Of a DNA stretch of 48,472 nucleotides, positions 1 through 48,472 are shown in pieces. The position numbers were made by a program, and so were the translations under genes. Each line of letters starts with the position of its first letter. Position 1 is the first letter of the stretch. The DNA is taken from contig JAKSLF010000021.1 in assembly GCA_024401355.1 (NCBI GenBank), positions 1 to 48,472 of the forward strand, written 5' to 3'. Source of the DNA: Bacteroidales bacterium (GTDB lineage: Bacteria > Bacteroidota > Bacteroidia > Bacteroidales > Marinilabiliaceae). The notes under the pieces were generated by a model. It searched no databases. It was given only the letters and a program-made list of their open reading frames with translations, and was not told the origin of the DNA.

Positions 1-64
1 AGAGCATCATCATGATGCTGAGAAGCATACCTTTAAAACAGAATCGAATAAGTAATTTTTTCAT
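1..64 (-). CDS. 5' end of an exported protein (partial)
   Basis: An open frame starts with ATG at 64 on the minus strand and runs off the left edge, so only 21 codons are visible. They begin MKKLLIRFCFKGMLLSIM, a basic start followed by a hydrophobic stretch, as in a Bacteroidales signal peptide. The function cannot be told. A good Bacteroidetes promoter lies about 210 nt upstream (277-308), which would give a leader of about 200 nt containing a stem-loop at 105-141. The upstream sequence is AT-rich with no Shine-Dalgarno motif, as is normal in this phylum. The frame is short, but the start, the basic/hydrophobic N-terminus and the upstream promoter support a real gene. Confidence 0.6.
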   Translation of the reverse strand, partial: MKKLLIRFCFKGMLLSIMMML

Positions 65-104
65 ATGGTTTATTATTAATAATTAATTTACTGAAAACAA
101 GAAA

Positions 105-141
105 AGCCTTCCGAAGATGTTTCTCGCATCCTCAGAAGGCT
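105..141 (-). promoter_or_regulatory. stem-loop in the leader of the left-edge gene
   Basis: AGCCTTC pairs with GAAGGCT, and inside it GATG pairs with CATC, giving a two-part hairpin. On the minus strand it is followed by a T-rich run (TTTTCTTGTTTTC), so it resembles a terminator. It lies between the promoter at 277-308 and the ATG at 64, so it could be an attenuator. It could also be a second terminator for the TPR gene at 382-1560. Confidence 0.45.
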
Positions 142-276
142 ATGATTATTTGATATACAAACACTCAGCAGAGCAAAATTACCCCCCCATTTAACACATT
201 GTATATCAACTTGTTATGCATTTAATTAATGATTTATGTGTATTCAATAATTGTGAACATGCACAAAATAACTTTG

Positions 277-308
277 CAAATATATCAAATTAGTTTTTTT
301 TGTGCAAA
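277..308 (-). promoter_or_regulatory. Bacteroidetes-type promoter
   Basis: On the minus strand TTTG (305-308) is followed after 20 nt by TATATTTG (277-284). This matches the -33/-7 consensus of the Bacteroidetes primary sigma factor. It points at the partial gene starting at 64. The rest of 65-381 holds only this promoter, the leader stem-loop, a C7 run near 182-188 and the terminator at 325-361. Confidence 0.65.
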
Positions 309-324
309 TCGGTGACTCGTGGTA

Positions 325-361
325 CAAAAAAAGCCCCGCTCCATCACTGAAGCAGGGCTTT
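325..361 (-). terminator. rho-independent terminator after the TPR gene
   Basis: On the minus strand AAAGCCCTGCT pairs with AGCGGGGCTTT (one G-U pair) around a 10-nt loop, followed by a run of T. It lies 20 nt after the stop codon of the TPR gene and ends the gyrA-TPR transcript. Confidence 0.85.
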
Positions 362-381
362 ATTATTTCAGTCTCTGACGA

Positions 382-1560
382 TTACTGCAAAGCATTGTAC
401 TTGTCAGCAAACTCCTGTGACTTAGTGTAGTCCTGGAGCTGATAGTAAAGACCCTTGAGTCTGTTATACATCTCGCTCTTGTATGCCTTGTTGTCAGTGT
501 TCTCAGCTGCCTTCTCAAACTGCTCGATAGCCTTCTTGTAGAGAGCCTTTCCTGAAGCCTCTTCCTCGTCAGCAAGCTTCTTGTTCTTCCAGTCCTTCTG
601 AGCTGCCTCCATATACTTCGCACCATTCTCGAAGTAGAAGTAGCCAAGACGGTAGTACGACTCGAAGTGCTTTGGGTTCATGCTGATAGCCTTCTTGTAG
701 TCTGCCTCTACAGCTTCCTTGTTGATTGTCTCATCGAGGAAGCCACGGATGTAGTAGTAGATAGCGTTGTTTGGATCCTTCTTGATACCCTCGTCAACGT
801 ATGACAATGCAGCGCTTGGATCACCCTTTGCGATGTAGTAGTCAATCACGCTGTTCAATACGTTGATGTTCTCAGGATACTTAACAAGACCCTGCTTCAA
901 GTTTGCCTCCATCTTAACCGAGTCCTTGAGGTTCTGGTAGCAACGGTGTGTCATGAGGCATGACTGTGCACCCTCATAGCCGAGCTCCATACACTTAGTG
1001 AAGAGCTTAGCTGCGTCTGCATAGTTCTGACCATTCAAAGCCGATGCAGCACCATAGAAGTATGCCAATGAGTCGCTCAACTCAGTGTAGCCGTCCTGCT
1101 GGCTGTTTGCCCAGATTACTGCCTCAAATGCCTTCTGTGCATTCTGGTACAAGCCATTGTCATACAACTTAGCTGCAGCGTTGAAAGCGTCACGTGCGAA
1201 AGGCTGCTTCAACTCACGCTTGATTGTCTTTGCGTTTGTGTTTGTCTTGCCCTTCTTGTCTGGCACTGCGTCAATCTCCATTGCCTTCTCGTAGAACTCA
1301 CGTGCCTTTACAACACCTGTCGAGTCCTTCAACGACTCAGCAAGCTTTGCGTAGATGTTACCTGCTACATAGTAAACCTTGATCTGGCTCGAAGGCTTAT
1401 CCTTTGCAGGGTTGATCTTTGCGATAGCGCCGTCGATTTCCTTCTTGGCACCATCAAAATCATTCATATAGTACTTGGTTTCTGCTGATGATGCAGACTG
1501 TGCCATAGCAGCTGTGCAGCTCAAACCAAGCGAAACGAATGCCAATGCGATTCTTTTCAT
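382..1560 (-). CDS. secreted tetratricopeptide-repeat protein
   Basis: The 392-residue product begins with a signal peptide (MKRIALAFVSLGLSCTAAMA, cleavage after about residue 20), so it is exported to the periplasm. The rest is helical with TPR-like pairs: AAAKLYDNGLYQNAQKAFEA, ALSYVDEGIKKDPNNAIYYY, ADYKKAISMNPKHFESYYRL and a C-terminal IEQFEKAA segment. TPR proteins usually act as scaffolds; no enzyme motif is visible. It lies 99 nt downstream of gyrA on the same strand with no clear promoter between, so it is probably co-transcribed, and a strong terminator follows at 325-361. A TPR gene after gyrA is familiar in Bacteroidales, from memory. The specific role is unknown. Confidence 0.88.
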   Translation of the reverse strand: MKRIALAFVSLGLSCTAAMAQSASSAETKYYMNDFDGAKKEIDGAIAKINPAKDKPSSQIKVYYVAGNIYAKLAESLKDSTGVVKAREFYEKAMEIDAVPDKKGKTNTNAKTIKRELKQPFARDAFNAAAKLYDNGLYQNAQKAFEAVIWANSQQDGYTELSDSLAYFYGAASALNGQNYADAAKLFTKCMELGYEGAQSCLMTHRCYQNLKDSVKMEANLKQGLVKYPENINVLNSVIDYYIAKGDPSAALSYVDEGIKKDPNNAIYYYIRGFLDETINKEAVEADYKKAISMNPKHFESYYRLGYFYFENGAKYMEAAQKDWKNKKLADEEEASGKALYKKAIEQFEKAAENTDNKAYKSEMYNRLKGLYYQLQDYTKSQEFADKYNALQ

Positions 1561-1659
1561 TTTCTTGTTCTTTTATTTGTTATTATTCTTTTTTATTTCT
1601 TTCGACTTTCGGCTCTCACCAATTGTCCTTGTTTTGTTATTTGCAATTTTCAGGCCAAA

Positions 1660-4200
1660 CTATTCCTGAGGTGTTGTGTTCTCGCTCGAGTCTGCAGCAT
1701 CTGTGTTCTCTGCACCCTCCTCGTTTATCACTTCACCATCTACCTGCTCGTGCTCTTCCTCGTCGTCATGAGGCACTATTGTACCCGATGCCAATGTGTC
1801 ATTGCGCTTAGTGAGGTTAATGAGTTTGACGCCCTGGGTCGCACGACCTGTCACTCTGATGTCGCTCGCTACAAGACGTATCGTTATGCCCGAACGAGTT
1901 ATCAGCATCAAGTCGTCGTTGTCAGTAATCTTGTCGATTGCTATCACCTGACCTGTCTTCTCAGTAATTCTGAAGTTCAACACACCCTTGCCGCCACGGT
2001 TTGTCATTCTATAGTCATCAACTATCGAACGCTTACCAAAGCCGTTTGCCGACAATACAAAGATGTTCGACTCTTCACCCGGAGCCAAGCCTATGAAGCC
2101 TACTACCCTGTCGTCGTCGCCGTCAAGCTGTACGCCCTTCACACCAGCACCTGTTCGACCGATACATCTTACTGTCTCTTCCTCGAAGCGGTTCGCACGA
2201 CCCTTCAGTGTCGCAAGCATCAACTGGTTCTTGCCGTCTGTCAATATTGCCTTCAGCAACTCATCGCCATCCTTAACTGTGATTGCTATGATACCATTCT
2301 GACGTGGACGTGAATAGTCTGTCAAGAGCGACTTCTTTATCACACCGTTCTGTGTAGCCATGATGATGTAGTGGCTGTCGGTATACTCCTTGTCGTTCAG
2401 ACCTCTTACGGTGATAAATGCCTTCACCTGATCCTCCTTCTCGATGTTCAGAAGATTCTGGATAGCACGACCCTTCGACTGCTTGTTGCCCTCAGGAATG
2501 TCATATACCTTATACCAGAAGCAACGACCCATCTTTGTGAAGAACATCATCGTGTCATGCATCTTCGCAAAGTACATGTGCTCAACGAAGTCCTGGTCAC
2601 GTGTACCTGTTCCCTTCGAACCCATGCCACCACGGCTCTGAGCCTTGAACTCGCTAAGCAATGTTCTCTTGATGTAGCCGATGTGGCTCACTGTGATGAC
2701 TACCTCGTCGTCTGCATAGAAGTCTTCTGGGTTGAATTCACCTGCAGAATACTCTATCATCGTACGACGCTCGTCGCCATATTTGTTCTTTATCTCTATG
2801 AGCTCTTCCTTGATCTTGCCCATCTGCATCTCCTCGCTCGCAAGGAACTCCTCGAGATACTTGATAAGGTCTTCAAGTTCCTTATACTGTGCTCTCAGCT
2901 TGTCCTGTTCCAGACCTGTCAGCTTCTTCAACTGCATGTCGACAACGTATGTTGCCTGCACATCGTCAAAGCCAAAGCGAGCCATCAAGTTCTGCTTCGC
3001 AGCCTCTGTGCTTGCCGAACTTCTGATGATGCTGATCACTTCGTCGATGTTGTCCGATGCTATGATCAGAGCCTCCAGCAAGTGAGCCTTCTTCTCAGCC
3101 TCTGCCTTGTCAAATTTTGCTCTTCTCACTACCACCTCATGTCTGTGGTCTACGAAGCAGGTGATGATGTCCTTGAGGTTAAGCAATTTCGGACGACCAT
3201 GCACAAGCGCAATGTTGTTCACACAGAAGCTCGACTGCATCGACGTGTTCTTATACAAGTGGTTCAACACCACCTGTGGCATCGCGTCATGACGCAACTC
3301 TATTACTATACGTGTGTTCTTATCACTCTCGTCCTGGATGTTCGAGATGCCTTCTATCTTCTTCTCGTTGACAAGCTGTGCAATGCGGCTCACCATCTCC
3401 GAACGGTTTACCATATAAGGTATCTCAGTCACGATAATACAGTCATGACCGTCTATCACCTCAAATTCGCACTTCGACCTGATAACGATTCTGCCCTTGC
3501 CTGTCAGGTATGCGTCCTTCACACCCTGATAGCCATAGATTGTACCACCTGTTGGGAAGTCCGGAGCCTTGATGATTGGAATAAGCTCCTCGATGGTAAT
3601 GTCCTTATTATCTATGTAAGCTGTGATTGCGTCTATCGCATCCACAATGTTATGTGGAGCCATGTTTGTTGCCATGCCGACCGCAATACCCGACGATCCG
3701 TTCACCAGAAGGTTTGGAATCCTTGTTGGCAATACTGTTGGTTCATCAAGGGTCTCGTCGAAGTTCTTTGTCATGTCGACTGTCTCCTTGTCGATGTCAA
3801 CAAGCATGTCCTCAGCGATCTTCTGCATTCTAGCCTCGGTGTATCGCATTGCCGCTGGCTGGTCACCGTCCACAGAACCAAGGTTACCCTGGCCGTCTAC
3901 CAATGTGTAGCGCATCGACCACTGCTGAGCCATGTGCACCAGTGCACCATACACTGACGAGTCACCATGTGGATGGTACTTACCAAGCACCTCACCTACG
4001 ATTCTCGCTGATTTCTTGTGAGGCTGGCTGTAAGTGTTGTTGAGCTTGTCCATTCCGAACAATATTCGGCGATGGACTGGCTTGAATCCGTCTCGGGCAT
4101 CAGGCAATGCTCGCGACACTATCACCGACATCGAATAGTCGATATAGGCCGTCTGCATCTGGTCCTCTATCTTGACGGAAATTATTCTTTCGTCTGCCAT
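1660..4200 (-). CDS. gyrA: DNA gyrase subunit A
   Basis: GyrA is the DNA-cleaving subunit of the A2B2 gyrase that introduces negative supercoils. The 846-residue protein has the winged-helix/tower region with the catalytic tyrosine Y120 in AAMRYTEAR and the quinolone-determining segment HPHGDSSVYGALV (residues 76-88). The C-terminal pinwheel has GyrA-box-like motifs (QSRGGMGSKG, NRGGKGV), which favours GyrA over ParC. The end is acidic, as in many GyrAs. S81 aligns with E. coli Ser83 and G85 with Asp87; the usual GQGNFGS reads GQGNLGS. The start MADERI is the only sensible ATG. The upstream gap of 189 nt contains a perfect 16-bp dyad at 4322-4337. The downstream TPR gene probably shares the transcript. 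Confidence 0.97.
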   Translation of the reverse strand: MADERIISVKIEDQMQTAYIDYSMSVIVSRALPDARDGFKPVHRRILFGMDKLNNTYSQPHKKSARIVGEVLGKYHPHGDSSVYGALVHMAQQWSMRYTLVDGQGNLGSVDGDQPAAMRYTEARMQKIAEDMLVDIDKETVDMTKNFDETLDEPTVLPTRIPNLLVNGSSGIAVGMATNMAPHNIVDAIDAITAYIDNKDITIEELIPIIKAPDFPTGGTIYGYQGVKDAYLTGKGRIVIRSKCEFEVIDGHDCIIVTEIPYMVNRSEMVSRIAQLVNEKKIEGISNIQDESDKNTRIVIELRHDAMPQVVLNHLYKNTSMQSSFCVNNIALVHGRPKLLNLKDIITCFVDHRHEVVVRRAKFDKAEAEKKAHLLEALIIASDNIDEVISIIRSSASTEAAKQNLMARFGFDDVQATYVVDMQLKKLTGLEQDKLRAQYKELEDLIKYLEEFLASEEMQMGKIKEELIEIKNKYGDERRTMIEYSAGEFNPEDFYADDEVVITVSHIGYIKRTLLSEFKAQSRGGMGSKGTGTRDQDFVEHMYFAKMHDTMMFFTKMGRCFWYKVYDIPEGNKQSKGRAIQNLLNIEKEDQVKAFITVRGLNDKEYTDSHYIIMATQNGVIKKSLLTDYSRPRQNGIIAITVKDGDELLKAILTDGKNQLMLATLKGRANRFEEETVRCIGRTGAGVKGVQLDGDDDRVVGFIGLAPGEESNIFVLSANGFGKRSIVDDYRMTNRGGKGVLNFRITEKTGQVIAIDKITDNDDLMLITRSGITIRLVASDIRVTGRATQGVKLINLTKRNDTLASGTIVPHDDEEEHEQVDGEVINEEGAENTDAADSSENTTPQE

Positions 4201-4321
4201 TATTTTGATTGTTTATATTCCTTTTTCTTTTTATTTGCCTTTATTTCAATTCCACTCCTCTTATCGGGGGGATGTCGAATTTTACCTCTAAACGCAAATA
4301 TCGCGCTAAAATAGACATTTT

Positions 4322-4337
4322 TTTGCTATTTAGCAAA
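4322..4337. promoter_or_regulatory. 16-bp perfect dyad upstream of gyrA
   Basis: TTTGCTA and TAGCAAA are perfect inverted repeats separated by TT, about 122 nt upstream of the gyrA start. On the minus strand a near -7 box (GATATTTG) lies downstream of it. It could be an operator for the gyrA promoter or a small hairpin; the sequence alone does not decide. Confidence 0.4.
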
Positions 4338-4389
4338 TTTTCATACATTAAATGGAACGCCCGAACCCTTTTTTCTTCTCCGCATCCAA

Positions 4390-7300
4390 CTATTCACTCT
4401 CAACGTCTCTTTCGACACATTTGTTGCATAGCATGTTGAATCTGCAAGGCTGCCCAAATACCGGAGCACAATGCTCTCGCTGACCTACGAATTCCTCGCC
4501 ACCCATTATCTCGTCCACAAGCGCTCTCAGCCTCTCGGTGAATGCCTTGTCTATCTCGCCATATTCCAGTCCGTAGCTCTCTGTCTTGCCTCCATATTTT
4601 GCCAGATAGTCCAGCTTCCCACTGTTTCTCAGCAGGTCAAGCATGTAGATCACTCCCACGTTGTATTTCTTACCTGGTTCCTTGTCATGCAGTATCTTCG
4701 CATATATCAATGTCTGCAGTATGGCTTTGTACTTATCCTGTTTCTTTATATCAAACACCGTATCTACCACTTTATCAAGCGTTTCAGCAGCCACTTTCAT
4801 GTCGCCTACCTTGCCTGTCTTGTAGTCTATGACGCATGTACTACCCTCTTCTTCGTGCAATCTGTCTATTATTCCACCTATCTTTACTTTCATTCCGTCA
4901 CTTGTCTCTATTTCACCATCTACCATCTTCTCCAGTCCCTTTATCACTACGTCGTGGTCGTTTTCCAGCATCTTCTTCACAAAGTCATATATCACTTCGT
5001 ATGTCAGTATGTTTCGTCCCTCCAGCTCACTCTTTTTCGTCGGTCTGTAACCTTCTACAGGCACCATTTCTCCCTCCGCGTTCATCCTTATCTTCTTGAA
5101 CATCTCTATGTCAAACTGCCTCATTATCACGCTTTCTATCTTCCCTCCGTCTTCCAACATCGCTTTTCTTGCCGCCTCGTCGACAACTCCGTTTTTCACT
5201 TCTCCATAGAGTGTTTCCATCGCTCCGTGGAATATTCTTCCCATCAGTCGCGAGTCAGCCTCTTCTACCACTTCGTCGGCTTCGTCTATCGATAGCACGT
5301 TCTGCAGATAGAACAGTATCGGACATTTCAGATAGTTCGATATTGCTGATGGCGAGAGGTATCTCTTGCAGGTGAATCTCTTTTTCAGCTCCTCTTTTAT
5401 TGCCTCCGTCTTGGTTATCCTTAGTTCGCTCATCTCCTGCTTCGTGTGCTGGTGAACTGCGATTTTCTCAACGTATGGCATCTGGTATTCAAACTTTATC
5501 TGATGTATGTATCGGCTCGCTCCCTGTCTGTCCGCATCCGTGTTGGCCGAATAGAGCAGGTCTACCCTTTTCGCCCTGTTGATGAGCCTGAAGAAGTAGT
5601 ACGAGAAGATGCTGTCCTGATACTCCTGTGTAGGCAGTCCATACGCTTTCCTGATGACGTATGGGAAGAAGGTCATCGATGAGTTCTTTTTAGGGAATAC
5701 GCCCTCGTTAAGGTCGAGTATGACGAGGTTATCAAAGTCAAGCGCTCGTGTCTCAAGTATACCCATTATCTGAAGACCGTTCAGAGGTTCACCCTTGAAG
5801 TCCACCGTCTGTCCCTGCATCATGCAGCCAAGCATCGACATCACCATCCTTGGGTCGCTCACGGCCACCTGTCCATCGCCACCCTCTACATATTTCTCTA
5901 TAAGTCCGTCAAATCGTCTCGCTGTCTTTATTGCCTTCCCTATGCTCTCCTGTGTTATTGCCGAGTCGGCGTCTTCGCTCGCAACTATCTCTGTTTCTGC
6001 TATCTTCCGCTTCTCAGTTGTCAGTATCTCTTCAAATATCTCTGCTACATATTTTGCCACTTCACGTGCTTCCACTTGCTTGAATATCTTCTCTTCGATT
6101 CCACCATATTCCCGTGCCATCTCTTCGGTCACGTAGATTATGTTTTCCCTTATCATCCTTGCCGCCAATGTCTCCGTCACTTCCACTCCCTTGCTGTCCT
6201 TGCCTCCTGTTGACTTCTCATTGCACAACCCAACGATATATGGATGTTGCAGTATCTGTATCACTTGCTTATGATAGAATGCTGTCTCGCCATTCATCTT
6301 CCTCGCTCCGCTATGCAGTCTCACCAGCAGGTCCATAAGTCCGTATGCCTGTGAGAATTTCATCGGATAACCCATCGTGACGTTCACTTTCAAGCCACCC
6401 TCTCTTCCGCTCATCTCCTCTTCCGATGGTAGTGCCGAGATTGTCGATATCAGCATGTTTTCGTCTGTCAGCACTATGGCTGTCTTGGTGTTTTCTATGT
6501 CTACTTCTCCCTCATGTATTCCGCTTGTCAATGTCTCTTTCAGGAATTGACCGATGTGGGCCATCTGTCCCTGCGGATAGGCATAGCTTTTGATGGTTAT
6601 CTGCCTCTCATCTTTGTCAGGCTGGGGCAATATATAGTCTTTCGGTGCAGGATATTTACCTCTTAGTGTAAGGTTGCCTCGCTGCGAACAGCAATATTGT
6701 CTGATGAATCGACCCGGACCAATTTGGCTCGATGGGTCATCGGCATTGTCGTCTTTGGTGAGGTTCTCCAGCATATTGTCTGTATAGTCCCAGAAGAACA
6801 TCGTCCTACCCTCTTTTTTCTGCAGGTAGTTGAGTATCAGCTCTTCCGACTTTGTCAACGCATTGAAGCCCACAAAGGCATATTTCGTTTTCGGGTTGTT
6901 GTCCAGCTTGTCTATCTGTTCGGCTACTGTCCTATATATCTTGCCCGAATATGCCATTCCCTCACGGCTCAGCCTCTCGTTGAACCGCTCATATAGTTCC
7001 AGCAGTTTGTCGTATGTCTCGCAATATCTCTCGTGATAGTTCTTCTCCTCTATCTCCACCTGTCCGTTGGCTCCCATCCTCTCTATCCTGATCTTCGAGA
7101 ATACTACTCCCCAGAATGCCTCTATCACTCTCTTCTGCTCGTCTGTCAGGTGTTCAAGGTTGTCACCAAGTTTCTCATATTCAGCTACGTGTGTCAGCAG
7201 TTGCCGTGCGTCAACCACATATTTGTCTATGTCGTCAAAGTCACCCAGGAACATGGCCGACCAGCTGTAGAATCTCTCAAATTCCATCTCTGCCATTCCC

Positions 7301-7590
7301 GTGTCCGCCATTATCTCCTTATACGCTATGTATAGTTCAAATGCCAGTGCCAGGTTGTCGGCTTTCCTCAACGGCTTCTCCAGCCTCATGGCTTTCTCAG
7401 CTATGAGGTCGTCCATTGTCACTATGTTTGGTCCAAAGATGGTCCTCTCACCTATGCTCTCACGCAATGTCTGCCTGAAGAATACACATGCTCTATGGCT
7501 TGGGAAGACTACGTTCAAGTCTTTCCAATCTTTGCTGTCAACATGCTCCAGCAGATAATCTGCTACCGATTTCAAAAATCCCCTTACCAT
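4390..7590 (-). CDS. AddB-like PD-(D/E)XK nuclease
   Basis: The 1066-residue protein resembles the AddB subunit of AddAB-type recombination nucleases, which resect double-strand ends for RecA. The N-terminus (NVVFPSHRACVFFRQTL) is a helicase-like fold without a recognisable Walker A motif. Near the C-terminus is the nuclease core: GGIIDRL (D909) followed by CVIDYKTGK (D922, K924). A cysteine in YLKCPILFYL and three in PCRFNMLCNKC match the split 4Fe-4S arrangement of AddB. A central KKNSSMTFFPYVIRKAYGL segment is also typical of the family. The usual AddA helicase partner is not adjacent: the next gene upstream is a DUF4293 gene, with a terminator between. The UvrD-type protein at 33411 has a different build. 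The family assignment is firm, the partner unknown. Confidence 0.85.
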   Translation of the reverse strand: MVRGFLKSVADYLLEHVDSKDWKDLNVVFPSHRACVFFRQTLRESIGERTIFGPNIVTMDDLIAEKAMRLEKPLRKADNLALAFELYIAYKEIMADTGMAEMEFERFYSWSAMFLGDFDDIDKYVVDARQLLTHVAEYEKLGDNLEHLTDEQKRVIEAFWGVVFSKIRIERMGANGQVEIEEKNYHERYCETYDKLLELYERFNERLSREGMAYSGKIYRTVAEQIDKLDNNPKTKYAFVGFNALTKSEELILNYLQKKEGRTMFFWDYTDNMLENLTKDDNADDPSSQIGPGRFIRQYCCSQRGNLTLRGKYPAPKDYILPQPDKDERQITIKSYAYPQGQMAHIGQFLKETLTSGIHEGEVDIENTKTAIVLTDENMLISTISALPSEEEMSGREGGLKVNVTMGYPMKFSQAYGLMDLLVRLHSGARKMNGETAFYHKQVIQILQHPYIVGLCNEKSTGGKDSKGVEVTETLAARMIRENIIYVTEEMAREYGGIEEKIFKQVEAREVAKYVAEIFEEILTTEKRKIAETEIVASEDADSAITQESIGKAIKTARRFDGLIEKYVEGGDGQVAVSDPRMVMSMLGCMMQGQTVDFKGEPLNGLQIMGILETRALDFDNLVILDLNEGVFPKKNSSMTFFPYVIRKAYGLPTQEYQDSIFSYYFFRLINRAKRVDLLYSANTDADRQGASRYIHQIKFEYQMPYVEKIAVHQHTKQEMSELRITKTEAIKEELKKRFTCKRYLSPSAISNYLKCPILFYLQNVLSIDEADEVVEEADSRLMGRIFHGAMETLYGEVKNGVVDEAARKAMLEDGGKIESVIMRQFDIEMFKKIRMNAEGEMVPVEGYRPTKKSELEGRNILTYEVIYDFVKKMLENDHDVVIKGLEKMVDGEIETSDGMKVKIGGIIDRLHEEEGSTCVIDYKTGKVGDMKVAAETLDKVVDTVFDIKKQDKYKAILQTLIYAKILHDKEPGKKYNVGVIYMLDLLRNSGKLDYLAKYGGKTESYGLEYGEIDKAFTERLRALVDEIMGGEEFVGQREHCAPVFGQPCRFNMLCNKCVERDVESE

Positions 7591-7626
7591 CTCTGTTCCT
7601 TTTTTTGTGTTATTTTATAGCTTTAT

Positions 7627-7676
7627 ATAAAAAAACCAAAAGCCTTAAAACTAAACGACTTATAGTTCCAAGGCTC
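7627..7676 (-). terminator. rho-independent terminator
   Basis: On the minus strand AGCCTT...GGAACTA pairs with TAGTTTT...AAGGCT, followed by TTTTTTT. It ends the META-DUF4293 transcript 22 nt after the DUF4293 stop codon and separates it from the nuclease gene starting at 7590. Confidence 0.75.
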
Positions 7677-7697
7677 TTGAGTTTTATAAATCTTCTT

Positions 7698-8162
7698 TTA
7701 TCTCAGTCTGTTCAAGCTCTGTATCAATGCTTCGTCATCACTGATGCCTCTGTATGCAAGATAGTCAAGCACTGCAGCCAATACCGGAAGCAGCATTGTG
7801 TAGTTGAACACCCACTCCACTTCTATGTCCGACGCCAACTGCATCTGCAAATAGAGCATTATCGCTGCCAAACCAAGCTGTATTCCGACGTTGATGCCAC
7901 ATACTCGCATCTGCAATGGTCTGTTCTTGTATAGGAATATTGTTATCAGGTTCAATACTGTTGTCAATACCACCAGCGAGGCCAATGGCACAAGGTAATA
8001 TACCACTGTTGGCTGATCTGCATTTGTGATGTCTCTCAAAGCATAGAAGACCATCTCAAACAATCCCTTCTCACCCGAAAAGTTTCCAAGACTCTGAAAC
8101 ATCAATGATCCTGTCAGAATCATTGCTACCAGTATGAATAATGTCTGCTTTCTCTGTATCAT
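7698..8162 (-). CDS. DUF4293 four-helix membrane protein
   Basis: The 154-residue protein starts MIQRKQTLFILVAMILTGSL, the usual opening of the Bacteroidetes-specific DUF4293 family, and has about four hydrophobic segments (near residues 8-25, 52-75, 85-107 and 120-137). It is predicted to sit in the inner membrane; no activity is known for the family. It starts 12 nt after the META lipoprotein gene, so the two are probably one operon, ended by the terminator at 7627-7676. Confidence 0.85.
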   Translation of the reverse strand: MIQRKQTLFILVAMILTGSLMFQSLGNFSGEKGLFEMVFYALRDITNADQPTVVYYLVPLASLVVLTTVLNLITIFLYKNRPLQMRVCGINVGIQLGLAAIMLYLQMQLASDIEVEWVFNYTMLLPVLAAVLDYLAYRGISDDEALIQSLNRLR

Positions 8163-8174
8163 TTTTTCCCGTCT

Positions 8175-8951
8175 TTATCTGCTAAGGGTTATCAATGTCA
8201 CTCCGTCACCGTTCTGAAGCTTTACTTCGCCGTTCTCTACTGACCAGTTTTCCACTTTGTCAAGTGCTGCCGATATCTCTTCTTCTATTTCCATCGACTT
8301 AGGGTCACACTCGGCTGTTGTCTTGCTTACGTTGGTGATCTTCATTGTGTAGTCGCCAAGTTCAAGCTGACCGCTGATGCTGTTGCAGCCTACATTGCCA
8401 CCTACTACATTGTTCTCAAGGTCAAATGTCATTGTTGTTGCCGATTCTGTACCTGTTGTCGACTTCTCGCCTACTGACATTATCGACCATTCACCCTCTA
8501 TGCTCCATTCACCGCTCTCCAGTGCTTTCACATATTTCATCTTTATCAGAGCCTTGCCGTTTTCGTCTGTCAACACTACAACAGTCTCCTCACCGACTGT
8601 CACCACTTCAAATGCCTTGACCTGTCCGAGCACCTGCTGAAGAGTCTCTTCCTGCTCCATATTTGGACACATCATCCTTGTCGAACCTACCAACGCAAGC
8701 GACAATGCATCTTTCTTCACATCGTCAAGTGTTATGTCACCATTGAATATGTTACAGCTCACCTTGCTCGAGAATCTCTTCGATGCTACATCGATTGTCA
8801 TCTCGGCCATCTCGTCACTTCCGCTGATGGCTTCGCCATTCATTTCCATGATTGCCCACTGGCCGTTAAGCTGTTCCACTTCTGGCGCTTTTGTCTGGCA
8901 GGCTGCAAGCATCATGGCTGCCATTCCTGCTAATAATGTTTTCTTGTTCAT
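8175..8951 (-). CDS. lipoprotein with two META (HslJ-like) domains
   Basis: The 258-residue product has a lipoprotein signal (LLAGMAAMMLAAC, lipobox LAAC) and should be lipidated by Lgt, encoded at 22017. Two copies of the META/HslJ-type fold follow. The first runs from about residue 29 (LNGQWAIMEMNGEAI) through SCNIFNGD and TRMMCPN. The second runs from about 150 (EGEWSIMSVGEKS) through VGCNSISGQ and TTAECDP. Each keeps the repeated W-x-(I/L) start and the C-N core motif. The family is linked to outer-membrane or heat/antibiotic stress in other bacteria, but the molecular role is unclear. It is co-oriented with malQ upstream (41-nt gap) and the DUF4293 gene downstream. Confidence 0.85.
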   Translation of the reverse strand: MNKKTLLAGMAAMMLAACQTKAPEVEQLNGQWAIMEMNGEAISGSDEMAEMTIDVASKRFSSKVSCNIFNGDITLDDVKKDALSLALVGSTRMMCPNMEQEETLQQVLGQVKAFEVVTVGEETVVVLTDENGKALIKMKYVKALESGEWSIEGEWSIMSVGEKSTTGTESATTMTFDLENNVVGGNVGCNSISGQLELGDYTMKITNVSKTTAECDPKSMEIEEEISAALDKVENWSVENGEVKLQNGDGVTLITLSR

Positions 8952-8992
8952 TATTCTTTATTATTTATGTAATGGATCTTTTTATTATCCTA

Positions 8993-11635
8993 TTAGCAAT
9001 TTCTTCCACTCTCTTCTACCATCGCTTTTGCCTTCTGATGCATCAATGGATATTTCTCCACTGCTTCGTCTATGCAGAATGGCATTCTGTATCTCCAGTA
9101 GTTGTTGGCGTTCGATGGCTCGTTGATGCGTTCCTCTCTTGGCAGCAAGTGCGGCATGTGGTCCACGGTTCCTGCATAGTCCTGTATAGGATTGATACAC
9201 AACATCGAAGGCGACTTCATGTGCATCTCTATTATTGCCTTTACTATGTCGCCGCTTGCTGCAACTGGTGCCTTGCCTTCCATCTTCAGCACGTTGTTGT
9301 AGTACCACTGTGTCTCATCCTTGTTCTCTTCCCACCAGCCTCTGATGCTCGAGATGTCATGTGACGATGTAGCACATACTGACATGTAGTCGTAGTTCGC
9401 ACAGTTGCCATATCTCTCCCAGTTCAGCTTTGGCATTCTCTGAAGTTCCAATGCGAGTATCTGCAGTCTCTTCATCACCATCGGTACCGATGCAGGTATC
9501 ATGCCAAGGTCTTCACCACATACAAGCATCTTGCACTTTTTCAGCATTCCATTAAGGTTCTTTATAGCCTTCTCCTTCCAGAATTCATTGTGTCTGTTGA
9601 AGAAGAAGTCGTCATGCAATGCTCTCAACATGTTCTTCTCATCATCGTTCAGCATGTTGAATCGTGCTGTCTCCGTAAGCATTATCCTTGGATGATACTC
9701 ATTAGGCTTGAGGTTCACAAACAACACTTCATGGATGATGTTTGCAAGTCCCTGGCGTATTCTGTCTCGCGACATAACTTTCGCTACGTTCGCTTCAATC
9801 CATTCATCGCCTGCTTTCGGGTCTACATACTTGTCCTTCAGTCTTCTCAGTCCACCCTTGTCTTCAAACATCTCCTTGTCCATCGCTTCAGCATACTCAC
9901 CAAGCTGCGAGTAGATGAAGTCACGGCTCACCATCGGATGTGTGAACTCCGACAACTCTCTCGCAAAGCCTTTCTCATTGAGCTCTTTTGCTGTATATGG
10001 CATCGCTGGAACAAAGATTCCCATCAAGCCACTCTTGAATGGCTTTGGTATCGACCATATTCTGAAGAATCCCAATATGTGGTCTATTCTGAAGACGTCA
10101 AAGAACTGCTGCATTCTTCCCAGTCTTCTACCCCACCATTCATAGTCATTCTCGCCCATCTTGTCCCAGTTATACACTGGGAATCCCCAGTTCTGGCCAT
10201 CACGCGAGAAGAAGTCTGGTGGAGCTCCAGCCTGCAGCGAGAAGTCAAACAACTCAGGTTCTACCCATGCCTCAACCGAGTTAGGATTGATGCCGATTGG
10301 CAAGTCACCTTTGATTGCAACTCCCTTGTTGTGGCTATATTCTATCGCTTCAGTCAACTGCTTTTCCAGATGATACTGAAGGAATACTCTATACATTACG
10401 TCTGCATACTCTGCCGAACCCTTCTTGAACATTCCGTCAACAAGCGCTTTCGTGTGCTTCTGACCTCTGCCCCACATCCTGAAGTTCGGTGTATGATATT
10501 CGTCTCGCAAATATGCAAATGCAGCATAATCCTTTATCCACCACGCATTTGCATTCAGATACTCCACGAAACCAGCCTCTTTCGTTATCACATCAAAAAT
10601 CACGCACAGCAATCTCTTCAAGCTCTCTTTCTTCCACTCTCGTGTCCTGTCATAGTCCACAATAACAAGGTCGTTAAGATAGAGTCCAGTCTCTCTGTCG
10701 ATGCTGTTCATCCTCTTGCCGTAATATGCGTATGTCCGGTCTACACTGATGTAGTTAGGATGCAACGCCATCACTGATATTGCATTGTATGGATAGCTGT
10801 CCTTGAACGAGAAGTTGGCTGTCGTATCGTTTATTGGAAGCAGCTGTATCACTTTCATACCTGCCTCGACGCACCAGTCTGCCATGTCGGCTATGTCGCT
10901 GAATTCACCGCAACCTCTGCTCTTCTTCGTCCTCAACGAGAATACAGGGACCGCTACACCTGCAGCCTTCCATGGTGTCTTGTAGTAGAATCCGTCGTAT
11001 GTCACAAGCATCGCCTGTGTGAACTGACCAAGGTTTATGATGTGGTTCTCTCCCTCCTCATAATATTTGAATTTGTTCTCCTTGGTGTCCCAGATGCCAA
11101 ATTTGAATTCTATCTCTTTCAGCAGAAGATCGTTCTTTATCTCCACATGCCATGTGTAGTCGTCATAGCGCTCCATCACAAACGCTCTGTCCTGATCCCA
11201 CGAGATGAACTGCTTGCTGACTACGCAGAATGCTTCGTCTTTGCCTACTCTTGGGTCTGTCAAACGTATCGCTACATGATTCAGTTTTGGGTCAGGAGCT
11301 ACTGTCAGGTTTGCTCCTTTGTTGAACACCGCATCTGCAAATGCTCTCGACTTCAATGCGTCGGCAGCAAGTTCTGGCGATCTCCACGTGTCCATCACCA
11401 GCATGTCGTCGTTCTTGGCTACATGTCTGAATCTCTTCTCCACGATGTCGCCATCTCTGCGTATCACGACATATCTGTACCACATCTCTTTGCCTGTGGT
11501 GTCTGTGTATGAGTGCAGACCGCCAACGTCGTTCATGTCTACTCTCTTGACGTCGCCCTCTTCACTATATTTATATTCTATCGACAGGCTTTCACCTTCC
11601 GATGTGTTATAATGCATTCTGAATATCCTTGCCAT
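8993..11635 (-). CDS. malQ: 4-alpha-glucanotransferase (GH77) with N-terminal starch-binding domains
   Basis: MalQ transfers alpha-1,4-glucan chains between maltodextrins in the cytoplasm; in Bacteroidales it belongs to glycogen/starch turnover. The 880-residue protein has about 230 N-terminal residues that look like two CBM20-type beta domains (MWYRYVVIRRDGDIVEKRF; then YTWHVEIKNDLLLKEIEFKF), followed by the GH77 barrel. The catalytic residues are visible: nucleophile D518 in FRIDHILGFF, acid/base E708 in VCGEDLGMIP, and D760 in SSHDISSIRG. There is no signal peptide, so it is cytosolic. The larger size than E. coli MalQ is explained by the CBMs. The ATG at 11635 is 52 nt from the acyl-CoA synthetase stop codon, so co-transcription is possible. 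Assignment is secure. Confidence 0.95.
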   Translation of the reverse strand: MARIFRMHYNTSEGESLSIEYKYSEEGDVKRVDMNDVGGLHSYTDTTGKEMWYRYVVIRRDGDIVEKRFRHVAKNDDMLVMDTWRSPELAADALKSRAFADAVFNKGANLTVAPDPKLNHVAIRLTDPRVGKDEAFCVVSKQFISWDQDRAFVMERYDDYTWHVEIKNDLLLKEIEFKFGIWDTKENKFKYYEEGENHIINLGQFTQAMLVTYDGFYYKTPWKAAGVAVPVFSLRTKKSRGCGEFSDIADMADWCVEAGMKVIQLLPINDTTANFSFKDSYPYNAISVMALHPNYISVDRTYAYYGKRMNSIDRETGLYLNDLVIVDYDRTREWKKESLKRLLCVIFDVITKEAGFVEYLNANAWWIKDYAAFAYLRDEYHTPNFRMWGRGQKHTKALVDGMFKKGSAEYADVMYRVFLQYHLEKQLTEAIEYSHNKGVAIKGDLPIGINPNSVEAWVEPELFDFSLQAGAPPDFFSRDGQNWGFPVYNWDKMGENDYEWWGRRLGRMQQFFDVFRIDHILGFFRIWSIPKPFKSGLMGIFVPAMPYTAKELNEKGFARELSEFTHPMVSRDFIYSQLGEYAEAMDKEMFEDKGGLRRLKDKYVDPKAGDEWIEANVAKVMSRDRIRQGLANIIHEVLFVNLKPNEYHPRIMLTETARFNMLNDDEKNMLRALHDDFFFNRHNEFWKEKAIKNLNGMLKKCKMLVCGEDLGMIPASVPMVMKRLQILALELQRMPKLNWERYGNCANYDYMSVCATSSHDISSIRGWWEENKDETQWYYNNVLKMEGKAPVAASGDIVKAIIEMHMKSPSMLCINPIQDYAGTVDHMPHLLPREERINEPSNANNYWRYRMPFCIDEAVEKYPLMHQKAKAMVEESGRNC

Positions 11636-11687
11636 AATATGCTCTGATATTTGTCCTTTTTCTTTATTATCTGTTTTTCCGCAAAAA

Positions 11688-13676
11688 CTACTTTTCAGTA
11701 ACTATCTTCTTCAAGGCTTCCCTGTTCTTCGCATTGCAGATGTTCTTTGCATCTGCCGTATATACAAAGTCAAACTCTTTCTTGAAGTATTCGGTCACCT
11801 TGCCTCTGACGACTTTCATTGTCGAGTTCAACAGGTGGTTCGCTTCCGTGAAGTTCTCAGGCAGTATCACTACTGCTGCTGGCAACCAGCGCTCTGGGAA
11901 CATTCCTTCCATCTTTCCACCCTTCCTATATTCGTTCAATGCCTGGTCTATCAGTTTCAATATGTAGTTCTGACCATCTTCTGTGTTGATGTCTTTTCCT
12001 GCCGACTGCAATGCCAGTTTCACCTGCTGCACGTTCGGAACAATCATTCCCGATGTATATGCCGACTGGTTGTTATACAATATGCAATGTTCGATTATTG
12101 GCGAGCAGTCTACTATCGACTCTTCAATGCCTTCCGGACTGTATTTCTCACCGTCATTGCCTATCAGCAGACTCTTGAATCGACCCAATACTACAAGGAA
12201 TCCATCCTTGTCTATCAATCCCATGTCTCCCGTGTGAAGCCATCCGTCAACAAGTGCCTCAGCTGTCGCTTCCGGATTGTTCCAGTAACCAGCCATCACG
12301 TTGTCACCCTTTATCACTATCTCACCTTTCTCACCATTTGGCAATTCCTTACCATCAGCATCACATATCTTTAGTTCAAGGAAGTCAACTATCTTGCCCG
12401 ACGTACCAAATTTATGCATGTCAAGCGAGTTTGTCGAGATCACTGGTGCAGCTTCCGACAATCCATATCCCTGCATGATAGGAATACCTATCGCAGCAAA
12501 GAATCTCTGCAGCTCCACGTCAAGCAACGCTCCACCACCGATGAAGTATTTCAGGTTGCCACCCAATCCTTCTCTCACCTTTGCATACATCAGCTTGTCT
12601 CCAAGCGATACCACTGGCTTCAACAATGCTCTCCAACCCTTGCCTCTCGAGAATCCGTCTGCATTATATGTATATGACGCCTTGAGGAAGAAGCTGAACA
12701 ATTTCTCAGCCATCTTGCCTTTCTGCCTGATGCCGTTCTCGATGTTCTTCCTGAATGTCTTCGACAATGCAGGCACACTCATCATCAAGTCTGGCTTTAT
12801 CTCCTTTATATTCTTAGGTATGTTCTTCAGGGTCTCTATTGGTGTTCTGCCCTGCTCCTGTGTAGCAATGCTCGCACCATAATATATAAAGCAGTAGATG
12901 TTTGCTGTATGAGCAAACGAGTGGTCCCATGGCAATATCGTCAACGATCTGCTCGATGGCAATATCATCACTCGCGAACAACTCTGCAATGCATTGGCTG
13001 CATAGTTTCTCAATGTCAGCATGATTCCCTTCGGAGCTGCTGTAGTTCCCGATGTATAAGATATATTTGCAAGGTCATCTGGCTCTACATTGCCACATGC
13101 ATCAGTAAATATCTCATGCGATTCGTCATCCTGCAGATACTCGTTGCCGTCCTCCAGCATTTTGCTAAACGACATCGCAACTTTCTTCCAGCTCTTTCCA
13201 CTGGCGTTTGCAGCCGCAAGCTCTTCATCGCTCTTGTCAAAATATACTATGCTCGCAAGGCTATCAATTTCATCCAATATCGCCTCGGCTTTCGATGCCT
13301 GAATCCCCGATACGATTATCATCTTCGCTCCCGAATGAGCCACTCTGAACGCCACTTCATTCGAGTCCAGCTTTACAGACAACGGCACATTCACCACGCC
13401 CACATAAAACATTCCCAGCTCTGCCACAAGCCAATCTTTTCTTCCCTCGGCCAACAATGCCACTCTGTCTCCCTTTCGCAATCCGTTCTTCAACAGAGCC
13501 GCACCAAATTTCTGCGCCTCAGCCTTTATCTCTCCGTATGTTGTTGGCAAATATTCTGCTCCCTTTACGCCTACCGGCTTCTCCCATATCAATGGATTGT
13601 TCTTGTATAGTTTTACACTACGCTCAAACAGCTTTATCACCGAGTCTATCTGGCTATATTCTGCACTTCTGTTCAT
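11688..13676 (-). CDS. long-chain acyl-CoA synthetase (AMP-binding)
   Basis: The enzyme activates fatty acids to acyl-CoA through an acyl-adenylate. The 662-residue protein shows the adenylate-forming motifs in order: P-loop ISYTSGTTAAPKGIMLT (~210-225), GYGLSEAAPVIS, and GWLHTGDMGLIDKDGFLVVL with LLIGNDGEKYSPEGIEE as the hinge. It belongs to the FadD/LACS type rather than acetyl-CoA synthetases; the substrate range cannot be read from sequence. A -7 box (TATATTTG) at 13752-13759 drives it. malQ lies 52 nt downstream on the same strand. No membrane segment is evident. Confidence 0.92.
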   Translation of the reverse strand: MNRSAEYSQIDSVIKLFERSVKLYKNNPLIWEKPVGVKGAEYLPTTYGEIKAEAQKFGAALLKNGLRKGDRVALLAEGRKDWLVAELGMFYVGVVNVPLSVKLDSNEVAFRVAHSGAKMIIVSGIQASKAEAILDEIDSLASIVYFDKSDEELAAANASGKSWKKVAMSFSKMLEDGNEYLQDDESHEIFTDACGNVEPDDLANISYTSGTTAAPKGIMLTLRNYAANALQSCSRVMILPSSRSLTILPWDHSFAHTANIYCFIYYGASIATQEQGRTPIETLKNIPKNIKEIKPDLMMSVPALSKTFRKNIENGIRQKGKMAEKLFSFFLKASYTYNADGFSRGKGWRALLKPVVSLGDKLMYAKVREGLGGNLKYFIGGGALLDVELQRFFAAIGIPIMQGYGLSEAAPVISTNSLDMHKFGTSGKIVDFLELKICDADGKELPNGEKGEIVIKGDNVMAGYWNNPEATAEALVDGWLHTGDMGLIDKDGFLVVLGRFKSLLIGNDGEKYSPEGIEESIVDCSPIIEHCILYNNQSAYTSGMIVPNVQQVKLALQSAGKDINTEDGQNYILKLIDQALNEYRKGGKMEGMFPERWLPAAVVILPENFTEANHLLNSTMKVVRGKVTEYFKKEFDFVYTADAKNICNAKNREALKKIVTEK

Positions 13677-13751
13677 ATATTTATTTTTCTGGCTTTCTGA
13701 TTAATCTATTAAAAGATACGTCTTTTCGCGAATCTTGTTTCAATAGCTATG

Positions 13752-13759
13752 CAAATATA
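13752..13759 (-). promoter_or_regulatory. -7 promoter box for the acyl-CoA synthetase
   Basis: On the minus strand TATATTTG fits the -7 consensus TAnnTTTG and lies about 76 nt upstream of the start at 13676. No clear TTTG is found 19-20 nt further up, so only half of the promoter is supported. Confidence 0.45.
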
Positions 13760-13898
13760 GTAAAATTCAATTTCTTTTTGTCGACTGACGTCTTTTTTCA
13801 ATGCTATCAGCCACTTTTTACCGTCTTTTATCCGACAGCCATTCCTAGTTCCAGTTTTACGAAAAACACGTAATTTCGGTTAACATTTTATCTCTACC

Positions 13899-13930
13899 TT
13901 TGCTATTCACAATCATTATTTATAATTTTG
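13899..13930 (+). promoter_or_regulatory. ppnP: Bacteroidetes-type promoter of ppnP
   Basis: TTTG (13899-13902) is followed after exactly 20 nt by TAATTTTG (13923-13930), matching TTTG-N19/20-TAnnTTTG. Transcription would start near 13937, which rules out an upstream start codon in the same frame and fixes the ATG at 13960. Confidence 0.7.
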
Positions 13931-13959
13931 CATCAAAACGATTACAATTTTATAATATC

Positions 13960-14241
13960 ATGTTCAAGGTAAACGAATATTTCAATGGCGACGTTGTCTC
14001 TATGGCACTCAATGGAGCCGAAGGCAAAGCTACTGTAGGCATCATGGCTGCAGGTGAATACGAATTCGGCACTTCTACTGTCGAAATCATGACTGTCATC
14101 TCTGGCGCTCTCACTATCCAGCAGCCTGGCGAGTCTGAATGGAAGACTTACAAGAAGTTCGAGTCTTTCGTTGTTGCTAAAGATGTCAAGTATAAGGTTA
14201 AGTGTACTGAAGACACTCCTTATCTCTGCCTCTACAAGTAA
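13960..14241 (+). CDS. ppnP: pyrimidine/purine nucleoside phosphorylase
   Basis: PpnP (former DUF1255/YaiE) cleaves nucleosides with phosphate to free base and ribose-1-phosphate. The 93-residue product beginning MFKVNEYFNGDVVSMAL has the small cupin shape of the family (GVMxAGEYEFGTS-like GIMAAGEYEFGTS, MTVISGAL, FESFVVAKDVKYKVKC, YLCLYK end) and nearly the same length as the 94-residue E. coli protein. The frame is open further upstream, but the promoter at 13899-13930 excludes those starts. It is a single-gene unit: promoter in front, terminator at 14263-14298 behind, divergent to the acyl-CoA synthetase. Confidence 0.93.
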   Translation: MFKVNEYFNGDVVSMALNGAEGKATVGIMAAGEYEFGTSTVEIMTVISGALTIQQPGESEWKTYKKFESFVVAKDVKYKVKCTEDTPYLCLYK

Positions 14242-14262
14242 TCTCTCCCTTCAATTTCTCAT

Positions 14263-14298
14263 AGCCACTTTCGGTTTATAACCCTAAGTGGCTTTTTT
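14263..14298 (+). terminator. rho-independent terminator of ppnP
   Basis: AGCCACTT pairs with AAGTGGCT, with an inner GGTT/AACC extension, followed by TTTTTT. It lies 22 nt after the ppnP stop codon. The remaining sequence up to 14447 shows nothing further. Confidence 0.85.
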
Positions 14299-14447
14299 CT
14301 TTCTATTCAACAATTCTTTCCTCCGACAACTTTTCCATAGGGATACCATACCTATACCGTAACCTTACCATACCTTTGCCATTTTTCACTTTGTAAGCAC
14401 TTTCAGCATTTCGCTTACACTCTTTCCCCAGCTCTCTTGCCGTCCGA

Positions 14448-14954
14448 TTAGTCCTCTTCCAAAAGCTGGTAATACAGCATCTCTATCGCCTGAGTCGTCG
14501 CTTCTTCTATGTTTTCACCTCGGTCCGTACCTAGATGCAGACATTTGCTCTCTACACCACGTGGTGTACATATCGCTACCCAAACTGTTCCTACTGGCTT
14601 CTCTATTGTTCCACCACCCGGACCAGCAATTCCCGATGTAGCTATCGCACAGTCTGTTCCAACTCTGCGTTTTATTCCCTGAGCCATCTGCCTAACTACT
14701 GGCTCGCTGACTGCACCATATTTCTCGATGTCTGTCTCCAACACGCCAAGCATCTCAGCTTTCATCTCATTGCTGTAGCTCACTACTCCACCCATGTAGT
14801 ATACCGAACTTCCTGCTATCGACGTTATCTTGTGAGCCACGTTGCCACCTGTGCAACTCTCTGCAGTCGCTAGCGTAAGCCTCTTGCCCACAAGCAACTG
14901 ACCAAGCTGTTCCTCTATTTTGACAACTCTCTCTGTCTTTTGTATATCTGCCAT
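14448..14954 (-). CDS. pncC: nicotinamide-nucleotide amidohydrolase (CinA C-terminal type)
   Basis: PncC deamidates nicotinamide mononucleotide to nicotinate mononucleotide in pyridine-nucleotide salvage. The 168-residue protein is the stand-alone CinA C-terminal domain: LATAESCTGG (catalytic Ser33), VVSYSNEMKAEMLGV, YGAVSEPVVRQMA, and ATSGIAGPGGGTIEKPVGTV. The N-terminal MoaB-like domain of full CinA is absent. It starts 7 nt after the RelA/SpoT-family stop codon, so the two genes are surely one operon. Confidence 0.93.
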   Translation of the reverse strand: MADIQKTERVVKIEEQLGQLLVGKRLTLATAESCTGGNVAHKITSIAGSSVYYMGGVVSYSNEMKAEMLGVLETDIEKYGAVSEPVVRQMAQGIKRRVGTDCAIATSGIAGPGGGTIEKPVGTVWVAICTPRGVESKCLHLGTDRGENIEEATTQAIEMLYYQLLEED

Positions 14955-14961
14955 TTTTTCT

Positions 14962-17178
14962 CTATTTTTCTAATCTAACTACCGAATATACGCCCTTGAT
15001 TGCCTTCACTTTCTTGATGAGTCCCGACAGCAGTTCTGTGTTCGACACCATTACTGTCACGTCTCCCTCAAAGCCGCCTTCTGTAGTGTTCACTGTTATG
15101 TTTCTTACTTTAACACCCGAGTCTTTCGTCAGCACCTGCGATATGTTTGTCAATATTCCCAGGTCATCATTACCCGTAACTCGCAATGTCACCGGCATCA
15201 GGTTTCCTCCAGTTCCATTCCATTTCGCATCCAATATTCTGTAACCAAAGCGTCTCATCATCTCGGCTTCGTTCGGACACCCTTTTCTGTGTATCTTCAC
15301 TCCACCTGTTGCCGACACAAATGCAAATACCGGATCACCAAATATCGGGTTGCAGCATTTCGACAATGTGAATCCTATGTTTGTCAGCGACTTGTCCAAC
15401 ATCAAGACTCCACCATTACCCATCTCCTCAGGCTCGTCTTCCCTCTGCTTGTATTCCGAGGTCGACACTTTTACTGGTGGGTCAAGCTGCTCTTTCTTTT
15501 CGTCTTCTTCGGTCAGCTTGTCCTTGATGTCCTGGGCACTTATCTTGTCATTTCCTATGTCACACAGGAAACTCTGCATATCCTTGTAGCCAAAGGCTTT
15601 AATAAGCAGATGAAGCAATGTGTCATTCAACTCCATCTTCCAGTTCTTCAGCCTTCTTTCCAACATCTCACGACCAATCTCCGACTGCTTGTACTTCTGC
15701 TCGTTCAGCAGTTTCCTAAGCTTCGCCTTGGTCCTCGATGTCGCCGCTATCTGCAGCCAGTCCTGCTTTGGCTCCTGATGGTTGCTTGTCAATATCTCAA
15801 CCTGGTCGCCATTCTGCAACACATATTTTATTGGTACGTTTCTGTCATTTACTATCGCACCTACACATTTACTGCCTACGTTCGAATGTATGTCAAACGC
15901 AAAGTCAAGCACTGTCGCTCCCTTCGCCAGTCGCCTCAAGTCTCCCTTTGGCGTAAAGACAAACACCTCCTTGTCATACAGGTTAAGCTTAAAGTCATCA
16001 ATAAAGTCAACGCCTGTAAGTTCTGGATTTTCAAGCACCTCACGAATATTCGCAAGCCACTTCTCCATCGTATCCTCTGTCTTGATGCCTTTATATTTCC
16101 AGTGGGCACAGAAACCTTTCTCTGCCACTTCATCCATGCGCTTTGTCCTTATCTGGACTTCCACCCATCTCTTGTCCGGACCCAGTACGGTGATATGCAG
16201 ACTCTCATATCCATTACCTTTCGGTATCGATATCCAGTCTTTCAGTCTCACCGGATTCGGCTGGTACATATCTGTCACTATCGAATATACTCTCCAGCAT
16301 TCCGCTTTCTCGTTCTTCAGGTCGCAGTCTATTATTATACGTATCGCAAAGAGGTCATATATGCTCTCAATGTTTGCATGGCTCTTCTGCAACTTGTTGT
16401 ATATCGAACTGATTGTCTTCGTCCTGCCCTTCATCTCGTAGGTCAGACCTGTCTCGTCAAGCACTTTCCTCAACGGACTCAGGAACGATTCTATATAGGC
16501 GTCACGACTCTTTTTCGTCTCGTTAAGCTGCCTTGCAATATCCAGATAGACTTCCCTATTCGTGAATTTCATCGACAGGTCTTCCATCTCGCTCTTCATA
16601 CCATACAGACCCATTCTATGAGCCATCGGAGCATATAGATATCCAACTTCCGAACCTATCATCTTCTGGTCTATTTCTGGGAATAGCTTCAGATGTCTCA
16701 TGAGGTTCAACCTGTCCGACAATATCACAAGTATCACTCTTACGTCCTGCGCAAAGGTGAACAACAGTTTTCTGAAGTTTTCGTTGTCTACAGCTCCATG
16801 CTTCTGGTATAGCTCACACACTTTGGTCAGTCCTTCACATATATTCGCTATCTGCTCACCAAAGGCGTCCTTGACTATGTTGATCTCCAGACCCGATGCC
16901 TGGACTGTCTCATACAATACAGCACATATCGCCGCCACTCTGCCAAGACCAATCTCGTCTACTACTATCTGAGTTATCTCAAACGAGTGCCTTAGACTCG
17001 AGAACTCTTGAGCCTTATATCGTGTTAAATCTACTCTCTCCGAAGCCTTGAGAAATATCTCTCTTATCTTTCTGATGTCATCAGGTTCCCTCAATTCGGC
17101 GGTCGATGCGAGCAGATTCTTGTAGGCAGTTTTTATCTTCTGCCTCTCCTCTTCTGTTATGGTTGTCTGCGCTGTCAT
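14962..17178 (-). CDS. relA: RelA/SpoT-family (p)ppGpp synthetase with a degenerate hydrolase domain
   Basis: The 738-residue protein has the full long-RSH layout: N-terminal HD-like region (~40-190), synthetase (~230-370), TGS (~400-470) and C-terminal ACT (~655-738). The synthetase core looks active: GRTKTISSIYNKL, DLFAIRIIID, RLKDWISIPKGNGYESLH and EVQIRTKRMDEVAEKG. In the HD domain the canonical HD and ED pairs are gone: at residues 88-95 the sequence is LYETVQAS, although H64 and the DRLN aspartate remain. Hydrolysis is therefore unlikely, although the synthetase carries the RxKD motif usually seen in bifunctional enzymes. A strong promoter lies at 17204-17234 and pncC follows 7 nt downstream. 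The family call is certain, the monofunctional reading is inference. Confidence 0.93.
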   Translation of the reverse strand: MTAQTTITEEERQKIKTAYKNLLASTAELREPDDIRKIREIFLKASERVDLTRYKAQEFSSLRHSFEITQIVVDEIGLGRVAAICAVLYETVQASGLEINIVKDAFGEQIANICEGLTKVCELYQKHGAVDNENFRKLLFTFAQDVRVILVILSDRLNLMRHLKLFPEIDQKMIGSEVGYLYAPMAHRMGLYGMKSEMEDLSMKFTNREVYLDIARQLNETKKSRDAYIESFLSPLRKVLDETGLTYEMKGRTKTISSIYNKLQKSHANIESIYDLFAIRIIIDCDLKNEKAECWRVYSIVTDMYQPNPVRLKDWISIPKGNGYESLHITVLGPDKRWVEVQIRTKRMDEVAEKGFCAHWKYKGIKTEDTMEKWLANIREVLENPELTGVDFIDDFKLNLYDKEVFVFTPKGDLRRLAKGATVLDFAFDIHSNVGSKCVGAIVNDRNVPIKYVLQNGDQVEILTSNHQEPKQDWLQIAATSRTKAKLRKLLNEQKYKQSEIGREMLERRLKNWKMELNDTLLHLLIKAFGYKDMQSFLCDIGNDKISAQDIKDKLTEEDEKKEQLDPPVKVSTSEYKQREDEPEEMGNGGVLMLDKSLTNIGFTLSKCCNPIFGDPVFAFVSATGGVKIHRKGCPNEAEMMRRFGYRILDAKWNGTGGNLMPVTLRVTGNDDLGILTNISQVLTKDSGVKVRNITVNTTEGGFEGDVTVMVSNTELLSGLIKKVKAIKGVYSVVRLEK

Positions 17179-17203
17179 TTCCTGTACCTGTTTGTTATAT
17201 CTA

Positions 17204-17234
17204 CAAAGATAATAATTTGAAATCTATCTCCAAA
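17204..17234 (-). promoter_or_regulatory. Bacteroidetes-type promoter of relA-pncC
   Basis: On the minus strand TTTG (17231-17234) and TATCTTTG (17204-17211) are separated by 19 nt, a full match to the phylum consensus. It would start transcription about 20 nt before the relA-like ATG at 17178. Confidence 0.75.
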
Positions 17235-17284
17235 TTATTCCTTATATTTTATTCCTATATTGCACCTTCAATTACATTCTGATA

Positions 17285-18190
17285 TCATATTACACTTCCT
17301 AGTGTAAACAACAACGACACTATCAATGTGCCTACTGATACCACTTTCAATTGGTCGTCCAATTTTGTCTCATTCTCTTTTTTAGTCACATACATCAGAT
17401 GCGGAACGAATTTCACCAACGACAGCAGATAAAGCATCTGCCACATCTTTCCCCACATCATTACGTATATCGCTATCGCAACAAATGCACCAACTATGAC
17501 CGTCACCTGATATTTCCTTCCCCAATCCAAACCCATCTTCACTATTATCGTATTCTTGCCACTTCGCTTGTCACTCTCATAGTCCCTCATGTTGTTCATG
17601 TTCAACACTCCAACCGATAACAGTCCAATTCCTGCCGCCGGCAACAACACTTCCCACTCCGGACTACCATTATATAGTACAAAACTACCCATCACTCCTA
17701 CAATACCAAAGAATATGAATACCGACAGGTCGCCAAGTCCTCTATAACCATACGGTCTCTTTCCTACTGTATAGCATATCGCTGCCACTATCGACATTAT
17801 TCCGACACCTAGCATCAGCCAGAATCCTGCAGCTTCAAGTCTTGGCAATGCCACATAAAGCAGTATCAGACCACTTACAAGCGACAATACTGAAAACACA
17901 TATATAGCGCTCTTCATCTGCTCTTTGCTTATCTTGCCACTCTGAACGGCTCGTGCCGGACCAACTCGTCCCGCCATGTCAGCACCACTCACTGCATCTC
18001 CATAATCATTGCTTATGTTCGACAATATCTGAAGAAACAATGTCGTCAACAATGCACAACCAAATATCAACCAGTCAAACACCCCATACTGGTATGCTAT
18101 CGCCGAACCCATTATTATCAACGAAAACGACAAAGGCAAGGTCCTCAGTCTGAAGGCTTCTATCCATGCTCCTACTCTACTGCTGCTCAT
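17285..18190 (-). CDS. menA: 1,4-dihydroxy-2-naphthoate polyprenyltransferase
   Basis: MenA attaches the polyprenyl tail to 1,4-dihydroxy-2-naphthoate, the membrane step of menaquinone synthesis. The 301-residue protein has about eight or nine hydrophobic segments and the UbiA-type metal-diphosphate motifs: NDYGDAVSGAD (N61-D71) followed by GPARAVQSGKIS, and in the second half NNMRDYESDKRSGKNT. Length and motifs fit MenA rather than UbiA. It follows the protease gene by 21 nt on the same strand and may be read from the lgt-AGCS-protease transcript. Confidence 0.93.
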   Translation of the reverse strand: MSSSRVGAWIEAFRLRTLPLSFSLIIMGSAIAYQYGVFDWLIFGCALLTTLFLQILSNISNDYGDAVSGADMAGRVGPARAVQSGKISKEQMKSAIYVFSVLSLVSGLILLYVALPRLEAAGFWLMLGVGIMSIVAAICYTVGKRPYGYRGLGDLSVFIFFGIVGVMGSFVLYNGSPEWEVLLPAAGIGLLSVGVLNMNNMRDYESDKRSGKNTIIVKMGLDWGRKYQVTVIVGAFVAIAIYVMMWGKMWQMLYLLSLVKFVPHLMYVTKKENETKLDDQLKVVSVGTLIVSLLFTLGSVI

Positions 18191-18211
18191 TTTTTTCTCT
18201 TTTCAGTTATC

Positions 18212-20272
18212 TCATTTTGCCATTACCTTGAACGAACCATAGCCCTCTTTAGTCTTCACTCTTACTATTACGCATCCTCCATATCTGCTCATGTCCATCA
18301 CTACGCTCTCTCTGTTTCCACTCTCTTCCGAAGCTATCTTCCTGCCCATAATGTCGAAGATGTCTATCTTTTCCAAGTCCATGGCTTTTATTTCATAGTC
18401 GCTCTCCGATCTCTTTATCATCTTTATGTCACGACCTGCCGTCAATTCTCTGATGGCACTCTGTTTTACTTCCACATACTTCAAACCTATCATGATGTCC
18501 TGACTTTTCTCCAAGCCCATGTATGTCGCTTTCTTCCATTCTCCACCTACCTGGAATCTGCCCCATTCACCATCTGCATGATACAAGGCAATTGTGTCTG
18601 TCATATATGAACTGTCAAATATGATTCCAGCATATACATCACTGCTTACATTGATTTTGTCTGTCAGTTCCACGTATGTCTGCGACTCTCGTGCCATCGT
18701 GTTCGCCACTTTTGTTCTTGACAACAATTCACCTGGCTCACCATCTTTGCATTCCCAGATGGCTATGTCAAACGTGTTGCCTTTCGTGCCTATCACTTTC
18801 GGCATTATCATCATTCCCTGTATGACTTTTGTCGAACTTCCACCTATCGCTATTCTCTGAGCCAAGGCTGTCGTTCCACAATTATTGTAACCAGCCACAT
18901 ATCCTTTTTTGTCTGCCGGTCTGTCGCATTTCATGTCTGCTTCATTGTCAAGGCTGTATACGACTCCATATTTTTCGTCTGACAACCATGCTCCATCCAT
19001 CTTTTTGATGTTTTCATTGTCCGGTGACAAGTACACTTTCATCTCATCCCAACTTTTCGAAAGCATCGCATAATAGTCATTCACCGGTCTGGTACACGTT
19101 GCCGAACCTCCCGACAATGTTCCTATCACTTTGTTTTCCAGATTGAACAATGCACTTCCCGACGAACCACCTTCTGTAGCTCCAGCCTCCCATCTCTCTA
19201 TCAGCCAATGGCTCGCTTTGTCAAACGATTCACCACTATTTGTCTTGTCCATGTCGTATGTCGCTCCGGGGGTTGCCGATTTCGCTTTCGATATCTTTTT
19301 AACGTCTGCATTCGGATGATGTATGCAATAAACTTCTCCCGACACTGTGTTTGAAGTGACATCCCAACCGGCCCAATATGGCATGTGCTTCGACGATGGC
19401 GCTTTTTTCAATTTCAGCAGCATCATGTCTCGCGTTTCCAGTCTGATCAGCACTTTTTCTATCTCTAATGTCGCTGTCATCGATGTCGTTGGTGACAAAT
19501 TCTGGCATACCGGCGACTCAAAATTAAACAAGGCAGTTCCACCAACAAAGCTTCCGTCAAGCACGTGAGCTGCTGTCAATATATATGGTGCACCATCTTG
19601 TCGTGTGTTGTTCATCAATGTGCCTGTTCCGTATGAGTTACCATTGCTGCCTTTTACTATAAGTCTGCACACCGACTGTTTCGTCATCTCACTTATATCA
19701 TCACATGTGACGTTCACTTCACAATTTCCAGATGATCCATAGCCTGATTTCAAACTCCTACCATGTGACTGCTGGTGCTCAGGCAACGACCTGAATCCTA
19801 CGCTCACCATATCTATCTTGAAGTCGGCTTTGGCAATGTCTCGTCCTCTGACTTCTACTATTATGGAGTCTCCAGCCATCGGGAATGTCGATATTCTTCC
19901 GTCCGATGTCATGTCTTCCGAGGTATACATCTGATACTGCTCTCCGTCCGGCGAAGTTACTGTTATATGGTCGTCTTCCCCCATCTTCAAGCCCTTGATG
20001 TCTACCGACATGTTCAGTGCCCAGTCCGCTCTCAATCCTAGCATCCATCGGTATGTTCCATCACTTTTAACCTCCAGAACACCCGAATTGTCTATACAAA
20101 AGTCACTCTTATTGCTATTCGCAAATAATATATCTCTCCCTTTGCTTTCTGCATACACATAGCGAGCACTCTCAGTCGTTACCCAGTCGATTTCTTCAAC
20201 TGACGTCTGAGCCGTCACATCACTTGCTACTAGCATCAATGCGGCTATTGCTATATGTACTTTCTCAGTCAT
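18212..20272 (-). CDS. secreted trypsin-like serine protease with T9SS-type C-terminal domain
   Basis: The 686-residue protein has a signal peptide (IAIAALMLVASDVTAQ). A chymotrypsin-fold protease domain lies near residues 195-410. The triad is visible: H236 in LTAAHVLDG, D282 in TRDMMLLKLKK, S371 in EGGSSGSALF. The GTLMNNTRQDGAPYILT context resembles lysyl-endopeptidase-type (S1) proteases. The last ~75 residues (IDIFDIMGRKIA, then YGGCVIVRVKTKEGYGSFKV) look like a type A sorting domain of the type IX secretion system, so the enzyme is probably exported to the surface. Gaps of 19-21 nt to the AGCS gene and menA suggest one transcript. Specificity is not certain. Confidence 0.85.
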   Translation of the reverse strand: MTEKVHIAIAALMLVASDVTAQTSVEEIDWVTTESARYVYAESKGRDILFANSNKSDFCIDNSGVLEVKSDGTYRWMLGLRADWALNMSVDIKGLKMGEDDHITVTSPDGEQYQMYTSEDMTSDGRISTFPMAGDSIIVEVRGRDIAKADFKIDMVSVGFRSLPEHQQSHGRSLKSGYGSSGNCEVNVTCDDISEMTKQSVCRLIVKGSNGNSYGTGTLMNNTRQDGAPYILTAAHVLDGSFVGGTALFNFESPVCQNLSPTTSMTATLEIEKVLIRLETRDMMLLKLKKAPSSKHMPYWAGWDVTSNTVSGEVYCIHHPNADVKKISKAKSATPGATYDMDKTNSGESFDKASHWLIERWEAGATEGGSSGSALFNLENKVIGTLSGGSATCTRPVNDYYAMLSKSWDEMKVYLSPDNENIKKMDGAWLSDEKYGVVYSLDNEADMKCDRPADKKGYVAGYNNCGTTALAQRIAIGGSSTKVIQGMMIMPKVIGTKGNTFDIAIWECKDGEPGELLSRTKVANTMARESQTYVELTDKINVSSDVYAGIIFDSSYMTDTIALYHADGEWGRFQVGGEWKKATYMGLEKSQDIMIGLKYVEVKQSAIRELTAGRDIKMIKRSESDYEIKAMDLEKIDIFDIMGRKIASEESGNRESVVMDMSRYGGCVIVRVKTKEGYGSFKVMAK

Positions 20273-20291
20273 TCTACTCTACTCTTTCGCC

Positions 20292-21974
20292 TTATTTCTT
20301 ATACTCTTCCGACGACATGAATTTCTTCATCTCTTGCTTCATCTCCCTATGAAGTATCAGCAATCCTATAAGGTTCGGCATCGACATTAATACTATGCCT
20401 ATCGAGGCAACACTCCACACTATCGCGGTGTCTGTAAACGATCCGATAAAGAAGATTATCACGTACACCATCCTGAATGGCACTACCGATTTCGGACCCC
20501 AAATAAATACCGATGCTCTGTCACCATAATAGCTCCATGCTATTGTTGTAGAAAACGCAAACAACATCAACGACAATGCAACGATATACTGTCCAAAATC
20601 ACCAAACCAGCTAGATGAGAATGCCTTTATAGTCAAAGGTGCACTGTGCAATAGCGATTTTCCATACACCTCTATTTCATCACCCTTTTCTGTCTTTAGT
20701 GTTGGCACTCCTTCCGACACTTTAATCACTCCATCGTATGGCATTCCGACACTCATCACTTTCATCTCTTCTGCTACCGAATGTGCATGTATCACCATCA
20801 CTGCCGAGTCTGCTATCTGACCATTCTTGACCATCAGCATTCCGTCAAAATATTTGCTGGCGTCGGCCATCGCTCCCCTTATCTCGTCTGGTGTCTCGCT
20901 TATGCTGTTCAAAACTAGCATATCCGCCTGCTGAAATTTGTTCTCATATTTCTCATGCCACACTCCCGATGCTATTATCATCGTACCTGTTAGCATACAG
21001 ATGATTACTGTATCAATAAATGGTTCAAGCAATGCAACAAGTCCTTCTGCCGCTGGCTCTTCACACCTCGCTGCTGCATGAGCTATAGGTGCCGAACCCT
21101 GACCTGCCTCGTTCGAAAACAAGCCTCGGTTAACGCCTCGTGACAAAGCAAATGCCGCACTCGCTCCAACAAAGCCACCTACTGCCGACGGACCTGTCCA
21201 TATCTCCGAGAATATTGATATTATTCCTGGTATAATGTTGTCGTAATGATATATCACTACAACCAATGCTCCTACAAAGTATGCTATTCCCATTATTGGC
21301 ACAAGCTTCTCGGTCACTTTCACTATTCGCTTGATTCCACCCAATATCACAAGTGCCAATATCAATGCAAGTATTCCGCCAACTACCATCTGCGATATTC
21401 CAAATGTATTGAACATCGCTGATGATATGCTATTTACCTGAGGCAAACATCCTGTTCCAAATGCACCTACCAATGTGCATACCGCAAACAACATGGCTAT
21501 CCACTGCCCTGTCTTTATCACTTTGCCGTTCGACAATTTGATGTTTAGCCTCTCTCGCATGTAGAACATTGGACCACCTGCCATTGTTCCGTCTGGCAAC
21601 TTCACTCTATATTTATGCGACAAGGTTACTTCCACAAATTTTGTGGCCATACCTATCAATGCAGTTACCATCATCCAGAACAATGCTGCCGGACCACCAA
21701 GATGTATCGCCAATGCCACACCTGCTATGTTTCCCGTTCCTACTGTTCCCGACAATGCCGTAGCAAGTGCTTGAAAATGTGATGCATCACCTTCCGTGCC
21801 GTCTTTGTCATGCTTGCCCATGACTATTCTAACGGCTTTCTTGAAGAATCTTATCTGGGGAAATCCCAAATAAATAGTAAAAAACAAACCTGTTCCCAGC
21901 AATGTCGCAACAAATACTGGATGACCACTCAAATATGCATCTAACTCAACTATTATCTTTATTATTGTTTCCAT
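20292..21974 (-). CDS. alanine/glycine:cation symporter (AGCS family)
   Basis: The 560-residue membrane protein is a Na+ or H+ coupled amino-acid symporter of the AGCS/AlsT family. Signature segments include LSGTVGTGNIAGVALAIHLG (residues 74-93), GMATKFVEVTLSHKYR, GGPMFYMRERL, SRGVNRGLFSNEAGQGSAPI and a C-terminal GDRASVFIWG. Between two membrane segments (about residues 341-448) there is a soluble, hydrophilic insertion of about 105 residues that ordinary 450-residue AGCS proteins lack. The substrate is probably alanine or glycine by family. It lies 42 nt after lgt and 19 nt before the protease gene on the same strand. Confidence 0.9.
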   Translation of the reverse strand: METIIKIIVELDAYLSGHPVFVATLLGTGLFFTIYLGFPQIRFFKKAVRIVMGKHDKDGTEGDASHFQALATALSGTVGTGNIAGVALAIHLGGPAALFWMMVTALIGMATKFVEVTLSHKYRVKLPDGTMAGGPMFYMRERLNIKLSNGKVIKTGQWIAMLFAVCTLVGAFGTGCLPQVNSISSAMFNTFGISQMVVGGILALILALVILGGIKRIVKVTEKLVPIMGIAYFVGALVVVIYHYDNIIPGIISIFSEIWTGPSAVGGFVGASAAFALSRGVNRGLFSNEAGQGSAPIAHAAARCEEPAAEGLVALLEPFIDTVIICMLTGTMIIASGVWHEKYENKFQQADMLVLNSISETPDEIRGAMADASKYFDGMLMVKNGQIADSAVMVIHAHSVAEEMKVMSVGMPYDGVIKVSEGVPTLKTEKGDEIEVYGKSLLHSAPLTIKAFSSSWFGDFGQYIVALSLMLFAFSTTIAWSYYGDRASVFIWGPKSVVPFRMVYVIIFFIGSFTDTAIVWSVASIGIVLMSMPNLIGLLILHREMKQEMKKFMSSEEYKK

Positions 21975-22016
21975 CGATCGTGTTTAGCTCGCATTTTTCC
22001 TTTTTGTTTCCTATCT

Positions 22017-22829
22017 CTATTTAGTATGTTCCTTGTTCCATGCACGCCACAGGCACCATAGTCCAATTAATACAAATGGGATACTCAACAACTGTCCCAT
22101 GTTCATCACCATATCCGACTCAAAAGCTTCTTGGTCTGCCTTCACTGTCTCCACTAGCATTCTGAAACCAAACACCAGCACAAGGAATAGTCCGAAAATG
22201 ACTCCCTCTTTCTTGATGTAGTCTTTCTTCCAATACAGGAACGACAACAACAGGAACACTCCAAGATAGAACACAGCCTCATATATCTGGCTCGGATGAC
22301 GTGGTATCAAGGCAATGTCCGGATGCAATCTCAAGAATCTGAATGCCCATGGCAAGTCCGGATTACATGGCTGACCTACTATCTCCGAGTTCATCAGGTT
22401 GCCCATTCTGATAAAGAAACCCGACAATGCTACTACTATTACGATGTGGTCTAGCACCCACAAGTATGTCTTCTTGCTTACTTTCTTGTGGTAGATGTAA
22501 AGCGCTGTCAATATTCCTATCGCTCCACCATGACTGGCCAAACCACCTTCCCATACTTTGAATATCTCCAAAAGATGCTGTGAGTAATACTCCCAACCAT
22601 AGAAGAACACATGACCCAATCGCGCTCCTACAACGGTTCCTATGATTGTGTAGATAAATATTTTGTCCGCATAGTCTTCCGACAAACCCTGCTTCTTGAA
22701 CATCTTGGCTATAATCAGGTATCCCAACCAAAAGGCCAATGCAAAAAAGAGGCTGTAATAACGCACACCTAACGGACCCAGATGAAAAAACACCGGATCT
22801 ACATCCCAGTCTATGTATCCTAGTATCAT
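22017..22829 (-). CDS. lgt: prolipoprotein diacylglyceryl transferase
   Basis: Lgt adds diacylglycerol to the lipobox cysteine of prolipoproteins in the inner membrane. The family signatures are present: HGGAIGIL, the Lgt motif FFIRMGNLMNSEIVG with downstream DLPWAFRF, and HPSQIYEA. There are about seven membrane segments. The start is placed at the ATG at 22829 (MILGYIDWDVDPVFFHLGP, 270 aa) because this is where similarity to Lgt normally begins; an in-frame ATG 17 codons upstream (22880) gives a basic, non-homologous extension. AGCS and protease genes follow closely. Confidence 0.93.
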   Translation of the reverse strand: MILGYIDWDVDPVFFHLGPLGVRYYSLFFALAFWLGYLIIAKMFKKQGLSEDYADKIFIYTIIGTVVGARLGHVFFYGWEYYSQHLLEIFKVWEGGLASHGGAIGILTALYIYHKKVSKKTYLWVLDHIVIVVALSGFFIRMGNLMNSEIVGQPCNPDLPWAFRFLRLHPDIALIPRHPSQIYEAVFYLGVFLLLSFLYWKKDYIKKEGVIFGLFLVLVFGFRMLVETVKADQEAFESDMVMNMGQLLSIPFVLIGLWCLWRAWNKEHTK

Positions 22830-22874
22830 TGTGAGTAATTTAATACGTAGTTTATATAATCGACAAATTGACGA

Positions 22875-22946
22875 CTGCACCTTTTATATATGGTGCAGCC
22901 ATCAACTGTCCTTTTTTATTCTCTTTGCTACACCTTTTTTGTGTAG
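22875..22946. other. two inverted repeats between secA and lgt
   Basis: CTGCACC/GGTGCAG (22875-22898, 10-nt loop) and CTACAC/GTGTAG (22928-22946, 7-nt loop) lie between the secA stop and the lgt start. Neither is followed by a clear T-run on the minus strand, the direction of both genes; the second is followed by TTTT on the plus strand. They may form a weak secA terminator or a leader structure for lgt. Confidence 0.4.
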
Positions 22947-22969
22947 TTTTCTGCTATAATAAGAATTGA

Positions 22970-25900
22970 CTATTCTGTCACTTCCTTACCACAACACTGC
23001 TTATATTTCTTGCCAGATCCACATGGACATGGGTCGTTTCGACCTATGCGCTTCTCCACTTTGATTGGAGCTGTAACATGCTGCTGACCTGCGTTCTGCA
23101 TAGCTTCACGCTGTGCCTGCTGCTGACGTGCCATCTCTGCCATCTGCTGGTGCATTGCCTGCATCTTGGCCATTTCTGCCTGGCGACGCTCTGCCTCCAT
23201 CTGCATTCTGCGACGTGCGGCTTCCTGTGCTGCAGCAGCCTGCTCTGGGTCCTGTACTGGTATCGAAAGTCTTGACAATGATGTCACTACGTCATTGTTT
23301 ATCGACGATATCATAGCCTTGAAGAGGTTGAAAGACTCAAACTTGTATATCAACAATGGGTCCTTCTGCTCGTATGTAGCATTCTGTACTGATGTTCTCA
23401 GTTCGTCAAGCTGACGCAAATGCTCTCTCCATGCATCGTCTATCGTTACGAGCATTATCACTTTCTCAAATTCACTGATAAGCTCCTTGCCCTTCGACTC
23501 GTATGCTTTCTTCAAGTTAGTTGGTATCTGGAATACTCGCTTGCCATCTGTGATTGGCACTACGATATTCTTGTACCTTTCACCCTGCTGCTCAAATACT
23601 TGCTGTACTATTGGGTACGCTCTGTCTGCCAATGCCTGACACTTCTTCTGGAACGATTCCCATGCTGCTGTATAGAGCTTTTCTGCGAGTTCGTCTTCCG
23701 ACTTCTTCATCAACTCTTCGGCTGTGATTGGAGATTCTATTGCAAAGATCTTCAACACGTCAAGTCTGAACGATTCGAAGTCATTCGAACCTTTGTTCTC
23801 GCTTATCAATGCGTATGCTGTATCCTGCATCATGTTCATGATGTCGAGTTCCAAGCGCTCACCAAACAAGGCATGCTTTCTCTTGTTGTAGATTGCTTCA
23901 CGCTGCGAGTTCATCACGTCGTCATACTCAAGAAGTCTCTTTCGTATGCCGAAGTTGTTCTCCTCTACTTTGCGCTGTGCTCGTTCGATGGCTTTGGTCA
24001 TCATTCCATGCTGTATTGGCTCACCTTCCTGGAATCCTGCATGATCCATTATCTTGACCATTCTCTCCGAACCAAACAATCGCATGAGGTTGTCTTCAAG
24101 TGATACAAAGAACTGTGATGAACCTGGGTCTCCCTGACGACCAGCACGACCTCTCAACTGACGGTCTACTCGACGGCTCTCGTGACGCTCTGTACCGATA
24201 ATTGCCAAACCACCTGCAGCCTTTACTTCATCACTCAACTTGATATCCGTACCACGACCTGCCATGTTGGTTGCAATTGTTACTGCTCCCTTCTGACCTG
24301 CCAATGCTACGATTTCAGCCTCTTTCTGATGCAACTTCGCATTCAACACGTTGTGCTTGATGCCACGCATCTTCAACATTCGGCTCAACAATTCACTGAT
24401 ATCGACCGATGTCGTACCAACAAGTACCGGACGGTCCTGGTTGACCATCTTCACAATCTCTTCAATGACGGCATTATACTTCTCTTTTGTTGTCTTATAT
24501 ATAAGGTCGTCGTTGTCCTTTCGTGCTATAGGTCTATTTGTAGGGATTATGACTACATCAAGCTTATAGATGTTCCAGAACTCACCTGCCTCTGTTTCTG
24601 CCGTACCTGTCATGCCCGAGAGCTTGTGATACATTCTGAAGTAGTTCTGCAATGTGATTGTAGCGTATGTCTGCGTTGGAGCTTCTATCTTTACGTTCTC
24701 CTTCGCTTCAAGTGCCTGATGCAATCCGTCTGAATAACGGCGACCATCCATGATACGTCCTGTCTGCTCGTCTACAATAAGCACTTTGTTGTCCATAACT
24801 ACATACTCCTGATCTTTCTCAAAGAGCGTGTATGCTTTCAGCAACTGTGTCAATGTATGAACTCGCTCACTCTTTACTGAGTAGTTCTGCATGAGCTCGT
24901 TCTTCGCATTTATCTTCTCTTCGTCACTCATCTCGCTCTTCTCGATGTTGGCTATCTCTGTGCCTACATCTGGAAGTACGAAGAATTGTGGATCTTCTGA
25001 TGCTGATGTGAGTATGTCTATACCCTTGTCTGTGAGATCTACCGAGTTATGCTTTTCGTCTATCACGAAGAACAATGGCTCTGTCGCTATCGGCATGTTC
25101 TTGTTGTTCTCCTGCATGTAGTAGTTCTCTGTCTTCAGCAGGATTGCCTTGATGCCAGGCTCTGAAAGGAATTTGATGAGAGCTCTGTTCTTTGGCAGAC
25201 CTTTATATGCTCTAAACAATGCCAATGCACCTTCTTCCTGCTCTTCCTGCTTGTCGCTCTTCATCTTTGCTTTCGCGTCAGCAAGGAATTTTGTAACAAG
25301 TGTCTTCTGCTCCTCTACAAGTTTCGCAACTCGTGGCTTCAGCACATCAAACTGCTGATCCTGACGTTTGGCTACAGGACCACTGATGATAAGTGGTGTA
25401 CGGGCATCGTCTATCAATACCGAGTCAACCTCGTCGACTATCGCATAGTTATGTTTTCTCTGTACAAGTTCGCCAGGCTGAGTTGCACCATTGTCTCTCA
25501 AGTAGTCAAAGCCAAATTCGTTGTTCGTACCGAATGTAATGTCCGATGCGTATGCCTTACGACGCTCTGGAGAGTTTGGCTTGTGCTTGTCTATACAGTC
25601 TACCGACAATCCATGGAACTGATAGATTGGACCCATCCATTCCGAGTCTCGCTTCGAGAGGTAGTCGTTCACTGTCACGACATGTACACCTCGACCCGAC
25701 AATGCGTTGAGGAACACTGGCAATGTCGCTACAAGTGTCTTACCTTCACCTGTCGCCATCTCGGCTATCTTGCCCTGATGCAAAACTACACCACCAATGA
25801 GCTGCACGTCATAGTGGATCATAGCCCACTTCACCATCGTGCCACTCGCATTCCAGCTGTTCTTGTATATCGCTTTGTCTCCTTCTATGGTCACAAAGTC

Positions 25901-26335
25901 TTTGTCTACTGCCAACTGACGGTCAAATTCTGTTGCAGTAACTTCTATTGTCTCATTCTCGGTGAATCGACGTGCAGTATCCTTCATTATGGCAAATGCC
26001 TCTGGAAGTATCTCCGCAAGCTTCTCCTCTACTTTGTCATCTACTTTCTTCTCAAGGTCATCAATCTCCTTGTAGTTCTTCTCTTTTACGTAGATGTCAC
26101 AGTCTGTAGCTTCCGCCTCTGCCTTCAAGCTCTCTATTTTCTCAAGCTCTGGCTTGATATGCTCACGGATGTCAAGCTTTAACTGCTCTACTCTTGCTCG
26201 CAATTCATCGTTTGAAAGTTTCTCTATCGATGGATAGATTTCCTTAATCTTGGCTATGATAGGAGCTATCTCCTTCATATCCTTTTCATACTTGCTGCCG
26301 AATATCTTGGTAAGCAGCGAATTTAAAAATGACAT
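22970..26335 (-). CDS. secA: preprotein translocase ATPase SecA
   Basis: SecA drives protein export through SecYEG. The 1121-residue protein has the Walker A motif ATGEGKT (K199), the DEVD box of nucleotide-binding domain 1 ([18 protein letters not shown]), [40 protein letters not shown], and the C-terminal zinc-binding tail [18 protein letters not shown]. It is about 220 residues longer than E. coli SecA because of a charged N-terminal segment and an insertion near residues 330-480 ([13 protein letters not shown]), usual in Bacteroidetes. The Gln/Met/Ala-rich linker before the zinc tail is low complexity. No full promoter was recognised in the 96-nt gap upstream. Confidence 0.97.
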
Positions 26336-26431
26336 ATTCTGTTATTGTTTTTTTCAGATTATTTTTACCAGACTATTTGTGGCATTACACACTACATATA
26401 TTATATAAGCCACACTAACACTTTCTATGTG

Positions 26432-26857
26432 CTAGCAGCAAGGTCCGGCTCTCGGACTAACCGAGCTCAGCAGTATGTCGCCTCTCTTTTTGTCTGACTC
26501 TGGCGATTCCCATCCACGACTCTCTTCAGTCTCTGCAACTCTTGGCATCTCTTCGTATGTAGCCTCCGCTACTACTTGAGTCGTCTCCGATGTTCTGCTG
26601 TATGTTATATATGATATAGGTACTATCCTTATTATTGTGGCCAACTGGTGAGGTTGCACCCCACTCTGCTCCTGTTCAAGGAAAAATGTCAGCTTCTTTA
26701 GCTCTGGATCATTGCTCTCGTATGCCTCCGATGACATTACAACATGCCTCAGCAGGTCGGAAATGTTCACTTCCGCCATCGCTGGCTCGATGTTGTACAT
26801 CGTCAGCACTATTGATACACTAAGTATCCTGAAGCATATTTTATCCAGTTTTGCCAA
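26432..26857 (-). CDS. small secreted protein of unknown function
   Basis: The 141-residue product has an N-terminal hydrophobic stretch (FRILSVSIVLTMYNIEPAMA) that looks like a signal peptide with cleavage after AMA. The mature part is about 110 residues, acidic in the middle (ATYEEMPRVAETEESRG), and ends in the dipeptide Cys-Cys. I recognise no domain. A -7 box at 26898-26905 lies about 40 nt upstream of the start, which supports a real gene. It is separated from secA by 96 nt and from the phosphatase gene by 122 nt. Confidence 0.6.
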   Translation of the reverse strand: MAKLDKICFRILSVSIVLTMYNIEPAMAEVNISDLLRHVVMSSEAYESNDPELKKLTFFLEQEQSGVQPHQLATIIRIVPISYITYSRTSETTQVVAEATYEEMPRVAETEESRGWESPESDKKRGDILLSSVSPRAGPCC

Positions 26858-26897
26858 ACCTATTATTTATTATGTCACGATTTGTTAAAATCTTTTG

Positions 26898-26905
26898 CAA
26901 ATTTA
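26898..26905 (-). promoter_or_regulatory. -7 promoter box
   Basis: On the minus strand TAAATTTG matches TAnnTTTG and lies 41 nt before the start of the small secreted protein. No good TTTG is seen 19-20 nt further upstream. Confidence 0.4.
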
Positions 26906-26979
26906 ATAAGAATATTTCTTTCTATCGTTACACAACGCACTTTTTCTTTGCTTTCCATTAAATAATAGCATTTTTCGAC

Positions 26980-29241
26980 CTATATTCTAACTCCAACGAT
27001 TAGCATATCGTCTGTCTGCTCACATGCATCTCCCCTACTTCCTGCCATCCACGAATCTATCGTCAACTCTAGCTTTGCCTGCTGGGTCGTCAGCGGCATG
27101 TAGCTTATGTCTTCTAGTATATTTATCAGTCGCTTCGAACTATATTTCTTTATCTCTTTATTACTGTCATATCCAAACTGGTCCGTAATTCCATCTGTAT
27201 ACATGTACAGCAGTTCCCCACCTTCCACATCTATCTCATGGTCTTTGAACAGTCCGTTCCTAAGCGAGGTTCCTATCGACATTCTATCTGCATCATATCT
27301 TGTTGCTTTCTTGTCTTTTATTACTATCAACGGTCTGAATGCTCCTGCATAATGCATTTTCTTTCTATCCGGACTCACAACTACCATCGACATGTCAATA
27401 CCGTCCTTGTTGTCACCGTCATATCCGTTCTGATTCAACGACCTTTTGAATATCCGGTTCACTTCATCCAGCATTTTACCTGCAGATGCTTCATATTTCG
27501 TAAGCTTTTGCGTCACTTCATTTAGTATGGATATTCCCAGCATACTCAAAAAAGCACCAGGAACTCCATGACCCGTACAGTCGGCCACAACAAGTATTCT
27601 GTAGTCATCTACATTCAACGCCCAATAAAAGTCGCCCGATACAATCCTCAATGGTCTATAAATTACCATGTTACTGCCCCATACCGAGTTCATCATCGTT
27701 TCCGACGGCATCGCCGCTCTTTGCAGCACACTCGCATAGTTCATTCCGTCCACCATCTCACGATTGGCATTGACTATCAGTTTGTTCTGGCTTTCCAAAT
27801 GTATATTTTGTGCTTCTATTATCGATTTCTGATGCTCAAGCGATTCGTTTTGCAGCACTATCCTTTCCTGCTGTTCTTTCAATGTTTGATTCTGCTCATC
27901 CAACTGTATGTTTAACTTTTTTCTGCGTATGTTTGTACGCACTTCCATTCCTATCGTCAGCAACATCATTACCAATGCGACAACACATGCCGCAATCACT
28001 CCCCTTCTCCATTCCGACTTCACTCTCATCTGTTCCGATGCTATGTCTCGCTCTCTTAGCTTTGCCTCATACTCCTGTTGAACCCCAATGGCCGCAGCTT
28101 TCGATATGTAGTCTACATTGTCCTGCTTCGCTACATATTCCAACATCATATTCTGATAATACGAGAGCTTTTTATAGTCTCCTGTTTTCTCATACAAAGG
28201 AATAGCAGTCTCACATATCGACTGCACTATGTTTGTCTCTTTGTTTTCTATATCTATTTCCTCTACAACCTGCTCTATAATCTTTTCTGCTTCTCTATAT
28301 TTCTCCTCTTCAATACATATACTCGCTTTTTGTAATTCCAATAGCAGCCTTTGATGTGTCAGGTCAGATTCAGATACGTATGCCAAACCAGCCTCCACAA
28401 CTTTCCTGCAGCTGTCCAGAAGCATTCTCTTCTCTTTTTCATCTTTTGTTATCTGCGCATACTCCAACAAGACTGTACTATAGCTTTCAGCCACTCTCGA
28501 ACGTCCTCTGTTACTATCCTCTTGGTCAAATTTCTTCATTGCTTCTGCCATATATCGACAGGCTTTTTCATAATCTTTTACATCATGCGTTTTCATGAAT
28601 TTCACAACGCTTATTCTGCCTCTGAGATAGTAATATTCCGTATTGTCATCATCTTCCACATTGCACAGCGATTCAACTATTTCCATACATTCTTCCGCAT
28701 CGTCTATCATATCTGCTTCTATATCAACGTTGCTTAACTGAAATAGTATATCTATCATGTTTGTCGTGTCATGTTGCTGTTCTGCTTCTAAAAGTGCCTT
28801 GCGGAAGTTGTCTATCGCTCTCGATCCGTCATTCAACATGTCATAACCCATCGCTACATATTGATAATAGAGTGGCAACTTATCTCTTCTTCCTATTGAA
28901 TCAGCTATTGCTATCGCCTTGTACGCACTTTCACAACTCTTCACGCATTCGTCTTGGTAATAATACGCCCATGACAAATAACCCAGAAAGCACATCTCCT
29001 GCTCGCTATCTTTCAATTTTAACGCCAAGTCCAGTCCCTGCTTTGCATACTTCATTGTCGAGTCAGCACTATTGTGTTGTTTGGCTAACATGTTCAGAAC
29101 TGACAGTTTTGCTGTGTCCTCATCCATTTTCAGTGCCACTTTCGACAAACTATCAAGATACATGTCCTTGTCTGCATTTTCTGCCGACAAACAAATACTA
29201 CCTACTAATAAACAAATTATTATCGACGTTAACTTGGTCAT
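26980..29241 (-). CDS. TPR sensor with SpoIIE-type protein phosphatase domain
   Basis: The 753-residue protein begins with a signal peptide (ICLLVGSICLSAENA). A region of TPR-like helices spans about residues 25-390, followed by one membrane segment (VIAACVVALVMMLLTIGMEV, ~415-435) and a coiled coil (EQNQTLKEQQERIVLQN). The C-terminal PP2C/SpoIIE serine phosphatase domain (~520-753) shows RIVSGDFYWAL, VADCTGHGVPGAFLSMLG, GIDMSMVVVSPD and YMYTDGITDQFG. The metal-binding Asp residues of these motifs are present. Such proteins sense through the periplasmic part and dephosphorylate a cytoplasmic partner, often an anti-anti-sigma factor; no partner gene is adjacent. A -7 box lies at 29316-29323. 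Confidence 0.9.
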   Translation of the reverse strand: MTKLTSIIICLLVGSICLSAENADKDMYLDSLSKVALKMDEDTAKLSVLNMLAKQHNSADSTMKYAKQGLDLALKLKDSEQEMCFLGYLSWAYYYQDECVKSCESAYKAIAIADSIGRRDKLPLYYQYVAMGYDMLNDGSRAIDNFRKALLEAEQQHDTTNMIDILFQLSNVDIEADMIDDAEECMEIVESLCNVEDDDNTEYYYLRGRISVVKFMKTHDVKDYEKACRYMAEAMKKFDQEDSNRGRSRVAESYSTVLLEYAQITKDEKEKRMLLDSCRKVVEAGLAYVSESDLTHQRLLLELQKASICIEEEKYREAEKIIEQVVEEIDIENKETNIVQSICETAIPLYEKTGDYKKLSYYQNMMLEYVAKQDNVDYISKAAAIGVQQEYEAKLRERDIASEQMRVKSEWRRGVIAACVVALVMMLLTIGMEVRTNIRRKKLNIQLDEQNQTLKEQQERIVLQNESLEHQKSIIEAQNIHLESQNKLIVNANREMVDGMNYASVLQRAAMPSETMMNSVWGSNMVIYRPLRIVSGDFYWALNVDDYRILVVADCTGHGVPGAFLSMLGISILNEVTQKLTKYEASAGKMLDEVNRIFKRSLNQNGYDGDNKDGIDMSMVVVSPDRKKMHYAGAFRPLIVIKDKKATRYDADRMSIGTSLRNGLFKDHEIDVEGGELLYMYTDGITDQFGYDSNKEIKKYSSKRLINILEDISYMPLTTQQAKLELTIDSWMAGSRGDACEQTDDMLIVGVRI

Positions 29242-29315
29242 TGTTAATCACTTTGTCATTTAACTTAGATCTTTACTTTCTGCTTTTATTCGAGCATTTT
29301 TCATACAATCTTTTG

Positions 29316-29323
29316 CAAAGATA
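29316..29323 (-). promoter_or_regulatory. -7 promoter box of the SpoIIE-type gene
   Basis: On the minus strand TATCTTTG matches TAnnTTTG, about 75 nt upstream of the start at 29241. The sequence 19-20 nt further up (AATG/TAAT) is a poor -33 match. Confidence 0.45.
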
Positions 29324-29372
29324 CTAATTCTATGTTTTACTTCATTATTAATGTCAATTTTTCTTCATTTAT

Positions 29373-29403
29373 TATGCTTTTATCTTCATCTTCACTATCT
29401 TTG
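29373..29403 (+). promoter_or_regulatory. promoter of the TPR-aroE unit
   Basis: TATG (29373-29376) and TATCTTTG (29396-29403) are separated by 19 nt. Transcription would start within a few bases of the ATG at 29411, which implies a very short or absent leader. Confidence 0.55.
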
Positions 29404-29410
29404 CACTTAT

Positions 29411-30835
29411 ATGAACAAATATAACGGAGATAATATAAATCCTAATTATGTGGAACTTTTGATGGCCGATATCAAATCCGGCAAGCTCCACTATGTCGAC
29501 ATTCTCGAAATCGAAGATTGTGCCGACTATTTGTTCATCCTGCAGCGATGGGACGATATAAAGCTTCTCATCGACTATTGCCTTAAATTACATCCCGACT
29601 CCGATGAGATTCTCTTTATAAAAGCAAAATATCTCATCGAAACACAGCACTTCAAAAAGGCTAAGGATTTACTCGATTTCATAGCTCCCAACTATGTCAA
29701 CGACCCATACTATTATATTAGTTATGGATGGCTTTACCTTAAGCAGGATCTGCAACAAGATGCTTTAAAGCATTTCGACAAGGCTATTGAACTTGATAAT
29801 GAGGTGCGCTATGAAATTGCCATGAACCTCAACCAGTTAGGACTCCATGAGCAGGTCATTAAATATATCACTCCTGTCGTCGAGAATTCACCTGAGGATT
29901 CCGAAGCTATGTTCGAATATGCATTCGCCCTCGACAAGATCGGACGCATCGATGAGGCCCAGGAGGCATACGAAAAACTTGTCGATGTAAGTCCGCTCTA
30001 CCCTGCTGCTTGGTATAACCTCGGCATCATATACAACAATAGCGGGCAATACGATAAGGCGGTCATGGCCTACGACACTGCTGTCACCGTCAACCCCGAC
30101 TATGCTGAACCATACTTCAATATGGGCAATTCATATATCAATATGATGCAATACGACAAGGCTCTCGACTGCTATTTCGAGTACGCTTCTTTCTGCGATC
30201 AGTCGCAGCTCGATACCGTTATGCAATATATTGGAGAATGCTGGTGGGAACTCGGCAATTACGACTACTCCCGCCGTTTCTATGAACGTGCTACCAATGC
30301 CTATCCCGATAGGCCCGAATTATGGTACGGTCTTGCACTGGCCAATATCGAACTAGGAAACCACACCGAAGGTCTGAAGTGCCTCGACACGGCTATCAAG
30401 CTCGACCCTGACGGTTCCGAATACTTTTTCGCTCGCGCACAGTCATACTATTATCAAGAAAAATACGACTACGCGTATGACGAATTGATGCTCGGTATCG
30501 AACGTGATCCAGAAGCTGTCCTCGCCTGGTTTGAAGCTTTCAAAATTTGGGTGAATAAGCACATGGATTCAAATCCAGAGGATTTTGTCTCTATGCATAT
30601 CGCTCGTTTCGACCAATGCAATGCCCTTTTGTTTATCTTTTGCTTCATCATTTTTACTACAACAAGTGATGCTCCAAGCATAAAAAAAGCACAAAAGAAT
30701 TTGGATCATATCGCAAAGGTTTCACCCGATACTATATACATGGCAAGTGAGGACGAGATACTCAGAGATATGCTCGAACTCCCTAATGTCTCTAAGATTC
30801 TAACTAATAATGGCATCAATCTTTCCGACATTTAG
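29411..30835 (+). CDS. cytoplasmic TPR protein
   Basis: The 474-residue protein is made of TPR units: LYLKQDLQQDALKHFDKAIE, YNNSGQYDKAVMAYDTAVTV, YINMMQYDKALDCYFEYA, and ALANIELGNHTEGLKCLDTA, each with the usual G/A-Y-F/A spacing. There is no signal peptide once the start is set at 29411 (MNKYNGDNINPNYV); the frame is open further upstream but that part overlaps the promoter. A later ATG at 29462 (MADIKSG) is the main alternative. No enzyme domain is visible, so a scaffold role is likely. aroE follows after 48 nt without a strong promoter between, so the two are probably co-transcribed. Confidence 0.85.
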   Translation: MNKYNGDNINPNYVELLMADIKSGKLHYVDILEIEDCADYLFILQRWDDIKLLIDYCLKLHPDSDEILFIKAKYLIETQHFKKAKDLLDFIAPNYVNDPYYYISYGWLYLKQDLQQDALKHFDKAIELDNEVRYEIAMNLNQLGLHEQVIKYITPVVENSPEDSEAMFEYAFALDKIGRIDEAQEAYEKLVDVSPLYPAAWYNLGIIYNNSGQYDKAVMAYDTAVTVNPDYAEPYFNMGNSYINMMQYDKALDCYFEYASFCDQSQLDTVMQYIGECWWELGNYDYSRRFYERATNAYPDRPELWYGLALANIELGNHTEGLKCLDTAIKLDPDGSEYFFARAQSYYYQEKYDYAYDELMLGIERDPEAVLAWFEAFKIWVNKHMDSNPEDFVSMHIARFDQCNALLFIFCFIIFTTTSDAPSIKKAQKNLDHIAKVSPDTIYMASEDEILRDMLELPNVSKILTNNGINLSDI

Positions 30836-30883
30836 CCTTATTTTTCATTCGTAATTATTTATGACTCATAATATATAATTTAT

Positions 30884-31624
30884 ATGCTTTACGGTCTTAT
30901 CGGAATGCCTCTCGGACATTCATTCTCACAGAAATACTTCACTGAGAAGTTCAATAACGAACATATCGACTCTGAATACAACCTCTACCCTCTCGAACAC
31001 ATCGAGGATGTCGTCAACCTGATGGACAGCCATCCCGATCTTGTTGGATTCAATGTCACAATTCCTTACAAGCAGCAGATTATTCCTTTCCTCGACGAAC
31101 TCGATCCTGAGGCTGCCGAGGTTGGTGCTGTCAATGTTGTCAAGATCTCCTACGTCAATGGCAAACGACACCTCAAGGGTTTCAATAGCGACATCTATGG
31201 TTTCTACAATTCAATAAAGCCTTTCATCCGTCCCGAGGTCCATCATAAGGCTCTTATTCTCGGCACTGGCGGAGCTTCCAAGGCTGTTAGAGCGATGCTC
31301 GCCAAGTTGGGACTTCAGTACAAGTTCGTCTCTCGCTCTGCCAAGGACGGTCAGTTTACTTATTCTCAGCTCAACAAGGAGATTCTCGACGAATATAAGG
31401 TTATTGTCAATTGCTCGCCACTAGGCACATTCCCTAATGTCGACTCTTGCCCCGATATTCCTTACGAGTTCATCACTCCTGACCATCTTGCATTCGACCT
31501 CGTATACAATCCTGAAGAGACTCTTTTCCTACGTAAGGCACGCGAACATGGTGCCGCTACAAAAAACGGTCTCGAAATGCTCCATCTTCAGGCCGAAGGC
31601 GCTTGGCGTTACTGGAACGAATAG
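30884..31624 (+). CDS. aroE: shikimate dehydrogenase
   Basis: AroE reduces 3-dehydroshikimate with NADPH in the chorismate pathway. The 246-residue protein shows the substrate residues: S13 and S15 in PLGHSFSQKYF, K63 in NVTIPYKQQI and D103 in GFNSDIYGF. It also has the nucleotide loop LGTGGASKAV and, towards the end, NCSPLGTFPN, DLVYNPEET and the C-terminal NGLEMLHLQAEGAW. The length is at the short end for the family but complete. It sits 48 nt behind the TPR gene. Confidence 0.95.
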   Translation: MLYGLIGMPLGHSFSQKYFTEKFNNEHIDSEYNLYPLEHIEDVVNLMDSHPDLVGFNVTIPYKQQIIPFLDELDPEAAEVGAVNVVKISYVNGKRHLKGFNSDIYGFYNSIKPFIRPEVHHKALILGTGGASKAVRAMLAKLGLQYKFVSRSAKDGQFTYSQLNKEILDEYKVIVNCSPLGTFPNVDSCPDIPYEFITPDHLAFDLVYNPEETLFLRKAREHGAATKNGLEMLHLQAEGAWRYWNE

Positions 31625-31707
31625 TCCCAACGACACTTTTGTGGCATGATGTTTGCTGACATTGTTTTTGTTCACTATTTGTTCAACTGTTTAAATTATA
31701 TGACATT

Positions 31708-32115
31708 ATGGCAGAACAGAAATTTGATGGACAGCAAATGCTGATTGGCTACGACAAGAACTATTCAGAAAAAGGGTTCTGGGACAAGCTTAAGGATGTG
31801 GCTCTCAAGGCAGGACAAAAGGTTATCTACTATGCTCTCCTGCTCTACTACACCGCTACGTCCAATTCAACTCCAACCGAAGCTAAGATTCTTATCTATT
31901 CAGCTATCGGCTATTTCATTCTGCCTATGGACCTTGTTCCCGACTGGATTCCTGCTGTTGGCTTCACCGACGATGCCGCGGCTCTTTTTGCTTGCTACCG
32001 CACTGTGGCAAGCCACGTGACTAAGGATATTGAAAAAATGGCAGAGTCTAAGTTGTCTGAATGGTTCGGCAAGGTCGATCATAACGAACTTAAAGGCTAT
32101 CTCAATTCAAAATAG
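31708..32115 (+). CDS. DUF1232 (YkvA-like) protein
   Basis: The 135-residue protein carries the DUF1232 core SAIGYFILPMDLVPDWIPAV followed by GFTDDAAAL at about residues 70-98; the family is membrane-associated in many bacteria but its biochemical role is unknown. The N-terminus (FWDKLKDVALKAGQKVIYYALLLYY) is an amphipathic to hydrophobic helix. It ends 14 nt before the convergent metallo-hydrolase gene; no terminator is seen in that gap. Confidence 0.88.
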   Translation: MAEQKFDGQQMLIGYDKNYSEKGFWDKLKDVALKAGQKVIYYALLLYYTATSNSTPTEAKILIYSAIGYFILPMDLVPDWIPAVGFTDDAAALFACYRTVASHVTKDIEKMAESKLSEWFGKVDHNELKGYLNSK

Positions 32116-32129
32116 CCAACTTTTTGTAT

Positions 32130-32861
32130 TCATCTCATCTGGTCGGCGTGCTGGCAGTCTATACATACCTGTCCACGCCGATCTATTTTTATGAATCCTA
32201 CACCCAGTTTTTCTATCGCATCAGCCTCGCTGTTCATCTCTTCAAACATCTCCCAACTGTGCATCGGTATTAATGTCACTGGCTTTATCTCTCTACAAAA
32301 CTGCTCTACTCCACTCCTGAACCCATCTCCTATATGTGGATCTACAGGATATAACGCCACATCACAATGCTTCACTATTGGCTTCATCTTCTCCAGCTCT
32401 GCAACAAAGTGTCCATGCATCACTTTCTGCTGCTCTTCTGTCTGTATGTCAGGCCTCTGCCAGTCGTTGAAGTCTCCTGCGTGATATATCTTCCAACCCT
32501 CTATCTCTATCAGGTATGACACACCAACATCTGTCGAACCACATGCCGTTATCTTCACTCGTTCGTCCTCATATTCTTCTCCTCTGTGAAGCCATGTTAT
32601 TCCCTCCATGCCCCTCAAAGGCTTATTCTTCCTCCTGATGTCGTTCGACAGTATTTTCATATACACTCCATCCCAGAATATTATCTCCGGATTGAAATGG
32701 TCATGATGCACATGCGACGACAAAACATACAACGGCTTGTCCCCTCTCTCCCTGGCTTTTCTGACTATTTCGTCTGGCGTGTCCTCCCAATAGTCTGTCA
32801 CTATTGTAGCTTTATCGCACTCTATCAGAAAACAACTATGATGTACGTATGTTATTTTCAT
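32130..32861 (-). CDS. metallo-beta-lactamase-fold hydrolase
   Basis: The 243-residue protein has the zinc-binding HxHxDH motif SSHVHHDHF (H50, H52, D54, H55), a second-site YHAGDFN segment and a late LIPMHSWE histidine. It belongs to the UlaG-like or uncharacterised MBL hydrolases (start MKITYVHHSCFLIE); the substrate is unknown. The preceding gene on the same strand (DUF4145-like) ends 3 nt before its start, so the two are an operon. Confidence 0.88.
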   Translation of the reverse strand: MKITYVHHSCFLIECDKATIVTDYWEDTPDEIVRKARERGDKPLYVLSSHVHHDHFNPEIIFWDGVYMKILSNDIRRKNKPLRGMEGITWLHRGEEYEDERVKITACGSTDVGVSYLIEIEGWKIYHAGDFNDWQRPDIQTEEQQKVMHGHFVAELEKMKPIVKHCDVALYPVDPHIGDGFRSGVEQFCREIKPVTLIPMHSWEMFEEMNSEADAIEKLGVGFIKIDRRGQVCIDCQHADQMR

Positions 32862-32864
32862 CTT

Positions 32865-33326
32865 CTATTCTCCCAGATCCTCAGGAATGTCAAACGAAGC
32901 TGCCATCGGCATGTATGTCGGTATTACACTTATCTGTCCATACTCTTTCAACATTGTCCCGACAACATGAAACAGCAACTCTACTACGTATGGCATTCCC
33001 TCCATGTCTTCCCCCAAGTTGGCTGTAGCATTGCTTCTTCGTCTTATTTGCCTTATCGGCCTCTGTATGTCCATGTTCTCCAGTGCCACTAGCAATGGCT
33101 CATGGTCAAGCATTGTCGAAAGCGACGCTCCTTCCATCTCTTTCAGTCCCTCTTTCTGGCTGACATACCTGCACACTTCTTCTATGGCCGCCTTGCATTG
33201 TCTGGCAGACTCCTTCGGGTCCGTCAGCTGGTTTTGCTCAGCTCCGACGCATGTTTCACCCAGTTTCTTGCAGCCCTCTATCTGTGCGATATACTCAAAG
33301 TTCGATTCTATTCCTTTTTCTGACAT
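32865..33326 (-). CDS. DUF4145-like small protein
   Basis: The 153-residue product starts at the ATG at 33326 (MSEKGIESNFEYIAQIEG). The pattern NFEYI...AEQNQLTDPKESARQCKAAIEEVCRYV resembles the all-helical DUF4145 domain often fused to restriction-enzyme subunits and helicases, but here it stands alone. The second half (QRPIRQIRRRSNATANL...) is not recognised. A frame extension upstream to 33371 exists but begins with a poorly conserved, lysine-rich stretch. It is the first gene of an operon with the metallo-hydrolase and diverges from the helicase gene. The function is unknown. Confidence 0.6.
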   Translation of the reverse strand: MSEKGIESNFEYIAQIEGCKKLGETCVGAEQNQLTDPKESARQCKAAIEEVCRYVSQKEGLKEMEGASLSTMLDHEPLLVALENMDIQRPIRQIRRRSNATANLGEDMEGMPYVVELLFHVVGTMLKEYGQISVIPTYMPMAASFDIPEDLGE

Positions 33327-33381
33327 GTTTCTCTGTTTTTTGATTTTGCAAAATAAATAATTTTTCTTCAAGATAATTCGT

Positions 33382-33389
33382 TATATTTG
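33382..33389 (+). promoter_or_regulatory. -7 promoter box of the helicase gene
   Basis: TATATTTG matches TAnnTTTG and lies 21 nt before the ATG at 33411. The region 19-20 nt upstream has no clear TTTG. Its position argues against starting the helicase at the upstream TTG (33387). Confidence 0.5.
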
Positions 33390-33410
33390 CTGAAAAATAA
33401 TTCCTTTCTT

Positions 33411-35930
33411 ATGACTGAAAAGGTTTTCGACTCCACCCAACAGGCTGTTATCGATTTCAACAAGGGTTGTGCTCTTGTCCTTGCCGCTCCCGGATGTGGC
33501 AAGACCGAGGTGCTTAGTCAGCGCATTCTCAAGGCTCACAATGTCTATAATGTTCCCTATTCCGATATGCTCTGCATAACGTTCACCAATCGCGCCTCAC
33601 GCGAGATGAAGGAACGTATCCAGGCTCGTGTAGGTGACGTTCTCGATGATGTTTTTGTCGGCAACCTTCACCGCTTCTGCATCAATTTCCTCTACGCCAA
33701 CGAAATAGTTCCTGTCGACACTGGCATCCTCGACGATACCGACCAGGCCGAGTTTATCGCCGAGATGTTCAATATGGATATCGACCGTCTGCGCAGTAGC
33801 GACATTTCTGGGGTCCTCAATTTCGCCGCCTATATCACCGAAGCACAACTCAACCTTCCTGTCGAACTTCAGATTCATAAGTCCCGTGTCGATCTAAACA
33901 ATCACTATGCCCGCGAAAGGGCTATGCAATATATCAACTATAAGAAGGATAATAATGTTATAGATTTCGACGATCTTATCATCTTAACATACAGCGCCTT
34001 GATGTCACCTACTTATAGGGATGATTTCACTATGGCAAACTACCGCTGGGTACAGGTCGACGAGATTCAGGATCTCAATCCTCTGCAGCTGGCTATTGTC
34101 GAGAAGATTACTGCTCCCGACAATTACTGTGCCGTCTATCTTGGCGACCAGCGACAGTCTATCTACTCTTTTCTCGGTGCCCGTGCCGAAAGCATCAGGC
34201 AACTGCGTGACCGCTGTGGCAACAATTTCTTCATCTTCTCTAGCAACTACCGTTCTCCAGACTATATGCTGAAGATGCTCAATCAATATGCCACCTCTGT
34301 CCTCAATGTCTCTCCCGATTTGCTGCCTCAGCCGGCCAACACTTCCAATGCCGACGATGCTATGCTCTGCTGCTATTGTAATGATGCTTCCGAACAGTAT
34401 TATGCCATTTGCAACATGACTCAGCAACTCTGCTCTCTCTGCCCCGACGAAAGCATTGGCATTCTTGTCTCTACCAATCAGGAGGCCGAAGCTATTTCTC
34501 ATATACTCGATTCCAAAAGCATTCCAAATCTGCTCATCGCTCGCAAGGATATGTTCAAGGCTATCAGTTTCAAGACTTTGTATAGCCACCTCTCTGTCGC
34601 CGTTAGCGAAACACGTTTCTCCGAGTGGCCACGCCTACTCTATCAGACTCGCTGTCTCGACTCGCTTGCCGACTCTCGCCGTTGTGTCCAGAAGATGCGA
34701 TCTCTCGGCATCTCTCCTGCCGATCTGATGCGATATGACGCTAGCACCTACTCTATCGAGTTCTACAAGTCGTTCCGCGACAAGGAGATTGTCATTTTCG
34801 ATACAGAAACTACTGGTCTCGACATATTCAATGACGATATTATCCAGATTGCCGCCCTCAAGGTTCGCAATGGAGTTATCGTCCCTGGTTCCGAACTCGA
34901 CATTATCATCCAGACCGACAAGGTTATTCCTAGTCACCTCGGACGTATCGAGAATCCAATGGTTGCCGAATATCAACGCAGACAATCAACTCCGTCAACC
35001 ATTCCTTATCAGCATTTCATGCAGCCCGACGAGGCGTTCAGCTTCTTTGTCAACTATGTTGGCGATGACGAACTGCTCGGACATAATACCAATTTCGACG
35101 TCCACATTCTCGAAAACAATATTTCTCGCCGTTCTCCTTCAGTCCATTTTACCACTCCCGTCTTTTGGGACACTCTCAAGCTCTCTCGCCTACTCGACCC
35201 TCATCTCGCTTCACATCGTCTCGAGACTCTCCTAAGAATCTACAAACTCGAAGGCGTCAATTCTCACAATGCTCTCGATGATATTCGTGCCACTTCTTCT
35301 CTTGCCAGCTATTGCTTCAAGCAAATATACTCACGCGCGAAGGCTCAGTATGAGTTCATAACTCATCCCGTGATGAGGAAGATTCGACATCGCATGATGC
35401 AGAACTACTACCCTCTCTTTCAGCATACTACAAGCAAGTTATATGCTTCACAATGCAATGACGAACACACTCTGCCTTTCGAACTGAAATATGCCTATGA
35501 TTATCTTCTCGCCGATAAATGTATCGAACCAATAAAGCGTTTCGACTATATCTATTCACTCTTCGCTAAGGTTCTCGTGACCGACAAGGATAAGTATTTC
35601 TACCAGCATCTGACCAACCACATCAACGAAATACGTACTTTCAACGAGGCCGATCTCTACCAGAATGGCATTATCCGCGAAAAGGTTCACATCATGACTA
35701 TCCATAAGGCAAAAGGTCTCGAGTTCAACAACGTAATTGTTTTCAACGTCTCCGAAGGCTCATTCCCCACTCTTTACTCAAAAACCACCACCAACGATAT
35801 CATCGAGTCCGCCCGACGACTCTATGTTGCCCTCTCACGCTCCTCCAAGCGCCTATTCTTCACCTACGGCCCACAACTTTCCCGTTTCCTCATCCCAGTC
35901 TCGGCCCACTTCAAAAACTACTCGGTCTAA
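33411..35930 (+). CDS. UvrD/Rep-type helicase with an inserted DEDDh 3'-5' exonuclease
   Basis: The 839-residue protein is a superfamily 1A helicase: motif I APGCGKTE (K31), Ia CITFTNRASREM, II VDEIQD (D217), III LGDQRQSIYSF, IV SSNYRSP, and C-terminal V/VI segments TIHKAKGLEF (H765) and RRLYVALSRS. Between the two RecA halves, residues ~458-645 form a complete DnaQ-type exonuclease: D464 and E466 in IFDTETTGL, D563 in HNTNFDVHIL, H619 and D624 in HNALDDIRA. All five catalytic residues are intact. Start at 33411 (MTEKVFDSTQQAV) is set by the -7 box at 33382. It probably unwinds and trims 3' ends in repair. The join lies inside one open frame, so it is a real fusion. Confidence 0.9.
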   Translation: MTEKVFDSTQQAVIDFNKGCALVLAAPGCGKTEVLSQRILKAHNVYNVPYSDMLCITFTNRASREMKERIQARVGDVLDDVFVGNLHRFCINFLYANEIVPVDTGILDDTDQAEFIAEMFNMDIDRLRSSDISGVLNFAAYITEAQLNLPVELQIHKSRVDLNNHYARERAMQYINYKKDNNVIDFDDLIILTYSALMSPTYRDDFTMANYRWVQVDEIQDLNPLQLAIVEKITAPDNYCAVYLGDQRQSIYSFLGARAESIRQLRDRCGNNFFIFSSNYRSPDYMLKMLNQYATSVLNVSPDLLPQPANTSNADDAMLCCYCNDASEQYYAICNMTQQLCSLCPDESIGILVSTNQEAEAISHILDSKSIPNLLIARKDMFKAISFKTLYSHLSVAVSETRFSEWPRLLYQTRCLDSLADSRRCVQKMRSLGISPADLMRYDASTYSIEFYKSFRDKEIVIFDTETTGLDIFNDDIIQIAALKVRNGVIVPGSELDIIIQTDKVIPSHLGRIENPMVAEYQRRQSTPSTIPYQHFMQPDEAFSFFVNYVGDDELLGHNTNFDVHILENNISRRSPSVHFTTPVFWDTLKLSRLLDPHLASHRLETLLRIYKLEGVNSHNALDDIRATSSLASYCFKQIYSRAKAQYEFITHPVMRKIRHRMMQNYYPLFQHTTSKLYASQCNDEHTLPFELKYAYDYLLADKCIEPIKRFDYIYSLFAKVLVTDKDKYFYQHLTNHINEIRTFNEADLYQNGIIREKVHIMTIHKAKGLEFNNVIVFNVSEGSFPTLYSKTTTNDIIESARRLYVALSRSSKRLFFTYGPQLSRFLIPVSAHFKNYSV

Positions 35931-36035
35931 ATCAATCTCACTAGTAATCAATACCATGTTATACCATCTTTTATAATCTCGAAGAAAAAAAGCATTCCCC
36001 TAAAACCTGTGCACGATTTATGCGTAGCTTATATA

Positions 36036-36043
36036 TAGCTTTG
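36036..36043 (+). promoter_or_regulatory. -7 promoter box of the WYL-exonuclease operon
   Basis: TAGCTTTG matches TAnnTTTG and lies 27 nt before the WYL gene start. A TTTA about 16 nt further up is a weak -33. Confidence 0.45.
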
Positions 36044-36070
36044 CTGACATAAACAATAAAACGTACCACT

Positions 36071-36997
36071 ATGGGACAATTAAGAAAACATTTGTGGATA
36101 CTGACAAAACTAAGGCAGTATAAGAGACTAACGTTGGAGCAGATTAGCGACATGTGGCTTAATGATCTGGTGACTGGAGAAGAACTTACCAAGAGAACTT
36201 TCCATAAGTATCTGAGAGAAATAGAGGACTTGTTTGACATCAATATAGTAAACACCCGTTGTGGTGATTATGCTTACTACATCGAAGGTCTGGAAAGTCT
36301 GAAAAACAATGAATTCAGGACGTGGCTTCTCGATTCATACGCCGTGATGGATCAGCTACAGGTGGATAAACGTCTGCAGGGACGAGTATATTTTGAAGAC
36401 ATTCCATCGGGCCAGCAGTGGCTGACATTATTCCTAGAGGCAATACGTCAGAACAAGACAACAACCATCACATATCAGCGCTATGTTTATGGAGTTGAAA
36501 ACACCTACGACATAGAGCCTTATGCTCTGAAGCTTTTCAATCGTCGCTGGTATGTCATAGCGCGCAACCCTTCTCTTTCTGACAGAGAACAGAGCGAGGT
36601 GATAAGAATCTACTGTCTCGACAGAATGACGGATGTGAAGATTACGACAGTTGATTTCGTTGAGCCAGAGCCTGGAGAGATAGACAATATGTTTAAGGAT
36701 TGCTATGGCATACTGGCAGACGATAGCACGCCTGTTGAACGTGTAGTCATTAAGGCTTGGGACCCACAGTATAAATATCTCAGGTCGCTTCCTCTGCATA
36801 AATCCCAGAAGGAGATAGACCATGATGATGAATCGGCAACTTTTGAATATACAGTACGTCCAACATTCGACTTCTACCAGGCATTGTTGTCACAGACAGA
36901 CTCGATAGAAGTATTGGAACCACAGGCAATCAGAGACAATATGCGCAACTTTGCAAAAAACATTTATTACCACTATAAAGACGACGAAAAGAAATGA
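36071..36997 (+). CDS. WYL-domain transcriptional regulator
   Basis: The 308-residue protein has an N-terminal winged-helix (residues ~1-75, LRQYKRLTLEQISDMW and RTFHKYLREIEDLFDI). A WYL domain follows (~130-215, ITYQRYVYG, YDIEPYALKLFNRRWYVIAR and IRIYCLDRM). The C-terminal part (VRPTFDFYQALLSQTDSIEVLEP) matches the usual WYL C-terminal extension. Such proteins are ligand-sensing regulators that often control defence genes. It overlaps the exonuclease gene by 4 nt (ATGA), so the two are translationally coupled. This is the first gene of the accessory region. Confidence 0.92.
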   Translation: MGQLRKHLWILTKLRQYKRLTLEQISDMWLNDLVTGEELTKRTFHKYLREIEDLFDINIVNTRCGDYAYYIEGLESLKNNEFRTWLLDSYAVMDQLQVDKRLQGRVYFEDIPSGQQWLTLFLEAIRQNKTTTITYQRYVYGVENTYDIEPYALKLFNRRWYVIARNPSLSDREQSEVIRIYCLDRMTDVKITTVDFVEPEPGEIDNMFKDCYGILADDSTPVERVVIKAWDPQYKYLRSLPLHKSQKEIDHDDESATFEYTVRPTFDFYQALLSQTDSIEVLEPQAIRDNMRNFAKNIYYHYKDDEKK

Positions 36998-37548
36998 AGG
37001 AAGGAATCAGTTTTATAGCCATCGACTTTGAGACGGCAACAGGCAAGCGTTCATCAATATGCGAGGCAGGTATCTGTGTGGTAAAGGATGGTGAAATAAT
37101 AGAGACCCAATCGTGGCTGGTACGCCCTGAGGACAATCTCTATTCGTATTGGAATATCCAATGTCATGGCATTGAACCCAAGGATACAGAAAATGCTCCG
37201 GAGTGGCCAGTAATCTGGAAAGAATTGAAGCAATATCTGACAGAGATACCAGTATTGGTGGCTCACAATGCGGCATTCGATATGTCATGCATCCGCAAAG
37301 CCAATGAACTATACAGTCAGGAGAAGCCAGAGGCGACATTCTATTGTACACTGCGTGCAGCTCGACACAATTACAATTTCGGCACTAATACATTGGGCTA
37401 TCTCTGCGAGCAGTTCAACATTCCCGAAGGAACCCATCACCGAGCTGGAGATGATGCCGAAATGTGTGCCAGACTCTTTCTGCGCATCATAGAAGATGCT
37501 GGCGTGACTTCATTGGAAGAGTTGGAGTATTGTGGTGGGGAGTTGTGA
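36994..37548 (+). CDS. DEDDh 3'-5' exonuclease (DnaQ-like)
   Basis: The 184-residue protein is a single exonuclease domain. Visible residues are D and E in AIDFETATG (residues ~9-11), the middle aspartate in AHNAAFDMSCI (~95), and the late histidine and aspartate in HRAGDDAEMCARLF (~150-155). It resembles the polymerase III epsilon-like exonucleases that occur as stand-alone proteins. The product cannot be assigned to replication; its coupling to a WYL regulator by a 4-nt overlap suggests it acts together with it. A weak hairpin follows at 37553. Confidence 0.9.
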   Translation: MKEGISFIAIDFETATGKRSSICEAGICVVKDGEIIETQSWLVRPEDNLYSYWNIQCHGIEPKDTENAPEWPVIWKELKQYLTEIPVLVAHNAAFDMSCIRKANELYSQEKPEATFYCTLRAARHNYNFGTNTLGYLCEQFNIPEGTHHRAGDDAEMCARLFLRIIEDAGVTSLEELEYCGGEL

Positions 37549-37552
37549 GGAG

Positions 37553-37592
37553 AAAAAAGGCTTTGCGAGCATTTTGACATAGCCTCTTTTTT
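37553..37592 (+). terminator. weak terminator after the exonuclease gene
   Basis: AAAAAAGGCT and AGCC-TC-TTTTTT can pair around an 18-nt loop, with a T-run at the end. The GC part of the stem is only 4 bp, so this is a weak candidate. It begins 4 nt after the exonuclease stop codon. Confidence 0.4.
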
Positions 37593-37654
37593 GACATCAA
37601 GTAATAGAAAATAAATAGATTAAAACCGCATTACCATCGTTTCTACACTCAAAA

Positions 37655-37757
37655 CGTCGCAAAATATGCGTTATTTTTAGGGTTTCTTTGGTGATTCGAC
37701 ATTGTCTTTATAAATTTGTCGCAGAATTTGCGACGATATGCGTTATGAAATGTCGCA
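37655..37757. repeat. repeated GTCGCA / ATATGCGTTAT elements
   Basis: The gene-free stretch 37549-37876 contains ATATGCGTTAT twice (37664-37674 and 37736-37746) and GTCGCA three times. One copy belongs to a 17-bp dyad GTCGCA-N5-TGCGAC (37718-37734). The elements lie just left of the winged-helix scar at 37772, so they may be operator sites of a lost gene. Nothing else is visible in the stretch except the weak terminator and the scar. Confidence 0.55.
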
Positions 37758-37771
37758 CCTTCACACCTTTA

Positions 37772-37819
37772 TCGAATCTGCTCAATAAGTACTGCTCGTA
37801 TATAGTTGCGAGCAATTAA
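37772..37819 (+). pseudogene. 15-codon scar of a Fic-type winged-helix gene
   Basis: In frame this reads SNLLNKYCSYIVASN and stop, the same ending as the fragment at 43633-43932 (SNLLNKCCSYIVASN), with 3 differences in 51 bp. No upstream coding sequence remains. It marks the left edge of the first DUF262 cassette. Confidence 0.75.
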
Positions 37820-37822
37820 GCT
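37772..37822. repeat. left flank repeat, copy 1 (51 bp)
   Basis: It is 94% identical (48 of 51) to 43885-43935 in direct orientation. Each copy lies just left of the 3' end of a DUF262 pair and encodes the end of the same winged-helix gene. Similarity stops abruptly on the left of copy 1. Confidence 0.8.
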
Positions 37823-37876
37823 AATATAACATATCGCAATGGTAACGTGCCTAATCAGTGCGCTGAGGCTCTTGCA

Positions 37877-39874
37877 TTATGATGGATTGCTGCATGTTTT
37901 TTCGCTATGACAATTATCTTCTATGCCCAATTCATCAGCCAAAGTCTTTTTGCAATCTTTGGTAAAATCTTCTATGGTCTTTTTGTTCCAGGTTGATTCT
38001 TTTTTTGCCATTTCAAACATCTGCATCAGCTTTATGCTCTGTTTGCCTACATATTCATTGCCAGCACCATATTCTTCATATTTTGCTTTAGGCATCAGAT
38101 TGCTGAAACGAGAATTCATTGATGATGTTATGAGACACAAATTGCCAAATGAATTGACTGTTTTTTGATGTACCTTATGTTCAGGATCTTTTGCCGAATC
38201 TGAATTATCCTCGTATAGATATTTGTCATCCTTTAGATGCTGAGGATAAAAATGCTCAACTGAAGTACGATAGGTAAACTTGAAATCTTTGTACTTATTT
38301 TTATTATCACTCTTCCAAACAACAAAATCATAGAAGTTGAATACAAAGTTTTCTACTTCACAGCCTCGGTCAAGGCGACTAAAATCGTAACCCTCATCGG
38401 ACTTCAGATAATTTTCCAACATATACGATTTAGCTAGTTTCCATAGCCAATCATAGAAATCATTACTAGTCAACCTCGCCTCATTATCCACAATATAGTT
38501 TAGTGTATCATTCAGCCAATTCTTATACGTGTTCGATGTATACGAGAAGTGGAACATAGATTGAATCATCTCAAGGTCTGAATTTGTTTCTACATCCTCA
38601 TTCTCAGAACTCTTCGACTTAAATGTATTTACATAATTATTGCTCCTGTCATACTTTTGAATCTTCCACTTTCCGTCATTGTCGTCTTTGCTATCCGACT
38701 TCAATACGTAAATGTCAAAAAGACTTCTGACTCGAAGCAGAAAAACTATAAATTCTTTGGCAAAATCAGCCCTGGCGACCTCGTCGACAAGTTTTTTTTC
38801 AACCTTTTCAAACGACTGGAGCAATTGCTTGTCGTCAAGTATGATTTTGATGTCACGCCAGTCTTCAACATGTTTTTTTGCGACATAAATCGACAACGTC
38901 TGGAGCAAGAAATTCTGAAAGTCAATTATCGACTTGAAACGTTCTGGCTTTTCATTGTTTTGGGCGTCTCTCGCTATTTCATAACCTTCGAGATTCTTGT
39001 TTTTACCCCAGAATTCTTCGATTACCTTAGCAATATTCACCGCCTCTTTTTCAATCTTTTCAATTGTTATCTTATTATTCGCTCCTGATTGCTTGCCATT
39101 TTCTATTATTTGGTTGAGCATCGAGTCAAAATCAGAATCCAGAGGAGGCACGTTGCTACCTTTGTCTCCATAAAGCACGTTTCTGACATCAGCCTTAATA
39201 TTCATCATTGCATACGAATCCATATCAGCGCATGCTTCCCAAAGAATATTGAACAGACTGTGGGCTGTCGTCCTCATTTCTTCATCTTCATATTTCAGCA
39301 TGTTCATCAGTCGGGCCTTTAGAACCTCATGCTTCTCAAGTTGCTCACCTCGTGTATTCATTATCTCAAAGTAATGATTGAGGTCTGTATCCTTCGGTAT
39401 TTCTACCAGCAGTATCTTGACTTTTTCAAGGAGATATATGGTAAACTCATCGCTGTCACCATAATTCGCTTTTTGGAGAATGTGGTACATCTCATCTATC
39501 GAGGTATCTCCTTCACCAAGATTTTTCAGACTGTTCGTTGATTGCGCACGATGCTCAAATGACAGTTTTGTATTGGTAAGTTTTGAATCTATCTTAACTC
39601 CCTTGCTTTCCAATGCTCTGAACATAATGGTAAGGGTCGTGAGACGCTGTTGTCCGTCAACTACTTCATATAGGTTGTCCCCTTTGGAATAGACCACCAA
39701 AGAGCCTATATAATACGACCTTTCTTTATTGTCTACTATATAATCACGTATGTCATCTATCAACTGCTTTGCTTCTTTATGTGTCCAAGCATAGTCACGT
39801 TGATAAATTGGCACTATATATTGCTTTTCCTCTTCAAACAGGTGTTTGATGGACATCATTTTTAGTAATTCCAT
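37877..39874 (-). CDS. DUF262 protein with C-terminal DUF1524-like HNH nuclease region (pair A, second gene)
   Basis: The 665-residue protein has the DUF262 (ParB/sulfiredoxin-like NTPase) motifs VPIYQRDYAW (residues 21-30) and VDGQQRLTT (72-80). The C-terminus has a DUF1524-type HNH pattern: H541 in VEHFYPQH, N578 in FGNLCLI and N587 in SSMNSRFSN. This is the GmrSD/SspE kind of build, in which the NTPase part governs a DNA nuclease; in those families the target is modified or phage DNA. It starts 1 nt after the stop of the preceding DUF262 gene (TGA-T-ATG), so they are coupled. The defence role is inference from family and context. Confidence 0.82.
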   Translation of the reverse strand: MELLKMMSIKHLFEEEKQYIVPIYQRDYAWTHKEAKQLIDDIRDYIVDNKERSYYIGSLVVYSKGDNLYEVVDGQQRLTTLTIMFRALESKGVKIDSKLTNTKLSFEHRAQSTNSLKNLGEGDTSIDEMYHILQKANYGDSDEFTIYLLEKVKILLVEIPKDTDLNHYFEIMNTRGEQLEKHEVLKARLMNMLKYEDEEMRTTAHSLFNILWEACADMDSYAMMNIKADVRNVLYGDKGSNVPPLDSDFDSMLNQIIENGKQSGANNKITIEKIEKEAVNIAKVIEEFWGKNKNLEGYEIARDAQNNEKPERFKSIIDFQNFLLQTLSIYVAKKHVEDWRDIKIILDDKQLLQSFEKVEKKLVDEVARADFAKEFIVFLLRVRSLFDIYVLKSDSKDDNDGKWKIQKYDRSNNYVNTFKSKSSENEDVETNSDLEMIQSMFHFSYTSNTYKNWLNDTLNYIVDNEARLTSNDFYDWLWKLAKSYMLENYLKSDEGYDFSRLDRGCEVENFVFNFYDFVVWKSDNKNKYKDFKFTYRTSVEHFYPQHLKDDKYLYEDNSDSAKDPEHKVHQKTVNSFGNLCLITSSMNSRFSNLMPKAKYEEYGAGNEYVGKQSIKLMQMFEMAKKESTWNKKTIEDFTKDCKKTLADELGIEDNCHSEKTCSNPS

Positions 39875-39875
39875 A

Positions 39876-41315
39876 TCATTTTGCTTTATTCAATTCACCG
39901 AATCTATTTATTATACCCTCAAGTCCGCCAACACGTCTTCTCCCATTAGGGATTTCTTTTGATACACTATCTTGCGCAATGTTGATGACATCGTAAGGAT
40001 TGCGAGCCTCATGCATCTTGCGCAGTATGTTTCTATCATCTCCGCTAAGTGCAGCATTGATTATGGTACTTGCCCCAACAGTATAATTTTCCACTCTTAT
40101 AGTGTATGCCCAAATGAATATTTTGTTTATCACAGCATCCAATACATTTTCTCTGTCTTCTGTGCCGAATCGGTCAAGATAATACAATAGTGTCAGTTTC
40201 AAAAGTCCTCTGACTCTTTTGTCTCCCGTTCTATTTGCTCCAGCATAGCCGTAAATGGTATCAAAAGTGGCCTTTACATCACTATATTTCTCTCTTAGAT
40301 CTTCACTCGTTTTAAAGTTTGAATCTTTTTCATCGTGTCTCTTGAACAACATCATCCACTCAAACAATCTGTTGTAATGAGCTATCATGTCGAAGAAATG
40401 GCGTCCATTGATTATCTGGTCGTCAAAATTATAGGGGTATTCCACCTTTTTATCTTGCTTGATAGTCGGATCGGCATTAAGCATATCCACATATATTCTT
40501 GCCCTTAACTCCAATAGATAAAATGGATACCACGATTTCTCGTCTCCACAATCCACTCCTTTGAAAACGTCTATGTCGTTTTGCGTAAACTCATCGGCCC
40601 AACGACCTCCCGGCCACATTTTTGCACGATAAAGGTATTTGAACAGGTTGTGCCTTCTTTTGCCAAGTTGTTCCCAATCCTGAATTCGCTTCAGGTCTGC
40701 ATCTGTTCTTTCTGGTATAGCCCTGAGATGGAAGGCCTTGAGCAAATCTTCTGGTTCCAAAGCCTTGCCACGAGCATTCTGTGAGTCGAAGAATTGGAAT
40801 GCTTCCGACAGGTCTTTTATAACAACAACCGAAAGTTGACATTTAGTCATTATAAAGTCAAAAATATTCTTCGAGATACTACCTTTACGTTCATCTATTG
40901 TTTTGATGTTTCGCGCAAGGTTATCTATGGAATACTTGTTTGTATACTCGACCTTTTTAAGAAATCCCATTACCTTTTCCTCATAGCCATTAATTCCCAA
41001 ATTTTTGCCCGCTATACATATTATAAGCGACAAAGTTGTCACTCGCTGCTGACCATCAACAATATTAAACACACCATTATTGTCTTCATGAAGCACCAAT
41101 GTACCTAAACGATATTGTTCCACTTTCTTTTCCGCAGTAGCAAAGTGGATAATGTCATTAATCAACTGATTAACGTTCCTTGCCTTCCATTTATATGGTC
41201 GCTGATATTCTGGTATCCTCAATTGTTCAAAGGGCAAATCCTTTGTGGCAAGAACACCAAGACCTACCTCATTCTTTGCTTTGACTGTTTGAACTATTTG
41301 ATCGAATATACTCAT
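39876..41315 (-). CDS. DUF262 protein without HNH region (pair A, first gene)
   Basis: The 479-residue protein (ATG at 41315; an upstream TTG would add two residues) has IPEYQRPYKW (34-43) and VDGQQRVTT (86-94). The C-terminal half is helical with no H...N...N pattern, so it lacks the DUF1524-type nuclease found in its partner. It is the promoter-proximal gene of pair A. Upstream lies the conserved repeat with the Fic 3' end. It shares little beyond the DUF262 motifs with the matching gene of pair B. Confidence 0.85.
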   Translation of the reverse strand: MSIFDQIVQTVKAKNEVGLGVLATKDLPFEQLRIPEYQRPYKWKARNVNQLINDIIHFATAEKKVEQYRLGTLVLHEDNNGVFNIVDGQQRVTTLSLIICIAGKNLGINGYEEKVMGFLKKVEYTNKYSIDNLARNIKTIDERKGSISKNIFDFIMTKCQLSVVVIKDLSEAFQFFDSQNARGKALEPEDLLKAFHLRAIPERTDADLKRIQDWEQLGKRRHNLFKYLYRAKMWPGGRWADEFTQNDIDVFKGVDCGDEKSWYPFYLLELRARIYVDMLNADPTIKQDKKVEYPYNFDDQIINGRHFFDMIAHYNRLFEWMMLFKRHDEKDSNFKTSEDLREKYSDVKATFDTIYGYAGANRTGDKRVRGLLKLTLLYYLDRFGTEDRENVLDAVINKIFIWAYTIRVENYTVGASTIINAALSGDDRNILRKMHEARNPYDVINIAQDSVSKEIPNGRRRVGGLEGIINRFGELNKAK

Positions 41316-41400
41316 ATACAACTATTTAGAATATATACTAAAGTCTTGCTTGTAAAATATAACGAAGATTGATTAGTTATTCAACGCCACTATACTTTTT

Positions 41401-41604
41401 CACTCTGCTCGCAAAGTAAAAACACAGCTATGCAGAAAACGGACATACGTTTCATAAATACCCACATCAATCAGTATTCAACTCGAAATTTGTACTGCGG
41501 CCGCCCTCTTCTGTTTTTTTTTTAGCAACCCTTTCTCCAGTAAATCTGTGATATCTCGCAGGGCTGTAGCCTGTGATGAGTGAGTCATCTTTGCCCACTT
41601 TGAA
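41401..41604. repeat. right flank repeat, copy 1 (~204 bp)
   Basis: It matches 48271-48472 in direct orientation at about 90% (some 20 differences and a 2-bp length change). It contains the 3' end of a Fic-type gene, a conserved gap and, next to the DUF262 side, TTACTTTGCGAGCAGAG on the minus strand, a near -7 box (41412-41419) kept in both copies. Similarity stops just beyond 41400. The true repeat may extend further right, but copy 2 is cut by the window edge. Confidence 0.88.
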
Positions 41605-41741
41605 GTATTGAGTTTCCCCTCAAAATTGCCCCAAAGCTTATTAAGGACTTTCGTCTGGCGTTCGTTTAGAGGCACTTCACGGTATTTCTCCCAGAAGTGC
41701 GACTTGGCAAGTACACGGTCGACAGTGGATTGTATATCTAT
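41478..41741 (-). pseudogene. Fic-type gene remnant (C-terminal part, frameshifted)
   Basis: The frame reads STVDRVLAKSHFWEKYREVP, LNERQTKVLNKLWGNFEGKL, SKWAKMTHSSQATALRDI and TDLLEKGLLKK. This is the C-terminal linker and winged helix of a Fic/DOC-family protein with no Fic motif left. It has no start codon in frame: a TGA lies just upstream at 41742-41744. A run of ten A (minus strand) replaces eight bases of copy 2 and shifts the end to QKRAAAVQISS instead of the GGRSTN(F)EL ending. So the gene carries both an internal deletion and a terminal frameshift. Confidence 0.8.
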
Positions 41742-41768
41742 TCATCGTCATATACTATGATTTGATGG

Positions 41769-41799
41769 CAAATATAGTCAAATGATGAGAATAAACACA
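41769..41799 (-). promoter_or_regulatory. promoter of the Fic-type gene
   Basis: On the minus strand TATATTTG (41769-41776) is a good -7 box, with TGTG 19 nt upstream (41796-41799). It overlaps the first operator dyad (41783-41811). It points at the Fic remnant, so it is what is left of that gene's start. Confidence 0.55.
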
Positions 41800-41845
41800 T
41801 TATTCGCGTCATATTTTGACGAGAATAACTCCTCTATTCGCATCA
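41783..41845. promoter_or_regulatory. tandem operator: two copies of a 29-bp dyad
   Basis: Four 11-bp sites of consensus TGAYGMGAATA alternate in direction: TGATGAGAATA (41783-41793), TATTCGCGTCA (41801-41811), TGACGAGAATA (41817-41827) and TATTCGCATCA (41835-41845). Sites 1-2 and 3-4 are each separated by 7 nt, so two 29-bp dyads repeat at a 34-bp period. The array lies in the divergent gap between the Fic remnant and the AAA-type gene and overlaps the Fic promoter. Sequence fit is direct; the binding protein is unknown. Confidence 0.8.
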
Positions 41846-41941
41846 AACCGCATTTTTTTCTACAACAATTCAAACCTGTGTCAAAATTCTGCACACCCCA
41901 CCCTTTATTTTGTAATCACAAACCAATAAAAACATACTAAT

Positions 41942-42823
41942 ATGGAACAGACAACAATACATTACATCAAGGAAGCGGTTCGGAACCTTGAGAATTGCCA
42001 ATTACAAGGCCCCAAATACAAAGAGGCGTATCTGCTCCTTCGGAAGATTAGGGATATTCTTGACTTTCAAGACACCGACGAGGCAGCTATTTTTTCAATA
42101 GCATTTACCCGGATGGCAGATGGTAATTACACAAATTTGTCCGATATCGCAAGTCATATCGGTTGCTCGCCTATCGATATTCTTGCGTATACTACAGTAT
42201 TGTCACGACTCTCTAAGTCAGGTTATATTCAACCTAATGGACGCAGAGTGTCGAACATCATTATGCAGGATTTCGGTATAGATGATGTTGTATCAAGTGC
42301 TATAATCGAGAACCGCCCAGTGGAGATAAAAGCCAATGTTAGCAATACTCAGTTATCAAAATATGACTTTTGCGAAGCCATCGGAAAGACTGTTATCGAA
42401 AAGGCTATTGGAGTTTTCCGTGGCACTCTTCCTCTTATTAACCGCACAGCAAAACTAGAGGACGAATGCCCCCACCTGTCATTCATACTCAATCTTAAAG
42501 CGCTTGCTCCTGATATACAGGACCGCATCTTATTCTATGACGTTTGTTTTGATACTTTTGCTGACCGAATCTTTTCCGACTTAAACGATACAGTTAGTTA
42601 TATATATGCCCCCCGTAGTACAATATATATCGGCAATCATAAAAGAAACGATATCTATCATAGTCTGTATAAGGGTTACCATCCTCTCATAAAGGCCGGC
42701 CTGATTGAACGTTTGGGTAAATGGGGTATCGTTCTGACACACAAAGGAATGGAGTTGTTTTTCGAGGATGATTTGTCTGCCGTCTGTCCTTCTTTGAAAT
42801 GGAAGGACATTTATATGTTCTGA
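41942..42823 (+). CDS. truncated AAA-type ATPase gene (N-terminal half only)
   Basis: The 293-residue product (MEQTTIHYIKEAV) resembles, from memory, the N-terminal half of a Bacteroidales AAA+ protein: helical start, winged-helix-like SDIASHIGCSPIDILAYTTV and a second winged-helix-like LIKAGLIERLGKWGIVLTHKG. There is no Walker A or B motif. Directly after the stop codon, in another frame, 30 codons read as the C-terminal end of the same family (42825-42914). So the AAA core has been deleted and the residual protein ends in the foreign WKDIYMF. A possible -7 (TTATTTTG, 41905-41912) and the tandem operator lie upstream. Confidence 0.7.
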   Translation: MEQTTIHYIKEAVRNLENCQLQGPKYKEAYLLLRKIRDILDFQDTDEAAIFSIAFTRMADGNYTNLSDIASHIGCSPIDILAYTTVLSRLSKSGYIQPNGRRVSNIIMQDFGIDDVVSSAIIENRPVEIKANVSNTQLSKYDFCEAIGKTVIEKAIGVFRGTLPLINRTAKLEDECPHLSFILNLKALAPDIQDRILFYDVCFDTFADRIFSDLNDTVSYIYAPRSTIYIGNHKRNDIYHSLYKGYHPLIKAGLIERLGKWGIVLTHKGMELFFEDDLSAVCPSLKWKDIYMF

Positions 42824-42824
42824 A

Positions 42825-42914
42825 GTAGTTAATATATCTGATTTATTTCACGACCGCCATGAATATGAACGAATCCTGAGCAAGGGAAACAACAAGGTGG
42901 GATTCGGGAAATAA
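42825..42914 (+). pseudogene. 3' remnant of the AAA-type gene
   Basis: Thirty codons in the +1 frame relative to the preceding gene end in HEYERILSKGNNKVGFGK and stop, the kind of C-terminal tail seen on AAA proteins of this family, from memory. It supports an internal deletion with a frame change at about 42800-42825. It ends 2 nt from the convergent HAD gene. Confidence 0.6.
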
Positions 42915-42916
42915 GT

Positions 42917-43432
42917 CTATAACGACAAAAGATACGCAATCACATTGTCTGCCATTGCCATGGTTAGACCCGTCTGAGGGTTTGACAAGAAAAGATGTGA
43001 CTTTTGTTCATCTGAAGCAATTGGTTCGTCGTCAATGATTGCATAGTTGCTGATTCTGTGAGTCTTGAGATAGTCGGATATCTCAAGACTCTTGGGGTGA
43101 GGAATATTGAAATTGTCCAACGTCGACAGATCAGCATTCAACAGCCATTCGTCCGACACTCCATTGCGTGTCACGTCGTTTATTTCTCCCATATATCCCC
43201 TTTCTTTCCACATCTGGCGCAATCCATCGAGGCCGTATATCCCCTTCCATGATGAGATTACGACAATCTTTGCACCTGTCGCACGGACAATTCTATAAAG
43301 ATTGTCCATTGCAACAGGCGAAAAAAGACGTCCATAATTATCCTCGCGAGGTTTGTCCGCCTCTAGAAGTTCGTGCTGATAGTCTTCTGTATTGAGAACT
43401 CCATCGAAATCTAGAAAGATAATTTTACTCAT
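42917..43432 (-). CDS. HAD-family hydrolase (RNA-repair-associated type)
   Basis: The 171-residue protein has HAD motif I FLDFDGVLN (D8, D10), motif II VVISSWK with the serine, and a late YAIIDDEP acidic pair. It lacks a cap and resembles the HAD domain found in Swiss-army-knife RNA repair proteins, from memory. Substrate unknown. It converges on the AAA remnant with a 2-nt gap. The 200 nt upstream (43433-43632) hold no gene: the one reading frame tried is broken by stops. Confidence 0.8.
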   Translation of the reverse strand: MSKIIFLDFDGVLNTEDYQHELLEADKPREDNYGRLFSPVAMDNLYRIVRATGAKIVVISSWKGIYGLDGLRQMWKERGYMGEINDVTRNGVSDEWLLNADLSTLDNFNIPHPKSLEISDYLKTHRISNYAIIDDEPIASDEQKSHLFLSNPQTGLTMAMADNVIAYLLSL

Positions 43433-43632
43433 GTGGCATTGTTAGATTAGTCAAAGTTACTTTTATTATCTGCAATTCCTAAACTTTGAACCCCTCGATG
43501 ATTTGATATATGCGCGTCTCTCTTCCCTCTCTTATGTATTCGGAAATATCATCACTTGTTACCATTTTGGAAACACGACAGCCATTAAGGCGACAGCTAT
43601 TATCTGTTTCAAAACTGCAATAATCGACATAA

Positions 43633-43932
43633 GACACAGCCATACGTGACATTCAGGATTTATTAGACAAGAACATCTTGGTAGAGGACATTCCGGGAGC
43701 AAAGCGACCAAGTTACTCCATTGTCTATGACGCAGAAGACCTTACACAGTTCTTTACTGAGGTGAACATCATCGAAGAGAATGGTGTTCACTATCTCAAA
43801 GCATTGTTCAAAGGTCGGAAACCTGTAAGCGAAAGGATTCTGAAGCTCGATGCAGAGAGATTTGAGAAAGGAGATCTTCCACTGTCGAATCTGCTCAATA
43901 AGTGCTGCTCGTATATAGTCGCCAGCAATTAA
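43633..43932 (+). pseudogene. 5'-truncated winged-helix gene fragment
   Basis: The frame opens after a TAA at 43630-43632 with DTAIRDIQDLLDKNILV, close to the Fic winged helix TALRDITDLLEKGLL, then IPGAKRPSYSIVYDAED and a tail ending SNLLNKCCSYIVASN. There is no proper ATG; a TTG at 43678 could start an 84-residue product. The tail after the winged helix (EDLTQFFTEVN...KGDLPLSNLL) is not recognised. Its last 51 bp are repeated at 37772. It faces the 3' end of DUF262 pair B. Confidence 0.65.
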
Positions 43933-43935
43933 GCT
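43885..43935. repeat. left flank repeat, copy 2 (51 bp)
   Basis: Direct repeat of 37772-37822 with 3 mismatches. Homologous recombination between the copies would remove 6113 bp including pair A. Confidence 0.8.
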
Positions 43936-44103
43936 GCAATGTTCGATTCCGTATGGAAGACGTGCTCACAGCCCCAAATGATCGCGTAAACAATATTGTG
44001 CGGACCGTGTGTTGTGATACAAAAGCCAGTAGGTATCAATGGTAATCCCGTTGCAACTGAGGCGTGGATAAGTGAGTAATATTAGGCTGGTGTGTTATAT
44101 GTA

Positions 44104-44149
44104 TAAAAACAACGGATACTATTGAGGAATAGTATCCGTTTATTTTTTT
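44104..44149 (-). terminator. strong hairpin terminator after DUF262 pair B
   Basis: AACGGATACTATT and AATAGTATCCGTT form a perfect 13-bp stem with a 4-nt loop. On the minus strand it is followed by a T-rich stretch (TGTTTTTATAC), and on the plus strand by TTTATTTTTTT, so it can work both ways. It lies between the winged-helix fragment and pair B. The rest of 43936-44103 shows no gene. Confidence 0.85.
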
Positions 44150-44172
44150 GTGGCTGTATTTATACGATTAGA

Positions 44173-46443
44173 CTAATCGGTTGTCGTTGATGCGTTTGGT
44201 TCAGCATCTTTTTTATACTCTTCTGCCAAACGTAGCAGATTCTCTTTGAAATCATTTTCTAATAGGCTGGCTGCATTACGGAAACAATAATATTTCTCCT
44301 CTTCTTTCTTGCTCAAACTATCTTTTTCGATATAGTTGAATTTCTTGCCCATAAGGTATATAGTATTATCTCTATACCACTGATAATGGCTATCTTCAAA
44401 TGTAAAATTAATATCGCTGCCAAATAGGAAGTCAGTTCTATCTACTATTGCGCTAGGAACCACTTTTATTCCTTCTGTATGAAGTAGCATTTTGTCACGC
44501 TTACCTGCATTCAAGAATACACCAGGACCACTTGGGTATATGGCATAATGGTTATGATACCATCTAATATGTGACGTTGGAATATTCTTAATAACAAAAT
44601 CAAGCAGCATGGTATTTGACAACTGATAAATATACTTTAACTGGTTATCGGGATTGGGAATAACATCCTTTATATCAGTTTCACCCATCAAAATATCATG
44701 TACGGGCGAATATATATCATTCCTTAGTAAATAATACCGCCATGACGAGCCATAGTTATTGAATGTCGTAGGGTGATAATCTAATACTTTGGCATAATTG
44801 TCCGCAGTAAATCGGCTGAAAAGTGCCTTAAGGAGATTCGCGTTGTCAAATTCATCTCGAACTGCAGGTTTGTCATTATTCTGCGCATCTTCCTTAAAGT
44901 ATTTCTTGGCATTTGCCAGTTTTGTATGGAAGTTGCTCCAATCATCTGTCACTTCTCCATTTGAATTTCTATAGAGAAAACGTATGGAGCCATTGAAGAA
45001 TGAATATTTTTCTGCAGCAATGATAATATCTTTCCACTGGAGTTCGAGAATCTTATTAGCCTTTACTCGTTCTTCTTCTACTTGTTCCTTATTAAATTTT
45101 GGCAATTCCCCATTATCAATAAGGTATTGGTATATGTTGCTATTATCAATTTTGTCAATTGCCTTACAGATACCACCAAAAGACTCATCATCTATTGTCG
45201 TATTCTTTATCAGGTTTCTGAATACTCGTATCCATTCCTTGTATTCATCCACATTTATGGCTTGATAACTCGTCAGCTGAGCATATTTCAATACCGCAAA
45301 AAATCTTGCTCTATGAGAATATTCCGGCTTGGTGCTTTTTATCAATTCATCAATAAAGAATTTCTTATCATCGGCAAACCTATCATCATTATCTTTGATT
45401 GTTTTATAGTTATCAACTAACCAATCTGTATTCTTCTTAAATGATTTCCGAACTTCTTCATTCCTATACACCTTATCATATTCGTCAAAACTGATAAACG
45501 GGTTATCTACATCATCATCCTTGACTTTGCTTTTCTTAATCGGGAAAGACTCTTCAGCCAACCTAGAGTACACAAAAGTTTCTCGATTATCAGAACAGCG
45601 TCGGGCGTGTTCCTCTTCAGCCAACCTAGAGTACACAAAAGTATGTTCGTTTATATAGTTCATAAAATAGACATCAGTCTCTTTGACAGAGAACTTAAGC
45701 ATAAAATCCATCCATTTCGAATCAAAATCGTTCCTAAATTCAGGATTGTACTTATCAATAAACTTTGCTTTAAAATTCTCAAACGTCGTCAACTGTCGAC
45801 CGCGTGAGTTCATCTTAACATAAGTCTTCCCGTCTGTACCTTTATCAAGATGGATAATATCATACTTGATGCCAGACTGACTTGAGAAAAGAATAGAATA
45901 TAGGCCTCCACAATCCTTAGGATATTGTCTATCTATCTCTTCAAGCATCACATGCATACCCTTTACAGTAGGATCACATTCCCAAATACTAAAATAATCT
46001 TCGTGCCCCTTGATTATCTTGTCTACAGTTTTCCCTACTCCGTATGTCACTTTATACAATAAATCAACAAACTGCGATGAGTAACTGCGTGTGTTCCATT
46101 TAAATTTCTTAAGCACCTCTTTGTAGTCCGATAGTCTGTCCTCTCTCCACGCGACGTACCAATGAAGCAAAAAAATAGTAGTTAGTCTCTGCTGTCCATC
46201 AACCGCTATGAATTTCTTTTCATTCTCATCGTAAGAACCAAACACAAGACCAGAATGGCATTCCCGATGTTCATTTATTGCCTTATATAGGTCTCCGACA
46301 AATGTCATTCGTATGTTATCTATTCTGCTATTACCCGTTCGTCCCTGAGCGTAATCTCGTTGATAACATGGCACAACAATATCATACTTGTTAATCTCCT
46401 CCCAAAACGAAGTGTTCGTTTTTATTTTCTCCTCTACAGCCAT
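44173..46443 (-). CDS. DUF262 protein without HNH region (pair B, second gene)
   Basis: The 756-residue protein has VPCYQRDYAQ (24-33) and VDGQQRLTT (81-89); a Gln replaces the usual Trp at the end of the first motif. The C-terminal half is long and has no DUF1524-type H...N...N pattern. An in-frame direct repeat duplicates TFVYSRLAEE (45550-45642). It starts 1 nt after the stop of its partner (TAG-C-ATG). It is not closely related to the pair A proteins outside the motifs. Confidence 0.85.
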   Translation of the reverse strand: MAVEEKIKTNTSFWEEINKYDIVVPCYQRDYAQGRTGNSRIDNIRMTFVGDLYKAINEHRECHSGLVFGSYDENEKKFIAVDGQQRLTTIFLLHWYVAWREDRLSDYKEVLKKFKWNTRSYSSQFVDLLYKVTYGVGKTVDKIIKGHEDYFSIWECDPTVKGMHVMLEEIDRQYPKDCGGLYSILFSSQSGIKYDIIHLDKGTDGKTYVKMNSRGRQLTTFENFKAKFIDKYNPEFRNDFDSKWMDFMLKFSVKETDVYFMNYINEHTFVYSRLAEEEHARRCSDNRETFVYSRLAEESFPIKKSKVKDDDVDNPFISFDEYDKVYRNEEVRKSFKKNTDWLVDNYKTIKDNDDRFADDKKFFIDELIKSTKPEYSHRARFFAVLKYAQLTSYQAINVDEYKEWIRVFRNLIKNTTIDDESFGGICKAIDKIDNSNIYQYLIDNGELPKFNKEQVEEERVKANKILELQWKDIIIAAEKYSFFNGSIRFLYRNSNGEVTDDWSNFHTKLANAKKYFKEDAQNNDKPAVRDEFDNANLLKALFSRFTADNYAKVLDYHPTTFNNYGSSWRYYLLRNDIYSPVHDILMGETDIKDVIPNPDNQLKYIYQLSNTMLLDFVIKNIPTSHIRWYHNHYAIYPSGPGVFLNAGKRDKMLLHTEGIKVVPSAIVDRTDFLFGSDINFTFEDSHYQWYRDNTIYLMGKKFNYIEKDSLSKKEEEKYYCFRNAASLLENDFKENLLRLAEEYKKDAEPNASTTTD
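45550..45642. repeat. 30-bp direct repeat inside the DUF262 gene
   Basis: Positions 45550-45579 and 45613-45642 are identical over 30 bp at a distance of 63 bp, so 21 codons are inserted in frame and the peptide TFVYSRLAEE appears twice. Confidence 0.9.
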
Positions 46444-46444
46444 G

Positions 46445-48226
46445 CTATTTTAATCTATTTAATGTGTTGATAATTGCATCAATGTAATTTTCTCTGTCTG
46501 ATTTCTCATTCCCGTCGTAGGCATAATCTTTTTCCCACTTGTAGAAATGTCCTGGCATTGGAGTATACACTTTCATGAAAACATTCTGCGTTCCAAGAGG
46601 TACAAAACTTCCTGACTTGACTCTATCCATAATGATTCGTCGTTTAGTAGAAAACGGAGATACCCTATAAGCTGCAGACCTATTTATATTGGCATTTAGC
46701 AATACGATATTTCCAATACTGTTCTGATCTACATTGTCATGACCCGACAAATCGCCTTCTATTAAGGTTATTATATCATTATACATCTCTTTAAATTCTT
46801 CATCTTTCAGGTTAGATAGAGTCGCTGATACATTCTTAAGATTGTCATCAGTATCTTTTGCCTCTCTGACATAACACATGTATTTTTCTAGTTTTTCTTT
46901 ATCAATTTTTTCTTTATCAATTTTTTCTTCTAACATCTGACTATCTATTTCAAGGCCCTTCATCCACAATATCTTTTCCACCTTACTTTTGAGAGATTCA
47001 GATGCCGTCGCATGAATATGCTCCTTATCCCAATCTTCTTTCTTGTAAAGGTCAAAATGGAACTTGTCGTTAAATGCGTACTCTTTATTCTTGTCGACAG
47101 ACAATGAACAAAGAATATTAAATAATAATAACACATTCTTAGTCCTACCATCCTTATATTCCATTCTTCTTATTTCGTCATCGGGTGGTATTGTCTCAAT
47201 CACTCTTTTTCTTATTTCTTCCTTAAAGCCAGCCAGAGCCTTGTGTTCTCTATTAAGCCGCCAGATTTCATGTAACTCATTGATGCTTTTATTCTCGATA
47301 AGATACCCAATAAGATTGTATAAATATTTGTCATTATACCAACACATCATACGATTGAATACTGCCTGTATTGAGTTCCATATCTCTCTTATCGACTCTT
47401 TCTTATGTTTTCTAACAATCTCATTGAACGTATGCTGCTCGTCCTTCTCCCTATCTGACCTCTTTGTGCCACAATAAAGATCAAGCAAAAGTTCTATCCT
47501 GTTATACTCCTTAAAATAATCACTGTCAGCCTTGACAAGAAACAGGAAAAATTCGTCGTTTTGTAGTTTATACTCCATCTCATCCCATTCACATGCCATT
47601 CGTTCTATGGACGTACTATCTGTATTTGTCATAATGTATGCCTTGACAAGCTCTGCATTTGTAAGACTTATCTTTGCATTATTAAGTCTCTCGAAATGAG
47701 CAGGTCCATCTTCAGGATTATCAAGTTCATACCAAATAATCTTGACATTCTTTTTGAGGTTATTGATGAATTTTCCGACCTCACTTGTGTGTCGATTAAT
47801 AGCGGTAATTGCCTGATTGAAGTAATACGTATCGCACGTTTCATAAATGGTCGGATTAACCACATCTGACCCTTTGTTTAACTTTTGCAAATAATTATTG
47901 CTTTTATCCCTTGATTCATACTCTATCTCATATAGAGGATACTTCGCCGTGTTGAGAATTAGCCATATCGTTGTCAATCTCTGTTGTCCATCCACAAGTA
48001 TATATTCATTAGACATTTTATCTTTGCGAGTAACAACAACTGGCTGCAGACAATAGTCAGAGAGGTCATTCTCGTCAATTTCACAAATGTCTTCAATAAG
48101 ATGCTCTACATCCGTTTCCCTCCACTTATACCCACGCTGATAGCTAGGTATAAAGAACTTATATTTAGGACTAACGTTTTCCTGTTCTATAAGTTCACAT
48201 ATAGATATTAACTTAATCTTTGCCAT
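46445..48226 (-). CDS. DUF262 protein with C-terminal DUF1524-like HNH region (pair B, first gene)
   Basis: The 593-residue protein has IPSYQRGYKW (26-35) and VDGQQRLTT (78-86). The C-terminus has a DUF1524-like pattern: H403 in DKEHIHATAS, N506 in SIGNIVLL and N515 in NANINRSAA, followed by STKRRIIMDR. A lysine-rich linker (KIDKEKIDKEKLEKY) between them comes from a 15-bp tandem repeat. It is the promoter-proximal gene of pair B; the HNH partner comes first here, the reverse of pair A. Upstream lies the second copy of the Fic-containing repeat. Confidence 0.83.
   Translation of the reverse strand: MAKIKLISICELIEQENVSPKYKFFIPSYQRGYKWRETDVEHLIEDICEIDENDLSDYCLQPVVVTRKDKMSNEYILVDGQQRLTTIWLILNTAKYPLYEIEYESRDKSNNYLQKLNKGSDVVNPTIYETCDTYYFNQAITAINRHTSEVGKFINNLKKNVKIIWYELDNPEDGPAHFERLNNAKISLTNAELVKAYIMTNTDSTSIERMACEWDEMEYKLQNDEFFLFLVKADSDYFKEYNRIELLLDLYCGTKRSDREKDEQHTFNEIVRKHKKESIREIWNSIQAVFNRMMCWYNDKYLYNLIGYLIENKSINELHEIWRLNREHKALAGFKEEIRKRVIETIPPDDEIRRMEYKDGRTKNVLLLFNILCSLSVDKNKEYAFNDKFHFDLYKKEDWDKEHIHATASESLKSKVEKILWMKGLEIDSQMLEEKIDKEKIDKEKLEKYMCYVREAKDTDDNLKNVSATLSNLKDEEFKEMYNDIITLIEGDLSGHDNVDQNSIGNIVLLNANINRSAAYRVSPFSTKRRIIMDRVKSGSFVPLGTQNVFMKVYTPMPGHFYKWEKDYAYDGNEKSDRENYIDAIINTLNRLK
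46896..46925. repeat. 15-bp tandem repeat (x2) in the DUF262-HNH gene
   Basis: TCTTTATCAATTTTT occurs twice in tandem on the plus strand and encodes DKEKI twice in a linker between domains. In-frame changes in copy number would be tolerated. Confidence 0.85.
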
Positions 48227-48270
48227 ATAACAATCTATTTACCTTACAAATAATTTTTAATATAGATTTT

Positions 48271-48472
48271 TACTCTGCTCGCAAAGTAAAACCATAGCTA
48301 TGCAGAAAACGGACATACGTTTCATAAATCCCCATATCAATCAATATTCAGTTCGTAATTTGTACTGCGGCCACCCTCTTCTGTTTTCTTGAGCAACCCT
48401 TTCTCCAGTAAATCTGTGATGTCTCGCAGAGCTGTAGCCTGGGACGAATGAGTCATTTTTGCCCACTTTGAA
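48271..48472. repeat. right flank repeat, copy 2 (cut by the window edge)
   Basis: Direct repeat of 41401-41604 at about 90% identity. It includes the intact 3' end of a Fic-type gene and a near -7 box TTACTTTG on the minus strand (48282-48289). Confidence 0.88.
48337..48472 (-). CDS. 3' end of a Fic-family gene (partial)
   Basis: The frame enters from the right edge as SKWAKMTHSSQATALRDI, TDLLEKGLLKK and ends TEEGGRSTNYELNID and stop. This is the winged-helix tail typical of Fic/DOC-family proteins, whose Fic domain AMPylates or otherwise modifies targets; that domain lies outside the window. Unlike copy 1 the frame is intact here. It is 110 nt upstream of pair B on the same strand and probably forms one locus with it. 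Confidence 0.75.
   Translation of the reverse strand, partial: SKWAKMTHSSQATALRDITDLLEKGLLKKTEEGGRSTNYELNID

Follow-up and report, generated by a model that had tools for sequence, protein, structure and literature searches.

The window, by which we mean the whole stretch of 48,472 nucleotides analysed and which is the entire contig G000:C14 of a draft genome (69 contigs, 2.9 Mb, completeness 85%), carries two unlike DUF262-DUF262 gene pairs (W1 and W2) between like flanks, and related genomes carry still other pairs behind the same flanking sequence. We consider it probable that the locus is a recombining defence island, in which two-gene DUF262 operons resembling type IV restriction systems are swapped by ordinary homologous recombination. 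If true, this would show how bacteria refresh an immune weapon by ordinary recombination.

Two unlike DUF262 pairs between the ends of Fic genes

From 36 kb on, the genes follow in the order WYL regulator, DEDDh exonuclease, Fic2 relic, W1, Fic1 relic and truncated AAA+ gene, and then HAD gene, ATPase-gene relic, second Fic2 relic, W2 and Fic1 end. The end of the contig falls inside the Fic1 repeat, so that the Fic1 gene of unit 2 is cut off. The features are the following:

36071..36997, + strand, WYL-domain regulator, 308 aa (Pfam WYL 3.6e-12)
36994..37548, + strand, DEDDh 3'-5' exonuclease, 184 aa (Pfam RNase_T 5.8e-24)
37650..37823, + strand, Fic2 relic of unit 1, made up of about 104 bp from upstream of the gene and about 51 bp of its 3' end (left repeat 37772-37822)
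37877..39874, - strand, W1b, 665 aa, DUF262 + DUF1524 (GmrSD_N + GmrSD_C), second gene of pair 1 (Pfam 7.7e-36, 5.4e-13)
39876..41321, - strand, W1a, 481 aa, DUF262 + DUF7834, first gene of pair 1 (Pfam 1.3e-31, 8.9e-47)
41391..41604, - strand, right repeat of unit 1, covering the gap between the genes and the 3' end of Fic1 (repeat alignments)
41467..41751, - strand, Fic1 pseudogene, codons 1 to about 6 fused to about codon 282 (compared with intact L020:16268-17377)
41942..42823, + strand, AAA+ ATPase gene, 293 of about 696 aa, internal deletion (intact copy L020:17566-19656)
42917..43432, - strand, HAD (HAD_SAK_2), 171 aa (Pfam 1.4e-24)
43541..43635, - strand, ATPase-gene relic (AAA_15/AAA_21 + FtsK_gamma relative), 80% over 95 nt to L022:6028-6122
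43635..43935, + strand, Fic2 relic of unit 2, final 301 bp (left repeat 43885-43935)
44173..46443, - strand, W2b, 756 aa, 'QRDYAQGR' DUF262, second gene of pair 2 (Pfam GmrSD_N 2.4e-16)
46445..48226, - strand, W2a, 593 aa, DUF262 + His-Me-finger-like C-terminus, first gene of pair 2 (Pfam 5.8e-32)
48261..48472, - strand, right repeat of unit 2, covering the gap and the 3' end of Fic1, truncated where the contig ends (repeat alignments)

The two right flanks (41391-41604 and 48261-48472) form a single alignment of 214 nt with 89.7% identity (E 5e-79), which appeared in the repeat search as two adjoining repeats of 130 nt (90%) and 89 nt (91%), and the left flanks (37772-37822 and 43885-43935) share 51 nt with 94% identity (48/51, E 4e-17). 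With blastn (E 1e-3), none of the six pairwise comparisons among the four DUF262 genes gave a DNA match, and the best alignments of the four proteins, with 26-35% identity, are confined to the N-terminal DUF262 part. The arrangement reported in the first-pass annotation, two DUF262-DUF262 pairs with cargos unlike at the DNA level between like flanks, is therefore confirmed, and the objection raised there, that the four genes might be recent duplicates at the DNA level, does not hold.

Judged by comparison with intact genes, each flank is the end of a Fic gene, a different one on either side. The right flank had been correctly recognized as the end of a Fic gene (Fic1), whereas the left flank, previously taken for the end of a winged-helix gene, is the 3' end of another Fic gene, Fic2. 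An intact Fic2 gene encoding 429 aa is found at L024:758-2047, and intact copies are also present at G000:C63 and G065:C33. Both Fic1 and Fic2 have a DUF4172-Fic architecture and match the PADLOC SoFic profile (1.4e-46 and 1.1e-44, respectively), and their scores with the NCBIfam SoFic equivalog model are 61 and 56 bits, with a cut-off of 550. In unit 1 both genes are deletion relics; in Fic1, 826 bp are deleted at the junction 41732/41733 in comparison to the intact gene, and the neighboring AAA+ gene lacks about 1.2 kb present in its intact copy. The stretch of L022 matched by the ATPase-gene relic lies inside a gene encoding 352 aa (L022:5750-6808). Given these deletions, the flanks are remnants of adjacent genes; the pairs themselves kept open reading frames. 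The flanks are not core genes, as the Fic1 end with its gap found a match in 11 of the 71 genomes of the family (in G000, G064 and G065 over at least 200 nt at at least 86% identity, and weakly in 8) and the Fic2 end in 3 of 71. No DUF262 gene was detected beside the intact Fic2 genes on G000:C63 and G065:C33, either in the stretch read or in a genus-wide DUF262 search, which indicates that the left flank is not specific for the pairs.

GmrSD_N scores over the Pfam cut-off in all four DUF262 proteins of the window. The motifs QR and DGQQR are invariant in the alignments of the W2b family (A5) and of the W2a family (A6); Ya, a relative of W2a from G065, has DAQQR where others have DGQQR. A motif FxxxN, read by eye, occurs in W1a, W1b and W2a and takes the form YxxxN in W2b. 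In pair 1, W1a is followed by W1b after a spacing of 1 base, and W1b carries a DUF1524 His-Me finger domain, detected as GmrSD_C. The C-terminus of W2a has no Pfam match, and its residues E402-H403, N506 and N515 are invariant over the 43 sequences of A6, a pattern that a His-Me finger would be expected to show; Ya matches GmrSD_C at 2e-5. For W2b, for which a structure model with a pLDDT of 82.9 was obtained, no nuclease domain was recognized and no histidine is found among the invariant columns of A5; its C-terminus shows a weak resemblance to McrB-N. The best matches of the structure models were SspE and DndI, and BrxU matched weakly. SspE and DndI are DUF262 enzymes of solved structure that serve as effectors of phosphorothioation systems and are not known to act with a second DUF262 partner; no phosphorothioation system was seen here. 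On the basis of these predicted domains, a nuclease-type C-terminus is present in one of the two DUF262 proteins of each pair (W1b and W2a) and absent from the other (W1a and W2b), and W1 and W2 are of different architecture, with the putative nuclease-bearing gene in opposite positions.

Other pairs at the same site in related genomes

The pairs of genomes G064 and G065 are designated X and Y, respectively, and those of G055/G058 P and Q; type 1 refers to pairs resembling W1 (DUF7834) and type 2 to pairs resembling W2, X, Y, P and Q. Five copies of the Fic1 end are present in the window (2), in G064 (2, including a short one) and in G065 (1), and each of them precedes a DUF262 pair, so that four different pairs (W1, W2, X and Y) are found behind the same Fic1 end when related genomes are queried with the flank ends. 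The first-pass annotation had named as contrary to its reading the case in which the flanks always carry the same DUF262 pair; they do not. In G065, Fic1 is followed by Y, a third type-2 pair. Contig G064:C75, from a separate assembly, shares with the window a block of 6.7 kb at 95.5% identity, which contains the truncated AAA gene, HAD, the Fic2 tail, W2 and Fic1 and in which unit 2 recurs with its left neighbors; to the left of this block G064:C75 carries pair X and the window carries W1. Unit 1 with W1 was seen in one assembly (G000), all genomes compared being drafts. W1 retains 214-338 nt (89-90%) and X retains about 205 nt (85-86%) homologous to the 5' part of the other unit.

When G064 and G065 are compared at the nucleotide level, the neighbors Fic1 (96.6%), WYL (94.5%), exonuclease (93.7%) and glnA (92.3%) are alike and AAA shares 74.8%, whereas the cargo genes share 48.7% (DUF262a) and 46.0% (DUF262b), and other regions of the two genomes share 74.5% (secA), 83% (gyrA) and 76.7% (a fourth region). 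As C75 is nearer to G065, with glnA at 92.3%, than other contigs of G064 are, this contig may be mis-binned or may have been transferred, and the flanks too may have travelled. The contrast between flank and cargo holds in either case. Similarly, G055 and G058 carry a type-2 pair downstream of an AAA+ gene, and no match to Fic was found at these pairs in the stretches read. Their AAA genes are 93.0% identical, the two genes of the pairs 49.8% and 54.0%, and 500 nt spanning the end of the pair 87%, with secA at 96%, gyrA at 91% and glnA at 81%. The earlier view of Fic as a fixed part of the locus is not supported, as an AAA+ gene replaces it in this other lineage of the genus. At locus L123 a WYL gene, an AAA+ gene, a PLD gene, a type-2 pair, an exonuclease gene and a type-1 pair lie in one stretch, and 377 nt are repeated (91.8%) directly after each of the two unlike pairs. 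L123 belongs to a Bacteroidales MAG from goat reticulum, and L118, used for comparison below, to a Salinivirgaceae MAG from sheep rumen.

Outside the common block, the window and G064 share 76-78% in WYL, exonuclease and glnA and 73% in secA, which, compared with the 95.5% of the block, points to a recent transfer. Such a block could also have arrived as a mobile cassette that brings its own Fic and gap ends and inserts at a hotspot, instead of by recombination in resident flanks. We judge this explanation unlikely, because the boundary varies (it lies at the Fic1 gap in the case of W1, near codon 36 in W2, X and Y, and at AAA in P and Q), because the ends are gene fragments and because no recombinase, integrase or transposase was found among the genes scanned with Pfam and other profiles, in agreement with the absence of an integrase remarked on previously.

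Breakpoints inside the genes and linkage of the two genes of a pair

From the way in which identity changes along them, the type-2 DUF262 genes are chimeric, with breakpoints inside the genes. Codons 1-36 of W2a are 86% identical to X, 81% to Y and 60% to the distant L118, whereas from codon 61 on the values are 47%, 46% and 63%, respectively. Similarly, Xa shares 86% with W2 and 53-57% with L119/L120 over codons 1-36, and 47% and 56-57%, respectively, from codon 61 on. In the case of Y the 5' contrast is weaker (73% to L123 versus 78-81% to W2/X), and P is also less clear at this end, its codons 1-36 being 75% identical to the distant L136 and 76% to its locus-mate Q. Toward the 3' terminus of the second gene, too, the match flips in two cases, X/Y and P/Q, but not in W2. 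The first part of Xb is 55-56% identical to L119/L120 and 48% to Y, and its last 240 codons are nearer to Y (66-68% versus 37-48%). Upstream of its last 240 codons Pb is 80% identical to L136 and 52% to Q, whereas in the last 60 codons the values are 50% and 89%, and the stretch between is near neither (45%, 46%). The last 240 codons of W2b are 39-48% identical to all five genes compared, so that no 3' dock is seen there.

At fourfold-degenerate sites, W2, X and Y are alike in 18/25 cases in the first 40 codons and in 25/96 beyond, both being small counts, and 120 random pairs of the wider family, used as a control, gave 151/529 and 1506/5334, respectively. The drop suggests that the conserved 5' codons reflect shared history and argues against constraint. 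It also speaks against a tandem duplication of the Fic2-pair-Fic1-AAA-HAD unit with subsequent rapid divergence of the pairs under diversifying selection and no import. In favor of a duplication, both the window and G064 show a repeated gene order, and in G064 the AAA copies are 80.6% and the HAD copies 100% identical over the compared stretch, so that local duplication or conversion does occur. However, W1 and W2 differ in predicted architecture, with the nuclease-bearing gene in opposite positions, and the closest listed relatives of W2, P and Q are in distant genomes (L118, L136 and L123) and not at the same locus, which makes duplication very improbable. Least probable is an assembly or binning artefact in which the loci of two strains were collapsed or joined in a draft genome, because, although the contig of this 85% complete genome ends in a repeat, unit 1 was seen once and G064:C75 is possibly mis-binned, unit 2 and its left neighbors occur in that separate assembly and like patterns are found in G055/G058, G064/G065 and L123.

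A scan with the type-2 second gene was carried out over 84,980 species genomes and the best 80 loci were listed. A separate second gene is present in 78 of these 80 loci, and the first gene lies directly upstream in 76 of the 78; at the other two no partner was seen. In W2, X, Y, P and Q, as in 76 of the 78 type-2 loci of this list, the pair begins with the nuclease-like gene. At L187 both type-2 genes are fused in a single frame of 1262 aa, which fits a joint action of both proteins. For 67 loci from the best 80, the distances of first genes (T2a) and second genes (T2b) co-vary (Mantel r 0.835, reached by 0 of 2000 permutations), in support of the earlier proposal that a pair is replaced as a unit. 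Both genes have the same nearest neighbor in only 31 of these 67 loci among the best 80; W2, P and Q belong to this group, X and Y fall outside it. Among the matches listed, the closest relatives for both genes were L118 for W2 (60/46% aa), L136 for P (70/64%) and L123 for Q (65/59%). Type-1 genes (DUF7834) were found in 10 of 295 genomes of the order, and in nine of the ten, the window included, a W1b-like gene follows on the same strand; the tenth frame leaves its locus.

Near the 78 type-2 pairs of the best 80 loci, genes for WYL (15), AAA+ (13), exonuclease (12), PLD (5) and Fic (2) were counted, numbers to which no background rate is attached, and the exonuclease family of the window lies immediately upstream of 7 of 69 type-2 pairs from the same list. 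No DUF262 gene was found near any of 20 Fic1 relatives read in the order. The presence of Fic near 2 of 78 pairs among the best 80 loci and of DUF262 near 0 of 20 Fic1 relatives suggests that Fic is a local partner outside any general system, contrary to the general Fic-DUF262-DUF262 layout that had been postulated.

Probable exchange of the pairs and relation to known systems

Cassette exchange, as inferred before from constant flanks with different cargo, is largely supported by these data, and the proposal is sharpened in that the type-2 breakpoints lie inside the DUF262 genes. In the exchange that we favor, homologous recombination would be the agent and the resident locus would supply a 5' dock. 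This dock would comprise the defence gene upstream, which is Fic1 or, in another lineage, an AAA+ ATPase gene, together with the intergenic gap and, for type-2 pairs, codons 1 to about 36 of the first DUF262 gene. In X/Y and P/Q the resident locus would also supply a 3' dock, namely the final 60 to 240 codons of the second DUF262 gene. The interior of about 3 to 4 kb would be imported from other genomes as one linked pair, and replaced pairs and broken flank genes would remain beside the new unit, giving rise to the two units of the window; unit 1 would thus have arisen by displacement. The lack of a 3' dock in W2b and the 31 of 67 loci with a shared nearest neighbor, among the best 80, slightly lower our confidence in this exchange. 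Both proteins of a pair would act together, with NTP-dependent DUF262 domains that would sense modified or foreign DNA, and would cut it. By analogy with TgvAB, described below, each pair is probably a two-protein, NTP-driven, modification-sensing nuclease that would serve against phages, and restriction specificity may be the trait under selection.

More tentatively, and with somewhat less than even confidence, the site may be understood as a cassette-loading locus, whose dock takes interchangeable cores from a wider pool, probably that of the Bacteroidales, and where displaced pairs form a reserve that RecA could restore by way of the direct repeats, so that specificity would be switched as in CDI/Rhs toxins. 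The turnover of defence islands is well known, but to our knowledge one can rarely follow at base level how a system is replaced when no mobile element is involved. In the present case, resident and imported segments can be distinguished within a single gene, which would outline the exchange unit as the linked pair minus its ends and makes it testable whether the swapped interior decides which phages are restricted.

Two-gene DUF262 operons, horizontal movement of GmrSD systems and turnover of defence islands are already known, which qualifies the earlier remark that no described system with this layout was known. TgvAB from Vibrio cholerae is a two-gene GmrSD-like type IV restriction system with adjacent DUF262 genes and, according to the part of the report considered here, its action against T-even phages depends on the two genes, on the DGQQR motif of each and on the histidine of DUF1524 (PMC11411939). 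Compared by domains with this description, W1 resembles TgvAB in that a DUF262 gene without DUF1524 comes first and a DUF262-DUF1524 gene second, but W1a carries DUF7834; type-2 pairs have the reverse order, with the nuclease-like gene first and the 'QRDYAQGR' partner second, and TgvAB is described inside a type I RM operon whereas the pairs of the window are not in such an operon (PMC11411939). For the GmrSD family, the sections consulted of Machnicka et al. (2015; PMC4619093) describe horizontal transfer of whole systems, systems that combine S and D domains of separate origin, and DUF262 genes that cluster with GmrSD homologs; paired DUF262 operons that would be swapped between constant flanks with breakpoints inside genes go beyond that part of the account. 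Our literature search found no published report of cassette exchange of such DUF262 pairs.

As described in the portion of PMC4927057 considered, CDI/Rhs systems likewise have a constant 5' part with exchanged 3' cargo and orphan modules, in which older cargo stands beside the new one with a shared stretch still attached. The putatively displaced cargos W1 and X also keep DNA homologous to the 5' part of the other unit. Unlike in that description, the cargo here is a restriction-like enzyme pair and not a toxin-immunity pair, a 3' dock occurs in some cases and no integrase or transposase was found among the genes scanned (PMC4927057). For core defence hotspots of Pseudomonas aeruginosa, transfer via recombination in the flanks has been proposed, and as far as the excerpt of that report goes, these hotspots resemble the present locus in variable defence cargo between constant flanks, but differ in that accessory defence genes or remnants of them form the flanks here and that the unit consists of a single gene pair whose boundaries lie inside its genes (PMC10250203). 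In addition, the loci surveyed delineate a widespread two-gene DUF262 family of reversed gene order, which at times lies beside WYL, DEDDh exonuclease, AAA+ or PLD genes.

Sequence differences among copies and repeats

In the first gene of the type-2 pair Y from genome G065 (L022:1246-3039), the DGQQR motif is replaced by DAQQR, a change that might lower NTP use. L025:553-1212 is a repeat with matches at many sites in the same genome and probably represents a repeated or mobile gene. Across a compared stretch of 394 nt, the two HAD copies from genome G064 (L020:10842-11235 vs 19607-20000) show 100% identity, while the AAA copies adjoining them are 80.6% identical to each other, suggesting recent conversion or duplication. 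Within W2b, the second gene of pair W2 in the window (44173..46443, minus strand), an exact 30-bp repeat with a spacing of 63 bp was observed at 45550-45642, and at this point the copy of the gene in G064 differs in length.

A naturally joined type-2 pair

In a Victivallis MAG (L187:1878-5666), both type-2 genes, T2a and T2b, are naturally joined in a single frame of 1262 aa.

Parts of the L187 fusion protein
126-633, T2a part
643-1111, T2b part

Small ORF and palindrome in the L123 island

Immediately 3' of each DUF262 pair in L123, from a goat-reticulum Bacteroidales MAG, lies a small ORF of 87/88 aa, the first copy of which gave no credible match in a Pfam search:
12428-12691, first copy
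19848-20114, second copy

The palindrome TGTGCCA-N5-TGGCACA, possibly an operator, occurs with 0-2 mismatches among the island genes (L123:4225, 7884, 12338, 12845, 14184, and 19790) and is followed at some of these sites by a TATCTTTG-like box.
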